Assembly: GCA_014879845.1 (NCBI GenBank)
Contig: JACSRI010000126.1
Span: 62,001 to 126,000 of the forward strand
Source of the DNA: Opitutaceae bacterium
Lineage (GTDB): Bacteria; Verrucomicrobiota; Verrucomicrobiia; Opitutales; Opitutaceae
Direction of reading: 5' to 3'
DNA length: 64,000 nucleotides
The notes under the pieces were generated by a model that saw only the letters and a program-made list of their open reading frames with translations, was not told the DNA's origin and did no database searches. Shown piece after piece: positions 1 to 64,000 of the stretch (positions are counted from its first letter, which is position 1; every line of letters starts with the position of its first letter). A program made the translations under genes and the position numbers.

Positions 1-125
1 GCCAGGGCGAGGGCCGGATCAGCGTGGCGGAGTTTTCGCAGTGGGGCGATACGATCCCCTGGGAAACGCTGACCTCGGTGACCAAGCGCGTGGCCCGCAT
101 CTATCGCACGGGCCTCGGCCTGTAG
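1..125 (+). CDS. C-terminal end of an unidentified protein (truncated by window edge)
   Basis: An open frame enters from the left edge and ends at TAG 123-125. The visible 40 residues end in [14 protein letters not shown]. Codon use is strongly G/C at third positions, like the genes that follow, so this is very probably the real end of a gene lying mostly outside the window. I do not recognise the family from this tail. It is followed at 158 bases by DAHP synthase on the same strand, so the two could share a transcript. Confidence 0.6.
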
Positions 126-283
126 GACGGGGGCGCGCTCCGGGCGAGCCGAGGTCTTCGGTCGATGGTCGCAGCGGAGATCGAAAAACCCGTCCCACGG
201 TCGGCGGCTTGCCGGCGGGGCGCCGAAAATCGCGCTCGTCGGCGGCCCGATCCACCGGGTAGATTGCCGGTTTTTCCTCCTCC

Positions 284-1318
284 ATGATCATCCCGAAAGG
301 CCCTCGCCTCACGCCCGAGCAGTTGCAGGAAGTCACCTCGATCGTCGAGGAGTTCGGCTGCCGCATCCAGACGATCATCGGCACGACACGCAGCGTCTAC
401 GCGATCCTCGGCGACGAGCGCAGCGAGACGATGCGCGGGCGCATCGAGGGCCTGCCCTACATCGACCGCATCGATTCGATCCAGTCGTCCTTCAAGCTCA
501 TGGACGTGCGCTCGGATCTTGCGTCGCATGAGATCCGGATCGGCGGGATCGGGGTCCGGAAGCAACTCCTCGTCATCGCGGGCCAGTGTACGATCGATCC
601 CAAGAATCCGAACATCTTCATCGAGACCGCGCACGCGGTGAAGGAGGCGGGCGCACACGTCCTGCGCGGCGGCGTGTGGAAGCCGCGCACCAATCCGTAT
701 TCATTCCAAGGCGACAATCGCTCCATGGAGATCCTGCTCGAGGCCTCGCGTCAGACGGGCCTGCCGGTCAACACCGAGGTGATGGATGAGCAGCACCTTC
801 AGATCGCGCTGCAGGCCGGCGTGCAGATGATCCAGATCGGCACGCGCAACGCCCTGAACTACTCGCTCCTGCGCCAGATCGGCGCCGCCATCGCGGGTCG
901 TCCGACCATCGTGCTGCTCAAGCGCAGCCGCCACATGGGGCCGATCGACGAGTTCATCTCGGCCGCGGAATACATCGTCAACTTCGGCAATCCCAACGTG
1001 ATGCTCTGCCCGCGCGGCACGATGCCCACGCTCGAGGGATACCGCAGCCATCCCGATGAGTCGATCACCCCGCTGCTCAAGGAGCGCACGTGGGCGCCGG
1101 TCATCGTCGACCCCTCACATTCCGTCGGCAAGGCCACCTACGTCGAGGCCTGCTCGCTCGCCTCGATCGCCTACGGAGCCGACGGCCTCTGCATCGAGGC
1201 TCACGTCAATCCCGCCAAGGGCATCGGCGACGACCCCAAGCAATCCGTCACACCCGAGACGCTCCGCCGCATCATCGAGCGCGCCCACGCGATCTGGGCC
1301 CTGACCCGGTCGCGGTAG
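284..1318 (+). CDS. aroF: 3-deoxy-7-phosphoheptulonate synthase (DAHP synthase, type I-beta)
   Basis: This enzyme condenses phosphoenolpyruvate with erythrose 4-phosphate, the first step of the shikimate pathway, in the cytoplasm. The 344-residue length fits the AroF/AroG type I-beta family, which has an N-terminal ferredoxin-like (ACT-related) domain (about residues 1-70) before a (beta/alpha)8 barrel. The metal-ligand cysteine lies in AGQCTIDP (C102); most relatives have AGPC here. The KPRTNPYSFQG motif (from K133) binds PEP, and a second metal or phosphate motif reads VDPSHSVG near residue 273. The N-terminal domain in this class is the usual site of feedback inhibition, so allosteric control is likely but not visible. 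A small FmdB-like gene follows 69 bases downstream. The symbol refers to the family; aroG or aroA(G) would be equivalent. Confidence 0.93.
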   Translation: MIIPKGPRLTPEQLQEVTSIVEEFGCRIQTIIGTTRSVYAILGDERSETMRGRIEGLPYIDRIDSIQSSFKLMDVRSDLASHEIRIGGIGVRKQLLVIAGQCTIDPKNPNIFIETAHAVKEAGAHVLRGGVWKPRTNPYSFQGDNRSMEILLEASRQTGLPVNTEVMDEQHLQIALQAGVQMIQIGTRNALNYSLLRQIGAAIAGRPTIVLLKRSRHMGPIDEFISAAEYIVNFGNPNVMLCPRGTMPTLEGYRSHPDESITPLLKERTWAPVIVDPSHSVGKATYVEACSLASIAYGADGLCIEAHVNPAKGIGDDPKQSVTPETLRRIIERAHAIWALTRSR

Positions 1319-1387
1319 TGTCCATCCCGCACTTGCCAGACGCCCGCGGGGTTCTTAGCTGGGGAGTTCGAACGACATTCCATCGCG

Positions 1388-1948
1388 ATGCCGATCTACG
1401 AATACTACTGCCCGGACAACAACCGGATCTACCAGTTCTTCGCGAAAACCCTGGCCCAGGGTGAGACCATCCCGAAGTGCCCGGACAACCCGGCCTTCAA
1501 GATGGTGAAGTTGGTCTCGGGCTTTGCCATCGGCGGCGCCACGAAGAAGTCCGGCGGCGATGCGCCCACAGCCGGCCCGGGCGACGACGCCGGCGGAGGC
1601 CCTGCGGGTCCGGGTGCTCCCGGCGGAGATGCCGGGGCGCCTGACGATCCGCGCATGGAGGCGGCGTTTTCCCAGCTCGAGCGCGAGATGGAATCGATCG
1701 ACGAGAACGACCCGCGTGCGATGGGTCGCATGATGCGCCGCATGTCCGAACTGACCGGCGAGAAGCTCGACGGCGAGATGGAGGAGATGGTGCGCAAACT
1801 CGAGGAGGGTGAGGACCCGGAAAAGCTCGAGGAGCAGTTCGGCGACATGATGGGCGAGGGCGGGCCCGACGACGAAATGGGCGGCATGGGTGGCTTCGGC
1901 GGCGGCCGCAGTGCCCCCACGCGCGACCCGCATCTCTACGACTACTGA
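1388..1948 (+). CDS. FmdB-like protein with degenerate zinc ribbon and acidic tail
   Basis: The first 50 residues match the FmdB/YgiT-like putative regulatory domain, which opens MPIYEY and normally holds two CxxC zinc knuckles. Here each knuckle keeps only one cysteine (C8 in YYCPDNN and C31 in PKCPDNP), with asparagine where the partner should be, so a classical ribbon cannot form. After a Gly/Pro/Ala-rich linker (about 55-95), residues 96-165 form a charged, probably helical stretch rich in Glu, Asp and Met. A Gly/Met-rich end follows. The start ATG gives the family's conserved opening. It probably sits on the DAHP synthase transcript. The function is unknown; regulation or protein binding is only a guess from the family name. 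Confidence 0.75.
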   Translation: MPIYEYYCPDNNRIYQFFAKTLAQGETIPKCPDNPAFKMVKLVSGFAIGGATKKSGGDAPTAGPGDDAGGGPAGPGAPGGDAGAPDDPRMEAAFSQLEREMESIDENDPRAMGRMMRRMSELTGEKLDGEMEEMVRKLEEGEDPEKLEEQFGDMMGEGGPDDEMGGMGGFGGGRSAPTRDPHLYDY

Positions 1949-2407
1949 GCGGCCGGCCGGCAACGCGCCGGTTCTGAGGCGTGTTTTCAAACCTCAGTTC
2001 GCCAATGAAGGGCAGTGCTCTGGGTGATCCTGTCCATGGAGGAGGCGGCGGTGTTGAACTGGGCGATGCCGGTTCGGACCTGGCCGGTTGCGGTCGCACG
2101 GTGCGCATGCTTCAGGACGGTTTCGGCATGGATCGTCCGCTCGAGTCGGCGGGCGGGGCTCCTCTCGGTGCGATTCTGACGCGTGAAGTCTCGCCGACGC
2201 GCCGTGGCAGATGCCTCGTCCGGGGATGGACCGCGTGGGGACACGCAGGACTCAGCGCGCCCCGGCGCCGAATGTCCGATGCGCTGGTGTTCGGGCGGTC
2301 GTCGGACGGGAGATCAATGGGTGCCCAGACCTGGCCAGCATCTGCGCAGGGTGGAAACCTTGAGGGTCGCGCCTGCGCTCCGATATATACCGTGGCGTAT
2401 TTCTCCT
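1949..2407. other. Intergenic stretch, no recognisable gene
   Basis: These 459 bases lie between the FmdB-like gene and the kinase-like gene. Open frames cross the stretch on both strands, but their translations are rich in Arg, Gly and Pro and lack the third-position bias of the neighbours. A 6-base dyad (CTGAGG ... CCTCAG) lies near 1975-2000 without a T run. I see no RNA gene or clear promoter. Confidence 0.5.
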
Positions 2408-3406
2408 ATGGTGCCATCCCTCCTCCCTGCCGCGGTCGATGCGGATGCCAGCCCGGATTCCCTTTCGCGACTGGGCGCCGAGACCGAGGTTCTTTCCATC
2501 CCACCGCTCAGCGAATCCGACGAGACGCTGCTCGACGCGCATAGTCTGCTCAATGGCCTCAACGCCCTGGTGGGTGAACTCGGGCTGCTGGCGGGCACCC
2601 TGGGGCGGGACGAGTCGGTGTTTCAAGCCGCGTTCGACGTCTGCGACCGGATGGTGCGCTGCCTGCGGGAACGTGCCGAGTGCGTGGTCGAGGCCGAGCG
2701 TTTCGATGCGTACCGGAACACGATCCTGACGACCATCGAGATCGAGTCGAGGCGCCCCTTGGCGCCCGCGGCGGCGGTCGAGGCTGCGCGGTCGATCGCG
2801 ACCATCCGGCAGGTGCTCGAGGTGCTCAAGTTGCGTTCGGCGGAGTATCTCGCGCATGCACGCGCGCCCGGCCTGTGGGTGCGACTGCCCGCCAGTGTGC
2901 TGCGCGAGCAACTGGCGGAGTTCTTCCGGGTGGTCGAGTCCCGCGCCCGAGGCCGGTACGGCATCGTCTTCGATCAGGCTCTCCAAGGGGCGCGCGACTA
3001 CTTCGTCGACCTGCGTTTCGGCCGCGACGGCGGGACGCTCGCGCTCCCGGACGCGCTTCGAGACGTGGCACGCGACTTGGCGGCCAATGCCCGAAAGTTC
3101 ACGGCTCCCGGTGGAACGATCACCGTGGAGTTCTCCAATCGGGGCGGCGGTGTCACTCTGGTCGTCGCGGATACCGGCCGGGGCATTCCTGCCGGCGACA
3201 TCCCCGGCGTGGTCCATTTCGGCGCGCGCGGGGCGAATGTGTTCGATGTGGCCGCCTTGGGCGGCGGCTTCGGGCTGACCAAGGCCTTCCTTACGACCAA
3301 GCGCTTCGGAGGCCGGTTCTGGATCGCCTCCCGACTCGGGGTCGGCACGTGTGTCCGGATCAAGATACCGGAGAACATGCCGCGGGTGGAATCCGCGAAC
3401 GCGTAA
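2408..3406 (+). CDS. Soluble histidine-kinase-like ATPase (HATPase_c), no sensor domain
   Basis: The C-terminal half (about residues 210-320) is a GHKL ATPase fold. Its N box has N227 in AANARKFT, its G1 box is ADTGRGIP (254-261), and its G2 box is GGGFGLTKAF (285-294). The N-terminal half is helical and carries DAHSLLNGLN with H45, which resembles a dimerisation and phosphotransfer helix of Spo0B/HisKA type. No membrane segment or PAS/GAF domain is seen. The start at 2408 is chosen because upstream in-frame sequence is Arg/Gly-rich and unlike protein. It is therefore a cytoplasmic kinase or phosphotransfer protein. No response regulator adjoins it, so partner and signal are unknown. Confidence 0.75.
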   Translation: MVPSLLPAAVDADASPDSLSRLGAETEVLSIPPLSESDETLLDAHSLLNGLNALVGELGLLAGTLGRDESVFQAAFDVCDRMVRCLRERAECVVEAERFDAYRNTILTTIEIESRRPLAPAAAVEAARSIATIRQVLEVLKLRSAEYLAHARAPGLWVRLPASVLREQLAEFFRVVESRARGRYGIVFDQALQGARDYFVDLRFGRDGGTLALPDALRDVARDLAANARKFTAPGGTITVEFSNRGGGVTLVVADTGRGIPAGDIPGVVHFGARGANVFDVAALGGGFGLTKAFLTTKRFGGRFWIASRLGVGTCVRIKIPENMPRVESANA

Positions 3407-4193
3407 GACCCGGCCGCCGGCAGAAGACCTCGTCGAGCGACTTGCGCGCGTGGATACGCGTGACGGGAAAGCCGCGCCCGTGTCGATGACTGCTCGGGCG
3501 ATCACGATGCTCCGGTGAACGCATGCGTGGAGGATGAAAGCCTTCACGACTTACGCGACCACGGATGCGGCGACGGTGAGGACGCGCGCGGGGCCGGCGA
3601 TCCTGGCGGCGACGTGCGCGGCGAGTCCCGCGCCGTGGCGGCGGCGGTGTCGGCGAAGGGAGCGCCGCGTTCGGCAGATGCGCCGGTGGCGGCGGCAGCG
3701 GCGATCAACGCGCGGTATCCGCCAGGTGCGTCGCGGCCTGTGGTGCACCTGGCGCCGACCGCGGCGGAGACGTCGCCGACTCTGCCGAAATCGTCGACGG
3801 TTTCGCCGAATCGCGCGGAAGCATGACGCAATGCGCTAACCTGCGCGACTTGCGTTGATCGTGGCGGGCGCGGCCACGCCGGCGCGACCTCAGGACTCGG
3901 TTGTCGGGCAGCGCGATGAGCGGCGCATGTCATCCAGCGACAGTTCCGCCGGAGGTGAAGGACGACCATGTGGAGTCCGGAGTGTCGCTCGCTGACTCGC
4001 GTTTCGAGCGGAGTGTGTGGGTGACTCCGGGGGCGAGGTGTGGTGACGATGAGGCCGGGCTACAGCGGCTTCAGAAATGTCGTAGCCGGTTCTGGCATGC
4101 AAAAAGAGAGCAAATTCCTCGAGGGCGGAGATCCGCCCGTCGTCGGGCTCTTTCCCCTTTGCTTTCCGTGGGGCCGGCCATTCGCTTGCCGGG
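3407..4193. other. Long gene-free stretch with possible decayed reading frame
   Basis: These 787 bases separate the kinase-like gene from the inositol-monophosphatase-family gene. Apart from the coding-like remnant described at 3534-3835, I see no credible gene, RNA or repeat. The rest has mixed base use at third positions in all frames. The last 100 bases before 4194 should hold the promoter of the phosphatase gene, but no confident box is visible. Confidence 0.5.
3534..3835 (-). pseudogene. Possible remnant of a coding frame, broken by one frameshift
   Basis: Third positions are almost all C (read on the minus strand), but the favoured phase changes near 3640. Reading the minus strand from about 3835, one frame gives a sensible alanine-rich peptide that includes FGETVDDFGRVGDVSAAVGA. 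Restoring one base in the GCC-repeat run near 3640 continues it as TGAGLAAHVAARIAGPARVL, ending at TAA 3551-3553. The plus strand also gives a fair peptide beginning MKAFTTYATTDAATV at 3534, so strand is uncertain. I do not recognise a family. It may be a decayed gene, or chance structure in GC-rich DNA. Confidence 0.25.
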
Positions 4194-5027
4194 ATGAGTC
4201 AGCTCAGTCCCGGTCCGAGTATTTCCGACGCGATCGCGCGGCGCATGTCCGCCGGCCTCATGACCGTGCGCGCCCGCACGGCCTACATGCACCAGCATTT
4301 CGGCAAGGCCGAATCGATGTGGAAGCACGATGGCACGCGTGTGACAGCCGTTGATCTGGCGATCTCGAAGACGGTGTTCGAGGAGCTGCGGAAGAAGTTT
4401 CCCGAGGACCAGTACTTCAGCGAGGAAACTGAGCCGGGCGGGGCGCCGATTCCGCTGACGTCGGAGTTTGCCTGGATCATCGATCCGGTGGATGGGACCA
4501 ACAACTACGCTCTCGGTGTGCCGATGTGCGCGATCTCGCTGGCGCTGCTCCAGCGCGGCGTGCCGGTGTGCGGTTTCATCTACGATCTCGGCACGCGTTC
4601 GCTCCTGCACGGCGGCCCGGGCATCGGCCTGTTCGCCGATGGCGCACCGATCGCCCGCCATCCCGCGCCGACCGGGGACACGAAGATCGTGGCCATGCAC
4701 AGCCCGATCGATGCGCGCCACATGCCGGTGGTGAACGCCGTGCTCGAGACCTACAAGCTGCGCGCCTACGGCAGCGGCGCCCTGCACCTCGCGTATGTCG
4801 CGCTCGGCCGCATCGACGCGTGTCTGGACTTCACCGTGCGCGTCTGGGATATCGCGGCGGCCGCGGCGTTCTGTGCGGTGACCGATGTGGAGACGTGGTT
4901 CTTCCAGGGCGACGTCTTCCCGCTGCGGGCCTTCGACCTGCACATGAAACCGATCCGCTACTTGGCGGCCCCGGCGGAGGCGATGGCGGAGCTGCGCGGG
5001 ACGCTCGCGGGCAGGCTGGTGGATTGA
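4194..5027 (+). CDS. Inositol monophosphatase family protein (HisN/SuhB-like)
   Basis: This is a Mg2+-dependent phosphatase of the IMPase/FIG superfamily. The metal-binding residues are visible: E77-E78 in FSEETE, the core IDPVDGTNNY (D97, D100, T102), and a C-terminal VWDIAAAAAF motif supplying the third aspartate. The length (277 residues) is normal. Members dephosphorylate inositol-1-phosphate, histidinol phosphate, 3',5'-bisphosphoadenosine or fructose-1,6-bisphosphate, and the motifs alone do not choose between them. No histidine or inositol gene is nearby. It converges on the TonB-domain gene with 33 bases between stops. Confidence 0.88.
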   Translation: MSQLSPGPSISDAIARRMSAGLMTVRARTAYMHQHFGKAESMWKHDGTRVTAVDLAISKTVFEELRKKFPEDQYFSEETEPGGAPIPLTSEFAWIIDPVDGTNNYALGVPMCAISLALLQRGVPVCGFIYDLGTRSLLHGGPGIGLFADGAPIARHPAPTGDTKIVAMHSPIDARHMPVVNAVLETYKLRAYGSGALHLAYVALGRIDACLDFTVRVWDIAAAAAFCAVTDVETWFFQGDVFPLRAFDLHMKPIRYLAAPAEAMAELRGTLAGRLVD

Positions 5028-5060
5028 CCCGCCCGCCGCGCCCCTGCGAAACGGCGCCGA

Positions 5061-5396
5061 CTAGACGCTGACGCGGAGAGGAATCGAGACCTTCGCTTTC
5101 ACGGGCACGCCGTTCTGCGTGGACGGCTTGAACTTCCACTTCCTCACGGCCTGCTTGATCGGTTCCTCGATTCCGGCGTGCGAGACCTTGGTGATGTCGA
5201 CGTCGGTGACCTTGCCCTTTTCGTCGATGTGAATCGTGATGACCGCGAGGGCCTCGACTCCCTTGAACTCGAGCGGAAGCTCGGGCGGCGGCGTGAGCAG
5301 CGCCTCGGGTTTGGTCTGGGCGCCGTCATCGGCTGGCGCAAGGCTGGCGAGTCCCAGGATAGTCGTGGCGAGTAGGATGATGCGAATGTGCCTCAT
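5061..5396 (-). CDS. Small exported TonB C-terminal domain protein
   Basis: The 111-residue protein begins with a signal peptide (basic MRHIR, then a hydrophobic core to about residue 21, with cleavage near LAPA-DD). The rest is a TonB C-terminal domain: PPPELPLEFKG opens it, and it contains IHIDEKGKVTDVDI and AVRKWKFKPSTQNG. The transmembrane anchor and Pro-rich spacer of true TonB are missing. It is therefore probably a free periplasmic TonB_C domain rather than an energy transducer for a receptor. No ExbB/ExbD or TonB-dependent receptor is nearby. The role is unknown. Confidence 0.82.
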   Translation of the reverse strand: MRHIRIILLATTILGLASLAPADDGAQTKPEALLTPPPELPLEFKGVEALAVITIHIDEKGKVTDVDITKVSHAGIEEPIKQAVRKWKFKPSTQNGVPVKAKVSIPLRVSV

Positions 5397-5744
5397 GGCG
5401 CACCCACTATCGGACGCGGGACGGCGGACCTTGCGCCTGTGTCGCCGAATTCACACTACAAGACGCGGCCAGAAAGCCCTGTCATTCCGGCGGAACCGAT
5501 GACTCGTGCGCGTGGATGGTGCGGGACCTATTCACAGCGTCCATGGACGGCGGTTTGTCGTGAACAGCACTCATGGCTGCATCGCAAACCGCGGCAGCCG
5601 CAGCGCCTCGCATGAATGTTCCGCATGGAAGGGAATCCCGCCGCGCGGCCGGATCGGTCGATAAGATCAACGAAGCAGGGCATGCGCGCGGCTTCATTCG
5701 TCCGGTCGTGGGCGATCCTGCACCCACGCCAGCCGGCGGGTGCT
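5397..5744. other. Intergenic stretch upstream of the TonB-domain gene
   Basis: These 348 bases hold the 3' side of the creatininase gene and the 5' side of the TonB-domain gene, both on the minus strand. I find no protein-like frame independent of the neighbours, no clear hairpin with a T run, and no repeat shared with other parts of the window. Confidence 0.45.
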
Positions 5745-6536
5745 TCAGGCGCGGACTTTCTCCGCGAGCTTCAGGATCTGGTCGGCCAGGGCGCGACCGC
5801 CGGCGGCCAGCCACGAGCGACCGTCGGCGACCGTCGCGGCCGTGGCGTCGCCGATCACGCCCGTGCGCGAGAGGTCGGTCGTCTGCCATCCGTAGATGGA
5901 CGGGGCATCGATCGGCCCCACGCTTTCCGTCGCCGCGGATCGCGGTGGAAATTCGCAGACCGCGTGCTCCATCGACACGAGGTCCGGCGCGACGGCGAGC
6001 ATGAGCGCCGTCTCGAACTGGCCGGCGTGGATGCCCTGGGCCGCCTCGTGCGGTGGAAGGGGCGCCTTCCAGCCGAAGGAGAGCATGCCGGCGTTGATGC
6101 CGACCGCGGCCTGGATCTCGCGCAGCGTCGACACGAGCACCGGGCTGTTGCCGCCGTGGGTGTTCAGCACGGCGAGGGTGCGGAAGCCGAGGGCGGCGAG
6201 CTGGCGTGCGGTGGCCCTGAGCAGGCGGTGCAGGGTGCGCGCCGAGAGCGTGATCGTGCCGGGGAAGTTGCCGTGCTCGTTGCTCTTGCCGTAGGTGATC
6301 GGCGGGCCCACGTAGATCGGTGCGGCGGGCGGAAGGTGCTGCAGCGCCGAGGCGAGCCAGGCTTGACCGAGGATCGAGTCAACACCGACGGGCAGGTGAG
6401 GGCCGTGCTGCTCGATCGACCCGGTGGGGATGATGACGATGGCGGAGCCCTTTCCCGGCAGCCCCTCGATCTGCGCGCGCGTCATCGCCGGCAGGTAGCG
6501 CGTGCGAAATGCCTGGGGATGGCGTGCCGGTGTCAC
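5745..6536 (-). CDS. Creatininase/creatinine amidohydrolase family protein
   Basis: The 263-residue protein carries all hallmark motifs of the metal-dependent creatininase superfamily: GSIEQHGPHLPVGVD (E42, H44, D53), HGNFPGT (from H88), NTHGGN (H127) and HAGQFETA (H170, E175). The family includes creatinine amidohydrolase, formamidopyrimidine deformylases and MftE-type peptidases, so the exact substrate cannot be read from motifs. The start is GTG, overlapping the stop of the upstream gene as GTGA, so the two are translationally coupled. The upstream partner is a homologue without the metal ligands. A peptide importer operon lies just upstream, but the link is only positional. Confidence 0.88.
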   Translation of the reverse strand: MTPARHPQAFRTRYLPAMTRAQIEGLPGKGSAIVIIPTGSIEQHGPHLPVGVDSILGQAWLASALQHLPPAAPIYVGPPITYGKSNEHGNFPGTITLSARTLHRLLRATARQLAALGFRTLAVLNTHGGNSPVLVSTLREIQAAVGINAGMLSFGWKAPLPPHEAAQGIHAGQFETALMLAVAPDLVSMEHAVCEFPPRSAATESVGPIDAPSIYGWQTTDLSRTGVIGDATAATVADGRSWLAAGGRALADQILKLAEKVRA

Positions 6537-7381
6537 GACGAGGGCCTCCTCGTCGTGCGGCTCTCCTTCGTGCGCCGGGTCCGCTTGGCGCTGGGCCCGG
6601 TGGATGTGCGCGCGCGGGTCGCGGGCTCTCGTGGAGCGAGGCCGGGCAGGCCGTCGATCTCGGCGAGAAGGCGGGCGAGGCGGGCGCCCGCGTTAGCGAG
6701 GGTGGTCCAGCCTTCGGTAACCGCAGCGTCCAGGGACTTGGTCCAGGTCAGCGGCGGTGGCTGGCGGTGGTCGCCGGGACGAAAGTCGATCAACCGGCTG
6801 TCACCGCGCGGCACATCGTCCGAGGGCGCACGGCGGGTCAACGCGCAGGCCGCCGCCTGCACGGCGGCGCGGACCGACGAGCGCGTCGGGTGAAGGTCCA
6901 GCCCGAGTGCGGCCAGGTGCACGACGTAGGTCCGCAGGCCGAGGTCGACGCGAAGGTCGCACGCGCACAGCTTGGCCAGCTCCTCGTTCCACGGGCTGGT
7001 GTTGAAGAGCACGAGGCGCGACGAGCCGGAGGCGAGGACCGATGCGGCGATCTCGCGGACGAGGTCGAGCGCGGTTTCGAAATCGATGCCGAAGAACGTG
7101 TGAGGATACGGCCCGAGGACAAAACGCAACGGCGGCAGGACGAGGGTGGACGCCGCGCGGTCCGGGTCGGAGGCGAACATCGCGCGCAGCACGCCGCAGC
7201 CGAGCGTCTCCTCCAGGTCGAGTGATCGCCCCAGTCCCCAGTCGGCAAACCCGAAGATGGGCAGCACCACGAGCGGCCGCCTTGCTTTCGGGAGCGTGGC
7301 GAAGTGTGTCCATGGCCGGCTCGACCAAAGGACGGAGTCGGGCAGGTCGGCGAGGAGCGAGGTGGGCGACGCGGTGCTCAT
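6533..7381 (-). CDS. Creatininase-like protein lacking the metal ligands (probable pseudoenzyme)
   Basis: Order and spacing of secondary structure follow the creatininase fold of its downstream neighbour, but each catalytic motif is altered. FGFADWGLGRSLDLEE stands where GSIEQHGPHLPVGVD is expected. PYPHTFFGI replaces HGNFPGT, NTSPWN replaces NTHGGN, and no HAGxxET segment is seen. The C-terminal helix region (AVTEGWTTLANAGARLARLL) aligns well with that of the active-looking partner. The last 30 residues are a basic Arg/Thr/Ser tail. The ATG at 7381 is preferred to one three codons earlier. It overlaps the next gene by 4 bases, suggesting a hetero-oligomer with a catalytic and a non-catalytic subunit. 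Confidence 0.72.
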   Translation of the reverse strand: MSTASPTSLLADLPDSVLWSSRPWTHFATLPKARRPLVVLPIFGFADWGLGRSLDLEETLGCGVLRAMFASDPDRAASTLVLPPLRFVLGPYPHTFFGIDFETALDLVREIAASVLASGSSRLVLFNTSPWNEELAKLCACDLRVDLGLRTYVVHLAALGLDLHPTRSSVRAAVQAAACALTRRAPSDDVPRGDSRLIDFRPGDHRQPPPLTWTKSLDAAVTEGWTTLANAGARLARLLAEIDGLPGLAPREPATRARTSTGPSAKRTRRTKESRTTRRPSS

Positions 7382-7450
7382 GCGGGGCAAGCGGTCCGAG
7401 TTGAACCGCAGTGGGCACCGAGGGCACGGAGAAACGATGAGGACTGTGAA

Positions 7451-7537
7451 CCGAGGACAGTGGACGGAGGACGGCTGAACGGGGCCCTATGGAAACATTG
7501 CGTTCTCAGCCGGTGCCCGCCGTCCTCTGTCCACCGG
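7451..7537. repeat. Imperfect inverted repeat of intergenic type
   Basis: Between the ABC importer operon and the creatininase pair, the block containing GGACAGTGGACGGAGGAC (left) recurs inverted and imperfect on the right as GTCCTCTGTCC. The right arm runs close to the stop codon of the ATPase gene. The shape resembles the other dispersed palindromes in this window. Confidence 0.4.
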
Positions 7538-7548
7538 TCCCGGCTCGG

Positions 7549-8532
7549 CTATAGGTCGAAATGGCAGGCCACCTCGTGGCCCGGGCCGGCCGGCCGGAGC
7601 TGGGGGACCTCGACGCGGCAGCGGTCCTGCACATGCGGGCAGCGCGTGTGGAAGGGGCAGCCCGACGGCGGGTTGATCGGCGAGGGCACGTCGCCGGTGA
7701 GAACGATGCGCTCGCGTTCGCGACGGGGATTGGGCTCGGGGATGGCCGAGATGAGCGCGCGCGTATACGGATGTCGGGCGTTCCGATACAACTCGTCGGC
7801 GCCGGCCAGTTCGACGATGCGGCCGAGATACATCACGGCGATGCGGTCGCTGATGTGTTTCACGACCGCGAGATTGTGCGCGATGAAGACGTAGGTCAGC
7901 CCGAGGTCGCGCTGCAGGTCGAGCAGGAGGTTGAGCACCTGGGACTGGATCGAGACGTCGAGCGCCGAGACCGGCTCGTCGCATATGATCAGCTTCGGGT
8001 TGAGGGCGAGTGCGCGCGCGATGCCGATGCGTTGACGCTGTCCGCCGGAAAACTCGAAGGGGAAGCGGTCGTAGGACGCCGCGGGCAGGCCGACCTTGTC
8101 GAGCAGCGCGAGCGCCTTCTTCTTGCGCTCCTCGCGGTCGCCTTGACGATGGATGACAAACGGCTCCTCGAGGATCTGCCCGACGGAGTGGCGCGCGTTG
8201 AGCGACTCCACCGGGTCCTGGAAAATCATCTGGATGTGGCGCCGGTGGGGCTTGAGCTGGCGGCAGCCCATGGGGGCGAGATTGAATCCCTCGAAGTGGA
8301 TCGCTCCCTCGGTCGGCTCGAGGAGGCGCACCACGCACTTGCCCAGCGTGGATTTGCCGCAGCCGGACTCGCCCACGAGCCCAACGGTCTCGCCGTGATG
8401 CACGGTCAGGTCGACACCGTCGACCGCGCGACAAAGCTTCGGACGCTTGAAGAGCATGCCCTGGCGAATCGGGAAGTGCATCTTCAGGCCGCGGATCTGG
8501 AGCAGCGGCGGCGTGGAGTCGGGCGGTGTCAT
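7549..8532 (-). CDS. oppF: Peptide ABC transporter ATP-binding protein (OppF/DppF type)
   Basis: This is one of two ATPases energising uptake of oligopeptides across the inner membrane. Walker A is GESGCGKST (54-62), the signature is [14 protein letters not shown], and Walker B is [12 protein letters not shown]. The C-terminal oligopeptide/dipeptide extension ends with [14 protein letters not shown], the cysteine-rich segment typical of OppF/DppF. The length of 327 is standard. It overlaps the preceding ATPase gene by 4 bases (ATGA) and is the last gene of the five-gene importer operon. The symbol is by family; dppF or the second half of yejF would be equally fair. Confidence 0.9.
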
Positions 8533-9551
8533 GATGTGGCGGAGACGGCGGCTCCCGCGACGACCTCGCGCCAGCGGTGACAGGCCACGGCGTGGCCAGG
8601 GGCTACCTGTTCGATGGCCGGCTGGTCCTTGCGGCAGCGGTCCACCGCGAAGGGGCAGCGGTTCTGGAAACGGCAGCCGGGCGGCATGTCCTTCAGGGCG
8701 GGCACCATGCCGTCGATGATCCGGAGGCGCGACTTGCGCTGGCCGCCGAGCCGTGGGATCGAGTCGAGCAGACCGCGCGTGTAGGGGTGGGATGGATTCT
8801 CAAAGATCGCCTCCACCGGGCCGGACTCGGCGATGCGACCGCCATACATCACCACCACGTCGTCGCACATCTCCGCGATCACGCCGAGGTCGTGCGTGAT
8901 CAGCATGATCGACATGCCCAGCTCGGCCTGCAGCTGTTGCATGAGATCGAGGATTTGGGCTTGGATTGTGACGTCGAGGGCGGTGGTCGGCTCATCGGCG
9001 ATGACGAGCTGGGGGCGGCAGGCGAGCGCCATGGCGATGACCACGCGCTGGCGCATGCCTCCCGAGAGCTGGTGCGGGTACTCGCCGACGCGCACCTCGG
9101 GCGAGGGGATGCCCACGTGCTTGAGCATCTCGATGGCGAGGCGCAGGGCCTCGGCGCGGTCCCTCGTCTTGTGCAGCAGGAAAACCTCCGCGAGCTGGCG
9201 CCCGATCGTGTGGACGGGATTGAGCGCGGTCATCGGCTCCTGGAAGATCATGCCGATCTTGCCTCCACGCACCTGATACATCTGCTCCGGCGTCGCCTGG
9301 GCGAGGTCGCGACCGTCGAAGAGGATCTCGCCGCCGAGGATCCGGCCCATCGGCTGCGGGAGCAGTCGCATGATCGACAGCGCCGTGACGCTCTTCCCGC
9401 AGCCGGACTCGCCGACGATGCCGAGCGTGCGGCCGCGGTGGCACTGGAAGCTCACGCCGTCCACGGCGATCACCTGGCCGGCGTCGGTGTCGAAGGCGGT
9501 GACGAGATTGCGAACCTCGAGGATCGGTGCGTCAGCCACGGGCGGGAACAC
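8529..9551 (-). CDS. oppD: Peptide ABC transporter ATP-binding protein (OppD/DppD type)
   Basis: This is the partner ATPase of the importer. Walker A GESGCGKS (47-54), signature [15 protein letters not shown] and Walker [13 protein letters not shown] are intact, and the C-terminal oligopeptide domain contains [14 protein letters not shown]. The likely start is GTG, 33 bases after the stop of the binding-protein gene; a second in-frame GTG lies four codons later. In YejABEF systems the two ATPases are fused into one YejF; here they are separate, as in Opp and Dpp. Confidence 0.9.
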
Positions 9552-9584
9552 GTCGGAAGTGAAGCAGGGCGGGCGGGAGAGGCA

Positions 9585-11642
9585 TCACGGCTCCTTGTAC
9601 TGGTCGAACACGTGGATGCCCGGCGGGAACGTCTGGCCCTTGTTCTTGGCCGAGCGGGTTTCCTTTTCCATGTCCTCGTCGATCCAGTGGACGAAAAACT
9701 CGTCGGCATAGCGGGCGAGCATCGGGTTCATGCCCTCGGGCCAGCGCACCCAGCGCCAGTAGGCGCAGCGGAAATACGGCTGGGCCCAGCCGGGCACCCA
9801 GGCAGCCTCCTCATAGAGAATCTCTTCCATCTTCACCGCCAGCGCCTTCATCTCGTCGAGCGAGGCGGAGCGGTCGTAATGCTCGATGAGGCGGTCGAAC
9901 TCGGGGATGAATGTCGATGTGTAGTTGTTGGTGTTCGGCCGCACGCGCGTCGGCTTGGGGTTGGGTGTGCCGTCGGAGAACTTTTCGACGAACTTTCCGT
10001 CGGGTCCGATGTAGGCGTCCTCGTAGGCGTTGGATCCGTGTCCGTCCTCCCAGTAGCGGGGAAACAGCTCGGGCGACCGCGAGAAGGCGAGCAGGCCGAT
10101 CTCGTGCTGCTTTTGCTGGAACTTCTTCCAGCCCGTGCTCTGGTCGAGCACCTCGATGTTGAACTCGAGGCCGGCCTTGATCGCCTCGGTCTTCAGGATC
10201 GTCATGATGTCGCGGATGTCCGGCCGGTAGGTCGTTATGGTGAAGGAGAGGCGCTCGCCCTGGTCGTTGGTGAGCACGCCGTCCGGACCCTGCTTGGTGA
10301 ATCCGGCCTTGGCGAAATACTCGCGCGCCTTCACCGGGTCGAACTTGCGCGCCATCATCGTCGGGTGCACGCGCCAAGAGTAGCCGTCGTTGCGCGTGTT
10401 CATCTGCATGGCGTCGCCGCGGTAGAACTGGCTGGCGACCATGTCGAAGTTGGATGCGTACTGGATGCCCCAGCGGACGTCCTTGTTGTCGAGCAGGTGC
10501 TTGGCCGTGTTGATGTAGAGGCCCCAGTCCGGGCGGGGGATGCGGTTGTAGAAGGTCGCCTTGTGCACGTAGCCATCGGCGACGAGCGGGTGGTTGTTTG
10601 GCAGCGTGTCGTACCAGTACTTCGGGACCGCGGTCATCTGCTGGAAGATGTCGATGTCGCCGCGCATGAAGGCCTCGAGCGCCTTGTCGTGGTCGCGGAT
10701 GATGCGGAAGCGATACCGGTCAGGGTTGTAGCGGCCGCGATAATACTTCAGGTCGCGGGCCCACCAGTCCTTCACGCGGGTGAGCGTCACGGACTGGCCC
10801 TTGTCGATGTCCTCCTCGCGCACGGTGTAGGCGCCCGTGGTCGGGAGGACGCGCCATTGGTATTTCTCGACGAAGTCGGGGCCGAGGTCGGCCATGGCGT
10901 GCTTCGGGTAGAAGGTCATGCCGGCTACGCGCGTGTCGAAGTCGGGCCGGAGCTCGGCGAGCGTGAGCGCGAAGGTGTATTTGTCGAAGACGGTCACCTT
11001 CTCCCAGGTCTTCGAGTAGAAGTCGGTATACCAGTTCAGTTTGTGGAAGCCGGAGCGGTGAAAGTAGAACGAGAAGATCACGTCGTCCGTCGTGACCGGG
11101 GCGCCGTCGGACCAGCGGGCGCGTTCGTCGAGGCGGAAATACATGGTGCGTTCCTCGCGCACCGGGGCCCATTCCTTGGCGAGGCCCGGGACGGCCTGGC
11201 CGGGGTAGTTCGGATGCTCGAGCACCAGGCCCATCACGATATAGTCGAGCAGGTACTGGCGCATGCCACCCGAGGAGTCGGGACCGATCGTGCGCATCGT
11301 GCGAGGGAAGTCCTGGAGGTAGAAATTGAGGGTGCCGCCCTTCTTCGCGTTGGGATCGGCGAATTCGGGAAGGTCGGGGCCGGACGTCCAGGCGAGATTG
11401 GTCGGAATATCGGCGGCCGTCTTGATGACGTAGAAATTCGACTCGTGTTTGAGCGTGGCGGCCAGGTCGGCTTCGAGGCCTGGATACGCGGACTTGGCTG
11501 TGTCGCCCGCAGTCGCGGAGGCTTCGGCCGTTCCGCTGGTCGAGGCTCCCGCGGCCGGCGGCGGTGTCTCCTTCTTGCCGCAGCCGGCGAGGGCGAAGGC
11601 GGTGCTGAGGGCGGCGAGGAGCGCGATCTTGGTGGTCTTCAT
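9585..11642 (-). CDS. Large lipoprotein solute-binding protein, family 5 (YejA-like)
   Basis: This 685-residue extracytoplasmic binding protein captures peptides for the ABC importer. The ATG at 11642 gives a lipoprotein signal: hydrophobic LLAALSTAFALAGC with the lipobox cysteine followed by GKKE. An Ala/Ser/Thr-rich spacer (about residues 25-50) then separates the anchor from the folded part. The SBP_bac_5 domain covers most of the rest. GGTLNFYLQDFPRTM near residue 105 and the long size are characteristic of YejA rather than OppA/DppA. YejA relatives carry peptides and the peptide-nucleotide antibiotic microcin C in enterobacteria. That specificity is only a possibility here. It lies between the permease and ATPase genes. 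Confidence 0.88.
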   Translation of the reverse strand: MKTTKIALLAALSTAFALAGCGKKETPPPAAGASTSGTAEASATAGDTAKSAYPGLEADLAATLKHESNFYVIKTAADIPTNLAWTSGPDLPEFADPNAKKGGTLNFYLQDFPRTMRTIGPDSSGGMRQYLLDYIVMGLVLEHPNYPGQAVPGLAKEWAPVREERTMYFRLDERARWSDGAPVTTDDVIFSFYFHRSGFHKLNWYTDFYSKTWEKVTVFDKYTFALTLAELRPDFDTRVAGMTFYPKHAMADLGPDFVEKYQWRVLPTTGAYTVREEDIDKGQSVTLTRVKDWWARDLKYYRGRYNPDRYRFRIIRDHDKALEAFMRGDIDIFQQMTAVPKYWYDTLPNNHPLVADGYVHKATFYNRIPRPDWGLYINTAKHLLDNKDVRWGIQYASNFDMVASQFYRGDAMQMNTRNDGYSWRVHPTMMARKFDPVKAREYFAKAGFTKQGPDGVLTNDQGERLSFTITTYRPDIRDIMTILKTEAIKAGLEFNIEVLDQSTGWKKFQQKQHEIGLLAFSRSPELFPRYWEDGHGSNAYEDAYIGPDGKFVEKFSDGTPNPKPTRVRPNTNNYTSTFIPEFDRLIEHYDRSASLDEMKALAVKMEEILYEEAAWVPGWAQPYFRCAYWRWVRWPEGMNPMLARYADEFFVHWIDEDMEKETRSAKNKGQTFPPGIHVFDQYKEP

Positions 11643-11700
11643 GGTCGGAAGGGATGGATGACGGCCCGGCACGCAAGCGCCGGCGCCTGTCGTTGGTTGG

Positions 11701-12762
11701 TCAGCGATAGATGGTGAACTTCTTCGGGTCGAAGGCCTCGCGCACGGCTTCACCGATGAAGGTGACGAGCACGAGCACGAGCATGAGGGCGCCGAACGCG
11801 GAGGCGACGATCCACGGGGCGCTGAGGTTGGACGTCCCCTGGCGGAGCAGTTCGCCCCAGCTCGGCGTGGGCGGCGGCAGGCCGTAGCCGAGGAAATCGA
11901 GGGCGGTGAGCGCGGAGATCGCCGCGGCCACGGAGAACGGCGCGAACGTCACGAGCGTGGAGATGACGTTGGGCAGGACGTGCGAGAAGATGATGCGCGT
12001 GTTGCCTGCACCGATCACCTCGGCGGCGTGGACATAGTCGCGGGCCTTCTCCTTGTAGGTCACCGAGCGCATGTACCAGGTGATACTGGTCCATGAGAAC
12101 AACACCACGACGCCGAGCAACCAGCCGAGATTCATGCCGCCGAGGCCCGAGACGATCGACGCGACGATGATCACGACGAAAAAGAACGGCACCTGCGACC
12201 AGATCTCGATCAATCGTTGTCCGAAGAGGTCGAGCCGGCCGCCGAAGTAACCCATCGAGCAGCCGAGGCTCACGCCGATCAAATACGTGAGCACGATGTA
12301 GCAGCCGGCGAAGATGAGGGCGTTGCGAAAGCCATACACCACGCGGGCGAGCACGTCGCGGTTGAGCTGGTCGGTCCCGAGGAAGTGGCGCTCGGCGAAG
12401 CTCGGGGCGCGGGGCCGGAAGAACTCGCCGGGATAGCAGTTCTCGATCGGATCGTACGGGACGGGCGGCATGAGGACCCAGCCGCGTTCCGGCTCCTTCT
12501 CGAGCCGGGCCTGCAGCTCGCGGAAGTTCGTCGCGTAGTCGTAGTCGAGCCCGAAAGTGCGGCCGGGGATGATCGCGCCGTAGGTCGGGAAATACCACTT
12601 CCCCTCGAACCGCACGATGAGCGCGCGGCTGTTGACCAGCACTTCGGCGATGAGCGAGAGGCCGATCAACACCGCGAGGATCGTGAACGAGACGAACCCG
12701 CGCCGGATCTGCCGGAAGCGCCGGAGTTTTTTCGCCGTGATCGGGTTGAGGGAGAACTTCAC
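11701..12762 (-). CDS. Peptide ABC transporter permease (YejE/OppC type)
   Basis: This inner-membrane permease has an N-terminal membrane segment (about 27-45), then a periplasmic loop of roughly 100 residues. The BPD_transp_1 domain (about 145-345) follows, with the coupling-helix region DYVHAAEVIGAGNTRIIFSHVLPN. The long loop containing HFLGTDQLNRDVLARVVYG is typical of OppC/YejE proteins. Length 353 matches YejE. It starts 12 bases after the stop of the YejB-type permease gene and is followed at 58 bases by the binding protein. Confidence 0.9.
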   Translation of the reverse strand: MKFSLNPITAKKLRRFRQIRRGFVSFTILAVLIGLSLIAEVLVNSRALIVRFEGKWYFPTYGAIIPGRTFGLDYDYATNFRELQARLEKEPERGWVLMPPVPYDPIENCYPGEFFRPRAPSFAERHFLGTDQLNRDVLARVVYGFRNALIFAGCYIVLTYLIGVSLGCSMGYFGGRLDLFGQRLIEIWSQVPFFFVVIIVASIVSGLGGMNLGWLLGVVVLFSWTSITWYMRSVTYKEKARDYVHAAEVIGAGNTRIIFSHVLPNVISTLVTFAPFSVAAAISALTALDFLGYGLPPPTPSWGELLRQGTSNLSAPWIVASAFGALMLVLVLVTFIGEAVREAFDPKKFTIYR

Positions 12763-12774
12763 GGGAGGATCATC

Positions 12775-13785
12775 TCATTTGAATCGCACGCGCGGGTCGA
12801 TGAGCGCGATAAGCATGTCGGAAATGACGTTGCCGGTGAGCAGCACCAGCGAGGACACCACGAGCACGCCCATGACCGAGGGATAGTCGCGGTCGAAGAT
12901 CGACTGCACGCCGAGCAGGCCCATGCCGTTGATGTCGAAGATGAACTCGATGAGGTAGGATCCGCCGACGAAAACTGTGAGGCTCGCGCCGAGATGCGTG
13001 GCGAGCGGGATGAGCGAGTTGCGCAGCGCGTGCCTGAGCACCGCGGTCTTGAACGACACGCCCTTGGCCACGGCGGTGCGGACGAAATCCGCCGCCAGGT
13101 TGTCCATGAGCTGGTTCTTCATCAGCATGGTCAGAAACGCGAAGCTCGTGATCGCGTAGCAGACGAGCGGGAGCACGGCGTGATGCGCGAGATCGACGAC
13201 CTTGCCCCAGATGGACAGGTCGGAGAAGTTCTCGCCCACGAAGCCGCTCATCGGGAACCATTCCGCTCGCGCGGCGAGAAACACGATGAGGATCGCGCCG
13301 AGCGCGTATCCGGGCACGGCGTACCCGAAGAAGATCAGCGCGGAGGTGGCGTTGTCGAAGCCGGTGCGGTGCCGGATGGCCTTGGCGATGCCGAGCGGGA
13401 TGCAGACGCCGTAGGTCAACGCGAGCGTGATGCCGCCATACACAAGCGAGACGGGCAGGCGCTGCGTGATGAGGTCGCGCACCGGTTCGTTGAAGCGGTG
13501 CGAGGTGCCGAGGTCGCAGCGGACGACCTTGCCGAGCCACTGCACGTAGGCGACGGGGATGGGCTTATCGAGGCCGTAGTAGGCCTTGAGGTCGGCGAGT
13601 TGCTCCTCGGAAGTCGAGCTGCGGCCCATATCGCCGCCCCGGCGCGTCTCCGACGTCCGGGCCTCCATGATCGCCCGCTCAAGGGGCCCTCCCGGCACGA
13701 AACGAGTGATGGCGAAAACCAGCAGCGTGACACCGATGAACGTGGGAGGGATGAGGAGGAGGCGTCGAAGGAAGTAGTCGCGCAT
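12775..13785 (-). CDS. Peptide ABC transporter permease (YejB/OppB type)
   Basis: The second permease of the importer has 336 residues. It begins MRDYFLRRLLLIPPTFIGVT, the standard OppB/YejB amphipathic opening followed by the first membrane helix. It contains a cytoplasm-facing motif KGVSFKTAVLRHALRNSLIP and ends IALIDPRVRFK. An insert of about 20 residues after RFVPGGPLE (ARTSETRRGGDMGRSSTSEE) is characteristic of YejB. The ATG at 13785 is chosen because the earlier in-frame sequence is basic and not conserved-looking. It is the first gene of the operon, so the promoter should lie in 13786-13962. Confidence 0.9.
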   Translation of the reverse strand: MRDYFLRRLLLIPPTFIGVTLLVFAITRFVPGGPLERAIMEARTSETRRGGDMGRSSTSEEQLADLKAYYGLDKPIPVAYVQWLGKVVRCDLGTSHRFNEPVRDLITQRLPVSLVYGGITLALTYGVCIPLGIAKAIRHRTGFDNATSALIFFGYAVPGYALGAILIVFLAARAEWFPMSGFVGENFSDLSIWGKVVDLAHHAVLPLVCYAITSFAFLTMLMKNQLMDNLAADFVRTAVAKGVSFKTAVLRHALRNSLIPLATHLGASLTVFVGGSYLIEFIFDINGMGLLGVQSIFDRDYPSVMGVLVVSSLVLLTGNVISDMLIALIDPRVRFK

Positions 13786-13962
13786 CAGGCTGGTCGGACC
13801 GATAAGGAAAGAGCGGGGGAAAGCAAGAAGGGCACCAACGTGCGCCCAGGCGCGTGATCGGCAACGCTTTTTGCCTCGGGATTTTCCGGAGGCCGAGACG
13901 TGGCGCACCCCGGCGGGCCAGTCGTACGTTTGAACCGCGCGCTGCAGCGCGGCACGGACGTG

Positions 13963-14982
13963 TCAACGCTCGCTGCTCGAGGCCACGCGCGCCGCCGCGG
14001 CCGCACGACGGGAGTCGCGCCAGTCTTTGTAGACGCGGCTGATGCTCCCTAGCCAACGCACGCGGACTCGGAACTCGACGTCATACTCGTCGAGGTAGTG
14101 CTTGCCCTCGACCGCGAGGCCGAGCTGCCAACGGCCCGGGCTGTTGAACACGTACTTTGACGGGATCTCGTAGATCACCGAGGGCGTCACGGTGAAGTAG
14201 TTGGCGGCCTCGCCGTCGACCGTGTGCTCCCAGCCTGCGGCCAGGCCGTAGGTGAAACGACCGCGATGGTGGAGCACGCCGGGCGCGATGCGAAAATAAT
14301 CGTCCTGCGGCCGATCCTCGGGAATCCAACCGTCGGCCGAGGAGGGCGTCAGGAAGTCATACGAGAGATTGAGGATGCCCTCGTTTTGCTTGTTCTGCCC
14401 GACCTTGCGCGAGAATGCCGTGAGCAGCTTGGTGCGGTTGACGCCGTGGTTGAGCTGGGCGGGTGACGACGGGTCGGGCCAGACGAACTGTACGTTGGTC
14501 GCGGCGTTGATCTGGCTGCCCTGCGTGGGCTTCCACTTGCGTTTGAAGGAGAGACGGTAGTTGGCGATACCCACGCCATTCGACTCCTCGGGCTTTTCCG
14601 TCGGATTGCCAAAATATCCGTCGATCTCGAACTCGCCCTCGGTTCGGCGATTGAAGCCGTAGGTCACGCCCATCGGGACGCGCACGTATTCGTCGTCGAT
14701 CAGGTCGAACACGCGGGGCTGCACGGAGAGTTTCCACGTGCCGCGCTCCTGCGTGTCGGGCAGGACGACATCGAAGATGCCGCGCACCTGGGCGTCGCTC
14801 CACTGCCAGATGGTCGAAAGGCTGCGCGTGATCGCGCCGGGACGCTCGGGCTGCACCTGTTCCTCCGGCAGCGTCGAGGTCGGCTCCGGCTCTTCCGTCG
14901 GCACGGACGGCACCTCCTGGGCGATCGCGAAGGAGACCGCGAAGGCGAGGACGGCGGGGAGCGTGCAAAAGCGGGCCGGCAT
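13963..14982 (-). CDS. Exported beta-barrel-like protein of unknown function
   Basis: The ATG at 14982 opens a signal peptide (MPARFC, then LPAVLAFAVSFAIA, cleavage before QE). The following acidic Pro/Thr/Glu linker (EEPEPTSTLPEEQVQPE) leads to about 270 residues of alternating hydrophobic/polar strands with many aromatic residues. Examples are VPMGVTYGFNRRTEGEFEID, HHRGRFTYGLAAGWEH and YDVEFRVRVRWLG. This pattern suggests an outer-membrane barrel or a related surface protein. The tail after YKDWRDSRR is Ala-rich and may be extracytoplasmic. I do not recognise a named family. It stands alone, followed by the importer operon on the same strand at 177 bases. Confidence 0.7.
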   Translation of the reverse strand: MPARFCTLPAVLAFAVSFAIAQEVPSVPTEEPEPTSTLPEEQVQPERPGAITRSLSTIWQWSDAQVRGIFDVVLPDTQERGTWKLSVQPRVFDLIDDEYVRVPMGVTYGFNRRTEGEFEIDGYFGNPTEKPEESNGVGIANYRLSFKRKWKPTQGSQINAATNVQFVWPDPSSPAQLNHGVNRTKLLTAFSRKVGQNKQNEGILNLSYDFLTPSSADGWIPEDRPQDDYFRIAPGVLHHRGRFTYGLAAGWEHTVDGEAANYFTVTPSVIYEIPSKYVFNSPGRWQLGLAVEGKHYLDEYDVEFRVRVRWLGSISRVYKDWRDSRRAAAAARVASSSER

Positions 14983-15384
14983 GGACGAACGTGAGCGTCG
15001 AGCGCTCAGGGCAACGGCTCCTCCGGGCGGATGCGAGGGCTTTTTTCGGACCAGCGGGACATGGTCGGGCAGCGACCGTCTCGACCGCGTGCACCCCGCC
15101 GAGGTTCCGCACGAAAACCGCGGCGCGGGTAGTCCAGACCTGGCGTACATCGGGCTTGGAAATGGGTCATGGCGCGGTTCACGTCTTCCATCGTCCGGGA
15201 TGTGTGCACGTCGATCTAAAAAACCGGTAAGAGAAACTTCGATGCACCACGGAACGGTTGCGATCTGCGCCGGGTCCGTGCAGTGTATTCGACGATGGCC
15301 AGGCCGGTTCCGCCCCCCGGTGATGGAAACGGCCACGGTGCATGGTTGGCGTCCGACGATCCCGGCGCCCCGGCCCGTGGCGCC
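14983..15384. other. Intergenic divergent region
   Basis: About 400 bases separate the divergent barrel-like gene and the small secreted protein gene. Frames crossing it are shadow-like. A run of six T follows GAGGGC near 15040, but no convincing stem precedes it. Promoters for both genes should lie here, though none can be called with confidence. Confidence 0.4.
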
Positions 15385-15855
15385 ATGCGCGTATGGGCGG
15401 TTGCCGCCGCGGTCATGATGATGTTTGGGGCGGCCGTTTCGGCCGATGCGGCTGACCAGACGGCGACCATTCCGGGCGGCGCCCGCCTGCGCGCCCTGTC
15501 CGACGACGAAGTCCAGGCGCTCTGGGAAAACCGTCCGGTCCGCAGCGCGGCGCATCGCAGCTACATCTACATCGACGAGGACGACATCGTCGAAGGCAAC
15601 GAACTGCCGCTCTTCCGCATCGAGTCGTCGCGCTACGGGGCGTTGCGTCAACTTGAACGCATGGCCGACGGCGACCCGGGTACTGCCGCCCGCATCGCCG
15701 ATCTTGCCCCGGAACTGGCGCGCGAGACGGAGATGAGCCGCCGCGCCGACGCGGCCTTTTACTCCCGCCGGTCGGCCGCAGCCCGGCGCGACACGCCGGA
15801 CCATCCCGACGTCGTGGCCGGTCCGCTCATGAGTCTGTTCGGCCGCGGTCGGTGA
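15385..15855 (+). CDS. Small secreted protein of unknown function
   Basis: The chosen ATG gives MRVWAVAAAVMMMFGAAVSA, a clean signal peptide with cleavage after SADA. A longer GTG-initiated version from 15283 would bury that signal, so it is less likely. The mature part is about 130 residues, acidic and helical, with YIYIDEDDIVEGNELPLFRI in the middle and an Arg/Ala-rich end. No motif or family is recognised. Third-position GC bias supports coding. It converges on the ABC-2 exporter operon with only 22 bases between stops. Confidence 0.65.
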   Translation: MRVWAVAAAVMMMFGAAVSADAADQTATIPGGARLRALSDDEVQALWENRPVRSAAHRSYIYIDEDDIVEGNELPLFRIESSRYGALRQLERMADGDPGTAARIADLAPELARETEMSRRADAAFYSRRSAAARRDTPDHPDVVAGPLMSLFGRGR

Positions 15856-15877
15856 GACCAGCCGAGCGCGCGGCGCG

Positions 15878-16674
15878 CTATTTCTCCGCCGTGCCCGCGC
15901 CGGTGAATTCGCGCAGCGAGAAGATCGCGATCGCCCCGCCGAGCGCGAGCGCGACGAACAGCATGATCGCGCCGCCGGCCGCAGTGATGCTCTCGGGGGC
16001 ATGCAACCCGCGGGCACCAGGCACGATGGGCTGCAGCATGGCGAGGAGGTGGTGGGTCATCGAGAGTTTGCTCACCTGGGTCGGGATCTGCCCGACGCCG
16101 ATCTCGACCATCAGGCCATACGCGATCGCCAGCGCGAAGTAGCGTGTGGTGATCGCGCCGAACAGAAAACCCAGGGCCGAGAAGCCCGCGACCGCGAGGC
16201 CCTGCGCGAGCAGAAGGTGCGGCAGCATCGCGCCCAGTCGGTCCACGCCGTGCAACACGCCCGCGGCATAGACGGCGGCGAACGGCACGAGGCTGCTCGC
16301 CTGCAGGCAGAGCATCTGGCTGAGGTAACGCAGGACCACGAAGACCGGGCGCCGCACCGGCCGGGTCAGGACGTAGTCGACCGACACCGACGCCATATCG
16401 TCGCGGATCGCGCCGGCGGCTGAGAGCAGCGCGACCGCGGGGAGCAGGAACGTGAGATAGAACTCCGTCGTCCAGCGGAAGAAGTAGGAGGTCTGGCCAT
16501 GGCGCACGTTCTCCGAGGTGAGCAGGAACAGCAGCGCCGACAGGCCCGCAAGCACGAGCAGGCGACGGATCCGGAAAAAGTCCGGGTAGGTCAGCCGCCA
16601 CACGCCGCCGAAAGCGCGGGTCAAGCCCGGGTCGATGGCGCCCGGGGCGGCGGGCAGGGAGGTGGCGGAATCGT

Positions 16675-16678
<4 letters not shown>
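15878..16678 (-). CDS. ABC-2 type transporter permease (module 2)
   Basis: The protein has 266 residues with about six hydrophobic segments, beginning after RLTYPDFFRIRRLLVLAGLS. DDMASVSVDYVLTRPVRRP, between the second and third segments, is the cytoplasmic loop typical of ABC-2 (NosY-like) permeases. It overlaps its ATPase gene by 4 bases, so the pair forms one exporter or membrane-remodelling module. The substrate is unknown. It is the last gene of a four-gene operon. Confidence 0.8.
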
Positions 16679-17604
<926 letters not shown>

Positions 17605-17705
17605 GTCAGAGGTCGGAGGGCGGAGGACGGAAGTCAGGGCTCAAGGTCCGAAGGAATGGAAACGGAACGCGCGTGGCCGATCGCCGGCCCCGTCCCGCTG
17701 GTCTT

Positions 17706-18698
17706 TTATTCCGGTCGCAACCTCCGGAAAAGCACGACGAGCGAGGTGGCGACGAGCGCGGCGAGCCCGCTGAGCGTGAGGGCGAGGTCGCCCGTGCGCA
17801 CGTCGTCGGCCATGTGGCGCAGGCCCTCGGTGATGCCGCGGTCGACGAGGGGGAGCGAATCCGCGGCGTCGGTCAGGATCCGCTCCATCTGGAAGATCGA
17901 CCCGCGCAGCTGGTTGAGGTCCCAGTGAAAGCTCAGCGAGCTGAGCCACTCCGGCGTGGTCGGAAACGACGCGATAAAGAACGCCAGCGGCCAGGCTCCG
18001 ATCCACAGGAAGATCGTGGCCTTGGTCGAGCGGCTGATCGAAGAGACGCCGAGTGCGACGCAGGCGAGCGCGACGAGCCCGGCGAGATTGAAGAGCAGGG
18101 CTCGTCCCAGCGGTTCGAGCGAGTGGGTGAAGAAGTCCGCCTCCGGCGCGAACGCCATGCTCACCAGCCAGCTCGCGACGAGCGGGCCGGTCCACAGCAG
18201 CACGAGCACGCCGACGATGATACCCAGCTTGCCCAGCAGGTAGTCGAGCGAGGTGAGCGGGCGGGAGAGGTAGATGGACAGCGCGTTGCAGGCGCGATCG
18301 CGGGTGACGAGGCTCGGCACGAGGGTGGAGAGCGTGATCAGGCTGAGCATCAGGCCCGCGTAGGAGTGCAGCCAGTAGAGCATCGAGAACATCCCGCCGA
18401 TCACGACGTCGGGATAGACGAGCACGATCGCGGTGAAGGCCGAGACGATCGCCTGCGCCCGCGCGCCCTTGTCGGCGACAAAACTCTCGAGCCAGCCGCC
18501 CGTCGCGATCGACTGGGTGAAGAGGAATCCGCTCACCGCCAGGGCCAGGCCCACGCCCCAGGCGAGAAAGAGCATGATCCGGAAAAACTTCGTTCGCAGC
18601 AGCTGGCGCAGCCCGGCCGCGACGATCGCCCAGCGGCGATGCATCAGCCCGAGCGGCGCCTCGCGCCAGCGACTGAGGTCAAGCGTGGCGTCCATCAT
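17706..18698 (-). CDS. ABC-2 type transporter permease (module 1)
   Basis: This is a 330-residue membrane protein. The first segment follows RQLLRTKFFRIMLFLAWGVG, and TRDRACNALSIYLSRPLTSL is the cytoplasmic loop that identifies ABC-2 permeases. A soluble stretch of about 70 residues (DLNQLRGSIFQMERILTDAA and following) lies before the last membrane helix and probably faces the periplasm. The start overlaps the end of the upstream ATPase gene by 20 bases, indicating coupling. The substrate is unknown. Confidence 0.8.
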   Translation of the reverse strand: MMDATLDLSRWREAPLGLMHRRWAIVAAGLRQLLRTKFFRIMLFLAWGVGLALAVSGFLFTQSIATGGWLESFVADKGARAQAIVSAFTAIVLVYPDVVIGGMFSMLYWLHSYAGLMLSLITLSTLVPSLVTRDRACNALSIYLSRPLTSLDYLLGKLGIIVGVLVLLWTGPLVASWLVSMAFAPEADFFTHSLEPLGRALLFNLAGLVALACVALGVSSISRSTKATIFLWIGAWPLAFFIASFPTTPEWLSSLSFHWDLNQLRGSIFQMERILTDAADSLPLVDRGITEGLRHMADDVRTGDLALTLSGLAALVATSLVVLFRRLRPE

Positions 18699-19686
18699 TC
18701 GAGGAGGTTGGGCCGGCCCCGGCCGGCACGGTCGGGGGCAGCGGAGGCGGCGTGGCCGGCGTGGTCCCGTTGGCGCCGGCGACGGCCTTGAGGAAAAGCT
18801 CGTGCAGCGCGTTCGGGTTGGCGACGATCTCCGCCGGCGGCAGCCGGTGGTCGCGCAGCAGCGTGAGTATCCACTCCGCCGATTCGGTGCGCGACTCCAG
18901 CCGGAGGCGACCGTTGGACAGGCGCTCGACCGGCACGCCCGCGCCGGCGAGCGCGGCGACGAAACGTTCCGGCTCGCCCGACGGCGCGATCTCGACGACG
19001 CGGCGATGGCGGTCCTTCAGCGCGGCGATGCTGTCGTGCTCGAGCACGCGGCCGGCGCCGATGATGACCACCCGTTCGCAGATGCGCTCGATCTCGTGCA
19101 GCAGGTGGGACGACACGATCACGCTGATCCCGAGTTCTCGTCGCAGGGAGCCGATAAGTCGCAGGATGTGCTCGCGGCCGGAGGGATCGAGGCCGTTGGT
19201 CGGCTCATCGAGGAAAACGAGGTCCGGGTCGTGCACGAGGGCCTGCGCGAGTTTCACGCGCTGCTTCATGCCGGTGGAGTAGGTGTCGACGAGGCGGTAG
19301 CGTTCCTGGCCCATGCCGACGAGGTCGAGGATCTCGTGGGCACGCTGCCGCGCCTTGCGAAAAGGCATGCCGGAGAGTTGTCCGCAGTAAGTGACATACT
19401 CGCAGCCCGCCATGCCCGGGATGTGGCAGTCCTGTTCCGGGCTGTAACCGACGCGTTCGCGCGAGGAGCGCTCGCCCGGGCGGATCTCGCGGCCGAGCAC
19501 ACGCGCCGTGCCCGCAGTCGGCGTCTCGAAGTTGAGCAGGCACTTGATAAACGTCGTCTTGCCCGCGCCGTTGGGCCCGAGCAGGCCGATCGCACCCGGC
19601 GGGATGTCGATCGTCACCTCGCTCAGGGCGCGCTGCGTGCCAAAACACTTGGTCAGGCCTCGGGCCTCGATGATGGGTCGATCCAT
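18679..19686 (-). CDS. ABC transporter ATP-binding protein (CcmA/NosF type, module 1)
   Basis: The 335-residue ATPase opens MDRPIIEARGLTKCFGTQRA. Walker A is GPNGAGKTT (37-45), the signature is YSTGMKQRVKLAQALV, and Walker B is LVFLDEPTNGLD. The C-terminus ends with a Pro/Ala/Thr-rich, probably disordered 30-residue tail. The ATG at 19686 is preferred over a longer frame whose extra 75 residues are Arg/Pro-rich. It heads the operon of two exporter modules, so promoter elements should lie within 19687-19952. Confidence 0.87.
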   Translation of the reverse strand: MDRPIIEARGLTKCFGTQRALSEVTIDIPPGAIGLLGPNGAGKTTFIKCLLNFETPTAGTARVLGREIRPGERSSRERVGYSPEQDCHIPGMAGCEYVTYCGQLSGMPFRKARQRAHEILDLVGMGQERYRLVDTYSTGMKQRVKLAQALVHDPDLVFLDEPTNGLDPSGREHILRLIGSLRRELGISVIVSSHLLHEIERICERVVIIGAGRVLEHDSIAALKDRHRRVVEIAPSGEPERFVAALAGAGVPVERLSNGRLRLESRTESAEWILTLLRDHRLPPAEIVANPNALHELFLKAVAGANGTTPATPPPLPPTVPAGAGPTSSNDGRHA

Positions 19687-19952
19687 CGGTGAAACGTCAG
19701 GGGACACGATCGCGCGTCGACGCGGGTGGCGGCCAGCGCAAACGAGGACCCCGGGCGAAGCGAGGGGACAAGGGAGGCATCGCCCGTAAAACACAGGGGA
19801 AACAGACGCGGTTACAGAAATCTGGGCGGACCTGCACGGAATCGCGGCCGACGGTGGCTCACCCGGGCTCCGGCGCCATGCGCCTTGCGTGACGCCGCGC
19901 CTCTCCGTCAAATCGGAAAGGCCCGACGGACCGCTCTCGCCCGGCGCGACGT

Positions 19953-21146
19953 TCAGGCCTTCTGCTCCACCACGACGATGTCGTCGGTGTGGATCGTGCA
20001 GTAGACCGTGTCGCCCTTGTGCCAGGAACGCTCGTGCGAACTCTCGTTCGGCACCATCGCCATCAGGCTGAGGCCGGTGTGCGATCCGTTCGCCGCCGGT
20101 GTGCCGCCGATGCGGATACGCAACTCGTCCATGGCCCCGCGGAAGACCTCCTCCTCGATCGTGCCCTTGAACGCGTTTTCCTTCGCGGGCTTGGTCTTGG
20201 TGATGTAGATCTTCTCCGGGCGGACGGAGAGGAGCGCCTGCGAGGTGGAGTCCTGGAGCGTCTCCTTCTTCACCGCGAGCTCGACGCCCTCGGTCAGCCG
20301 CACGCGCGCGAGGATGCCGTTGCGGTAGACGACCTGGGACTTCAGCAGGTTGGCCTCGCCGATGAAGTCGGCGGTGAAGGCGGTGGCCGGCGCGTGGTAG
20401 ATCTGTGTCGCGTCGCCGAGCTGCTCGATGCGGCCCTTGTTGATCACGGCGATGCGGTCGGACATGATCAACGCCTCCTCCTGGTCGTGCGTCACGAAGA
20501 TGAACGTGATGCCGAGCTGGCGCTGGAGGTTCTTCAGCTCGAACTGCATGGAGTGCCGCAGCTTCGCGTCGAGCGCGGAGAGCGGCTCGTCGAGCAGGAG
20601 CACCTGCGGGCGGCAGACGATGGCGCGCGCGAGCGCAACGCGCTGGCGTTGGCCGCCGGACAACTCGTGCGGCCGGCGTTTCTCCAGTCCCTGGAGCGAG
20701 ACGAGCTCGAGCGCTTCGCCGACTCGCTTGGCCCGCTCGGCCGCGGGCACGTTGCGCATGCGCAGGCCGAAGGCGACGTTGTCCGCGACGTTGAGGTGCG
20801 GGAAAATCGCGTAGCTCTGAAAAACCTGGTTCACGTCGCGCTTGTAGGGCGGGACGTCGGTGACATCGCGGCCGCCGATCAACACCCGGCCGGCGGTGGC
20901 GGTCTCGAAGCCGGAGATGAGGCGAAGGAGCGTCGTCTTGCCGCAGCCGGAGGGTCCGAGGAACGTCATGAACTCGCCCTGGCGAATCTGCAGGTCGACC
21001 GAGTCGACGGCCGTGAAGGCGCCGAATCGCTTGGTGACACCGCGGAGCTCAACCATCGTTTCCATCGTTTTCGAAGAACTGCTATTTGCCGGAGATTCCG
21101 GCTCGAACGACAAGAGCAAATTTGGGTCCTGGGGCGCGGAGCTCAT
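19953..21146 (-). CDS. potA: Spermidine/putrescine ABC transporter ATP-binding protein
   Basis: PotA energises polyamine uptake. After an unusual Ser/Pro/Glu-rich N-terminal extension of about 30 residues, the ATPase domain shows Walker A GPSGCGKTT (64-72), signature LSGGQRQRVALARAI and Walker B VLLLDEPLSALD. The C-terminal TOBE region begins after FIGEANLLKSQVVYR. The start at 21146 is chosen because it makes an ATGA overlap with the upstream permease gene. The length (397) is slightly above usual because of the extension. It is the last gene of potC-potD-potB-potA. Confidence 0.92.
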   Translation of the reverse strand: MSSAPQDPNLLLSFEPESPANSSSSKTMETMVELRGVTKRFGAFTAVDSVDLQIRQGEFMTFLGPSGCGKTTLLRLISGFETATAGRVLIGGRDVTDVPPYKRDVNQVFQSYAIFPHLNVADNVAFGLRMRNVPAAERAKRVGEALELVSLQGLEKRRPHELSGGQRQRVALARAIVCRPQVLLLDEPLSALDAKLRHSMQFELKNLQRQLGITFIFVTHDQEEALIMSDRIAVINKGRIEQLGDATQIYHAPATAFTADFIGEANLLKSQVVYRNGILARVRLTEGVELAVKKETLQDSTSQALLSVRPEKIYITKTKPAKENAFKGTIEEEVFRGAMDELRIRIGGTPAANGSHTGLSLMAMVPNESSHERSWHKGDTVYCTIHTDDIVVVEQKA

Positions 21147-22030
21147 GTGCGTTTCACCTCGCCGCGATCGTGGAGAAACCAAAACGAAATGACGAAGAGC
21201 GCAAGGAACGTGATGCCGAGCGCGGCGCCAAAGGGCCAGTCTCGCGCCTGGCCGAACTGGTTTTGGATCACGTTGCCGATCATGTCGACCTTGCCGCCGC
21301 CCATGAGGTCATTGACGGCGAACATGCCGATCGAGGGGACGAACACGAGGAGCACGCCGGCGAAGATGCCGGGCTTGGTGAGCGGAAGGATGACGTGGGC
21401 GAGCGTGCGCCATGGGCCTGCACCGAGATTCATCGACGCTTCGATGAGCGAGTTCTCGATTTTTTCCGCGCTCGTGTAGATCGGCAGGATCATGAACGGC
21501 AGGTAGGTGTAGACCAGGCCGATAAGGACCGCGGCGGGCTTGTAGAGGATCTCGAGCGGCTCGGGAATGAGGTGCAGCATTTCGAGCGTCGCGCTGACCA
21601 GGCCGTCGGCCTTGAGCAGTGAGATCCAGGCGTAGGTGCGCAGGAGGAAGCTGATCCAGAACGGGATCATCAACAGCATGAGCAGCGTCGGCCGTCGCGA
21701 GGCCGGCGCGCGCGCGATGTAGTAGGCCACCGGGTAGCCGATCAGCAGGCACAGCACCGTCGTGAGGCCGGCGTACCAGAGCGAGCGGCCAAAGATCTTC
21801 AGGTAGACCGGGTCGGCGATGCGCGCGTAGTTTTCCCAGGAAAACTCCCACACCACGAAGCCGAGCTCGTCGCGCTGGCAGAAGCTGTAGGCAAAGAGGA
21901 TCGCCGTGGGGGCGACGACGAAGCACGCGAGCCACGCCAGCAGCGGCGCGAGAAGCAGCCAGCCGGCGCGGCCGGGTGGCTTGCGGCCTCCGGCGGCCGG
22001 GGTGTCGGTGGCGACGATCGTGCCGGCCAT
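21143..22030 (-). CDS. potB: Spermidine/putrescine ABC transporter permease
   Basis: This inner-membrane permease (295 residues) has about six helices. It carries the EAA-type coupling loop EASMNLGAGPWRTLAHVILP and the conserved YTYLPFMILPIYTSAEKI segment typical of PotB. The ATG at 22030 begins MAGTIVATDTPAAGGRK before the first hydrophobic segment. A longer start would read through a palindromic repeat and is unlikely. The gene follows potD at 133 bases, a gap filled by repeats. Confidence 0.91.
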   Translation of the reverse strand: MAGTIVATDTPAAGGRKPPGRAGWLLLAPLLAWLACFVVAPTAILFAYSFCQRDELGFVVWEFSWENYARIADPVYLKIFGRSLWYAGLTTVLCLLIGYPVAYYIARAPASRRPTLLMLLMIPFWISFLLRTYAWISLLKADGLVSATLEMLHLIPEPLEILYKPAAVLIGLVYTYLPFMILPIYTSAEKIENSLIEASMNLGAGPWRTLAHVILPLTKPGIFAGVLLVFVPSIGMFAVNDLMGGGKVDMIGNVIQNQFGQARDWPFGAALGITFLALFVISFWFLHDRGEVKRT

Positions 22031-22056
22031 GTCAGGCGTGGGTGCGTTCGGGTGGC

Positions 22057-22110
22057 GCAGGCTTCCAGCCTGCACGGTACACTCGAGTCGGAAGCAGGCT
22101 GGAAGCCTGC
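22057..22110. repeat. Palindromic repeat, GCAGGCTTCCAGCCTGC type, copy A
   Basis: Two 17-base units, GCAGGCTTCCAGCCTGC at 22057-22073 and its inverse at 22094-22110, face each other. Each unit is also a small palindrome. The block lies between potD and potB, and a second copy is found at 37170-37231. A 17-base sequence immediately after it (22136-22152, containing CCCTCCAGGTCGG) recurs exactly at 29844-29860. Confidence 0.8.
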
Positions 22111-22162
22111 GTTACGTTGCGGCCGGGCAGGAGCCCGGCCCTCCAGGTCGGCACCAACGTGC

Positions 22163-23197
22163 TCACGAACCGCCGCGCAGGTCGGTGATCATCTTGTCGA
22201 TCTCGGCCGCGGCCCGGCCGATGTCGCGGAACGTGTGCAGGCGCTTGGCGTCCTCGGCCGCCGGGTAGCTCGCGGGATTCTCGAGCTGCTCGGGCGTGAG
22301 GAGCTTGCGGGCCTCGACGTTCGGGTTGGTGTAGGGAAAGTCGGCGGAGATCAGCACGCTGATGTCCGGCCGCAGGATGAAGTTGAGGAAGGCATGCGCC
22401 TCCTTCTTGTGCGGCGCGTCCTTCGGCATGGCGAGGCTGTCGATGAAGAGGTGCGCGCCCTCGGTCGGCAGCACGTACTGGAACTTCTTGTCCTCCTGGA
22501 AGAGGATCGCGGCCTCGCCGGACCAGACGATGCCGAGGTCGACCTCGCCGTTGAGCAGCGCGGTCTTCGGGCTGGCCGAGTCGAAGATCTTGATCTGCGG
22601 AAGCCACTTCGCGAGCACCGGGCGGGCCTTGGCCATCGTGTCCTTGTTGATCGTGTTGAGGTCCTGGCCGGTGAAGTAGAACGCCCAGGTGAGGAGCTCG
22701 CGGTTGTCGTCGAGCGTGACGATGCGGCCCGCGTGTTTGCCCGAGAAGAGATCGGCGTAGCCCTTGACCGGCTCCTTCACCTTCTCGGTGTTCACGACGA
22801 TGCCGACGCTGCCGACCATGTAGGGAATGGAGAACTTCTGCTCCGGATCGTGCGGCAGGTTCAGGTAGGCCTTGTCGAGGTTCTTGAAATTCGGGACGGC
22901 CGCGAAATCGATGGGCGCGAGCATGCCGCGCTTCACCATCACCTCGATCACGTACTCCGACGGCTGGACGAGGTCGTACTCGGCGCCGCCGACGAGCTTG
23001 GAGAGCATCTCCTCGTTCGAGTCGTAGGTCTCGTAGTTGACTTTGATGCCTGTCTCCTCGGTGAACTTGTCGAGGACGGCCTGGGGCACATACTCCGACC
23101 ACGCGAACAGGTTGAGCTCGGCGGCGGAGAGCGACGAACCGACGGCGGCGACGAGCGTCGCGCCGGCGACAGCGAGGGAACGCAGGATGTGTTTCAT
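22163..23197 (-). CDS. potD: Polyamine-binding periplasmic protein
   Basis: This 344-residue solute-binding protein delivers spermidine or putrescine to PotB/PotC. A signal peptide (MKHILRS, then hydrophobic to SLSAAE) precedes the PotD fold. Typical segments are LNLFAWSEYVPQAVLDKF near the N-terminus, YDLVQPSEYVIEVMVKRGM, and the middle-domain VGIVVNTEKVKEPVKGYADL. The tryptophan and acidic residues expected for polyamine binding (for example GIVWSGEAAI) are present. It stands between potC and potB. Confidence 0.92.
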   Translation of the reverse strand: MKHILRSLAVAGATLVAAVGSSLSAAELNLFAWSEYVPQAVLDKFTEETGIKVNYETYDSNEEMLSKLVGGAEYDLVQPSEYVIEVMVKRGMLAPIDFAAVPNFKNLDKAYLNLPHDPEQKFSIPYMVGSVGIVVNTEKVKEPVKGYADLFSGKHAGRIVTLDDNRELLTWAFYFTGQDLNTINKDTMAKARPVLAKWLPQIKIFDSASPKTALLNGEVDLGIVWSGEAAILFQEDKKFQYVLPTEGAHLFIDSLAMPKDAPHKKEAHAFLNFILRPDISVLISADFPYTNPNVEARKLLTPEQLENPASYPAAEDAKRLHTFRDIGRAAAEIDKMITDLRGGS

Positions 23198-23243
23198 GGG
23201 AATCGAAGGGATATCGTGGCGAGGGATGGGCGGCGTCGTGGGA

Positions 23244-24068
23244 TCAGGCGCGCGCCTTCTTCACCCACTCGGACAGCAGCAGCAGCAGTACCGTGAAGAG
23301 GATGAAAAGCGTGGAGAGCGCGTTCACCATCGGGTTGATGCCCTTCTTGGCCATGCCGAAGATGACCACGGGCAGCGTCTGCGAGCCTGCGCTCTTCACA
23401 AAGAACGTCACGATCAGCTCGTCGAGCGAGAGCGCGAAGGCCATGAGCGCGCCGGACACGATCGCCGGCATGAGGTACGGCACGATCACATGCCAGAACG
23501 CCTCGAACGGCGTGGCGCCAAGGTCGAGCGCCGCCTCCTCGAGCGCGGGATCCAGCCCGGCGAGGCGCGCCTGCACCGCGGCCATCACGAACGGAAAACA
23601 AAATGTCGTGTGCGCGATCACGACGGTCGGAAAACCCAGGCTCACGTCGATCGACTTGAAGAACACGAGCAGGCTGATGCCCATGATCACCTCGGGCACG
23701 ACCATCGGCAGGTAGGCCATCGTGCTGATCGGCCGTGCCGCGCGAAAGCGGTAGCGATGGAGCAGCCAGGCCGCGCCCGTGCCCAGGATGATGGCGAGCA
23801 CGGTGGTGATGCTCGCCACGATCAAACTGGCCTTCAGGCCGTTGACCAGCGGCGTGCTGTTCCACAGCTCCGCGTACCAGCGCAGTGTGAATTTCTCCCA
23901 GACGACGTTCAGCTTCGAGTCGTTGAACGAGAAGACGACGAGGAAGACGATCGGCGCGTAGAAAAACACCATCACCAGCGCCGACCACGTGCCGAACAAC
24001 GCGTTCACCAGGGCCATGCCCTGAGGAAGACGAAATCGTGATGAGGATGACTGGGCGCGTTCGCTCAT
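23244..24068 (-). CDS. potC: Spermidine/putrescine ABC transporter permease
   Basis: This permease of 274 residues pairs with PotB. It shows FFYAPIVFLVVFSFNDSKLN in the first helix and loop, and the EEAALDLGATPFEAFWHVIVPY coupling loop in pieces around residue 180. SLDELIVTFFVKSAGSQTLP near residue 215 is characteristic of PotC. The ATG at 24068 gives MSERAQSSSSRF before the first helix; a longer frame upstream is basic and not membrane-like. It is the first gene of the pot operon, although potA leads in many other bacteria. Confidence 0.9.
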   Translation of the reverse strand: MSERAQSSSSRFRLPQGMALVNALFGTWSALVMVFFYAPIVFLVVFSFNDSKLNVVWEKFTLRWYAELWNSTPLVNGLKASLIVASITTVLAIILGTGAAWLLHRYRFRAARPISTMAYLPMVVPEVIMGISLLVFFKSIDVSLGFPTVVIAHTTFCFPFVMAAVQARLAGLDPALEEAALDLGATPFEAFWHVIVPYLMPAIVSGALMAFALSLDELIVTFFVKSAGSQTLPVVIFGMAKKGINPMVNALSTLFILFTVLLLLLSEWVKKARA

Positions 24069-24192
24069 TCTCGCGTCGAGGAGAAGTCGGAGAGCGAGTG
24101 GTCTAGACCCGCGCGCCGGGCGCGCAAGGGGAATGATGAGGAGAGCAGCGAGTAGTGAATAGCGAGTGGCGGGCATGAGCACGGTGCAGGTC

Positions 24193-24232
24193 GCGCGCCA
24201 GCGTGGAGGACGGCGCTCATGCGCCGCCGCGC
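24193..24232. repeat. Dispersed GTGGAGG...CGCCGCCGCG repeat, copy 1
   Basis: The block GCGCCAGCGTGGAGGACG followed by GCGCTCATGCGCC and GCCGCG forms a small stem. Closely similar blocks in the same orientation lie at 28359-28398, 29866-29907 and 41616-41648. It sits in the 369-base gap between ilvD and potC, which otherwise holds a terminator candidate and no gene. Confidence 0.65.
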
Positions 24233-24333
24233 AAAGGGTGGGTCCACGCAAATCGGTCGGCGCGCGATCACCCACGCGCCGACGCGGCCCGAGCGGGAGC
24301 GCGGCCTTCCATCCATGCGGTGTCTCGATATGC

Positions 24334-24363
24334 AAAAGGGCCGTCCGCGTCTGCGAACAGCCC
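24334..24363 (-). terminator. Candidate factor-independent terminator of ilvD
   Basis: On the minus strand, GGGCTGT pairs with ACGGCCC (24357-24363 with 24338-24344, one G-T pair) around a 12-base loop and is followed directly by TTTT (24337-24334). It lies 75 bases past the ilvD stop, in the right orientation. The T run is short, so the call is moderate. Confidence 0.5.
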
Positions 24364-24437
24364 TCGGTGTGCGAGCGGTGGCACCCGTTGTTTTCCTAGT
24401 CGCTACCCACTACCCGCTGCGCGCCATTTCTCGTTGC

Positions 24438-26135
24438 TCAGAGATACTTGTCCGTCACCGCGCCTTCCGACGCGGTGGCGACGAGCTTGGCGTACTTCGC
24501 GAGCACGCCGCGCGTCTCCTTCGGTTTGCGCGGCTTGAAGGCCTTGGCGCGCGCCTTCAGTTCCTTCGCGGGCAGGTCGACGGAGATTTCGTTCTTCACG
24601 GCGTCGATGGTGATCGGGTCGCCGTTCTTGAGCAGGCCGATCGGGCCGCCGTCGAAGGCCTCAGGCGTGATGTGACCGACGACGAAACCGTGGCTGCCGC
24701 CGGAGAAGCGGCCGTCGGTGATGAGCGCGACGTCCTTGCCCAGGCCCTTGCCCATGACGGCGGCGGTGGGCGCGAGCATCTCGCGCATGCCGGGGCCGCC
24801 GCGCGGGCCTTCATTGCGCACGACCACGACGTGGCCGGCCTTGACCTTGCCGGCGAGGATGCCCTTGAGCGCGGCCTCCTCGCTTTCGAAGATGATGGCC
24901 TTGCCGGAGAAGGTGAGGCCCTCCTTGCCGGAAATCTTCGCGACCGCGCCGAGCGGCGCGAGGTTGCCGTAGAGGATGCGCAGGTGGCTGTCCTTCTTGA
25001 TCGGGTTCGAGAGCGGACGGATGAGGTCCTGGTCGGCGGAGTAGTGGGAGACGGACTTGAGGTTTTCCGCCACGGTCTTGCCCGTGACGGTGAGGCAATC
25101 GCCGTGCAGCAGGCCGGCTTCGAGGAGCATCTTCATGAGCGGCGCGATACCGCCGATGCGGGCGAGGTGCGCGACGCTGTATTTGCCGGAGGGTTTGAGG
25201 TCGCCAAGCACGGGCACGCGTTTGCCGATGCGGGTGAAGTCGTCGAGTCCGAGCTTCACGCCGGCGGTGTGCGCGATGGCGAGGAGATGGAGCACGGCGT
25301 TGGTCGAGCCGCCGAGGGCGATCACGACGGTGATGGCGTTTTCAAACGCCTTCTTCGTCATAATGTCGCGCGGACGGATGCCGAGCTTGAGCAGGTTGAG
25401 CACGGCGGCGCCGGCGCGGCGGCAGTCGTCGATCTTTTCCTTGCCGATGGCGAGCTGGCTCGCGCTGTCAGGCAGGCTCATGCCGAGGGCCTCGATGGCC
25501 GAGGCCATGGTATTGGCCGTATACATGCCGCCGCAGGATCCGGCGCCGGGGATCGAGCACTCCTCGACGACCTTGAGGCCGGCCTCGTCGAGCTTGCCCG
25601 CAGCGTGCTGGCCGACGGCCTCGAAGACCGACACGATGTCGCACTCCTTCTTCGATTCCGGGTGGATGCCGGGCAGGATCGTGCCGCCGTAGACGAAGAC
25701 GGACGGGCGGTTCAGGCGCGCCATGGCCATGACGCAGCCGGGCATGTTCTTGTCGCAGCCGCCGATCGCGACGAGGCCGTCAAAACCCTCGGCGCCGCAC
25801 ACCGTCTCGATCGAGTCGGCGATGACCTCGCGCGAGACGAGCGAGTAGCGCATGCCGAGTGTGCCCATGGAAATGCCGTCGGCCACGGTGATCGTGCCGA
25901 AGATGATGGACTTGCCGCCTGCGGCATCGGCGCCGGTGCCCGCCTCGCGGGCCAGTCCGTCGATGTGCATGTTGCAGGGCGTGAGCATCGACCACGTCGA
26001 GGCGATACCGACCACCGGCTTCTTGAAATCGGCGTCGGTGAAGCCGACGGCGCGGAGCATGGAGCGGTTGGGGGCACGGTCGGTGCCGTCGTGGACGATC
26101 GCGGAGTGGGCGCGGGGATCTGGTTTGTTGGCCAT
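24438..26135 (-). CDS. ilvD: Dihydroxy-acid dehydratase
   Basis: IlvD dehydrates 2,3-dihydroxy-isovalerate and its methylvalerate analogue in valine, isoleucine and leucine synthesis. The [2Fe-2S] cluster cysteines are visible: C54 in LTPCNMH, C127 in [10 protein letters not shown] and C201 in [14 protein letters not shown]. The C-terminal catalytic serine region is [17 protein letters not shown]. The ATG at 26135 begins [20 protein letters not shown] and yields 565 residues, the usual length. The gene is divergent from scpB, with 248 bases between starts. No other ilv gene is in the window, but leuB is about 28 kb away. Confidence 0.95.
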
Positions 26136-26383
26136 GACGAAAAGAGGCGGAAGCCGAACACACATCGCCGGATGGGGCAAGGCACGAGCGAGAACCCGGC
26201 GCGCGGCGGCTTGGGTCTGGGATCTGAAGCCAGGAGTGGACGCTGCCTCCGCGGTCCACGCGTGCGGCTGGCGACTGATTTTCGACCGCGGGTTGCGGAT
26301 CTTGGCTCCCCGATCTCCACGGTGCCCGATGTTTTGGTTGACCCTAGCGGAAGGGTTGCCGAACTCCTTTCCCTTCCATCGCC

Positions 26384-27289
26384 ATGGCCTTCGACCTCGT
26401 CCGCGTGTTGCGCTCCCTGCTGTTCGCCTCCCCGGGTTCACTCTCCGTGAAGGACGTCCAGGCCGTGTTCACGCGCTTCCACGAGGAGGCGGCTACGCTC
26501 CCGGCACTGACCGCCGAAGCGGGCGAGGCGGTCGAGAGCGCCGAGCCGCCGGCCGAAGTCGCCGAGGTTGCGATCAACCCACTCACGGTGACGCCCAGCG
26601 AGGTGCCGTCGCTCGTCACCGCCACGCAGATCCGCGAGGCGATGGATGCGATCCGGGCGCAGCTCGAGTCGGGCAACGAGGTCTATTGCCTGCAGGAAAC
26701 GCATCAGGGTTGGCGCCTCGTCACCACACCCGACTGTGCGGAGTGGGTGCGCCTACTGCGCAACCAGCCGCGCCCGATGAAGCTTTCGCAGTCCGCCCTC
26801 GAGACGCTCGCGATCATCGCTTACCGGCAGCCCGTCGTGCGCTCGGAGATCGAGAGTATCCGCGGAGTGTCCGTGGAGAGCGCAATCAACCGCCTGACCG
26901 AGCGCGAGCTGATCAAGATCGTCGGCCGCGCCGACCTGCCGGGCCGGCCGATCCAGTACGGCACGACCGAGCAGTTCCTGGAATTCGTCGGCGTGAAATC
27001 GCTCGAGGAACTTCCCGCCTCGGACGTCCTTTCCGCCCGCGAGATCGACCAGTGGCTGCAGAAGGCGAACGAGCAGCAGCAGGTTTCCGACTCCGCCGTC
27101 GGCCTCGACACCGAGTCGGGCGATGAGCAGGCCGACCTCGAGCTCAAAGCCGGCGGGGAGACGGAGCCGCCCGTGCAGTGGAGCGCGCCGCCGACCGAAC
27201 TGGGCCAGGCGCCGGCCGCGGACGCCGGTGCGGCCCCCGCAGCCGCCGAGTCGGCCGATGCCGTCAAACCCACGGAGCCGACCCCATGA
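26384..27289 (+). CDS. scpB: Segregation and condensation protein B
   Basis: ScpB is the winged-helix kleisin partner of the SMC-ScpA condensin in chromosome organisation. The family core is clear: [20 protein letters not shown] in pieces from about residue 132, then [17 protein letters not shown] and [17 protein letters not shown]. Compared with the usual 180-200 residues, this one is long (301). It has an insert of about 50 residues in the first winged helix ([20 protein letters not shown] and on) and an acidic Ala/Pro/Glu tail of 80 residues. It ends in an ATGA overlap with pheA. Confidence 0.9.
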
Positions 27290-28356
27290 GCCTCGACGAC
27301 CTGCGCGCCAAGATTGACTCGATCGACAAGGAAGTCCTCGCGCTCCTCAACGAGCGCGTGCGCCTCGCCGCCGAGATCGGCAAGGTCAAGCGCACCAAGG
27401 GCGACGAGATCTACGTGGCCAAGCGCGAGGAGGAGGTCTTCACGCGCCTCGCCGCCCTCAACGGCGGCCCGCTCGAGATGCCGGCCATCCGCGCCATCTT
27501 TCGCGAGATCATGTCCGCGGCCATCGCGCTGGAGAAGCCGATGATCATCGCCTACCTCGGGCCCGAGGCGACGTTCACGCACCAGGCGGCGATCAAGAAA
27601 TTCGGCTCGAGCGTGAACTACCGCCCGCTCGCCACCATCACCGACGTCTTTAACGCGGTGGAAAAGGGCGACGGCGACTACGGCGTCATCCCGATCGAGA
27701 ACTCGACCGAGGGTGCGGTGTTTCACTCGCTCGACATGCTCGTCGAGACCGACCTCAAGATCGTCGCGCAGGTTTACCTCGAGATCTCGCAGAACCTGAT
27801 CTCAAACTCGCCGCTCTCGCAGATCACGAAGGTGTATTCAAAAGACCAGGCGCTGGGCCAGTGCCGGCGCTGGCTGCACCGCTACCTGCCGCACGCGCTC
27901 TGCCTCGAGGCTGACAGCACCTCGCGTGCGGTCGAGATCGCACGCGACAATGCCGGCACGGCGGCCATCGCGAGTTCGCTCGCGGCCGAGATCTTCGGCG
28001 TGCCGATCGTCGCGCCGGGCATCCAGGACAAGGCGGACAACACCACGCGCTTCCTCGTCATCGGGCGCCGCTCCTCCGGCGCGCTGGGCGAGGGCCGCGA
28101 CAAGAGCAGCTACGTCTTCTCGCTCAGCGACCAGCCCGGCGCGCTGCTCAAGGCGCTCGAACCGTTCAGCCAGCGCGGGATCAATCTCACCAAGATCGAA
28201 TCGCGCCCGAGCAAGAAGAAGGCGTGGGACTACTACTTCTTCGCCGACATCGTGGGCCACCACGAGGATCCGACCGTGCGTGAGGCCATCGCCGAACTCG
28301 AGGCGAGCTGCCCCTTCGTGAAGTGGCTGGGCAGCTATCCGAACGTGCGGGTGTGA
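27286..28356 (+). CDS. pheA: Bifunctional chorismate mutase/prephenate dehydratase (P-protein)
   Basis: The enzyme turns chorismate into prephenate and then phenylpyruvate for phenylalanine synthesis. Residues 1-85 are an AroQ chorismate mutase helix bundle ([20 protein letters not shown], then EIGKVKR). Residues 88-270 are the dehydratase, with IAYLGPEATFTHQAA, IPIENSTEGAV and DKADNTTRFLVIG, the last holding the catalytic threonine. Residues 280-356 are the ACT domain for feedback by phenylalanine (SLSDQPGALLKALEPF, KIESRPSKKKAWDYYFF). It starts inside the scpB stop (ATGA). Confidence 0.95.
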   Translation: MSLDDLRAKIDSIDKEVLALLNERVRLAAEIGKVKRTKGDEIYVAKREEEVFTRLAALNGGPLEMPAIRAIFREIMSAAIALEKPMIIAYLGPEATFTHQAAIKKFGSSVNYRPLATITDVFNAVEKGDGDYGVIPIENSTEGAVFHSLDMLVETDLKIVAQVYLEISQNLISNSPLSQITKVYSKDQALGQCRRWLHRYLPHALCLEADSTSRAVEIARDNAGTAAIASSLAAEIFGVPIVAPGIQDKADNTTRFLVIGRRSSGALGEGRDKSSYVFSLSDQPGALLKALEPFSQRGINLTKIESRPSKKKAWDYYFFADIVGHHEDPTVREAIAELEASCPFVKWLGSYPNVRV

Positions 28357-28358
28357 CG

Positions 28359-28398
28359 CGCGCGCCAGCGCGGGGGGCGGTGCTCCCGCGCCGCCGCG
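28359..28398. repeat. Dispersed GTGGAGG...CGCCGCCGCG repeat, copy 2
   Basis: This copy, with GCGCCAGCGCGGGGGGCGG then TGCTCCCGCG and CCGCCGCG, begins three bases after the pheA stop codon. The remaining sequence to 28546 (GGAGCGCGGCCCTCGGGGCC and similar) is repeat-like too and holds no gene. Confidence 0.6.
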
Positions 28399-28546
28399 AA
28401 CACCGAGGACATGCCTCCGGGCGAAGGGGCGCGCAGTCACGCAGCCACGCTCGCGGCCGCGCAGGAGCGCGGCCCTCGGGGCCCGCAGCGAGCGCGGCAA
28501 CGGCCCCGCATCGCCGCCTCTTGGTCTCTCCCGGCTACTCTTGCGC

Positions 28547-29713
28547 TCAGACCTTCCCGTGCGCGCGGGCGTCGACGAGGTTGTAGAAGTCGACGAAGAG
28601 CGGATCGGCGTCGTTCGGGCCGGGCGCGGCCTCGGGGTGATACTGCACGGAGAAGATCGGCAGCTCCTTGTGCCGCAGGCCCTCGACCGTCTCGTCGTTG
28701 AGGTTGATCTCGGTCACGCGCGCCCCGCGCTGCTCGAGTTCCTCGGGGTTGGACGCGAATCCATGATTCTGCGACGTGATGGAGACGCGGCCGGTCTCGA
28801 GGTTCTTCACCGGCTGGTTGCCGCCGCGGTGGCCGAACTTGAGCTTGTAGGTCGACGCGCCGAGCGCGTGCGTGATCATCTGGTGACCGAGGCAGATGCC
28901 GAAGGTCGGAAACTCCGGCATGAGCGCGGCGATGGTCTTGTGCACGTAGGGCAGGGCCGCCGGGTCGCCGGGACCGTTGGAGAGGAACAGGCCCTGCGGC
29001 TGGATGGCGCGCACCTGCTCCGGCGACGCGTCGGCCGGAAAGACGTGCACCTCGAACCCATGGCGCACGAGCTTGCGGAAGATGGTGTGCTTGGCGCCGA
29101 AATCGAAGGCGGCGACGCGATAGATCTGCGCGGGCTGCTTCTGCGCCCCCAGCGTGGTGCCCACCGGAAGATAGGGTGCATTGGTCGGATCGTCCGCCCG
29201 CCAGACGAAGGTCCGGTCGCACGTGACCTCCTTGACGTAGTCGAAGCCGACCAGTCCCTCCCAGGCGCGGGCGCGCTCGACCGCCTCGGCGTCGCTCAGT
29301 CCCTCGGTGCTCAGGCACGCCTTCATCGCACCGCGCACGCGCAGCTTTTTCGTGATCGCCCGGGTGTCGACTTCGTGCAGGCCGGGGATGCCGGCGCGCT
29401 TGAGGTAGGCGTCGAGGGTGTCCTGCGAACGCCAGTTGCTGGCGATGCTGCTGAGTTCGCGCACGACGAAACCCGAGACCTTCGGTCCGGTGGACTCGGT
29501 GTCCTCGGGGTTGATCCCGTAGTTGCCGATCTGCACGGCGGTCATGGTGACGATCTGCCCGAAATAGGAGGGATCGGTCAGGACTTCCTGATAACCGGTC
29601 ATGGAGGTGTTGAACACCGCCTCACCGGTCACCGTGCCCGTCCCGCCGAAGGCGAGCCCGCGGAAAACACTGCCATCCTCCAGGGCCAGGACGCCCTCGT
29701 TGCGCGTAGTCAT
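28547..29713 (-). CDS. carA: Carbamoyl-phosphate synthase, small (glutaminase) subunit
   Basis: CarA releases ammonia from glutamine for carbamoyl phosphate, used in pyrimidine and arginine synthesis. Residues 1-150 form the CPSase_sm_chain domain (GTVTGEAVFNTSMTGYQEV). Residues 195-380 form the class I glutamine amidotransferase, with the nucleophile C274 in FGICLGHQM and H359/E361 in QYHPEAAPG. The length of 388 is typical. The ATG at 29713 is preferred because the 35 preceding in-frame residues are Arg/Pro-rich. The large subunit carB is not in the window. Confidence 0.95.
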   Translation of the reverse strand: MTTRNEGVLALEDGSVFRGLAFGGTGTVTGEAVFNTSMTGYQEVLTDPSYFGQIVTMTAVQIGNYGINPEDTESTGPKVSGFVVRELSSIASNWRSQDTLDAYLKRAGIPGLHEVDTRAITKKLRVRGAMKACLSTEGLSDAEAVERARAWEGLVGFDYVKEVTCDRTFVWRADDPTNAPYLPVGTTLGAQKQPAQIYRVAAFDFGAKHTIFRKLVRHGFEVHVFPADASPEQVRAIQPQGLFLSNGPGDPAALPYVHKTIAALMPEFPTFGICLGHQMITHALGASTYKLKFGHRGGNQPVKNLETGRVSITSQNHGFASNPEELEQRGARVTEINLNDETVEGLRHKELPIFSVQYHPEAAPGPNDADPLFVDFYNLVDARAHGKV

Positions 29714-29865
29714 TAAAGGTGGGAGCGAAGGGTGTTTTGGAGCGCGGGCAAGGGGAAACGTTGGGGAAAAAACGCGCCGAAGCGGGGAGCACGATCCTCC
29801 GAGCCGGCCAATGCGCATCGGTTCGTTCGGCCGCGCAAGAGAGCGGCCCTCCAGGTCGGCGAACT

Positions 29866-29907
29866 TCGCGTCAGCGTGGAGGGTGGTGCTCCCGCACTGC
29901 CGCGAAG
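29866..29907. repeat. Dispersed GTGGAGG...CGCCGCCGCG repeat, copy 3
   Basis: The block CAGCGTGGAGGGTGGTGCTC followed by CCGCACTGCCGCG lies between dxs and carA. It is framed by CTTCGCG (29864-29870) and CGCGAAG (29901-29907). Just upstream, 29844-29860 repeats exactly a 17-base stretch at 22136-22152. Confidence 0.65.
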
Positions 29908-29950
29908 ATGGACTGTGCCCGTCCGCGGACCGGCGAGCGAAAGGAGACCT

Positions 29951-31933
29951 TCAGGCCAGCGCCTCCACCGACTCGCGGTGCACCTGCTTGAAGCGGGTGA
30001 GGATACGGCGGGCGTTGTCGTCGGGTGAGAGGCCGTGGGCGGCGCGCAGCGTGTCCGCGCTGCTGGCGTGCTCGACAAAGGTGTCGGGCCAGCCGATGCG
30101 CTCGACGGGCACGCCGAGGCCGGCTTCCTGCAGGGCCTCGAGCACGGCCGAGCCGAATCCGCCGCTGACGACGTGGTCCTCCATCGTCACGACGAGCGCA
30201 TGGCTGCGCGCATGCTGCAGGAGCAGGTCGCGGTCGAGCGGCTTGGCGAAGCGCGCGTTGACCACGCCGACGGAGAGGTCGGCTTCGATGAGCAGGCGAT
30301 CGCTCAGCGCGAGGGCCTCCTGCACCATCGGGCCGAGCGCCCAGATGACGATGTCGCTGCCGCCCCGCAGCTCCTCCGCGCGGCCGATCGGCAGCATCGC
30401 GGGCAGCGGCTTGATCGGCACGCCGGTGCCGGCACCGCGCGGATAGCGAATAAAAGTCGCAGCCTTGGTGTTGACGCAGGTGTGCAGCATGTCGACGAGT
30501 TCGTCCTCGTCTTTGGGCTGCATCACGATCGCGCCGGGCACGCAGCGCAGGTAGGCGATGTCGAAGAGGCCGTGGTGCGTCGGGCCGTCGTTGGGCGAGA
30601 GGCCGGCGCGGTCCATGCAGAATGTAGCGGGCAGGTTCTGCAGGCAGATGTCGTGCACGATGCAGTCGAACGCGCGCTGCAGGAACGTGGAGTAGATCGC
30701 GCAGACCGGATGAATGCCCTTGGTCGCGAGACCGGCGGCGAAGAGCACGGCGTGCTCCTCGGCGATGCCGACGTCGAAAAACTGCTTCGGCAGCGCATCG
30801 GCGAGGTGGCAGAGTCCGGTGCCCGAGGGCATCGCGCCGGTGATGCCGACGAGCTTGGGGTTGGCGCGCGCGAAACGCACGAGCGCGTGGCCCATCACGT
30901 CCTGGTAGTTGGGCGGGGTGCCGGCCTTGGCCGCCCTGGGCTCGCCACTCTCGGGGTCGAACGGACTCGTCCCGTGGAAACGCTCGGGGTGGCTGATCGC
31001 GGCCTCGTAACCCTTGCCCTTGACGGTGAGCACATGCAGCACGACCGGCTGCTCGGAGTGCTTGGCGAACTCGAGGTTCTTCACCAGCAGGTCGATGTTG
31101 TGCCCATCGACCGGTCCGACATAGCGCAGGCCGTATTTCTCAAACAACACGGACGGCACGACCATGTTCTTCGCGCCCTCCTTGGCCAGCGCACCCAGGC
31201 GCAGGAGCGAGTCGCCGCCGGGCACGCGCTTGAGGAACGACTCCATGTCGTCGTGCAGGCGGTTGTAGGTCGGGTTGGTGATGATCTCGTTGAGATACTT
31301 CGACATCGCCCCGACGTTGCGGGCGATCGACCACTTGTTGTCGTTGAGGATGACGATGAGGCGCTTGGTCGAGTGGGCGATGTTGTTGAGCGCCTCCATC
31401 GTGATGCCGCAGGAGAAGGCGGCGTCGCCGAGGACGGCCACGACATGCTCACGTCCGCCGAGGTGATCGCGGGCGACGGCCATGCCGAGCGCGGCGGACA
31501 ATGCGGTGCCGGCGTGGCCCGCGCCGTAGCTGTCGTGGGCGCTTTCTGGACGATTGAGAAACCCGCTGTAGCCGCCGGTCTTGCGGATGAGGTCGAACTT
31601 CGCGTCGTTGCGTCCGGTGAGCAGCTTGTGCACGTAGCCTTGGTGGGCGACATCGAGGACGAAGTTGTCCTCCGGGGTGTCGAAGACCAGGTGCAGCGCG
31701 ACGGTCAACTCGACCACACCGAGGTTTGGGCCGAGGTGGCCGCCGTTGGTGGACGTGACTCGGATCAGCCGCTCGCGGATCTCGCGGCAGAGTTGCGGCA
31801 ACAACTCGCGGGGCAGGCGCCGGACGTCGGCCGGTGACGTGATGGTGGGAAGGATGGGGGGATGAACGGCCGGGATGGGCGCGCCGCTGGGAGCGCCGGA
31901 AAGACCGTCACCACCGGGGGGCGGTGTGCTCAC
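29951..31933 (-). CDS. dxs: 1-deoxy-D-xylulose-5-phosphate synthase
   Basis: This thiamine-diphosphate enzyme condenses pyruvate with glyceraldehyde 3-phosphate, the first step of the MEP isoprenoid pathway. GGHLGPNLGVVELTVALHLV and DVAHQGYVHKLLTGR mark the N-terminal domain. The ThDP motif reads GDAAFSCGITMEALNN, with alanine where GDG is usual. The pyrimidine-domain motif is DRAGLSPNDGPTHHGLFDIA, and the C-terminal domain follows. The 660 residues include a Pro/Gly-rich N-terminal extension of about 35 residues. The GTG start lies in a GTGA overlap with xseB, so the pair is coupled. Confidence 0.93.
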   Translation of the reverse strand: MSTPPPGGDGLSGAPSGAPIPAVHPPILPTITSPADVRRLPRELLPQLCREIRERLIRVTSTNGGHLGPNLGVVELTVALHLVFDTPEDNFVLDVAHQGYVHKLLTGRNDAKFDLIRKTGGYSGFLNRPESAHDSYGAGHAGTALSAALGMAVARDHLGGREHVVAVLGDAAFSCGITMEALNNIAHSTKRLIVILNDNKWSIARNVGAMSKYLNEIITNPTYNRLHDDMESFLKRVPGGDSLLRLGALAKEGAKNMVVPSVLFEKYGLRYVGPVDGHNIDLLVKNLEFAKHSEQPVVLHVLTVKGKGYEAAISHPERFHGTSPFDPESGEPRAAKAGTPPNYQDVMGHALVRFARANPKLVGITGAMPSGTGLCHLADALPKQFFDVGIAEEHAVLFAAGLATKGIHPVCAIYSTFLQRAFDCIVHDICLQNLPATFCMDRAGLSPNDGPTHHGLFDIAYLRCVPGAIVMQPKDEDELVDMLHTCVNTKAATFIRYPRGAGTGVPIKPLPAMLPIGRAEELRGGSDIVIWALGPMVQEALALSDRLLIEADLSVGVVNARFAKPLDRDLLLQHARSHALVVTMEDHVVSGGFGSAVLEALQEAGLGVPVERIGWPDTFVEHASSADTLRAAHGLSPDDNARRILTRFKQVHRESVEALA

Positions 31934-32178
31934 GATTGGTCCGGATCAAAATTCTCGAGGGTGACCGCTTTGGTCTCTCGGTCCTGACGCAGGAGCTCGA
32001 TCTTTCGGCCGGCGTCCTGGAGGCGCTTGGTGCACAGGCCGAGCAGTTTGTTGCCCTCCTCAAAGCGGTCGATCATCTCGGCGAGGGGAAGTTCTCCGGA
32101 CTCCATGCGGGTCACGAGCTGCTCGAGGCGCTCGAGGGCGCCTTCGAAAGAGAGATCTTTATCCAGAGCGGACTTCAC
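31930..32178 (-). CDS. xseB: Exodeoxyribonuclease VII small subunit
   Basis: This 82-residue helical-hairpin protein pairs with XseA in a single-strand exonuclease. The family motif is clear: SFEGALERLEQLVTRMESGE and LPLAEMIDRFEEGNKLLGLC, followed by LQDAGRKIELL. The only plausible start is GTG at 32178. Its stop overlaps the dxs start, a gene order also common elsewhere. xseA is not in the window. Confidence 0.93.
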   Translation of the reverse strand: MKSALDKDLSFEGALERLEQLVTRMESGELPLAEMIDRFEEGNKLLGLCTKRLQDAGRKIELLRQDRETKAVTLENFDPDQS

Positions 32179-32280
32179 GCGCTGAACATGCGCCCGCGAA
32201 AGATGTTTTCAAACCAATCTTTGCGCGACCCCGACCAACCTTCGCGCCTCGCGCGATCGCGCGCCGGTGCCACGGCTCGC

Positions 32281-32664
32281 TCAATACAGCCAGTAGATGA
32301 TTCCGACGAGCAGGGCCATCCCGACAAACGCGATGGCGAAGTAGAGCAGGCATCCGCTGCGCACCTCGTTGTGGATCCCGCGCACGTCGGCTTCGGGAAG
32401 ATCGGCCGGCACGATCGCCGGTGCGCCGGCCGCGTCGGCAGGCGGAGTTGGCGGGGCGGGGGGCGCGACGTCGACGACGGTCGGGGCGCCGGCCGGCCGG
32501 GATGGGATATTCGACGCCTCGGCGGCGATCTCGCTCTCGATCCAGCGCAGATGCTCCTGCAGCAGGGCGCGCTGGCGTTGGAGTTTCTCCATGCGGGATG
32601 TCATGGGTGCGGACGTGGCGGCTTCGGGTCGGGGTGCGGGCGATGGGTCGCGTGCTTCTCTCAT
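32281..32664 (-). CDS. Small membrane-anchored protein with N-terminal coiled coil
   Basis: From the ATG at 32664 the protein has 127 residues. It contains a helical stretch (MEKLQRQRALLQEHLRWIES), then a Pro/Ala-rich linker (about residues 55-90), and a single C-terminal membrane helix CLLYFAIAFVGMALLVGIIYW. It is therefore tail-anchored with the bulk in the cytoplasm. A shorter start at 32604 (MTSRMEKL) is possible. No family is recognised. It lies between the rpmA terminator and xseB, all on the minus strand. Confidence 0.65.
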   Translation of the reverse strand: MREARDPSPAPRPEAATSAPMTSRMEKLQRQRALLQEHLRWIESEIAAEASNIPSRPAGAPTVVDVAPPAPPTPPADAAGAPAIVPADLPEADVRGIHNEVRSGCLLYFAIAFVGMALLVGIIYWLY

Positions 32665-32691
32665 ATCGGCGGCGAGCCGGCGAGCGCGGAC

Positions 32692-32724
32692 AAAAAAAGA
32701 GCCCTCCACGCGGGTGGAGGGCTC
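32692..32724 (-). terminator. Factor-independent terminator of rplU-rpmA
   Basis: Read on the minus strand, GAGCCCTCCAC (32724-32714) pairs perfectly over 11 bases with GTGGAGGGCTC (32709-32699), loop CCGC. Seven T follow after a short step (32698-32692). It lies 25 bases past the rpmA stop. This is the clearest terminator in the window. Confidence 0.92.
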
Positions 32725-32749
32725 GAGAGTGCGGGTGATCGCGCGGTAA

Positions 32750-33001
32750 TCAGGCGTTGGCCTCGACGATCGAGACCTTGCTGTGCTCGCGGTCGAACTT
32801 GACCGTGCCGTCGGCAAGGGCGAAGAGCGTGAAATCGCGCCCCACGCCGACGTTGGCGCCGGGGTGGAACTTCGTGCCGCGCTGGCGGACGATGATCGTG
32901 CCAGCGAGGACGGACTCGCCGCCGTAACGCTTCACGCCGAGCCGCTTGCTGTGGCTGTCGCGGCCGTTCTTGGATGTTCCCTGACCTTTCTTATGAGCCA
33001 T
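32750..33001 (-). CDS. rpmA: 50S ribosomal protein L27
   Basis: The protein has 83 residues and begins [20 protein letters not shown], the flexible N-terminus that reaches the peptidyl-transferase centre. [20 protein letters not shown] and [17 protein letters not shown] follow. No N-terminal pre-peptide of the Firmicutes type is present. It follows rplU at 27 bases and is followed by the strong terminator, so the two form an operon. Confidence 0.98.
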
Positions 33002-33028
33002 GGTGGGCGGTGTTTAAAGGGTGGTGCC

Positions 33029-33343
33029 TCAGGCCGAGATCGAATCGATCTTGATCACGGAGAGCTCCTGGCGGTGGCCCTGCGTGCGCTCGTAGCCCTT
33101 GCGCTTCTTCTTCTTGAAGACGATGACCTTGTCGCCGCGGCGATTCTCGATCACGGTCGCCTTCACGGACGCGCCTTCGAGCTTGGGCGTGCCCACGCGA
33201 AGCGAGGAGCCTTCGCCGGCCGTGAGCACGTCGTTGATCTCCACGGTCGAACCAGCTTCGGTGTTGGGGAAACGATCAACCACGAGGATGTCGCCCTCGC
33301 TGACGTTGAATTGCTTCCCTTGGGTGAGAATCGTCGCTTTCAT
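33029..33343 (-). CDS. rplU: 50S ribosomal protein L21
   Basis: The 104-residue protein carries the L21 features: [20 protein letters not shown] at the N-terminus, [20 protein letters not shown], and the RNA-binding [19 protein letters not shown] close to the end. The ATG at 33343 is only 33 bases from the likely start of the divergent methyltransferase gene, so the rplU promoter must lie inside or against that gene. rpmA follows in the same operon. Confidence 0.97.
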
Positions 33344-33376
33344 TGGAAAAATGGAAACGGTCAGTGAGCCTTGGGC

Positions 33377-34159
33377 ATGAACGGAATGCAAGCCGGATTT
33401 TATAAGAACCCGCAGGAGCGCGTGGAAGCCCGCCTTGTTCGTGCCTGGCTGGCTGAACCTGTTGCCGTGGACCACTATGCGCGCGCGGCGGCGTCGCTCG
33501 GACTCTGGCGCTCGGAAGAGAAGGTTTTTCGCGGCGTCTTTCGTCTCGAGGATCGCCTGCTCGATGTCGGGTGCGGCGCCGGGCGCGTCGCACTCGGCCT
33601 CGCGCGGCTCGGATTTGCGGGGGTGGTCGGCATCGACAATTGCACGCCCATGGTCATGGAGGCGCGGCGACTGGCCGAAGCGATGGGGTTGGCCGTCGAG
33701 TTCTGGGATGGCGACGCCCTCGCGCTGCCGTTCCAGGCGGGGAGTTTCGCCGGTGCGATCTTCGGGTTCAATGGACTGATGCAGATCCCGGGCCGCGAAC
33801 ACCGACGCCAGGCGCTGCGGGAGGTCCGAAAGGTGGTCGCGCCCGGCGGTTCTTTTGTCTTCACGACGCACGACCGCGACCTGCCGGGACAGGTGGGCTA
33901 TTGGCGGGACGAGGCCGAGCGCTGGCGCCGCGGCACCCGCAATCCCGCCCTCGTCGAGTTTGGCGACCGCGTCATCGACAACCCCGAGGGGCGCATCTTC
34001 ATCCACGTGCCGGACCGCGCGGAAGTGGTCGACGACCTTGCGTCGACCGGCTGGACGCTGCTCGAGGATCATCCACGCTCGGCCATCGCGAACGAGCCGG
34101 AGCCGGTGCGGGAATTTGCCGACGAGTGCCGCTTCTGGATCGCGCGACGGGCGGACTGA
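33377..34159 (+). CDS. Class I SAM-dependent methyltransferase
   Basis: The Rossmann-type methyltransferase core is clear: motif [17 protein letters not shown] (61-76), then [18 protein letters not shown]. An acidic [10 protein letters not shown] and GRIFIHVP-type strands follow. The family is broad (Methyltransf_11/25) and includes small-molecule and quinone methylases, so the substrate is unknown. ATG 33377 is chosen over TTG 33371; another ATG follows at 33386. It diverges from rplU with almost no spacer and converges on the coiled-coil gene. Confidence 0.82.
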
Positions 34160-34195
34160 CGCCGGACGCTCGCGGCCGCGCCGCCAATGAACGGC

Positions 34196-34225
34196 AAAAC
34201 GCGCGCCCCATCGGGGAGCGCGCGT
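34196..34225 (-). terminator. Candidate terminator of the coiled-coil gene
   Basis: On the minus strand, ACGCGCGCTCCCC pairs with GGGGCGCGCGT (34225-34199, one mismatch) and is followed by TTTT (34199-34196). It lies about 55 bases past the stop of the coiled-coil gene, between two convergent genes. The stem is very strong but the T run is short. Confidence 0.5.
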
Positions 34226-34277
34226 CTCGCCTGGCGACCCGGAGGTCGCGTAGTGGATTCGTGGCGACGCCTGCCGA

Positions 34278-34931
34278 TCACTCCTCCGCGGTGATGAGCG
34301 GCAGGTAGTAGTGGCTCGAGCGCTTGTAGTCGGGCGGGAGGATGAAGCGCCGCGCGGCCGGGCCCTTGTCCGTCGAGGCCTTGGCCGCGGCGGGAGCCAG
34401 GGCGGGCTGGCGGCTGTAGGAGGCGATGAGCGCGGCCTGGCGCTCGATCTCGGCGTTCTTCAGGCGCTCGGTTTCCGAGAGGGCCTTCTGGGCATCGGCG
34501 AGTTTGCGCTGCGCCTCCGCCGCCTCCTGGGCGCGCAATTCTGCGAGCTTGCGGGCCTCGGCCTCGATGCGGGCCTTCTCGAGGCGCATCTTCTCGATCT
34601 CGGAACCGGCCTTGGCCGCCTCATCCTCGGCGCGCTTGCGCGCGAGTTCCTGCTCCTGCCGTTCGGCCTGGGCCTGGGCGAGGCGGCGGGCCTCGGCCTC
34701 GGCGCGCTGGCGGGCGGCCTCCTCGGCCATCTGACGGGCTTCGGCCTCCTGCTTGGCGCGGCGATCGGCCTCCTCCTTGGCCCGGCGACTCTGCTCGAGT
34801 TCGCGTTCCAGAGTGACCGCCTGCTCGCGCTCGGCCTGGCTCTGCTTGCTGCTGGTGAGCCCCTTCACTCCGAAAAAGGCGGCGAGTGCGAGGGCGATTA
34901 CCGTGATGATGATCCAGATGGTTCGTTCCAT
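34278..34931 (-). CDS. Membrane-anchored coiled-coil protein
   Basis: This 217-residue protein starts with one membrane helix ([20 protein letters not shown]). About 125 residues of highly charged, Ala/Glu/Arg-rich heptads follow (for example [20 protein letters not shown]), a long coiled coil resembling the middle of TolA or an ATP-synthase b-like stalk. The last 40 residues are Pro/Ala-rich and end [20 protein letters not shown]. No enzymatic domain is seen. It stands alone before tRNA-Ser. Sequence similarity to TolA is compositional and does not prove a role. Confidence 0.7.
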
Positions 34932-35135
34932 GGTTGGCTGGGTCGTGTAGCGTCCGATTCTGAGTCGGACCGTTCAACGCTGAACTGAAGTCCGGCGTTG
35001 TGTGCGGTCGATGACGAAAGCGCCAGAGACCCGGTTGCATCCGGAGGGTTCCCGTTCGTCGCGCGAACCGCGATTTGACCTTGTCAGGGCTTCGATCGCG
35101 AGCATCGTGCGCGGAAGTTCAACGCCTTGGACCTC

Positions 35136-35228
35136 GGAGAGATGGCTGAGTGGTCTAAAGCACTGGTTTGCTAAACCGGCATACCCCCAAAAGGGGTATC
35201 GGGGGTTCGAATCCCCCTCTCTCCGCCA
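35136..35228 (+). tRNA. tRNA-Ser (anticodon GCT)
   Basis: The acceptor stem GGAGAGA (35136-35142) pairs with TCTCTCC (35218-35224), followed by G and an encoded CCA (35226-35228). The anticodon stem CTGGT/ACCGG encloses TTGCTAA, with anticodon GCT at 35170-35172, reading AGC and AGT. A long variable arm (ATACCCCC...GGGGTAT) marks a class II tRNA, as expected for serine. The T arm GGGGGTTCGAATCCCCC is canonical. Confidence 0.97.
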
Positions 35229-35522
35229 CTTTTGACCGCTTTGTGGCAAACGGAGCGCACGCGGCGGGACGGCGGTCCCCGCGTCGATGGTGCTTCTTCG
35301 CGGTGGCGACGTTCGCCCTTGCGCTCGTTCCGTACGGATCAGGCCTCCCGGCTGTGCGCAAGCTGTGTGCCGCGAGCGTCGAGCTTCATATGTCATTCCA
35401 GCCCTGACCTCGAACCCGTGCGGGCGTGGTTGATCCACACCGCTTCCAAGGACAACGCAGGTCGTTGCGGCGCACCCGCCGCGGGCCCGCGAATGCGCGG
35501 TCCCGCCGGCGGCCGTCGCGAC
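35229..35522. other. Gap between tRNA-Ser and guaB
   Basis: These 294 bases lie downstream of both the tRNA and the convergent guaB gene. No open frame with local codon style, no repeat copy and no hairpin with a T run was found, so the tRNA transcript end is not identified. Confidence 0.4.
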
Positions 35523-37103
35523 TCAGTCTTCCTTGCGCGTCGACACTTCGATCACGTCGTGCGGAGCCGCTTCCTTCATGCCGGCCATCGTCACGCGCAC
35601 GAAGCGCGCGAGACGCCGGTGATCCATCAAGGTTGGGGCGCCGAGGTAACCCATGCCGGACTGGAGGCCACCGATGAGATCGGCGAGGACGTTGTCGACG
35701 GAGCCCGAGACCTCCTTGAGCGCCTCGATGCCCTCGGCGGTGAGCTTGCGCGTGGCGTCGGTCTTGTCCTGCCCGTAGCGCGCGGCCGAGCCGGCTTTCA
35801 TGGCGCTGACACTGCCCATGCCGCGATACTGCTTATAGAGCTTGCCCCGGATTTCCATGATCTCGCCGGGGGCCTCGCGGCAGCCGGCGAGCAGGCCGCC
35901 GAGGAGCACGCAGTCGGCCAGGGTGAGCGCCTTGACGATGTCGCCGGACTTGGTGATGCCGCCGTCGGCGATGATGCGCGTGCCGGTGCGCTGCGCCGCG
36001 CGCGAGGCGACGTAGAGCGCGGTGAGCTGCGGGACGCCGACGCCCGCGACGATGCGGGTGGTGCAGATCGAACCCGGGCCCTGGCCGATCTTCACGGCGT
36101 CAGCGCCGCACTGCGACAGGTACTCCACGCCTTCGCCGCTCGTGACGTTGCCAGCGATGATGGTGAGCGACGGAAACGCGCCGCGGATGAGCTTCACCAT
36201 GTCGCCGACGCCGGTGGTGTGGCCGTGTGCGGTGGACACGGCGATCGCGTCAACTGACTCGTCGACCAGCGCACCGAGGTGCGCGACGATGCGGTCGCGG
36301 TCGAGCGAGCCGTCGGGCTTGCGCAGGGGTGAGACGGCGGCGCCGACGACGAGGCGGAAGGACGCATCGCGGCTGGGCTTGCGGCGGGCCTTCGACTCGC
36401 TGAGGATTTTCTCGATGTCAGAGATGGTGATGAGGCCGCGCAGGCGATCGTCGTCGTCGACGATGAGCATCTTGGTGATGCCGACGTTCTCGCTGAAGAA
36501 CTTCTCCGCCTGCTTGATCGGGTCCTGCGCCATGTTGCGCACGTTGACCGTGAGCAGAGTCTTGCGCGGGGTCATGGCCTCGGTCACGGCGCGCTTGCGA
36601 TAGACCTCCTTGACCGCACTGCCGGTGAGCAGGCCGCAGAGGTGGCCCGCGGCGTCGACGACCGGGAAGGAGCGAAAGTCATATTTCTTCTGCTCGATCA
36701 TCGCGAGCACGTCGCCGACATGGGCGTCCGGCCGGACGGTGATCGGATCCTGGATGAGGCCGTGGATGTGGTGCTTCACGCGCGCCACCTCGCGGACCTG
36801 GTCCTCGAGTGGCATGTTGTAATGGATCAGGCCCATGCCGCCGTTGAGCGCCATGGCGATGGCCATGCGCGATTCGGTGACGGTGTCCATGTCGCTGGAC
36901 AGGATCGGCACCTGCAGGCGCAGCGACTCGGAAAGACTCGTCGAGATATCGGCATCCTTGGGCAGGATGCTCGAGAAGTTCGTCGCGAGCGAAACGTCGT
37001 CGTAGGTGAGGGCGGAGCCTCGCTGGGCGCGGAAGAAATCCGCCGCCGGGAGATAAAAGAGGCCGTCTTCGGACTCGTGGCGGGCAACAGACTCGGTCGT
37101 CAT
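35523..37103 (-). CDS. guaB: IMP dehydrogenase
   Basis: GuaB oxidises IMP to XMP, the committed step to GMP. The barrel opens [20 protein letters not shown]. Two CBS domains are inserted at about residues 115-235, and the catalytic loop [18 protein letters not shown] holds C347. [15 protein letters not shown] and [10 protein letters not shown] bind phosphate. Two positions differ from the usual form: STAHGHT (S290) where most enzymes have D-T/S-A/S-H-G, and [14 protein letters not shown] where PEGVEGRVPYKG is common. The length (526) is slightly above 490 because of an N-terminal extension of about 25 residues. The gene diverges from menC. Confidence 0.92.
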
Positions 37104-37169
37104 ATTGCCGTACGACCGTGGACCCCGTTTTTCGGGAATGCAAGCGGCGAACGGAGTGCGTCGTGGCGC

Positions 37170-37231
37170 GGGCTTCCAGCCTGCGACTCCGCAGGGCGAC
37201 GACTCACGCCGCACGCAGGCTGGAAGCCTGC
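37170..37231. repeat. Palindromic repeat, GGCTTCCAGCCTGC type, copy B
   Basis: GGGCTTCCAGCCTGC (37170-37184) faces its inverse GCAGGCTGGAAGCCTGCG (37215-37232). This is the same arrangement as copy A at 22057-22110. It fills the 179-base divergent gap between guaB and menC, so it lies between, or within, their promoters. Confidence 0.8.
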
Positions 37232-37282
37232 GTCACACCTCGCCCTTGCGCCGCGAGGTGCAGTCGTCTTGTCTCGCGGCCC

Positions 37283-38308
37283 GTGGACGTTTCCTCTCCG
37301 CGCCTGGACTTCTCGTTCAAAGCCTACCGGCGACCGTTTCGCGTGCCGGTCCGCACGAGCCGCGGGTTGTGGGAGATGCGCGAGGGCATCGTCGTGCGCG
37401 TGGCCGACGACGACGGCCGGGTGGGTTTCGGGGAAATCGCGCCGATCTCGTGGTTCAAGACCGAAACCTTCGTGGGTGCGCTCGCCTGGTGCGAGAGTCT
37501 CGGACCGGAAGTGACAGAGGCGCGTCTCCTCGACCCCGGCAAGGGCCTGCCTTGTTGCGCGGCGGCGGCTGCGGCCGCGGTCGAGAGCATGCGGGCCGAC
37601 GACGAGAGCGGATCAACCCCGGTCGACGCGAAGCGCGTGCCGGTCGCAGCCCTATTGCCCTCGGGCTGGGCCGCGCTCGATGCGGTCGAGCGCGCGGGTG
37701 AGCTGGGCTTCACCGTCTTCAAGGTCAAGATCGGCACCGGCGACGTGCAGGCCGAGCAGGGCCTCGTCGAGCGGCTCGTCGGGCGCCTGCCCGATCGCGG
37801 AAAGCTCCGACTCGATGCCAACGGCGGGCTCGACGCGCGCACCGCCGCGCGCTGGCTCGCTGCGGCGGAGGATTGGCCGGTGGAGTTCATCGAGCAACCG
37901 CTTCCGGCCGACGCGCGCGACGATCTCTCGCAGCTGGCCGCCGACCACCGCGTCCCTGTCGCCCTCGATGAATCGGTGCTCACGGCCGACGACATCAAAC
38001 GCTGGCGCGACCGCGGCTGGCCGGGCCTGTTCGTGATCAAACCCGCGCTTTCGGGACGCACCGCCGACCTGGTCGCGGAGATCGCGCCGGATCCCGGGTC
38101 GTTTGTCTTTTCCAGCGCGCTCGAGACCGATATCGGCCTCGGCGCCGGCGTCGGCCTGGCGCTGCGCTGCGGCGTCAGCCGCGCCCTGGGTTATGGCACC
38201 GGCGCGTTCTTTCACGACGACCAACTCGGGGGCTCGATCGCGGGACCGTGGTTCGGTGCGCCCGAGCTCGAGGGCATCAATCCCGCTGCCGTATGGAAAC
38301 GCCTGTGA
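37283..38308 (+). CDS. menC: o-Succinylbenzoate synthase
   Basis: MenC dehydrates SHCHC to o-succinylbenzoate in menaquinone synthesis. It is an enolase-superfamily barrel with GFTVFKVKIGTGD (general-base lysine), LRLDANGGLD, EFIEQPLP and VALDESV metal ligands, and VIKPALSGR (second lysine). The start is GTG at 37283; earlier starts would translate the palindromic repeat. Length 341 fits. It overlaps menE by 16 bases, and the pair supports the assignment over other muconate-lactonizing relatives. Confidence 0.9.
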   Translation: MDVSSPRLDFSFKAYRRPFRVPVRTSRGLWEMREGIVVRVADDDGRVGFGEIAPISWFKTETFVGALAWCESLGPEVTEARLLDPGKGLPCCAAAAAAAVESMRADDESGSTPVDAKRVPVAALLPSGWAALDAVERAGELGFTVFKVKIGTGDVQAEQGLVERLVGRLPDRGKLRLDANGGLDARTAARWLAAAEDWPVEFIEQPLPADARDDLSQLAADHRVPVALDESVLTADDIKRWRDRGWPGLFVIKPALSGRTADLVAEIAPDPGSFVFSSALETDIGLGAGVGLALRCGVSRALGYGTGAFFHDDQLGGSIAGPWFGAPELEGINPAAVWKRL

Positions 38309-39660
38309 AGCGCTGGCGCCGCCGCTGCGGCGAGGGCTGGATCGGGGGCGCCGATGCGGGAGCCCTGTGCGATGCGTATGCAGCATTTCAGGACGAGCGC
38401 GACCGGCATGCCGGGCCGGTGCGCATCCAGCTGGTCGATCCCAACCCGATCAACCAGCTCGCGGGCCTCTTTGCCGCGCTCGGCGACGACGATCCGGTCG
38501 ATGTGTTTGTCACGCCCGGGCACGGATTGCCGGCCGAGATGGAGGCCTACGAGGCGGCGGTCGCCGGCGACTTTTTCTGGAGCGGACGCGAGCTCGTGAG
38601 CTGCGGCCGGTTGCGCAAGACCGAACAGTCGGCCCAAGTCTCGCGCGTCATGATCGCGACCGGAGGCACGACCGCCGGTCCGCGGTTCGCCGTGCACACA
38701 TGGGCTACGCTCGAGCGTGCGGTGCACGGGCTGCAGACGTGGCTCGGGGGCGGGCCGGTCGACAGCGTCTGCGTGCTGCCGTTGCACCATGTGAGCGGAC
38801 TGATGCAGGCCGTGCGCTCCTACGTGAGCGGCGGGGTCCTGACGGTCTGGGAGTGGCCGCGCCTCGTCGCGGGCGATTTTCCGATGCTGCAGGCGAAACC
38901 CGGCGTGCTCTCGCTCGTGCCGACACAGCTTGCGCGCCTGCTCGACGTGCCGGGCGGGCTCGAGTGGATGCAGAGCTTCCGGTGCATCTTCATGGGCGGC
39001 GCGGCCATGTGGCCGGGTCTGCGCGAGCGTGCCCGGGCGGCGTCGCTGCCACTCGCGCCGTGTTATGGCATGACCGAGACCGCGGCGCAGGTCGCCACCT
39101 TGCGGCCCGAGGAGTTCCTGGCGGGCGTCGACGGTGTGGGCGCCGCGCTGCCGCACGCCGCGATCGAGATCGTGGATGAGTCGGGCGTGGTCGTGGCCCA
39201 TGACACCGAGGGACGGATACGTGTGCGCGCGGGCTCGCTGTTTCACGGCTACTTTCCGCAGGCCGGGGCGGAGTCGATACCCGTCTTCGACACCAACGAT
39301 CGCGGCGTGCTCGATGCGGCGGGCCGCCTTACCGTGCTCGGCCGTATCGATGCGATCATCAACACCGGCGGCGAAAAGGTCGACCCGTTCGACGTCGAGG
39401 AGGCGATCCGCGCGCTCGGTGCGAGCGATGTCGCCGTACTGGGGATGCCTGATCCGCACTGGGGCGAACTCGTCGTCGCGCTGGTCGTCGACTGTCCGCA
39501 CGACGACGATGCGCTCCATGTGCTGCTGCGCAAGACGCTCGCAGCCCACAAGGTGCCGAAGCGTTTCATTCGCGTCCAGTCGCTCCCGCGCAGCGAGGCC
39601 GGGAAACTCGATCGCCGCGCGCTACGTGAACTCTGCATGGGGCAAGGGAACCACGAATGA
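38293..39660 (+). CDS. menE: o-Succinylbenzoate-CoA ligase
   Basis: MenE activates o-succinylbenzoate with ATP and CoA. It is an acyl-adenylate-forming enzyme: the phosphate loop reads ATGGTTAGPR (usually SGTTGxPK), then PLHHVSGLM. YGMTETAAQVA is the A5 motif, GRLTVLGRIDAIINTGGEKV the hinge, and SEAGKLDRRAL the catalytic-lysine region near the C-terminus. It begins inside the end of menC. The last codons (GNHE, stop) lie in an intergenic repeat, so the natural end may have been altered by repeat insertion. Confidence 0.9.
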   Translation: METPVKRWRRRCGEGWIGGADAGALCDAYAAFQDERDRHAGPVRIQLVDPNPINQLAGLFAALGDDDPVDVFVTPGHGLPAEMEAYEAAVAGDFFWSGRELVSCGRLRKTEQSAQVSRVMIATGGTTAGPRFAVHTWATLERAVHGLQTWLGGGPVDSVCVLPLHHVSGLMQAVRSYVSGGVLTVWEWPRLVAGDFPMLQAKPGVLSLVPTQLARLLDVPGGLEWMQSFRCIFMGGAAMWPGLRERARAASLPLAPCYGMTETAAQVATLRPEEFLAGVDGVGAALPHAAIEIVDESGVVVAHDTEGRIRVRAGSLFHGYFPQAGAESIPVFDTNDRGVLDAAGRLTVLGRIDAIINTGGEKVDPFDVEEAIRALGASDVAVLGMPDPHWGELVVALVVDCPHDDDALHVLLRKTLAAHKVPKRFIRVQSLPRSEAGKLDRRALRELCMGQGNHE

Positions 39661-39863
39661 ACGCGAATAGGCACGAATCGAAGCAGGAGAAAACCGCGGA
39701 TCGAAGCTGATGCGGAGACTGGAATGAGAGGGAACCACGGATGAACACGGATGGACACGGATCCGATTCGTCGCTCTTCATCCCGTGAACTCCGTGTCCA
39801 TCCATGGTTTAAGACCAGCCTGTGATCCGAATTCGTGTTCACTCGTGACCATTCGTGGTTAAC
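39645..39863. repeat. Nested inverted repeat, ACCACGAATGAAC type
   Basis: The outer arms GAACCACGAATGAACGCGAA (near 39648) and the reverse type ATTCGTGTTCACTCGTGACC then ATTCGTGGTT (39832-39861) face each other. Inside them ACCACGGATGAACACGGATG (39735-39754) faces CCGTGTCCATCCATGGTT (39792-39809). Much of the block is built from variations of ACCACGRATGAACACGGAT. It covers the menE stop codon and ends 12 bases before polX. Confidence 0.75.
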
Positions 39864-39874
39864 TCCTTCCGCTC

Positions 39875-41617
39875 ATGACCCGGAACGACATCGTCGACGC
39901 CCTCGAGGAGATCGCCGTGCTGCTGGAGCTGCAGGGCGAGAATCCGTTCAAGGTGCGCGCCTATCAGAATGGCGCGCGCGCCGTCGAAACGCTGTCCGAG
40001 GAGCTGGACGTGCTCGTGCGCGAGGACCGTCTCGGCGAGATCAAGGGCATCGGCGACGCGCTCGCGAAGAAGGTCGCGGAGCTGTGGACGACTGGGAAGC
40101 TGGAGTTTCTCGAGCGTCAGCGCGCCGCCGTCCCTCCGGGACTCATGCAGATGCTGGAGATCCCCGGCCTCGGCGCGAAGAAGGTGCGCGCGCTGCACGA
40201 CAAGCTTGGCATCGATTCGATTGAGAAACTCCAGGAGGCCTGCGTCGCCGGCAGGGTCGCGGAGCTGGCGGGCTTCGGCGAAAAGACGCAGCAGAAGATC
40301 ATCGACGGCATCCGAAACCGCGAGGCCTACAGCAAACGCCACCTCTGGTGGAAGGCTTTCGCTGAGGCCGAGCCGATCCTCGCGGGATTGCGCGCGGTGC
40401 CGCAGGTCGAGCGCGCCGAACACGCGGGCAGCCTGCGGCGCAATCTGGAGACCGTGGGCGACCTCGACTTCATCGTGGCCGCGCGCGACGCGGCACCGGT
40501 CATGGCGTGGTTCACCGCCATGCCCGGCGTCGCCGAGGTGACCGGGCACGGAGAGACAAAGTCGAGTGTGCGCCTCACCGACGGCCTTCAGGCCGACCTG
40601 CGCGTCGTGCCGCCGGAGCAGTTTGCCTTCGCACTGCACCACTTCACCGGCTCGAAGGAGCATAACGTGCAGATGCGCCAGCGCGCGCTCGCACGCGGGC
40701 TGAGCTTGAGCGAGTGGGGACTGACGAAAACCGACGGTGGCGACGCCGTCGCGACCGGTGTGCGCGATGAGGCCGGACTCTTCGCGACGCTCGGCCTGCG
40801 ATTCATCCCACCGGAGCTGCGCGAAGGGCTCGGCGAGATCGAGGCCGCCGAAGGCGGTGAACTCCCGCGGCTCGTCGAGTCCGGCGACCTGCGCGGATCG
40901 TTCCATAACCACACGACGGAGTCCGACGGCAGCGACACACTCGAGTCGATGGTCGCGGCGGCGCAGCGACTCGGCTGGGAGTATCTCGGCATCGCCGACC
41001 ACTCGAAGGCCTCCTTTCAGGCGCGCGGACTCGACGAGCGGCGCCTCGCTGCGCAGGTCACGGCGATCCGTGCGCTCAACGCCCGCGGCGCGTTCACCAC
41101 GCACGTCTTCGCCGGGAGCGAGTGCGACATCCTCGCCGACGGAACCCTCGATCTCGATGCGTCGATCCTGCGCGAACTCGACTACGTCGTCATCTCCGTG
41201 CACAACGCGCTCGGCCAGCCCGAGGAGGAGATGACCGCGCGCATCATCCGCGCGATGGAGGCGGCCGCGCCACTCTGTCCGACAATGCTGGGCCACGTCA
41301 CCGGGCGCCTGTTGCTCGCGCGCGAGGCCAGCAAGGTTGATCACGCCAAGATCATCGATGCCGCGGCCGCCAACGGCGTGGTCATCGAGCTCAACGCCAA
41401 CCCGCGCCGCCTCGACATGGACTGGCGCTGGTGGCGCCGCGCCGCCGAGAAGGGAGTGCTCACGAGCATCAATCCCGATGCCCACGCCACCGATCACCTC
41501 GAGTTCGTCGACGCCGGCGTGCGCGTCGCGCGCAAGGGTTGGCTCACGCGTGATCAGGTGCTGAATACACGCACGTTCGCCGACGTGAAGGCGTGGCTTG
41601 CGGCCCGGCGACGATAG
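39875..41617 (+). CDS. polX: Family X DNA polymerase with PHP domain
   Basis: Bacterial PolX fills gaps in base-excision repair and carries a 3'-5' exonuclease. Residues 1-150 hold the 8-kDa-like region and helix-hairpin-helix motifs ([19 protein letters not shown]). The polymerase palm has [16 protein letters not shown] with D196 and D198, and D241 in QADLRVV. The C-terminal PHP phosphoesterase begins near 340 with [10 protein letters not shown] (H344, H346, D351) and continues through [18 protein letters not shown] and SINPDAHA. Both catalytic sets appear intact. Length 580 is typical. It follows the menC-menE pair across a repeat. Confidence 0.94.
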
Positions 41618-41648
41618 CGTGGAGGTTGGTGCTCTTGCACCGCCGCGG
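41616..41648. repeat. Dispersed GTGGAGG...CGCCGCCGCG repeat, copy 4
   Basis: AGCGTGGAGGTTGGTGCTCT followed by TGCACCGCCGCGG begins at the last bases of the polX stop codon. Same orientation as copies 1-3. It fills most of the 49 bases before the convergent transporter gene. Confidence 0.6.
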
Positions 41649-41666
41649 CAACGAACGGCTTGCGCA

Positions 41667-43133
41667 TCACACTGCGCCGCGGCGCGCTTCGAGCTCGCTG
41701 CGTATCTCGGCCATGCGGGCCTGGCTGAGCGGGTAGAGAGCGAGCAGCACGAGCGCGGTCGCGAGCGCGGCGACCGGAATGCCGGCGAAGAGGAAGCGGA
41801 TCCACCAGATCGCCTCGGGCGACTGGTTGCCCTCGAGCTCGGCGTGGAAGCCGACGAGATCGAGCAGGATGAAACTCCCGCCCACGGCGAGCGACATGCC
41901 GATCTTCGAGGTCCACGAGAACATCGAGCTGAACGCGCCCTCGCGGCGCTGGCGCGTCGTGCGTTCGTCGTCGTCGACCACGTCCGCGCACATCGAGGGC
42001 AGCACGACCCAGAATCCCGTGGCGGCGAAACCGGTGAAGGCCGTGTTGAGCACCACGCCCCACGCGTGCCCCGGCGCATACATCCACCAGCTCGAGCCGA
42101 ACGCGAGGATCCCGGAGCCGAGCGTGAAGATGAGCGCCTTGCGTTTGCCTAAGGTGCGTGAAACCCAACTCGTGACGAACACGCCGCTTGCGCCGAAGAT
42201 GAAGTAGGCGACGGCGGAGAAGGACTGATACTTGCCCATCTCGGCCTGGTTGCCGCCGAAGACATAGTAGGCGCTGGCGTACCCGCCGAGGTTGGTCACG
42301 AGCATCGTCGGAATGGCATAGACCGCGAGGATGCCGAGGAGCACGCGAAACGGCCTCGAGCGAAACGTCTGCCGCAGTGAATCGACGAAGCGTGTGCGCG
42401 GCTGCGCCTGCGCCGTGTGGTAATACCGTTCGCGCACGAACGCGACGTTGGCGAACCCAGCCGCCATCATGACGAGCCCGGCGAGCGCGCTCGCGATCTG
42501 CACGCCGAGCATGACGTTTCCTTTCCCAGTGGCGGGATCGACCTGGAACGTCTGCGCGAACCACCAGACCGACATCATCGGCACGCCGCTGAGCTTTTGC
42601 ACGATCGCCTTCCACGCCATCACCGTCGTGCGCTCGTGGTAGTCCGGCGTGAGCTCGGACCCGAGGCTCGAGTACGGCATCGTGTAGGAGCTGATGATCG
42701 GCGCATAGATCACCGCGGAGATGAGCATGAACCAAAACACCTTGTTCTGCATCCACGGCACGGATGCATCCCAGCCCTCGGAAGCCATGAACAGGCAGGG
42801 CAGGGCGAGACCGGAGAGGATCGAGCCGACGAGGATGTACGGGCGGCGGCGACCCCAGCGCGACCGCGTGTTGTCGGAGAGCCAGCCGAAGAAGGTGTCG
42901 GTGAACGCATCGACCACGCGCGCCACCGTGAGGACGACGGCGATGAGCACCGGCGAGAGATGCAGGTGCATGTTGAAGACATTGCCGGCGATGTTGGCAT
43001 ACCACCAGTGGCCATAGATGTCGTTTACGCCGCCGAAGGCATAAGCGGCCTTGGCGGAGACACGGAGCTTTCCGGACGGGGAAACGGCGGACGCAGCCGA
43101 CTGGGTCTGGGACGAGGCGGAATTCGGGGGCAT
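41667..43133 (-). CDS. Sugar:cation symporter, GPH family (MelB-like)
   Basis: The 488-residue membrane protein has twelve probable helices and the GPH hallmark in the first half: DAFTDTFFGWLSDNTRSRWG followed by RRRPYILVGS. In its second half, VVDDDERTTRQRREGAFSSM is the typical loop. Members import sugars, glucuronides or xylosides with H+ or Na+. No catabolic gene adjoins it to name the substrate. The ATG at 43133 is followed by a 20-residue Ser/Ala stretch before the first helix; longer starts are Pro/Arg-rich. Confidence 0.87.
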   Translation of the reverse strand: MPPNSASSQTQSAASAVSPSGKLRVSAKAAYAFGGVNDIYGHWWYANIAGNVFNMHLHLSPVLIAVVLTVARVVDAFTDTFFGWLSDNTRSRWGRRRPYILVGSILSGLALPCLFMASEGWDASVPWMQNKVFWFMLISAVIYAPIISSYTMPYSSLGSELTPDYHERTTVMAWKAIVQKLSGVPMMSVWWFAQTFQVDPATGKGNVMLGVQIASALAGLVMMAAGFANVAFVRERYYHTAQAQPRTRFVDSLRQTFRSRPFRVLLGILAVYAIPTMLVTNLGGYASAYYVFGGNQAEMGKYQSFSAVAYFIFGASGVFVTSWVSRTLGKRKALIFTLGSGILAFGSSWWMYAPGHAWGVVLNTAFTGFAATGFWVVLPSMCADVVDDDERTTRQRREGAFSSMFSWTSKIGMSLAVGGSFILLDLVGFHAELEGNQSPEAIWWIRFLFAGIPVAALATALVLLALYPLSQARMAEIRSELEARRGAV

Positions 43134-43331
43134 GGGGGAGTGCGGCGCGAGGCGAGGGCGATCGGCACGAGGCGGGCCGATCTGCGGGTGGGGTGAGCGC
43201 AGTGTCCAACACGGCGCAGCGCGACCGCGATTCGAAAGGCAGTCACACGGTATCGCGGCCGCTGGCGATAGCCGTGCGGCGTGCCACGTCGTCGGTAAAC
43301 TCGGCGCCGCGCGGGAGCGCGGCACTCTTGG

Positions 43332-46322
43332 TCAGCGCAGACTCGATAGCGCCGCGTCCAGGCCGGCGGCGTCCTTGCCGCCGCCCATGGCGAAGTCCGG
43401 CTTGCCGCCGCCTTTGCCGCCGAGTTTGCCGCAGACCTCGCCGACGATCTTGCCGGCTTGCTGGCCGGACTTGACCGCGGCGGGGGAACAGAAGGCGGCG
43501 ACGCTGACCTTGTCCGCGCCGAAGGACGCGCCGAGGATGACGACACCTTCGCCGAGCTTGCCGAGGACCTGGGAGCCGAGGGCGCGCATCGCGTTCGGGT
43601 CGGAGACCTCCACCTTGGCGACGACGCGCTTGAGGCCGTCCTTCTCGATCGCGCCGGCGGCGAGGTCGTTGGCCAGGCCGGCCTCGGCCTTTTGCTGGAA
43701 GGCCTTGAGCTGCTTCTCGAGCTCGGCCTTGGAGGCGAGCAGGGACTTCAGCTTGTCGGCCACGTCGGCCGGGCCGGCGGAGAGTGCGGCGGCGACGGTG
43801 CTGAGCGCGGTCTCGCGCTGGGCGATGAGGTCGAGCGCGGGCTCGCCGGCCACGGCCTCGATGCGGCGCGTGCCGGAGGCGATGGCCATCTCGGCCACGA
43901 CCTTGATCGGGCCGATCTCGCCCGTGCTCGAAACATGGGTACCACCACAGAGCTCGCGGCTGTAGCCGCCGATGTCGACCACGCGGACGATCTTGCCGTA
44001 CTTCTCGCCGAAGAAGGCGAGGGTGCCCTCGGGCTTCTTGTCGAACTCGGTCTCGTAGGTCTGCACCTTGGCGTTATCGATCACCTTCTCGTTTACGAGA
44101 CGCTCGATCTCGCGGAGCTGCTCGGGCTTGACCTGCTCGAAGTGCGAGAAGTCGAAGCGCATGCGCTCCTTCGTCTTCGAGGTGCCGGCCTGGCGCACGT
44201 GCGTGCCTAAAACCTTGCGCAGCGCCCAGTGGATGAGGTGCGCGGCGGAGTGATGGCGCGAGATGGCGCGGCGCGTCAGCGGCGAGACCTGGAGTTTGGC
44301 GGTCTTGCCGACGAGCGAGAGCTTGGCGACATCGAGGGCGCAGGCGGGCGCGAGTTGATGGAGGTGGCGGCCGGCCTTGTCCTTGAGCGTGTCGAGGATG
44401 GCGAAGGTCTGGCCGTCGATCTTGGCGGCGCCGTGGTCGCCGGCCTGACCGCCCATCTCGCCGTAGAACGGCGACTGGTCGAAGACGAGGAAGGTGTCCT
44501 TGTCGGTCTTCACGACGTCGACGACCGTCGCGGTTGACTCGAGCGCGTCGTAGCCGACGAACTTCGTCGGCTGCTGGCCGGTGGCGGAGTCGCCCTCGGA
44601 GACGGTGACGATCTCGCTGACGTGCGCGTCCTGCGAGAGTTTGCGCGCGCGGTCCATCTCGGCCTCGAAGCCGGCGACATCGACAGTCAGCCCGCGGTCG
44701 GCCGCGAGCAGCTGCGTCATATCGAGCGGGAAGCCGAAGGTATCGTAGAGCGTGAAGGCTACGCGTCCTGGGACGACGGAGACGCGCTCGAGGAGCTTGG
44801 CCTTGAGCGCAAACGTGTCGGGTGTCTGCGCGGCGAGGATTGGGAGCAGTACCTTGGCAAGAGCTTCGCCCGGGCGCTGCACGTCGGCGGCCGTGACGGT
44901 GCCGAGATCGACGAGGTTGGCCAGCGCCTGCACGAAAACCTGGCGCAGAAACGCGTCGGTCTCGAGCACCTCGGTGATGGCGCGGGCCGGGTCGGAGGTC
45001 TGGGCGCGGGCTTCCTCGAGCGTGGTCGTGAGCCACGTGCGCGCGAGGATCTGCGCGTCCATCTGCTCGCGCGAGAGCGCGATACCGCGGTCGAGCGTGC
45101 GGCCAAAGCTCTCTTCCTCGCTGCGGATCACGCGCTCGATCATCGACTGCTGCGTCTTCAACTCGGGGAAGACCGAGCCGAGCGAAGCGACGACGGCGGG
45201 CACGAGTTTCTCGAAGAACCCGGTGGCGAGCTTGAGGTCCTTGCGGCCGTAGAGGATGCCGCGGCGCAGGATGCGGCGGATGACGTAGTTGCGGCCGGCG
45301 TTGCCCGGCAGGATGCCGTCGGCGATCGCGCACGAGACCGTGCGGGCGTGGTCGGCCAATACGCGGAAGGCGATGTCGATCTTCTCCTGCTCGGTCAGGC
45401 CTTCGCGTTTGGTCGGGACGGTGAGCGTGTAGGATTTGCCGGAGAGTTTCGCGAGGACCTCAAAGAGCGAGGTGAAGACGTCGGCATTGTAGTTGGAGGG
45501 TTCGCCGGTGAAGTCCTTGAAGCCGCGCGTCGTGGCGTAGATGCCGGCCACGCGCTCGAAGCCCATGCCGGTGTCGACGTGTTTGGCCGGGAGCGGCGAG
45601 AACGAACCGTCGGCGCCGGCGTTGAACTGGATGAAGACGTGGTTCCAGATCTCGATGCAGCGCGGGCTGGAGGAGTTGACCAGCTTGCGACCCTCGGCCT
45701 CGTCGTCGGAGGGCAGGAGGTTGAAGTGGATCTCCGAGCACGGGCCGCAGGGGCCGGTGTCGCCCATCATCCAGAAATTGTCCTTCTTGTTGCCGTTGAC
45801 GATATGCACGGCCGGATCGAGCCCGGCGGCGCGGAAGAGGCCGGCCCAGATGTCGTAGGCCTCCTGGTCGAAGTCGGCCGGATCGCCCTTGGTTTTGTTC
45901 GGCGCGTAGACGGTGGCGAAGAGGCGCTTCGGCGGGATGCCCCAGACCTTCGTCAACAGGTCCCAGCCCCAGGTCAGCGACTCCTTCTTGAAGTAGTCGC
46001 CGAAGGACCAGTTGCCCAGCATCTCGAACATCGTGTGGTGGTAGGTATCCCAGCCGACGTCCTCGAGGTCGTTGTGTTTGCCGCCAGCGCGGATGCATTT
46101 CTGCGTGTCGGCCGCGCGCGTGTTCGAGCCGGGCTTCACTCCGGCCCAGGAGGCGACGTCGGGTTTGCGCTCGTTGAGGAAGATCGGGACAAACTGGTTC
46201 ATCCCGGCGTTGGTGAAGAGCAGGCCGGGCGAGTCCGGCATGAGCGACGACGACGGCACGATCGTGTGCGCATGCTTGGCAAAGAAATCGAGGAAGCTCT
46301 GGCGGATCTCGGCGGAGGTCAT
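43332..46322 (-). CDS. alaS: Alanyl-tRNA synthetase
   Basis: AlaRS charges tRNA-Ala. The class II core opens MTSAEIRQSFLDFFAKHAHT, with LLFTNAGMNQFVPIFLNERK (motif 1 region), GNWSFGDYFKKESLTWGW and HVDTGMGFERVAGIYA. The editing domain carries SRHHSAAHLIHWALRKV and ELCGGTHVSSTGEIGPIKVV, with the Zn ligands. The C-Ala domain ends GKGGGKPDFAMGGGKDAAGL. At 996 residues it is longer than the usual 870-880, owing to inserts around residues 430-520 and in the linker. The gene is isolated on its strand, with a hairpin in its leader. Confidence 0.96.
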   Translation of the reverse strand: MTSAEIRQSFLDFFAKHAHTIVPSSSLMPDSPGLLFTNAGMNQFVPIFLNERKPDVASWAGVKPGSNTRAADTQKCIRAGGKHNDLEDVGWDTYHHTMFEMLGNWSFGDYFKKESLTWGWDLLTKVWGIPPKRLFATVYAPNKTKGDPADFDQEAYDIWAGLFRAAGLDPAVHIVNGNKKDNFWMMGDTGPCGPCSEIHFNLLPSDDEAEGRKLVNSSSPRCIEIWNHVFIQFNAGADGSFSPLPAKHVDTGMGFERVAGIYATTRGFKDFTGEPSNYNADVFTSLFEVLAKLSGKSYTLTVPTKREGLTEQEKIDIAFRVLADHARTVSCAIADGILPGNAGRNYVIRRILRRGILYGRKDLKLATGFFEKLVPAVVASLGSVFPELKTQQSMIERVIRSEEESFGRTLDRGIALSREQMDAQILARTWLTTTLEEARAQTSDPARAITEVLETDAFLRQVFVQALANLVDLGTVTAADVQRPGEALAKVLLPILAAQTPDTFALKAKLLERVSVVPGRVAFTLYDTFGFPLDMTQLLAADRGLTVDVAGFEAEMDRARKLSQDAHVSEIVTVSEGDSATGQQPTKFVGYDALESTATVVDVVKTDKDTFLVFDQSPFYGEMGGQAGDHGAAKIDGQTFAILDTLKDKAGRHLHQLAPACALDVAKLSLVGKTAKLQVSPLTRRAISRHHSAAHLIHWALRKVLGTHVRQAGTSKTKERMRFDFSHFEQVKPEQLREIERLVNEKVIDNAKVQTYETEFDKKPEGTLAFFGEKYGKIVRVVDIGGYSRELCGGTHVSSTGEIGPIKVVAEMAIASGTRRIEAVAGEPALDLIAQRETALSTVAAALSAGPADVADKLKSLLASKAELEKQLKAFQQKAEAGLANDLAAGAIEKDGLKRVVAKVEVSDPNAMRALGSQVLGKLGEGVVILGASFGADKVSVAAFCSPAAVKSGQQAGKIVGEVCGKLGGKGGGKPDFAMGGGKDAAGLDAALSSLR

Positions 46323-46684
46323 GGCGATCGGGAAAGGGACGAGTGTGGCGTGACGAAGGACGAGTGAAGAGGGCTGGACGCACCGAACGACGCCGGGAGT
46401 GGCCGGCCGGCCGCTGCGCAAACGGGCAGGAAAAGCGAGCGGCCGGCGGGGGGGAAGTTTTTATTGGGATCGATGGGCGGCGACCTGAATCCGTCCGGGA
46501 TCGGGGTGTGGGCCGCAGATCGCGGACCAGCCATGGGGAGGCCTCGCGGAAAACGCCCCATTCCAAGGGGGCATTTCACCCCTGAATTGGGTGGCCACAG
46601 AAGGATTTGCGGGCACGCTGGGACTCGCTCCCCGGAAGGTTTGTCAGCGACGGCTGGTGAGGGTCCGCCCCCGCCCCGCGATAC
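46323..46684. other. Divergent gap between alaS and the PAS kinase
   Basis: These 362 bases hold the leaders and promoters of two divergent genes. The only structure I see is a perfect 10-base dyad, GCCGGCCGCT (46406-46415) with AGCGGCCGGC (46438-46447), about 85 bases before the alaS start. It is followed on the plus strand by GGGGGGGAAGTTTTTATT. No T-box-like or protein-like element is recognisable. Confidence 0.5.
46406..46447 (-). promoter_or_regulatory. Strong hairpin in the alaS leader
   Basis: A perfect 10-base stem, GCCGGCCGCT/AGCGGCCGGC, encloses a 22-base loop about 85 bases upstream of the alaS start. It would form in the alaS leader RNA if transcription begins upstream of it. On the plus strand it is followed by a run of five T and could instead act as a terminator. 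The function is not known. Confidence 0.35.
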
Positions 46685-49408
46685 ATGATGAAATACCCAA
46701 CTCCGGAGACAATGCGTGGCGTGGCCGCTCGGGCGGCGCTGATCTATGCACTGGTCGGCGCGCTTTGGATCGCCGGCTCCGATCACGTCGTCTCGCTCCT
46801 GGCCCGCGATCCGGAGACGTTTGCCCGCCTGTCGAACTACAAGGGCTGGGCGTTTGTCGGGGTGACGGCGGTGTTGCTCTATCTGGCGCTGCGCCGGCCG
46901 CTGGCCCGGTGGGAGGCCGCGACGTCCCAGCGGCATGAGGCCGTCGAGGCGCTGCGGCAGAGCGAGGCGCGGTTTCGGATGTTTGCCGAACAGGCGGTGG
47001 ATGCATTTTACCTGCACGATGCGCAGGGGCGGCTGCTCGATGTGAACCGGCATGCTTGCACCGCGCTCGGTTACACGCGGGAAGAACTGCTGGGCATGAA
47101 GGTCTGGGACGTCGCGCCCGATGTGAAGCCGGAGGATGGGTTGCGCCGATGGAGCGAGGCCGCACCGGGGATGACGCAGACGCTGCCGTCCTGCCATCGT
47201 CGCCGGGATGGCTCGACCTACGACGTGGAGCTGCGGCTCGGCTGCTTCGAGGTGCGCGGGCAACGGCTTTTCCTGGCCCTGGCGCGTGATATCTCCGAGC
47301 GCCGGGAGGCCGAGGCGGTGGCGGAGGCGACGCGGCGCGTTCTGGAAATGATCGCCTGCGGCGCGGAACTCCATGCGACTCTGGAGCAGCTGGCCCGGAT
47401 GATGGAAGAGTGCGAGCCGGGCATGCTCTGCTCGATCCTCATCGTGGACGAGGCGGGGCGTCATCTCCGCCATGGCGCGGCTCCGAGCCTTCCGAGCGCG
47501 TACGCGGCGGCCATCGATGGCGCGGAGATCGGTCCGGCTGCGGGTTCGTGCGGCACCGCCGCCTTTCGCCGCGAGCGTGTGATCGTGGAGGACATCGCCA
47601 ACGATCCGCTCTGGGCGATGTACCGCGATCTCGCCGTCGCGCACGGCCTGGCCGCCTGTTGGTCGACTCCGTTCTTTGATGAGGAGCGACGTGTCCTCGG
47701 CACGTTTGCCGTCTATTACCGCGAGCCGCGCCGGCCGACCGGCCGCGAGTTGAAGCTCGTCGATCAGGCCACCCACACCGCGGCGATCTGTGTCGCGCGC
47801 CACCGAGCGGAACGCGCGTTGCGCCAGAGCGAGGCGGATCTGCGGGAGGCGCAGGATCGGTTGCAGAGCGCGCTCGAGATCGGCGGTATCGGCACGTTTG
47901 TGGTCGATTTCGTGAAGAACGTGACGATCTGGGACGAGGCCCTGACGCGGGTCTACGGCTGTCGATGGCGTCCGGAGGACGGCGCGAGGGCGGATCCATT
48001 CCTGGCGATCGTCCACCCGGAGGATCGCGCGCGGGTGCGGCGCGACGTGGCCCGGGCGGTCGAGCAGGGAGAGACTCCCCAATCCGAATATCGGGTGATC
48101 CATCCCGATGGCGCGCAGCGCTGGGTCGCGACGACGGCGCGCGCGGAATTTGGCCCGGACGGCCGGCCGACGCGGCTGATAGGCGCCACGGTCGACATCA
48201 CCGCTCGCAAGAACGCCGAGGAAAACTACCGTCAGGCGCAAAAGGTCGAGGCGATCGGGCAACTCGCGGGCGGCATCGCCCACGATTTCAACAACATCCT
48301 CACGGTCATCCAGGCCGGCGTGTCCTTCCTCGAACTGGAGAAGGGTCTGGCGACCTCGACCCGCGAGTTTGTCGGCGAGATCAAGAGCGCGGCCACGCGC
48401 GCGGCCAATCTCACGCGCCAGTTGCTGACGTTCAGCCGCCGCCAGGCCATGCAGCTCCAGCACGTCGAACTCAACGGCATCGTGACGAACATGTCCCGCA
48501 TGCTCCAGCGCATCCTTGGCGAGCACATCCACATGGAACTCCGGCTCGCACCGCACGACCTGCAGGTCTTCGCCGATCCGGGCATGATCGAGCAGATCGT
48601 GCTCAACCTCGCGGTCAACGCCCGCGATGCCATGTCCGGGGGCGGGCGGCTCACGCTCTCGACCGCGACGATGGAACTGCCCCAGCCGGTCACGGTCGGC
48701 GAGACGGCACGGCAGGGCGCCTTCGCTCGTCTCGAGGTTGTTGATACTGGTGTGGGTATCCCCGGCGACGTCTTGCCCCACATCTTCGATCCGTTCTTCA
48801 CGACCAAGGAGGCCGGCAAGGGCACGGGCCTCGGGCTCGCGACCGTGCGGGGCATCGTCGAGCAGCACGGCGGCTGGGTGGAGGTCTCCACGCGGGTGGG
48901 CGAGGGCTCGTGCTTCCAGGTGATGCTGCCGCTCATCCCGGCCAAGGCGATCGAGGAGGCCCGTCGAGGCGCTGCGGCGCGCGGCCGGTCGGGCAGCGAG
49001 ACGGTGCTGCTCGTGGAGGACGAGACGGTGGTGCGGGCGCTCGTGCGCAACCTGCTCACCCGCTCGGGCTACCGTGTGCTCGACGCCGCCAGCGGTCCCC
49101 GGGCGATCGAGCTGTGGAACGAGAACGGCCGCGAGGTGGACCTGCTGATCTCCGACCTGGTCATGCCGGACGGGATGAGCGGGTATGAGCTCGCCGAATA
49201 CTTGCGCCGAGAGCGCCCCTCGCTCCGCGTGGTGTTCACCAGCGGTTACAGCCCGGAGATGGTCAGGCGCGACTCCCCGCTGGGCGCGGGCGTGGCGTTT
49301 CTCGCCAAGCCCTTCGACCTAGACGACCTCACGCGCACGGTGCGCGACGTGCTGGACGATCGTGCGGGGGATGATTCCACACCGCTCCAGTTGGTGGACA
49401 GGCGATAG
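46685..49408 (+). CDS. Membrane hybrid sensor histidine kinase (PAS-GAF-PAS-HisKA-HATPase-REC)
   Basis: Residues 1-70 form two membrane helices around the short outer segment GSDHVVSLLARDPETFARLS, ending KGWAFVGVTAVLLYLALRR. This N-terminal module is shared with the next kinase. A PAS domain (about 90-210), a GAF domain (215-375) and a second PAS (385-510) follow. HisKA contains GGIAHDFNN with H533. The ATPase has NARDAM, DTGVGIP and GKGTGLGLAT. A C-terminal receiver carries D824 in ISDLVMPDG and the conserved LAKPFD lysine. It is a complete phosphorelay protein. The signal is unknown; PAS and GAF suggest a small ligand or redox state. Confidence 0.92.
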   Translation: MMKYPTPETMRGVAARAALIYALVGALWIAGSDHVVSLLARDPETFARLSNYKGWAFVGVTAVLLYLALRRPLARWEAATSQRHEAVEALRQSEARFRMFAEQAVDAFYLHDAQGRLLDVNRHACTALGYTREELLGMKVWDVAPDVKPEDGLRRWSEAAPGMTQTLPSCHRRRDGSTYDVELRLGCFEVRGQRLFLALARDISERREAEAVAEATRRVLEMIACGAELHATLEQLARMMEECEPGMLCSILIVDEAGRHLRHGAAPSLPSAYAAAIDGAEIGPAAGSCGTAAFRRERVIVEDIANDPLWAMYRDLAVAHGLAACWSTPFFDEERRVLGTFAVYYREPRRPTGRELKLVDQATHTAAICVARHRAERALRQSEADLREAQDRLQSALEIGGIGTFVVDFVKNVTIWDEALTRVYGCRWRPEDGARADPFLAIVHPEDRARVRRDVARAVEQGETPQSEYRVIHPDGAQRWVATTARAEFGPDGRPTRLIGATVDITARKNAEENYRQAQKVEAIGQLAGGIAHDFNNILTVIQAGVSFLELEKGLATSTREFVGEIKSAATRAANLTRQLLTFSRRQAMQLQHVELNGIVTNMSRMLQRILGEHIHMELRLAPHDLQVFADPGMIEQIVLNLAVNARDAMSGGGRLTLSTATMELPQPVTVGETARQGAFARLEVVDTGVGIPGDVLPHIFDPFFTTKEAGKGTGLGLATVRGIVEQHGGWVEVSTRVGEGSCFQVMLPLIPAKAIEEARRGAAARGRSGSETVLLVEDETVVRALVRNLLTRSGYRVLDAASGPRAIELWNENGREVDLLISDLVMPDGMSGYELAEYLRRERPSLRVVFTSGYSPEMVRRDSPLGAGVAFLAKPFDLDDLTRTVRDVLDDRAGDDSTPLQLVDRR

Positions 49409-49579
49409 AGGCCACGGGTTCGCGATGCCTCGCCACGCCGAACCGCAGGCCACGCCGGGCACCGCATGGGGGAGTCGGTCCGTGTCGGAATTGGATGGCG
49501 CGGCGTTCGCCGGTGGACAGGCTTGGCCGGGCGGGAGTGGCCGCTGGAACCCCCCGGGTGGCCCGCCTCTGGATACATC

Positions 49580-52500
49580 GTGAAACCGGATCAACGACGC
49601 ATGCGACGGCTGGCCCTGCGCACGGCCGGGCTTTACCTGGTCGCCGCGGGTGTCTGGATCGCGAGTTCGGACCATGTCGTGCGCCTGATCTCCGACGATC
49701 CGGACGTGATCAAGCACCTGTCGATCGGCAAGGGATGGTTCTTCGTCGCCGTCACTGGGGCACTGCTGTTCGCCTACCTGCGGCGCCAGCTCGGATTGAT
49801 CGAGGCCGCAGCCGTCGAGCGGGCACGCGCGTCATCGGAACTGGAGGCCGAGCGACGGAGGCTCGACAACATCATCGAGGGCGCGCGGGTGGGCACGTGG
49901 GAATGGGACGTGCAGAGCGGCGCCTTGGTGGTGAATGAGCGATGGTGCGAGCTGATGGGCTATTCCGGCGACGAGCTGGCGCCTGTGACGATCAAGACAT
50001 GGAAGCGGCTCGTCCATCCCGACGACCTCGCGAGCGTCCAGCGGTTGGTCGAGCGCCATTTCGCCGGCGAGATCGAGTATTACGAGGCGGAGATCCGGCT
50101 CCGCCACAAGGGCGGCTCGTGGGTCTGGGTGCTCGACCGCGGACGACTGCAGTCGCGCGACCCGGCCGGTCGTCCGTTGATGATGTTCGGCACTTACACC
50201 GACGTCACCGCGCGAAAGACCGCCGAGCTGGCGGTGCGGGAGAACGAAGAGCGGCAGCGCCTGTTTTTCGAGCATGCTCCGGCCTCGCTCGCCGTCTTCG
50301 ACCGCGAGATGCGCTACCTCGCCGCGAGTCGGCGTTGGCTCGACGACTATCGGCTGCGTGACACGCCCGTGCTCGGGCGGTCGCACTACGAGATCTTTCC
50401 GGAGACTCCTGGTCGCTGGCGTGAGTTCTACCGCCGTGGGCTGGCCGGTGAGGTCCTGCGCGAGGAAGCCGACCTGTTCGATCGTGACGACGGCCGGCGC
50501 CAGTGGCTGCGGTGGGAGATCCGCCCCTGGCGCGACGGGGCCGGTGCCGTCGGGGGCATCGCCGTCTTCTCCGAGGATATCACGGGCAAGATCGAGGCCG
50601 AGGAGGCCCTGCGGGCGAGCCAGGAGCGTTTCCGCGCCGTCGTGGAGACGGCGCCGGTGGGGATCTTCATCCAGGTGGACGGCAAATTCGCCTACCTCAA
50701 TCCCGAGGCCGGACACCTCTTCGGTGCGCAGCCGGCCGAGGCGCTGGTCGGGAGCGCGGTCATCGATCGCGTCCATGCCTCCAGCCGGGACGTCGCCACG
50801 GAGCGGATGCGCGTGCTCAACGAACGCGGCGAGCCCCAGGGCGCCATCGTGCACCGGATCGTGCGCCTCGATGGCGTGATCATCCACGTGGAGGTCCTCG
50901 GCGTGCCCTTCCAGCATGAGGGGCGCCGCGGGGCCCTGGTGTTCGCGCGCGATGTGACCGAGCAGCGTCAGGCCGAGGAGAAACTCCGGTTGCACGAGGC
51001 CGTGTTGCGCGAGACGGGCGAGATCGCCAAGGTCGGCGGCTGGAGTTTCGACCCCGCCACCGGAGAGGGCTTCTGGACAGAAGAGGTGGCGCGTATCCAC
51101 GATCTTGAGCCAGGGCATGTCACCTCGCGCGACATGGGCCTGGATTTCTACCAGGGCGAGTCGCGGCGGCGCATCGAGGAGGCCGTGCAGGCCGCGGTCA
51201 CGCAGGCCCGGCCCTATGATCTCGAGCTGGAGCTCGTCACCGCCGCCGGCCGGCGCAAATGGATTCGGACGATCGGACATCCCATCGTGGAGGACGGGCG
51301 TGTCGTGCGGTTGCGGGGGTCCTTCCAGGATGTGACCGCGCAGCACGCGGCGAGCGAGGCCCTGCGCGCCGAGGAGGAACGTTTCCGGCAGATCGCAGAA
51401 AATATCAACGAGGTCTTCTGGGTGACCGACGGCCCGGAAGGTCGCGGCAGGCTGACCTACGTGAGCCCGGCCTACGAGACGGTCTGGGGGCGCGGCCGCG
51501 AGGACCTCCTGCGTGGAGGACACGCCTGGCACGAGTCGATCCACGCGGACGACCGCGCGCGCGTCCTGCACGCCAACCAGACGAAGTTGCTCGCCGGCAA
51601 GTATGGGGAGATCTACCGCATCGTGCGGCCCGACGGCACCATCCGTTGGATACACGACCGCGGGTTCCCGCTGCGCGACGCCCAAGGGCAGGTCTATCGC
51701 ATCGTCGGCACGGCCGAAGACATCACCGAGCGCCATGCACTGGAGGAGCAGCTGCGGCAGGCCCAGAAGATGGAGGCGATCGGCACGCTCGCGGGCGGGA
51801 TCGCGCACGACTTCAACAACCTGCTCGGCGCGATCATGGGGTTCGCCGAGCTCGCGCGCGTGCAGGCGCCGCAGGACCCGGCGGTGCGCGAGAATATCGA
51901 GGACATCCTTGTCGCCGGTCGTCGCGCGGTCGGCCTGGTGCGCCAGATCCTCGCCTTCAGCCGGCGATCGGTGAGCGACAAGGTGGTCATGCAGCTACGC
52001 CCGGTGGTCGACGAGGCGGCCCGCCTCCTGCGGGCCTCGATCCCGGCGACCATCCAGATCCGCGCGGAGTTCGGGCGCGACATCCCGCTCGTGCGCGCCG
52101 ATCCCACGCAGGTGCACCAGGCCGTGATGAACCTCGGCACAAACGCGTGGCACGCGATGCGCGGATCCGCCGGCGCGCTCGATATCTCGGTCGCGGGCGT
52201 CGTGGTCGGGCCGGCCGAGGTCGCGGCCGATCCCCGGCGACGCGAGGGGACGTTCGCATGCATCGCGGTCAGGGATACGGGAACCGGCATGGCGCGCGAG
52301 GTGGTCGAGCGCATCTTCGAGCCATTCTTCACCACCAAGGCGCAGGGCGAGGGCACCGGCCTCGGTTTGTCCGTGGTCCACGGCATCGTGCGCGAGCACG
52401 ACGGGTTCATCACGGTCGAGAGCACGCCGGGAGTCGGTTCCGAGTTCCGGCTCCATTTTCCGGCTGCCGATGTTCAGGTGTCGGCCGACGCGACGACGAG

Positions 52501-52903
52501 CGAGACGCTCGCGCTGGGAAATAGGGAGCGGATTCTTCTCGTGGACGACGAGAGCGCGCTCGTGCGGGTGGGCGTGCAGATGCTGCTTCAGCTCGGGTAC
52601 CAGCCCGAAGGCGTGGAGGGTGCCGTGGATGCGATCGCCCGGGTGAACGCGCGGCCGGGCGAGTTTGATCTCGTGATCACGGACCATCTCATGCCCGCGA
52701 TGACCGGGATCGAGATGCTGGCCCGGATGCGCGAGTCCGACCCGGGATTGCGTGCGATCCTCGTCACGGGCAACGCGGGCGAGATCGACCGCGAGACCGT
52801 CCTCGCCCAGGGTTTCAGCGATCTGCTCCTCAAGCCGTTGAGTCTGGGAGGCCTGTCTGCTGCCTTGCACGCGGCCTTCCGAACCTCGAGAAAGTCCCCA
52901 TGA
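49580..52903 (+). CDS. Membrane hybrid sensor histidine kinase with five PAS domains and REC
   Basis: From the GTG start, residues 10-70 repeat the N-terminal membrane module of the previous kinase ([40 protein letters not shown]). Five PAS-type domains follow at about 95-215, 222-340, 345-465, 470-590 and 597-718. HisKA carries H743 in GGIAHDFNN, and the ATPase shows NAWHAM, DTGTGMA and GEGTGLGLS. The receiver has D1035 in [12 protein letters not shown] and lysine in LLKPLS. ATG 49601 is an alternative start. It overlaps the downstream receiver gene by 4 bases (ATGA). The arrangement suggests a common origin with the previous gene. Confidence 0.91.
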
Positions 52904-53277
52904 ACTCCGCCCGCATCCTGCTGATCGACGATGACGACCTCTTCCGCAAGGCCACCCGGCTCACGCTGGAGCGCGCCGGCCACATGGTCGTGGAGGCGGC
53001 GGACGGCGAGGAAGGCCTGCGGCGCTACCGCGAGGGCCGGCCGGATGTCGTCATCCTCGACCTGATCATGCCGGGCAAAGAGGGCTTGGAGACCATCCGA
53101 GACCTCAAGGCCCACGATCCGGCGGTGCGGATCCTCGCGGTCTCCGGCGGCGGGCGTATCGACTCGCGCGACTATCTACCGCTCGCGCAGGCGCTCGGCG
53201 CCAAGCGCATCCTCGACAAGCCGTTTACGGAAGGGACTTTGTTCTCCGTCCTGGACGAACTGCTCGGCGGTGCCTGA
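52900..53277 (+). CDS. Single-domain response regulator (receiver only)
   Basis: The 125-residue protein is a CheY-like receiver: acidic pocket LIDDDD (D10-D13), phosphoacceptor D54 in VVILDLIMPG, S/T position in LAVSGGG, and the lysine in LDKPFTEG. No output domain is present. Its start overlaps the kinase stop as ATGA, so it is co-translated with the five-PAS kinase and is the natural phosphate acceptor. An 8-base dyad (CGGCGGTG 53265-53272, CACCGCCG 53290-53297) covers the stop and may act as an end signal between convergent genes. Confidence 0.93.
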   Translation: MNSARILLIDDDDLFRKATRLTLERAGHMVVEAADGEEGLRRYREGRPDVVILDLIMPGKEGLETIRDLKAHDPAVRILAVSGGGRIDSRDYLPLAQALGAKRILDKPFTEGTLFSVLDELLGGA

Positions 53278-53307
53278 GACGGTGGCGTCCACCGCCGAGC
53301 GCGGTGA

Positions 53308-54411
53308 TCAGAGCGCGGCGATGATCGCGTCGGCCATGCCCTTCGTGCCCACGGTCGGGCGGCCGAAGGCGATGTCGCCGGTGCGCACGCCATCGACCGT
53401 CACGACCTTGCGCACCGCGGCTTCGATCTTCGTCGCCACGGCATCGAGACCGAAACTGTAGCGCAGCATGAGCGCGCCGGAGAGGATCTGCGCGCAGGGA
53501 TTGGCGATGCCCTTGCCCGCGATGTCGGGCGCGGTGCCGCCGGCCGGTTCGTAGAGGCCGAAGGGCTTTCCGAACGAATTGAGACCCGTGCCGAGCGACG
53601 CGCTGCTCATCATGCCGAGCGAGCCGCAGATCACGGCCATCTCGTCGGAGAGGATGTCGCCGAACATGTTTTCCGTGAAAAGCACATCGAACTGGTTCGG
53701 GTTGCGCGCGAGCTGCATCGCGGCGTTGTCGACGTACATGTGCGTGAGCTCGAGGTCCGGGTGCTTCGCGGCGAAATAGGCCGTGACCGTCTTGCGCCAC
53801 AGCACGGAGGTCTCGAGCACGTTGGCTTTGTCGACCGAACAAACACGCCGGCCACGCGCGCGTGCGGTTACCGCGGCGACCTCGGCGATGCGCTCGATCT
53901 CGGAGGTCTTGTAGACCATCGTGTCGACCGCCTGCTGCTCGCCGTTGTCGAGCGTGGTCGTGGTCTTCGGCTGGCCGAAGTAGATGCCGCCGGTCAGCTC
54001 GCGGATGCAGACGATGTCGATGCCGTCGGGGATGCGCTCGGCCTTGAGCGGCGAGGCGTCGACGAGATCCTTGTAGAGCAGGCCGGGGCGAATGTTGGCG
54101 AAAAGGTTGAAGGCCTTGCGCAGGGGCAGCAGGGCGGCGCGCTCGGGCTGCTCTTTGGGCGGAAGCTTTTCCCACTTCGGACCGCCGACCGAACCGAAGA
54201 GGATGGCATCGGACTCGCGGCAAAGCGCGAGGGTGGAGTCGGGCAGGGCCTTGCCGTGGCGGTCGATGCCGGCGCCGCCGACGTCGGCGACCTGGTAGGA
54301 GAGCGTGAGCTTCTCCCGGGCGGCCACGTGATCGAGCACGCGCAGCGCCTCGGTCATGACCTCGGGTCCGATATAGTCTCCGGGAAGGACGGCGAACTTC
54401 AGTGTCGGCAT
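53308..54411 (-). CDS. leuB: 3-Isopropylmalate dehydrogenase
   Basis: LeuB oxidises 3-isopropylmalate with NAD in leucine synthesis. Diagnostic segments are FGSVGGPKWEKLPPKEQPER, ANIRPGLLYKDLVDASPLK, IRELTGGIYFGQPK and the signature NMFGDILSDEMAVICGSLGM. LYEPAGGTAPDIAGKGIANP binds NAD. The N-terminal turn reads PGDYIGPEV; the tyrosine at 13 replaces the glycine of the common PGDGIGPEV. Length 367 is normal. It diverges from the MBL gene across a 196-base region with a strong nested dyad. leuA, leuC and leuD are not in the window. Confidence 0.95.
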   Translation of the reverse strand: MPTLKFAVLPGDYIGPEVMTEALRVLDHVAAREKLTLSYQVADVGGAGIDRHGKALPDSTLALCRESDAILFGSVGGPKWEKLPPKEQPERAALLPLRKAFNLFANIRPGLLYKDLVDASPLKAERIPDGIDIVCIRELTGGIYFGQPKTTTTLDNGEQQAVDTMVYKTSEIERIAEVAAVTARARGRRVCSVDKANVLETSVLWRKTVTAYFAAKHPDLELTHMYVDNAAMQLARNPNQFDVLFTENMFGDILSDEMAVICGSLGMMSSASLGTGLNSFGKPFGLYEPAGGTAPDIAGKGIANPCAQILSGALMLRYSFGLDAVATKIEAAVRKVVTVDGVRTGDIAFGRPTVGTKGMADAIIAAL

Positions 54412-54486
54412 AGGAAGCGCCGAAGATCGAACGACCCATCGCCCGAACTCAATCCCGAATCCCCCGCGGGCCGATGCCATCTACGC

Positions 54487-54601
54487 GTTGTCAGGACCCC
54501 GGCCGGCGCCGCTCCGGCCAATGTCATCTATTGGATGACATTGGCACGGGCGCGCGGGGTGGCGGTTCCTGTTTGCCCGCGGCGGTGGCTGCCCTGACAA
54601 C
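54487..54601. promoter_or_regulatory. Nested inverted repeats between leuB and the MBL gene
   Basis: A perfect 12-base dyad, GCCAATGTCATC (54517-54528) and GATGACATTGGC (54534-54545) around TATTG, lies in the centre. It is flanked by an outer 9-base dyad, GTTGTCAGG (54487-54495) and CCTGACAAC (54593-54601). The inner dyad has operator-like symmetry, and the outer right arm ends six bases before the GTG start of the MBL gene. It could bind a dimeric regulator of one or both divergent genes, or be a mobile palindrome. No regulator is identified. Confidence 0.55.
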
Positions 54602-54607
54602 TCCGCC

Positions 54608-55240
54608 GTGCACATCCACTGCATCCCGGCCGGCCCGCTGGCCACCAACGCCTACTTGATCACCGACTCCGGTCGCGGCGAGGCCCTGCTCGTCGATGCG
54701 CCGCACGGCGTATGGGAGGACATCGAGCCGATCCTGCAGCGGGAGAACTGCCGCCTCGTGGCGTTGCTCATCACCCACGGTCACTGGGATCACACGGGCG
54801 ATGCCGCGCGCATCCAGAATCTGGGTGTGCCGCTCTACGCGCACGAGGCCGACCGCCTCTTCATCGAGCACCCCGAGGTGATGGGCATGTTCACGATCCC
54901 TGGGATCACGCTGGAGCCCGCGCGGCTCGTGCACCCGGTCGCGCAGGGCGATCATCTCCACCTGCTCGGCATGAGAATCGAAGTGCGCCACGTGCCCGGG
55001 CATTGTCCGGGCAACGTGTTGTTCTACTTCGCCGCGCTCGACGCCGCGTTTGTCGGCGACGCGCTCTTCAACGGCGGCATCGGCCGCTACGACCTGCCGG
55101 GCGGTAGCCTGGAGATGCTCGAGCGCTCGATCCGCACGCAGATCTACACGCTGCCCGCCAACACCGCGGTCTATCCGGGCCACGGCCCGGAAACGACCGT
55201 TGGCGACGAGATGGCCTCCAACCCGTACGTGCCCGCATGA
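54608..55240 (+). CDS. MBL-fold metallo-hydrolase (glyoxalase II-like)
   Basis: The 210-residue protein has the metallo-beta-lactamase fold with both metal sites complete: THGHWDHTGD (H57, H59, D61, H62), H132 in VPGHCPGN, D151 in VGDALF and H192 in YPGHGPET. The size and GIGRYDLPGG segment match the glyoxalase II-like group that hydrolyses thioesters, though the substrate is not determined. The start is GTG. The stop overlaps the ribD start as ATGA, so both are translated together. Confidence 0.85.
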   Translation: MHIHCIPAGPLATNAYLITDSGRGEALLVDAPHGVWEDIEPILQRENCRLVALLITHGHWDHTGDAARIQNLGVPLYAHEADRLFIEHPEVMGMFTIPGITLEPARLVHPVAQGDHLHLLGMRIEVRHVPGHCPGNVLFYFAALDAAFVGDALFNGGIGRYDLPGGSLEMLERSIRTQIYTLPANTAVYPGHGPETTVGDEMASNPYVPA

Positions 55241-56388
55241 GCCCGAGCGAACGCGACTCCACCATGCGACGCTGCCTCGATCTCGCGCGGCGGGCGTGGG
55301 GTGACACGCATCCGAATCCCATGGTCGGCGCGGTCATCGTCGAGGACGGCCACGTCGTCGCTGAGGGGTGGCACGCGCGTGCCGGCGAGGCCCATGCCGA
55401 GGTCGCGGCGCTGCGCGCGCTTGGCCGCTCTCCGCGCGAGGGTGCGAGGATGTTCGTCACGCTCGAGCCGTGCTGCACGCATGGGCGCACCGGACCGTGC
55501 ACGGAGGCGATCATCGCGTCCGGCATCCGCTATGTCGTCGTCGGCACGACCGATCCCAATCCCGCGCATGCCGGCCACGGGCTCGACGTGCTCAAGGCCG
55601 CGGGCGTGACCGTCGAGACGCGCGTGCTCACACCCGAGTGCGACGATCTCAACATCATCTTCAACCACTGGATCACGAAACGTTCGCCGCTCATCGCGGC
55701 CAAGGTCGCGACCACGCTCGACGGGCGCATCGCCACGCGCACGGGCGAGTCAAAGTGGATCACCGGCGCGGTCGCGCGCCAGGATGTGATGCGCTGGCGT
55801 CGCCTCTTCCCGGCCATCGCGGTGGGTGCGGGCACGGCCTTGCGCGACCGGCCGCGGCTCACGGCGCGCATCGAGGGTGAGCCGGAGTGGTGCCCGGTGC
55901 GGTTCGTGTTCGATGGCCGCATGCGGCTGGCCGGCGAGCGCGAACTCCCGGCACTCTACACCGATGAGTTTCGCGAGCGCACGATCGTCGTGACCTCCGA
56001 CCAAGGCGGCAGCGGATATATCCGGCGCCTGGAGGCTGCGGGTGTGCGCTGCTGGATCCTGCCGTCGATCCACGGGCGCACCTCGCTCGCGGCCTTCCGC
56101 GCCCGCTGCGCGGCCGAGGCGATCACCGGCGTGTATGTCGAGGGTGGCGCGGAACTGCTCAGCGGATTCCTGCAGGCGCGCGAGATCGACTACCTCTTCG
56201 CCTACCGCGCGCCGCTCTTCCTCGCCGACCAGCGCGCGCTGCCGGCGATGCGCGGCCTGCGCACGGAGCGGCTCGACCAGGGCGTGCGCCTCGAAAACGT
56301 CCGCCACGCCAGCCTCGGCGACGACCAGCTCATGCGCGGCCACGTCGCGTATCCGGGAAAGCTGGCGATCGACGAGACGGTAACGTGA
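55237..56388 (+). CDS. ribD: Riboflavin biosynthesis deaminase/reductase
   Basis: RibD deaminates and then reduces the pyrimidine intermediate of riboflavin synthesis. The N-terminal cytidine-deaminase-like domain holds the zinc site: H53-A-E55 in EAHAEVAAL, and C79 and C88 in LEPCCTHGRTGPC. Residues 145-380 form the NADPH-dependent reductase with AAKVATTLDGRIA, SKWITGAVARQDVMRWR, and GVYVEGGAELLSGFL. Length 383 is normal. The other rib genes are not in the window. It is coupled to the upstream MBL gene. Confidence 0.93.
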   Translation: MSPSERDSTMRRCLDLARRAWGDTHPNPMVGAVIVEDGHVVAEGWHARAGEAHAEVAALRALGRSPREGARMFVTLEPCCTHGRTGPCTEAIIASGIRYVVVGTTDPNPAHAGHGLDVLKAAGVTVETRVLTPECDDLNIIFNHWITKRSPLIAAKVATTLDGRIATRTGESKWITGAVARQDVMRWRRLFPAIAVGAGTALRDRPRLTARIEGEPEWCPVRFVFDGRMRLAGERELPALYTDEFRERTIVVTSDQGGSGYIRRLEAAGVRCWILPSIHGRTSLAAFRARCAAEAITGVYVEGGAELLSGFLQAREIDYLFAYRAPLFLADQRALPAMRGLRTERLDQGVRLENVRHASLGDDQLMRGHVAYPGKLAIDETVT

Positions 56389-56400
56389 GCAGATGGAGTC

Positions 56401-56479
56401 GGGAATGAGGGACTGAGGGCGGCCGGGGCGGAGCCGCGTGTCTTTCTTCCTTTCCTCACGCCCTCAGTCCCTCATTCCC
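56401..56479. repeat. Perfect 20-base inverted repeat before rdgB
   Basis: GGGAATGAGGGACTGAGGGC at 56401-56420 is exactly inverted at 56460-56479. The 39-base loop contains GGCCGGGGCGGAG. The right arm ends 7 bases before the rdgB ATG, so the ribosome-binding region of rdgB falls in or against the repeat. Confidence 0.85.
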
Positions 56480-56486
56480 TTCCGCC

Positions 56487-57092
56487 ATGCGTCTCTATCT
56501 GGCCACGGGCAACCGTCATAAGCTCGGCGAAGTCACCGCCATCCTCGCGGCCAGCGGGATCACCGCTGAGGTGCTGCCGCCCTCGGCCGTGGGCGGCATG
56601 CCCGAGGTCGTCGAGGACACCGGCACCTTCGTCGGCAACGCCACGAAGAAGGCGCGCGCTCTTGCGGCGAAACTGCCGGCCGGCTCGTGGGCGGTGGCCG
56701 ATGATTCCGGCGTTTGTGTCGATGCGCTCGACGGCGATCCGGGGGTGGAATCGGCCTACTATGCCGGCCACCCGAGCAACGACGCGGCCAACAACGCAAA
56801 GCTCCTCGCCGCCTTGCGCGGCGTGCCGGAGGAGAGACGCGGCGCCGCCTTCCACTGCTGCATCGTCGCCGTGAATACGGACGGCAGCGTCGTCTCGTTC
56901 GAAGGACGATGCCCGGGACGCGTGCTTGAGACGCCGCGCGGCACCGGCGGCTTCGGCTACGATCCGCTCTTCCGGCCGGACGGCTGCTCCGTGAGCTACG
57001 CCGAACTCGACGACTCCGTGAAGAATACCATCAGCCATCGCGCGCGGGCGCTGGCGAAGTTCGTCGCGTGGCTGCGCGACGGATGCATGTGA
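56487..57092 (+). CDS. rdgB: Non-canonical purine NTP pyrophosphatase (RdgB/HAM1)
   Basis: RdgB hydrolyses dITP and XTP to keep damaged purines out of DNA. Typical motifs are LYLATGNRHKLGEVTAIL at the N-terminus, EDTGTFVGNATKKARA, the metal-site stretch WAVADDSGVCVDALDG, PGVESAYYAG, and GTGGFGYDPLFRPDG with SHRARALAKF at the end. Length 201 is standard. No Shine-Dalgarno-like sequence is seen because the 20-base repeat ends just ahead of the start. The stop adjoins another inverted repeat. Confidence 0.95.
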   Translation: MRLYLATGNRHKLGEVTAILAASGITAEVLPPSAVGGMPEVVEDTGTFVGNATKKARALAAKLPAGSWAVADDSGVCVDALDGDPGVESAYYAGHPSNDAANNAKLLAALRGVPEERRGAAFHCCIVAVNTDGSVVSFEGRCPGRVLETPRGTGGFGYDPLFRPDGCSVSYAELDDSVKNTISHRARALAKFVAWLRDGCM

Positions 57093-57172
57093 GGTAGGGC
57101 GAGGCCTCTGGCCGAGCCGCGCATGTTAGTGTGCGGACCGTTGCGGCTCGGCCAGAGGCCTCGACCTACCTC
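57091..57172. repeat. Long inverted repeat with GAGGTAGG ends
   Basis: The arms, 57091-57120 and 57143-57172, are inverted copies, each containing GAGGCCTCTGGCCGAGCCGC or its inverse, and start GAGGTAGG. Only one base pair near the outer end is mismatched or shifted. The left arm overlaps the rdgB stop codon and the right arm holds the TAG stop of the convergent MFS gene. It could form a bidirectional stop hairpin but has no T run. Confidence 0.8.
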
Positions 57173-58386
57173 GCTCCAGGCAGCGCGTGCCGCTTCCGCA
57201 GCGGTCCGAGCAGGATCATCGAGAGCGTGATCAGCACCGTGGCGCTGAGCGCGGCGGCCATCGGGGAGAAGTGCGCGATGAGCCAGAAGCCCACGAACGG
57301 CGCGGCCACGCCGCGGATGCCGGTGAGGAAGGTGTGCACGCTCATGTAGTCGCTCGTGCGTTCCGGCGGGGCGAATTTGGTCACCCACAGGTTCCACGCG
57401 ATGTTGCTGCCCGCCACCGCGAAGCCGAAGAGGCCGGCGCCGACGCCGAGCACGATGAGGTTGCGCGTGGAAAAGAACGTGAGGATCGCGAGCAGGAACA
57501 TGCCGTTGAGCACGGTGCGGATGATGAAGAAATTGTGCCGGTCGAAGAGCCGGCCCCAGAAGTGCGTGGTCGCGATGCGCACGAGCGAGGGCACGATGCC
57601 GGAGATGAGCGCGATCTGGGCGTTGGTCGCGTTGATGCCGAAGCGCGGGTTCGCCATGTATTCGACGCGCAAGGGCAGGACCATGAGGTTGCCCCAGCCC
57701 ATGAGCATCCAGATGAAAAGCATCCAGCCGAAGATCTTGTCCTCGCGGGCATAGCGCATGGCGTGGAACGGATTCGCATTGCGCCCGCGAGCGAAGGGGT
57801 CGGCCGGCATGCCGGCGGTGGCGCGCGCGGCGACGAAGCAGGCCACGGCCATCGCGCCCAGGATCACGCGAAACGTCTCCAGCCGCCAGTCGAGGATCTG
57901 CCCGCCCGCGAGGGCGAAGCCGACGGAGGCGATGAGGCCGAGCACGATGCTGTTCGAGAGCATGCGCCCGCGGCGCGTCGCGGCGTAGTTCTGCGTGTAG
58001 ATGTGGATGAGCAGCGGCGCCTGCTGCGCCACGAAGACCGAGCCGAGGGTGGCCGCCGGCACATAGACCCAGAGCGAGGCCGCCGCGGCGGCCGCGCCGA
58101 AGCACAAGCCGCCGAGCAGGAAATTGAGCGCCGCGGCACCGGCGGCATTCAAGCCGCGGCGCGCATAGACAAACAGGCTGAGCGGCGTGAGTAGCAGCCC
58201 GATGGAGTTCGACCCGGAGAGCAGCGCCTTGACCGCGGGTGGCGCGTCGAAGCAGCGGATCGCGATGACCAGGCCGAAGGTGAAGATGCCTGTATCGATA
58301 AGTCCGGCACACACGCCGCGCACGCGGTCGCGGCTGAAGGTCAGCCGGCTGCGGGTCTCCGGGTCGAGCTGGGCGGCGGTGGCCAC
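57166..58386 (-). CDS. Major facilitator superfamily transporter
   Basis: The 406-residue inner-membrane protein has about twelve hydrophobic helices. Between helices 2-3 is the loop SLFVYARRGLNAAG, and AATRRGRMLSNSIVL lies in the middle of the first half. The central cytoplasmic loop contains FARGRNANPFHAMRYAREDK. The second half repeats the pattern with FWGRLFDRHNFFIIR. The start is GTG at 58386. I cannot name a substrate: no drug, sugar or nitrate signature is evident. It follows nadA by 19 bases on the same strand, so they may be co-transcribed. Confidence 0.8.
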   Translation of the reverse strand: MATAAQLDPETRSRLTFSRDRVRGVCAGLIDTGIFTFGLVIAIRCFDAPPAVKALLSGSNSIGLLLTPLSLFVYARRGLNAAGAAALNFLLGGLCFGAAAAAASLWVYVPAATLGSVFVAQQAPLLIHIYTQNYAATRRGRMLSNSIVLGLIASVGFALAGGQILDWRLETFRVILGAMAVACFVAARATAGMPADPFARGRNANPFHAMRYAREDKIFGWMLFIWMLMGWGNLMVLPLRVEYMANPRFGINATNAQIALISGIVPSLVRIATTHFWGRLFDRHNFFIIRTVLNGMFLLAILTFFSTRNLIVLGVGAGLFGFAVAGSNIAWNLWVTKFAPPERTSDYMSVHTFLTGIRGVAAPFVGFWLIAHFSPMAAALSATVLITLSMILLGPLRKRHALPGAR

Positions 58387-58405
58387 GGCGGACGCGGCGC
58401 GCCGC

Positions 58406-59392
58406 TCAGGCCCGGCTCCAGTCGAGCATACGCTGGATCGGGACGAAGGCCGCCTGCCGCACCGGCTCGGGCACCTCGATGGCGGGACGCATGTGCAAGA
58501 GCGCGTCGCGCACCTTCTCGATCGTATTCATCTTCATGTACTGGCAGTCGTTGCAGGCGCAGGTGTCGGTCGGACCGGCGATGAAGGTCTTGTCCGGCAC
58601 CTCGCGGCGCAGGCGGTGGATCATGCCGGACTCGGTCACGACGATGATCTGCGAGGCCGGCGTGGTTTTGCAGAACTTCACCATCAGCTCGGTGCTGCAC
58701 ACCTCGTCGGCCATGTCGCGCACGGCAGTGACGCACTCGGGGTGGGCGACGATAACGGCCGCGGGGAAGCGCGCCTTCAGCGCCTCGAGCGCGCGCACGG
58801 TGAAGAGCACGTGTGCATAGCAGCTGCCCGGCCACAGGCGCATCTTGCGTCCCGTCTTCTCCTGCACCCAGGCGCCGAGATTCTGATCAGGCACGAACAG
58901 GATCTCGCGATCGGCCGGCACGCGCTCGACGATGCGGCGCGCGTTGCCGCTCGTGCAGATGACGTCGCTGAGCGCCTTTACGCCGGCGGAGCAGTTGATG
59001 TAGGCGACGACATAGAGGCCGGGGTGCTCGGCTTTGTAGGCGGCGAGCTTGTCGGCGGGGCACGAGTCGGAAAGCGAGCAACCGGCCTGCAGGTCGGGCA
59101 GGAGCACCGTCTTCGTGGGGTTTACGATCTTCGCGGTCTCGGCCATGAAGTGCACGCCGCAGAAAAGGATGACGTCGGCCTGCGCCGACTGCGCCTGGTA
59201 GGAGAGGCCGAGCGAGTCGCCGACAAAATCCGCCACGCGCTGGATCGGCTCGATCTGGTAGTTGTGCGCGAGGATGACGGCGTTGCGCTGCTTCTTGAGC
59301 GCGAGGATTTCCTCCTGGATGGCCGAGAGCGGTTCCGGGGCGCCGGTGCGCGGCGCGAAGACCATCGGCTCGTAATTCATAGTGGCGGGCAT
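58406..59392 (-). CDS. nadA: Quinolinate synthase
   Basis: NadA makes quinolinate from iminoaspartate and dihydroxyacetone phosphate with an oxygen-sensitive [4Fe-4S] cluster, in de novo NAD synthesis. The three cluster cysteines are C105 (LQAGCSLSD), C191 (WPGSCYAH) and C283 (CNDCQYMKMN). Substrate segments AHNYQIEPIQ, VHFMAETAKI and AHPECVTAVRDMADEVC are intact. Length 328 is typical. ATG 59392 is used; ATG 59380 is also possible. Partners nadB and nadC are not in the window. Confidence 0.95.
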   Translation of the reverse strand: MPATMNYEPMVFAPRTGAPEPLSAIQEEILALKKQRNAVILAHNYQIEPIQRVADFVGDSLGLSYQAQSAQADVILFCGVHFMAETAKIVNPTKTVLLPDLQAGCSLSDSCPADKLAAYKAEHPGLYVVAYINCSAGVKALSDVICTSGNARRIVERVPADREILFVPDQNLGAWVQEKTGRKMRLWPGSCYAHVLFTVRALEALKARFPAAVIVAHPECVTAVRDMADEVCSTELMVKFCKTTPASQIIVVTESGMIHRLRREVPDKTFIAGPTDTCACNDCQYMKMNTIEKVRDALLHMRPAIEVPEPVRQAAFVPIQRMLDWSRA

Positions 59393-59556
59393 CCGGACAA
59401 AGAAAACGCGCCGGGCGCGCGGTGCAATACGGGTTTGCGGACGCCGCAACGTGTGGCGCGTACCCCGCGGGCCACACGTCGGGCAGGCGGACGTCGCTTG
59501 GCTCCCTGCCTTCGGCTTTCCGCTTAAAGCCTAAAACCTAGAGCGTACAGCTTCCG

Positions 59557-59925
59557 TCAATGCTCGGGCACCAGCTTGGCCGCGAGCGCTCGAAAGGCCG
59601 GGTGCTTCTTGAGCGCGTCGAGGTCGGGGTCCTGCAGCATCCAGTCGACGTCCTTGTAGCCGAGCGCGACGGCGCGCTCGAGGGCGCGCATGGCCTCGGC
59701 CCGGCGCTTCTTCAGCGCGAGGCTGCAGGCGAGATTGTAGTGCGCAGTGGCGTTGTCAGGCTTGAGGCGGACGAGGCGACGATCCATGCGCAGGCCCTCG
59801 TCGATGCGGCCCTCCTTGGTATAGAGGCCGCCGAGGATCTCGATGACGTCGGAGTCCTTGGGGTTTTTCCGCAGGATCGACTCAAAGAACTGAATTTCGA
59901 ACGCGTGACGCGTGGTCTTGTGCAT
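59557..59925 (-). CDS. Small TPR-repeat protein
   Basis: The 122-residue protein consists of about three tetratricopeptide-type helix pairs: FFESILRKNPKDSDVIEILG, GRIDEGLRMDRRLVRLKPDN and ATAHYNLACSLALKKRRAEA. A final segment DPDLDALKKHPAFRALAAKL closes the array. It has no signal peptide and no catalytic motif, so it is probably a cytoplasmic protein-binding module. It follows the Fur-like gene by 34 bases on the same strand and probably shares its transcript. Confidence 0.82.
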   Translation of the reverse strand: MHKTTRHAFEIQFFESILRKNPKDSDVIEILGGLYTKEGRIDEGLRMDRRLVRLKPDNATAHYNLACSLALKKRRAEAMRALERAVALGYKDVDWMLQDPDLDALKKHPAFRALAAKLVPEH

Positions 59926-59959
59926 CGCGTGATGGGGGAGCAGGGCGGTGCGCCGCGCG

Positions 59960-60484
59960 TCAGCGGCGGTTCTTGCACTTCCCGGTCTTGCGAAACTCGT
60001 TGCAGCTCGCGCTCACCTGCAGCCGCTGCGACACGGGCGTGAGCCCGAGCCGCCCCGAGACGCTCGCGCCGTACCATTCCATGAACGGCGCGGCCACCTC
60101 GAAGATCTTGTCGCAGTCCACGCAGATCACCTGCGCCTGCTGCGTGGATTCCTCGGGATTGTTCGCGAGGTAGTATTTGATGCTTTTGCCGATATCGACC
60201 TCCCGCAGCAGTCCGCTCTCGATCATGATCGGAAACGTGCGGTAAACCGTGGCCCGAGAAACCGATTCGTCGATGGCCCGCGCCTTGTCCAACAACTCCT
60301 CCGCCGTGAAGTGCGTCCGCTGGGCGAACGCGGCTTCGAAGATCGCCATGCGCTGCCCGGTGACGCGCAGGTCGTGCTGGTCGAGGAAGGTTTTAAAGCG
60401 CTCGCGGCACTTTTCGAGACTCACGGGGCGACTGTCCGGAGGCGTTTTAGGCGAGTCAACGCGGAAGACGGGCGGGGGCTTCAT
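59960..60484 (-). CDS. Fur-family transcription regulator with altered metal sites
   Basis: The winged-helix part (about residues 25-105) fits the Fur family: GQRMAIFEAAFAQRTHFTAE, SVSRATVYRTFPIMIESGLL and EVDIGKSIKYYLA. The first zinc pair is present (CVDC), but the following landmarks are altered. Where E. coli Fur has HHHDH before the CxxC, this protein has TQQAQ. The histidine of NHSLYL is glutamine (SQRLQV). The last cysteine pair is spaced C-x8-C (CNEFRKTGKC). It therefore probably folds as Fur but may not sense iron, zinc or manganese in the usual way. Divergent from priA with 60 bases between starts. Confidence 0.85.
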   Translation of the reverse strand: MKPPPVFRVDSPKTPPDSRPVSLEKCRERFKTFLDQHDLRVTGQRMAIFEAAFAQRTHFTAEELLDKARAIDESVSRATVYRTFPIMIESGLLREVDIGKSIKYYLANNPEESTQQAQVICVDCDKIFEVAAPFMEWYGASVSGRLGLTPVSQRLQVSASCNEFRKTGKCKNRR

Positions 60485-60544
60485 CCCGGCCTCCGGGAGA
60501 CAATCCACGCCCGACACCGGGCAATTTCCGACGGTGCTGCCCGC

Positions 60545-62803
60545 ATGAGCGAGCCTCGCGAAACGATCGTCGCCGTCTGGCCGCTCGCCGGCTTCGACAA
60601 GCTCCTGCACTACCGCTGCCCGGCCCGGCTCGCCGAGGGGCTGCGCTCCGGCGTGCTCGTGCGCATGCCGGTCGGCCACGTGCAGCGGCTCGGCGTGATC
60701 AGCGGCATCGACGTGGAGCCGGACATCCCGCGCGAGCGGCTGAAGAACATCACGGGCATCGTGCACGAGCACCCCGTGCTCACGCCCGACCTGATCAAGC
60801 TCGCGGAGTGGATGACCGCCTACTACGGCGCCACCCGCGAGTCGGTGGTCGAGGCGATGGTGCCGGCGCCCGTGCGTCGCGGCGTGCAGGCCAAGATCGA
60901 GAAATATCTCGCCGCCGCGCCCACCGCGAAACCGACGGCCGGGGAACTCGAGCATCTCAGGAAGCGCGCCCCGAAGCAGCACGCGCTCTACACCTTCCTT
61001 GCGACCCAGCTGCAGCCGGTGAAGAAGGCGATCGTGCTGAAACGCCTCGGCGTCTCGCCCGCCGCCTGCGTCGGGCTGATCGAGCGTGGCTGGGCGGTCG
61101 AGTCAACGAAGGTGCTCCAGCGAGTCGCCTACGCCGACGATTTCGCCGGGCACGAGATCGTCGGGGCCCAGGCCTTCACGCTCAACGCGGAGCAGACCGC
61201 CGCGGTCTCCGATCTCACGGCCGCACTCCAGGCCGGCAAGTTCGTCGTGCACTTGCTCCATGGCGTGACCGGCTCGGGCAAGACCGAGGTCTACATCGAC
61301 ACCATGCGCCACGCGCTCGAGGCCGGTGGCAGCGTGATCTTCCTCGTGCCCGAGGTCGCGCTCACGCCGCAGACGGTCGGCCGCCTGCGCTCGCGCCTCG
61401 CGCAGCGCGGGCTCGAGGACGTGGTGGTCTGGCACAGCATGCTCTCCGACGGCGAGCGGCTCGACGCGTGGGACGCGCTCGCCTCCGGCCGCGCAAAGAT
61501 CGTGGTCGGCGCACGTTCGGCCATTTTCGCGCCGATGCCGCGACTGCGCCTCATCATCGTCGATGAGGAACACGAGCCCGCCTACAAGCAGGACGAGACG
61601 CCGCGCTACCACGGCCGCGATGTCGCGGTCTACCGTGCGCTGCTCAACAACGCCGTCTGCGTGCTCGGCTCGGCCACACCCTCGGTCGAGTCCTGGGTCA
61701 ACGCCGCCAACGGGAAGTACCGGATCAACCGCCTGACCCGGCGCGTCGACGATCGCAAGTTGCCCTACGTGCACGTGATCGACATGCGCAAGGAAATCCT
61801 CAAGCGCCGCGGCTCGACCACGCTCTCCGACTTCCTCGCCGACAAGCTCAAGGGCCGCTTCGAGAACAAGGAGCAGAGCATCCTCTTCATCAACCGCCGC
61901 GGCTACTCCTCGAGCATGATCTGCCAGGAGTGCGGCTACGTGGCGGAGTGCGAGCATTGCAGCATCGCGATGACCTACCATCGCACCGATGAGACGCTGA
62001 AGTGCCATCTCTGCGGCGAGCAGCGCGAGGCGCCGGCGCGGTGTCCGGGCTGCGGCTCGGCCAAGATCCGCTGGCGCGGCCTCGGCACGCAGAAGGTCGA
62101 GGAGATCGTGCAGCGCCTCATGCCGCACGCGCGCGTCGTGCGCATCGACGCCGACGCCATGGCGCAGAAGAACCGCATGCGCCAGCTCCTGAGCGAGTTT
62201 CGCACGGGCAAGATCGACGTGCTCGTCGGCACGCAGATGATCGGCAAGGGCCTCGACTTCCCGAACGTCACGCTCGTCGGCCTGGTCGACGCCGACCTCT
62301 CGCTGCACGTGCCGGACTTTCGCGCCAACGAGCGCACCTTCCAGCTGCTCGTGCAGGTGGCGGGCCGCGCCGGCCGCGGCGACCGCGCGGGCGAGGTCGT
62401 GGTGCAGAGTTTCACCCCGCACGCCATGCCCGTGCAGTTCGGCCGCCACGCCGACGTCGAGGGTTTCCTCGCCGAGGAGGTGAAGATCCGGCAGCAGTAC
62501 AAGTATCCACCTTTCCGGCACCTTGTGCTCAGCGTCTTCCGCGGGCCGAACGCCGAGAAGGTCGCGTTCTTCGCCGAGCACTGGGCGCGCAAGGTGGCGG
62601 AGCTCGGCGCGGGCTTCGTGGAGATCCGCGGCCCGGCGCCGTGCCCGGTGGAGAAGATCAAGGACCATTACCGTTACCAGATCTGGTACTTCACCAACAG
62701 GGTGACGAAACTCTCCGCGCTGCTCGCGCAGATGCTGCAGGAGTTTCCACTGCCCGACGACGTGTTCTCCGTGATCGACGTCGACCCGGTGAACGTGACG
62801 TGA
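60545..62803 (+). CDS. priA: Primosomal protein N' (replication restart helicase)
   Basis: PriA reloads the replisome at collapsed forks. The N-terminal DNA-binding part (1-110) is followed by the helicase core: Walker A GVTGSGKTEVY (240-250), DEEH (340-343), and QVAGRAGRGDRAGEVVV in motif VI. The zinc ribbon between helicase lobes is complete: MICQECGYVAECEHCSIAM and CHLCGEQREAPARCPGCG. C-terminal segment FRHLVLSVFRGPNAEKV and RGPAPCPVEKIKDHYRYQI are typical. Length 752. The start ATG is the first that gives the family opening. Confidence 0.95.
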   Translation: MSEPRETIVAVWPLAGFDKLLHYRCPARLAEGLRSGVLVRMPVGHVQRLGVISGIDVEPDIPRERLKNITGIVHEHPVLTPDLIKLAEWMTAYYGATRESVVEAMVPAPVRRGVQAKIEKYLAAAPTAKPTAGELEHLRKRAPKQHALYTFLATQLQPVKKAIVLKRLGVSPAACVGLIERGWAVESTKVLQRVAYADDFAGHEIVGAQAFTLNAEQTAAVSDLTAALQAGKFVVHLLHGVTGSGKTEVYIDTMRHALEAGGSVIFLVPEVALTPQTVGRLRSRLAQRGLEDVVVWHSMLSDGERLDAWDALASGRAKIVVGARSAIFAPMPRLRLIIVDEEHEPAYKQDETPRYHGRDVAVYRALLNNAVCVLGSATPSVESWVNAANGKYRINRLTRRVDDRKLPYVHVIDMRKEILKRRGSTTLSDFLADKLKGRFENKEQSILFINRRGYSSSMICQECGYVAECEHCSIAMTYHRTDETLKCHLCGEQREAPARCPGCGSAKIRWRGLGTQKVEEIVQRLMPHARVVRIDADAMAQKNRMRQLLSEFRTGKIDVLVGTQMIGKGLDFPNVTLVGLVDADLSLHVPDFRANERTFQLLVQVAGRAGRGDRAGEVVVQSFTPHAMPVQFGRHADVEGFLAEEVKIRQQYKYPPFRHLVLSVFRGPNAEKVAFFAEHWARKVAELGAGFVEIRGPAPCPVEKIKDHYRYQIWYFTNRVTKLSALLAQMLQEFPLPDDVFSVIDVDPVNVT

Positions 62804-62850
62804 CGCACCAGGTAGGGAGCGCTCTCCGAGCGCGCCGCGCGAACGATCGT
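62804..62850. repeat. Short palindromic intergenic element
   Basis: GGTAGGGAGCGCTCTCCGAG continues CGCGCC; GCGCT and AGCGC form a small stem. It lies immediately after the priA stop. The GGTAGGG opening resembles the ends of the repeat at 57091-57172, so the two may be related, but the match is short. Confidence 0.35.
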
Positions 62851-62903
62851 CCCTGGCTTCGGCGAGCGACCTTTGCCAACGCGGCGGATTCGGTGAACCC
62901 GCA

Positions 62904-63980
62904 CTACCGCAACTGCATCACCTGCGATCCGGCGGCGAGGAAGGCGCCGGCGCCGTACTCCTGCCAGGTCGTGGCGTCGTAGGCACCGGGGGCGAAGCCG
63001 ATCGGCTGCACCCAGCCGAGGCGGCCGTCGGCGTCGACGCACGCGAGGAGGGCTGTCCAGCTGCGGTCGACGGCGGCGCGCGAGGCGGGGTCGCGAAGGA
63101 TGCCGCGATTGAGGCCCCACGCGAGGGCGTAGCAGAAGAACGCGCTGCCGCTCGCCTCACCGTGCTGGTTTTCCGGATGCAGGAGATTTGAGCGCCACAA
63201 GCCGTCGGCCGGCTGGAGATCGACGAGCCGGGTCGCCATCTCGCGGTAGAGCCCGACATACCGCACGCGCGACGGATGGTCGGCGGGCAGCACGTCGAGG
63301 AGGCGCGCGAGGCCGGCGAGGATCCAGCCATTGCCGCGCGACCAGAAGACCTTCTTGCCGTCGGCCGACGCGAGGTAGCGCTTGTCGCGGTAGAAGAGTC
63401 GCTCGTCGCGATCGTAGAACGCCGCGTGGGTGTCCCAATAGAGCCGGTCCATCGTCGCGATATAGCGGGGGTCCTTCGTGATCTGGGAGAACTTGGCCAG
63501 CGTGGGAGGCGACATGTAGAGTGCGTCGCACCACCACCAGATCTCGCGACCGGGCTTGGGGTTGGCGACGAGCTTGTCGAGAATGGCGCGCGTGGAGTCG
63601 AGCTGGCCCGAGGCGGGCGCGATCTGGTGGAGCTCGAGGTAGGTCTGGCCGACGATGTGGTCGTCGGCGTGTTCTTCGCGCGGGCCGAGCTGCCAGCCGT
63701 TGGCCTTCGCCGTCGCGCGGGCGTAGTCGAGATACGCGGCGTCGTTGGTCGCCCGGTACGCTTCCATCACGCCGGTGAGGAAGGCGCCCTGCACCCAGCC
63801 GCGGGTGCCGTGCTTGTCGTTGAGCGGGTGTTGCGAACTCCACGGATGCGCGACCTGCCAGTCAAAGACGCGCCGCATGATCTGCGGCGTCGACGCGGCC
63901 GCCGGCGTGTCGCTCGCGCGCGCGCCGGTGACGAGCGCGAGGACGATCGAAAGGACGGGGATGATGGGGCGTTGTGTCAT
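62904..63980 (-). CDS. Secreted unsaturated rhamnogalacturonyl hydrolase (GH105/GH88)
   Basis: This 358-residue enzyme removes the unsaturated uronic acid that pectin lyases leave on rhamnogalacturonan fragments. An N-terminal signal peptide (MTQRPIIPVLSIVLALVTGA, cleavage near ARA-SD) sends it to the periplasm. The (alpha/alpha)6 barrel carries family hallmarks: RGWVQGAFLTGVMEAY, ADDHIVGQTYLELH (D107), WWWCDALYMSPP (catalytic D152), VFWSRGNGW and NQHGEASGSAFFCYALAWGL. Length fits YteR/YesR. No lyase or transporter gene is nearby in the window, so a pectin locus may continue to the right. Confidence 0.92.
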   Translation of the reverse strand: MTQRPIIPVLSIVLALVTGARASDTPAAASTPQIMRRVFDWQVAHPWSSQHPLNDKHGTRGWVQGAFLTGVMEAYRATNDAAYLDYARATAKANGWQLGPREEHADDHIVGQTYLELHQIAPASGQLDSTRAILDKLVANPKPGREIWWWCDALYMSPPTLAKFSQITKDPRYIATMDRLYWDTHAAFYDRDERLFYRDKRYLASADGKKVFWSRGNGWILAGLARLLDVLPADHPSRVRYVGLYREMATRLVDLQPADGLWRSNLLHPENQHGEASGSAFFCYALAWGLNRGILRDPASRAAVDRSWTALLACVDADGRLGWVQPIGFAPGAYDATTWQEYGAGAFLAAGSQVMQLR

Positions 63981-64000
63981 GGTGAGAGTCGTATGATGCC

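Follow-up and report, generated by a model that had tools for sequence, protein, structure and literature searches.

A creatininase-family amidohydrolase and a ligand-less paralogue with the same predicted fold form a recurrent gene pair in Opitutales

The window, i.e. the whole 64,000-nucleotide stretch of Opitutaceae DNA that was analysed, carries on its minus strand two adjacent genes for creatininase-like proteins, located downstream of the genes of a peptide-type ABC transporter. The upstream gene of the two is here called psd and the downstream one cat. The following genes and features were annotated in this region:

5745..6536, minus strand: cat, creatininase-family amidohydrolase with full metal site, 263 aa, GTG start
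6533..6536, minus strand: GTGA start/stop overlap, psd stop with cat start
6533..7381, minus strand: psd, ligand-less creatininase-fold protein, 282 aa, ATG at 7381
7448..7546, strand unassigned: long inverted repeat between transporter and psd, predicted strong hairpin
7549..8532, minus strand: ATPase of a peptide-type ABC transporter, adjacent to psd on its upstream side (named by our reading and by 40% identity to the second ATPase)
8529..9551, minus strand: peptide-type ABC transporter ATPase, OppD-like (NF007010, 374.6 bits, below the cut-off of 575)
9585..11753, minus strand: peptide-type ABC substrate-binding protein, about 722 aa, start uncertain (best model NF045467 Opp4A, 62.1 bits, below the cut-off of 650)
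11701..12762, minus strand: ABC permease closest to the microcin C (Yej) permease (NF011596, 277 bits, below the cut-off of 439)
12775..13908, minus strand: second transporter gene, a permease by position and by our reading

The overlap of the two genes by GTGA, as claimed in the first-pass annotation, was borne out. A possible overlap of this type (-4) was detected in 16 of 34 unfused rows, 2 of the 16 being duplicates. The order of ATPase and psd is the same in loci L023 and L026 as in the window.

For the assignment of the proteins to families, sequence and structure comparisons were used. The cat protein matched the Pfam family Creatininase (PF02633) with an E-value of 8.4e-63 and 212.4 bits, above the gathering cut-off of 31.3, and the closest solved structure by sequence was creatininase 1q3k (E 1.5e-17). 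It remained below the equivalog cut-off of all four NCBIfam models matched, including the best one, MftE (TIGR03964, 124.5 bits; cut-off 172), and creatininase sensu stricto (TIGR04448, 92.4 bits; cut-off 235). The psd of the window reached an E-value of 5.8e-05 and 23.1 bits with PF02633, below the gathering cut-off of 31.3, while the other psd of the same genome scored 45 bits. BLASTP of psd against cat gave no significant match (best E 0.18), and none of the solved structures matched psd by sequence better than E 0.37. An AlphaFold2 model of psd calculated with 29 rows (pLDDT 85.5, pTM 0.82) was submitted to Foldseek, and all 26 chains found at E <= 0.001 are creatininases. The model was superimposed on creatininases with Z-scores of 16.1–16.7 over 208–227 residues (rmsd 3.8–4.5), as compared to a Z-score of 8.3 for the next fold, and the last helix is retained in model residues 217–244. 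As far as a predicted structure can tell, the creatininase fold of psd is thereby confirmed and an unrelated fold ruled out; it had been proposed beforehand that both genes encode the same fold and that psd keeps the C-terminal helix, and the model agrees on both points.

Residue counts were obtained from an alignment of 162 domains; domains shorter than 140 aa (2 of 164) were left out, and two alignments placing psd rows on the cat half were dropped. The five metal ligands named in the first-pass annotation (E42, H44, D53, H127, and E175) are all present in the cat of the window. Among 68 cats, E42, H44, D53, and H127 are found in every sequence and E175 in 67, with one gap, and all 25 solo creatininases carry the complete set. 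At the same positions the psd of the window carries A, W, E, S, and A, respectively, the E175 column being less surely aligned. In the 69 psd, the E42 position is occupied by Ala in 51 and by Glu in none, the H44 position by Trp in 38 and by His in 21, the D53 position by Glu in 66 and by Asp in one, and the H127 position by Ser in 59 and by His in one. Glu is also absent from the E175 position (0/69), which is hydrophobic or a gap in 68/69, including nine gaps. The statement that psd has lost every ligand thus holds for residue identity, but not for the carboxylate at the D53 position, which is kept as Glu. Other residues are near-invariant in psd, namely E58 (68/69), W19 (67/68), R144 (67/69), R86 (66/69), and E57 (66/69); the residues of the window cat aligned to E58, W19, R144, and R86 are S54, L15, Q142, and T81. 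The most conserved psd residues also include many Pro, Gly, and Trp.

The co-occurrence of both genes was analyzed in several sets of genomes. Among 57 genomes of relatives, including that of the window, 16 contained psd (22 rows). A scan of all genomes with two short psd motifs, which could miss diverged psd elsewhere, delivered 31 loci with titles referring to Opitutales, Opitutaceae, Opitutae, Opitutus, Ereboglobus, Verrucomicrobia/Verrucomicrobiota, and in one case Akkermansia. Of the 53 psd loci (47 distinct, as five contigs and one gene were counted twice), 51 have cat directly downstream, and in the remaining two the contig stops 102 and 5 bases past the psd match. L086 retains no more than the end of psd at the edge of its contig, and L016, with a psd fragment below 60 bits, is outside this census. 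Starting from the other gene, 28 of 177 Opitutales genomes contained cat (36 rows), and 26 of the 30 cat loci examined in the order have psd directly upstream. Of the six remaining rows, three correspond to pairs already recorded elsewhere (the second pairs in G020, G000, and G193), and the others are distant cat (G067, G131, and G040 with 40, 39, and 31% identity). The four cat loci without psd (L102–L105) are distant as well, with 30–41% identity; since psd is missing in L102 but present in L099, both with 41% identity, identity alone is no marker of the boundary.

In the phylum, a search gave a match in 25 of 387 genomes. All 24 rows above 75 bits are pairs, whereas those with 63 bits or less, among the rows examined as loci, score better as ordinary creatininases. 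The class-wide search (33 of 286 genomes) added, among the rows examined as loci, solo creatininases. Two genomes with the pair (L123 and L124) belong to a different class of the phylum, and the nesting of their rows inside the Opitutales rows suggests transfer. Altogether, the pair is patchy, even inside the family, but where psd occurs it is steadily paired with its intact paralogue, and the expected conservation in other genomes was found. Chance neighbourhood is ruled out by the two pairing counts and the recurrence across the order; gene adjacency as such could be kept by co-expression alone. A MAG contig titled Akkermansia muciniphila (L072) carries an Opitutaceae-type pair grouping with an Opitutaceae row and is probably a mislabelled or mixed contig.

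A single reading frame spans psd and cat in 17 of 51 rows, which represent 15 distinct genes. Three of these fusions come from genomes assembled into at most two contigs (G004, G005, and G020), and all three fusions submitted to Pfam showed two stretches recognized as creatininase. L047, whose cat half lies in two frames, was counted as fused in this census and scored as split on the cat tree. For one fusion of 522 aa (L050), the model reached a pLDDT of 82.3 and a pTM of 0.86, and its cat half gave Z-scores of 18.1–19.5 with creatininases. This pTM exceeds our expectation for independently placed halves, and we read it as a sign of some confidence in their relative position, while homodimers remembered from training could partly account for the value.

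Some fusions show further peculiarities. In L015 and L016, which branch off close to the base of the cat tree, the psd half is shortened (455 and 336 aa for the shortest choice of open frame), and the constraint on psd is therefore unequal across loci. In Ereboglobus sp. PH5-10 (L062, 7995–10109; same gene as L008), an IS200-like transposase domain (Y1_Tnp), which we read as the REP-associated type, is inserted in frame between the halves, giving an open frame of 705 aa with both creatininase halves recognizable. In the alignment, L013 (G005) shows about 50 extra residues of repeat-like sequence inside the psd half.

In a phylogenetic tree with both proteins, psd forms one clade (27 rows, support 100/100) and cat another (27 rows, 100/99), and the seven fused psd form one clade in the same tree. 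As regards psd as a sister duplicate of cat, the free tree did not hold the two together and placed psd on a long stem, but their joint grouping was not rejected (p-AU 0.22). On the cat tree (71 rows), the distribution of 19 fused and 47 split rows needs two changes, one of which is the frameshifted L047; with four solo creatininases as the root, the fused genes enclose the split ones, although the root is uncertain. The dN/dS ratios in 11 close pairs of sequences range from 0.05 to 0.23 for psd and from 0.03 to 0.28 for cat, with about 0.44 for both in a twelfth, distant pair. This shows that psd is under purifying selection, and it is kept across several Opitutales families.

The genomic surroundings were surveyed in 45 neighbourhoods, some of them short. 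A cytosine-deaminase-like gene is located up to 2.5 kb upstream on the same strand in 11 of them (one scanned: NF005759, 467.7 bits; cut-off 403), a DUF2165 gene up to 1 kb upstream in 14, and a RidA-type gene directly upstream in 11, the one scanned scoring below cut-off with TIGR00004 (73.6 bits; 106.25) and RutC (55.7 bits; 169.1). Also, an FAD oxidase gene was found in 16, a gene for an NMT1/THI5-type binding protein in 11, and a formamidase-type gene in 4 neighbourhoods (NF045496, 120.8 bits, below 500). All six types occur in one cluster in L074. A Yej/Opp-type peptide importer lies directly upstream in 3 of the 45 (window, L023, and L026), and 8 of the 13 fused loci among the 45 adjoin a ParA-like or glgB-like gene, which give no hint at a pathway. 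None of the N-heterocycle-type neighbours of other loci was detected at the window pair (window 1–18000), so that the substrate may differ among paralogues; for the second pair of this genome (L019/L038), the neighbours include an amidohydrolase gene and a formamidase-type gene. In much of the family, the neighbours suggest a cyclic or linear amide from N-heterocycle catabolism as the substrate.

Taking together the shared predicted fold, the metal ligands lost in psd but kept in cat, the co-occurrence, the natural fusions, and the purifying selection on psd, the best reading is that psd and cat are two subunits, or two domains in the fused homologues, of one obligate hetero-oligomeric creatininase-type amidohydrolase. 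We assign this reading a probability of roughly 0.7; the first-pass annotation had regarded a mixed catalytic/non-catalytic assembly as plausible. According to this proposal, cat would hydrolyse an amide or lactam with its two-metal site, and psd, having lost the metal site and kept the scaffold, would replace a catalytic subunit in the same particle, most simply with one psd per cat. Within such a complex, psd may stabilise or tune cat, and its near-invariant residues W19, E57, E58, R86, and R144, which differ from the residues of cat there, may contribute. In much of the family, the pair would take part in degrading N-heterocycles or products derived from their breakdown; for the window pair, the substrate is perhaps a peptide-like compound that may enter through the adjacent Yej-type importer.

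Other explanations for psd were considered against the same data. It could be a second enzyme with changed chemistry and a rebuilt site (E57, E58, R86, often D47, and sometimes His at the H44 position), working in the same pathway as cat, either as a separate protein or, in the fusions, as one part of a bifunctional enzyme. Its own near-invariant polar residues (E58, R144, R86, and E57) and the His still present at the H44 position in 21 psd would fit, and fusions also join enzymes of one pathway. The residues do not, however, include a conserved metal-binding set, as seen from the Ser at the H127 position and the hydrophobic residue or gap at the E175 position, and the Pro, Gly, and Trp among the most conserved residues are scaffold-like; we consider a second enzyme unlikely. 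Rather less probable still is a role as a mere assembly chaperone or co-translational folding partner of cat, absent from the mature enzyme. The upstream position of psd and the possible start/stop overlap in about half of the unfused rows are in line with such a role, but the fusions would hold psd on the mature enzyme unless they are cleaved.

The fusions, together with the apparent confidence with which the L050 model positions its halves relative to each other, likewise speak against co-expressed proteins that work apart, for example with psd binding or sensing the operon's substrate as a soluble protein. The occurrence of importers in the clusters would suit this, and we nevertheless judge it very improbable. 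Decay of psd as a functionless duplicate of cat would explain the lost ligands and the shortened psd halves of L015 and L016. This explanation was rejected, as it is largely refuted by dN/dS values similar to those of cat in the 11 close pairs, and the retention of psd across families of the order makes it hardly credible.

The proposed hetero-oligomer can be compared to known systems. Creatininase (creatinine amidohydrolase; PDB 1j2t, 1q3k, 3a6d–3a6l) has the fold of cat, which is also predicted for psd, and shares the five ligand positions with cat; the cat half of the L050 model matches it with Z-scores of 19.0–19.5 at 27–30% identity. Characterised creatininases are homo-oligomers (homohexamers) and have one kind of subunit, whereas here a ligand-less partner or fusion is present in addition. 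Enzyme/pseudoenzyme pairs of paralogues are known from TsaD-TsaB and from trypanosome AdoMetDC with its prozyme. In these cases, too, a catalytic protein is in complex with a non-catalytic homologue, as we propose here, but the folds differ. The pairing is thus known as a kind, while to our knowledge no such pair has been described for the creatininase family. Among the papers listed in searches of the open-licence PMC literature, judged by title and start of the abstract, none dealt with a hetero-oligomeric or pseudoenzyme creatininase or with a ligand-less partner or fusion of creatininase, in agreement with the first-pass annotation, which knew of no named system of this type. Another creatininase homologue is the mycofactocin peptidase MftE, the top NCBIfam model for cat, although cat stays below its equivalog cut-off (see above). 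In an excerpt of one review, MftE is described as cleaving a leader peptide (PMC10885120), which indicates, to the extent of that excerpt, that the creatininase fold can cut peptides.

If correct, the proposal would describe the first mixed catalytic/non-catalytic creatininase known to us, and the natural occurrence of the same pair in both a fused and a split version offers a clean system for asking why an enzyme comes to need a dead paralogue. The linked clusters, with cytosine-deaminase-like, RidA-type, FAD oxidase, and formamidase-type genes and the THI5-type importer, suggest that Opitutales have an N-heterocycle pathway, with ring opening or amide cleavage as possible steps for an enzyme of the creatininase fold. 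A more far-reaching version, which we put forward tentatively and hold to be possible but doubtful, is that the dead site of psd became an allosteric or substrate-sensing pocket (W19, E57, E58, R86, and R144) switching the active site of its partner, which would make the pair a regulated hetero-oligomeric amidohydrolase, and that the system, having arisen a single time in Opitutales, switched about once between the split and the fused state and was re-used with different importers for different N-compounds.

The whole L074 locus and L058 (4082–8774) represent a putative N-heterocycle catabolic cluster in Opitutales, composed of a THI5-type ABC importer, FAD oxidase, TonB receptor, cytosine-deaminase-like, DUF2165, RidA-type, psd, cat, amidohydrolase, and formamidase-type genes; we know of no pathway assigned to it. 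In the window, the 167-nt intergenic stretch with the inverted repeat between transporter and psd has a predicted folding energy of −75.9 kcal/mol (z −3.3), and the 18-base core pattern of the repeat, searched with up to one mismatch, occurs a single time in the genome sequence examined.
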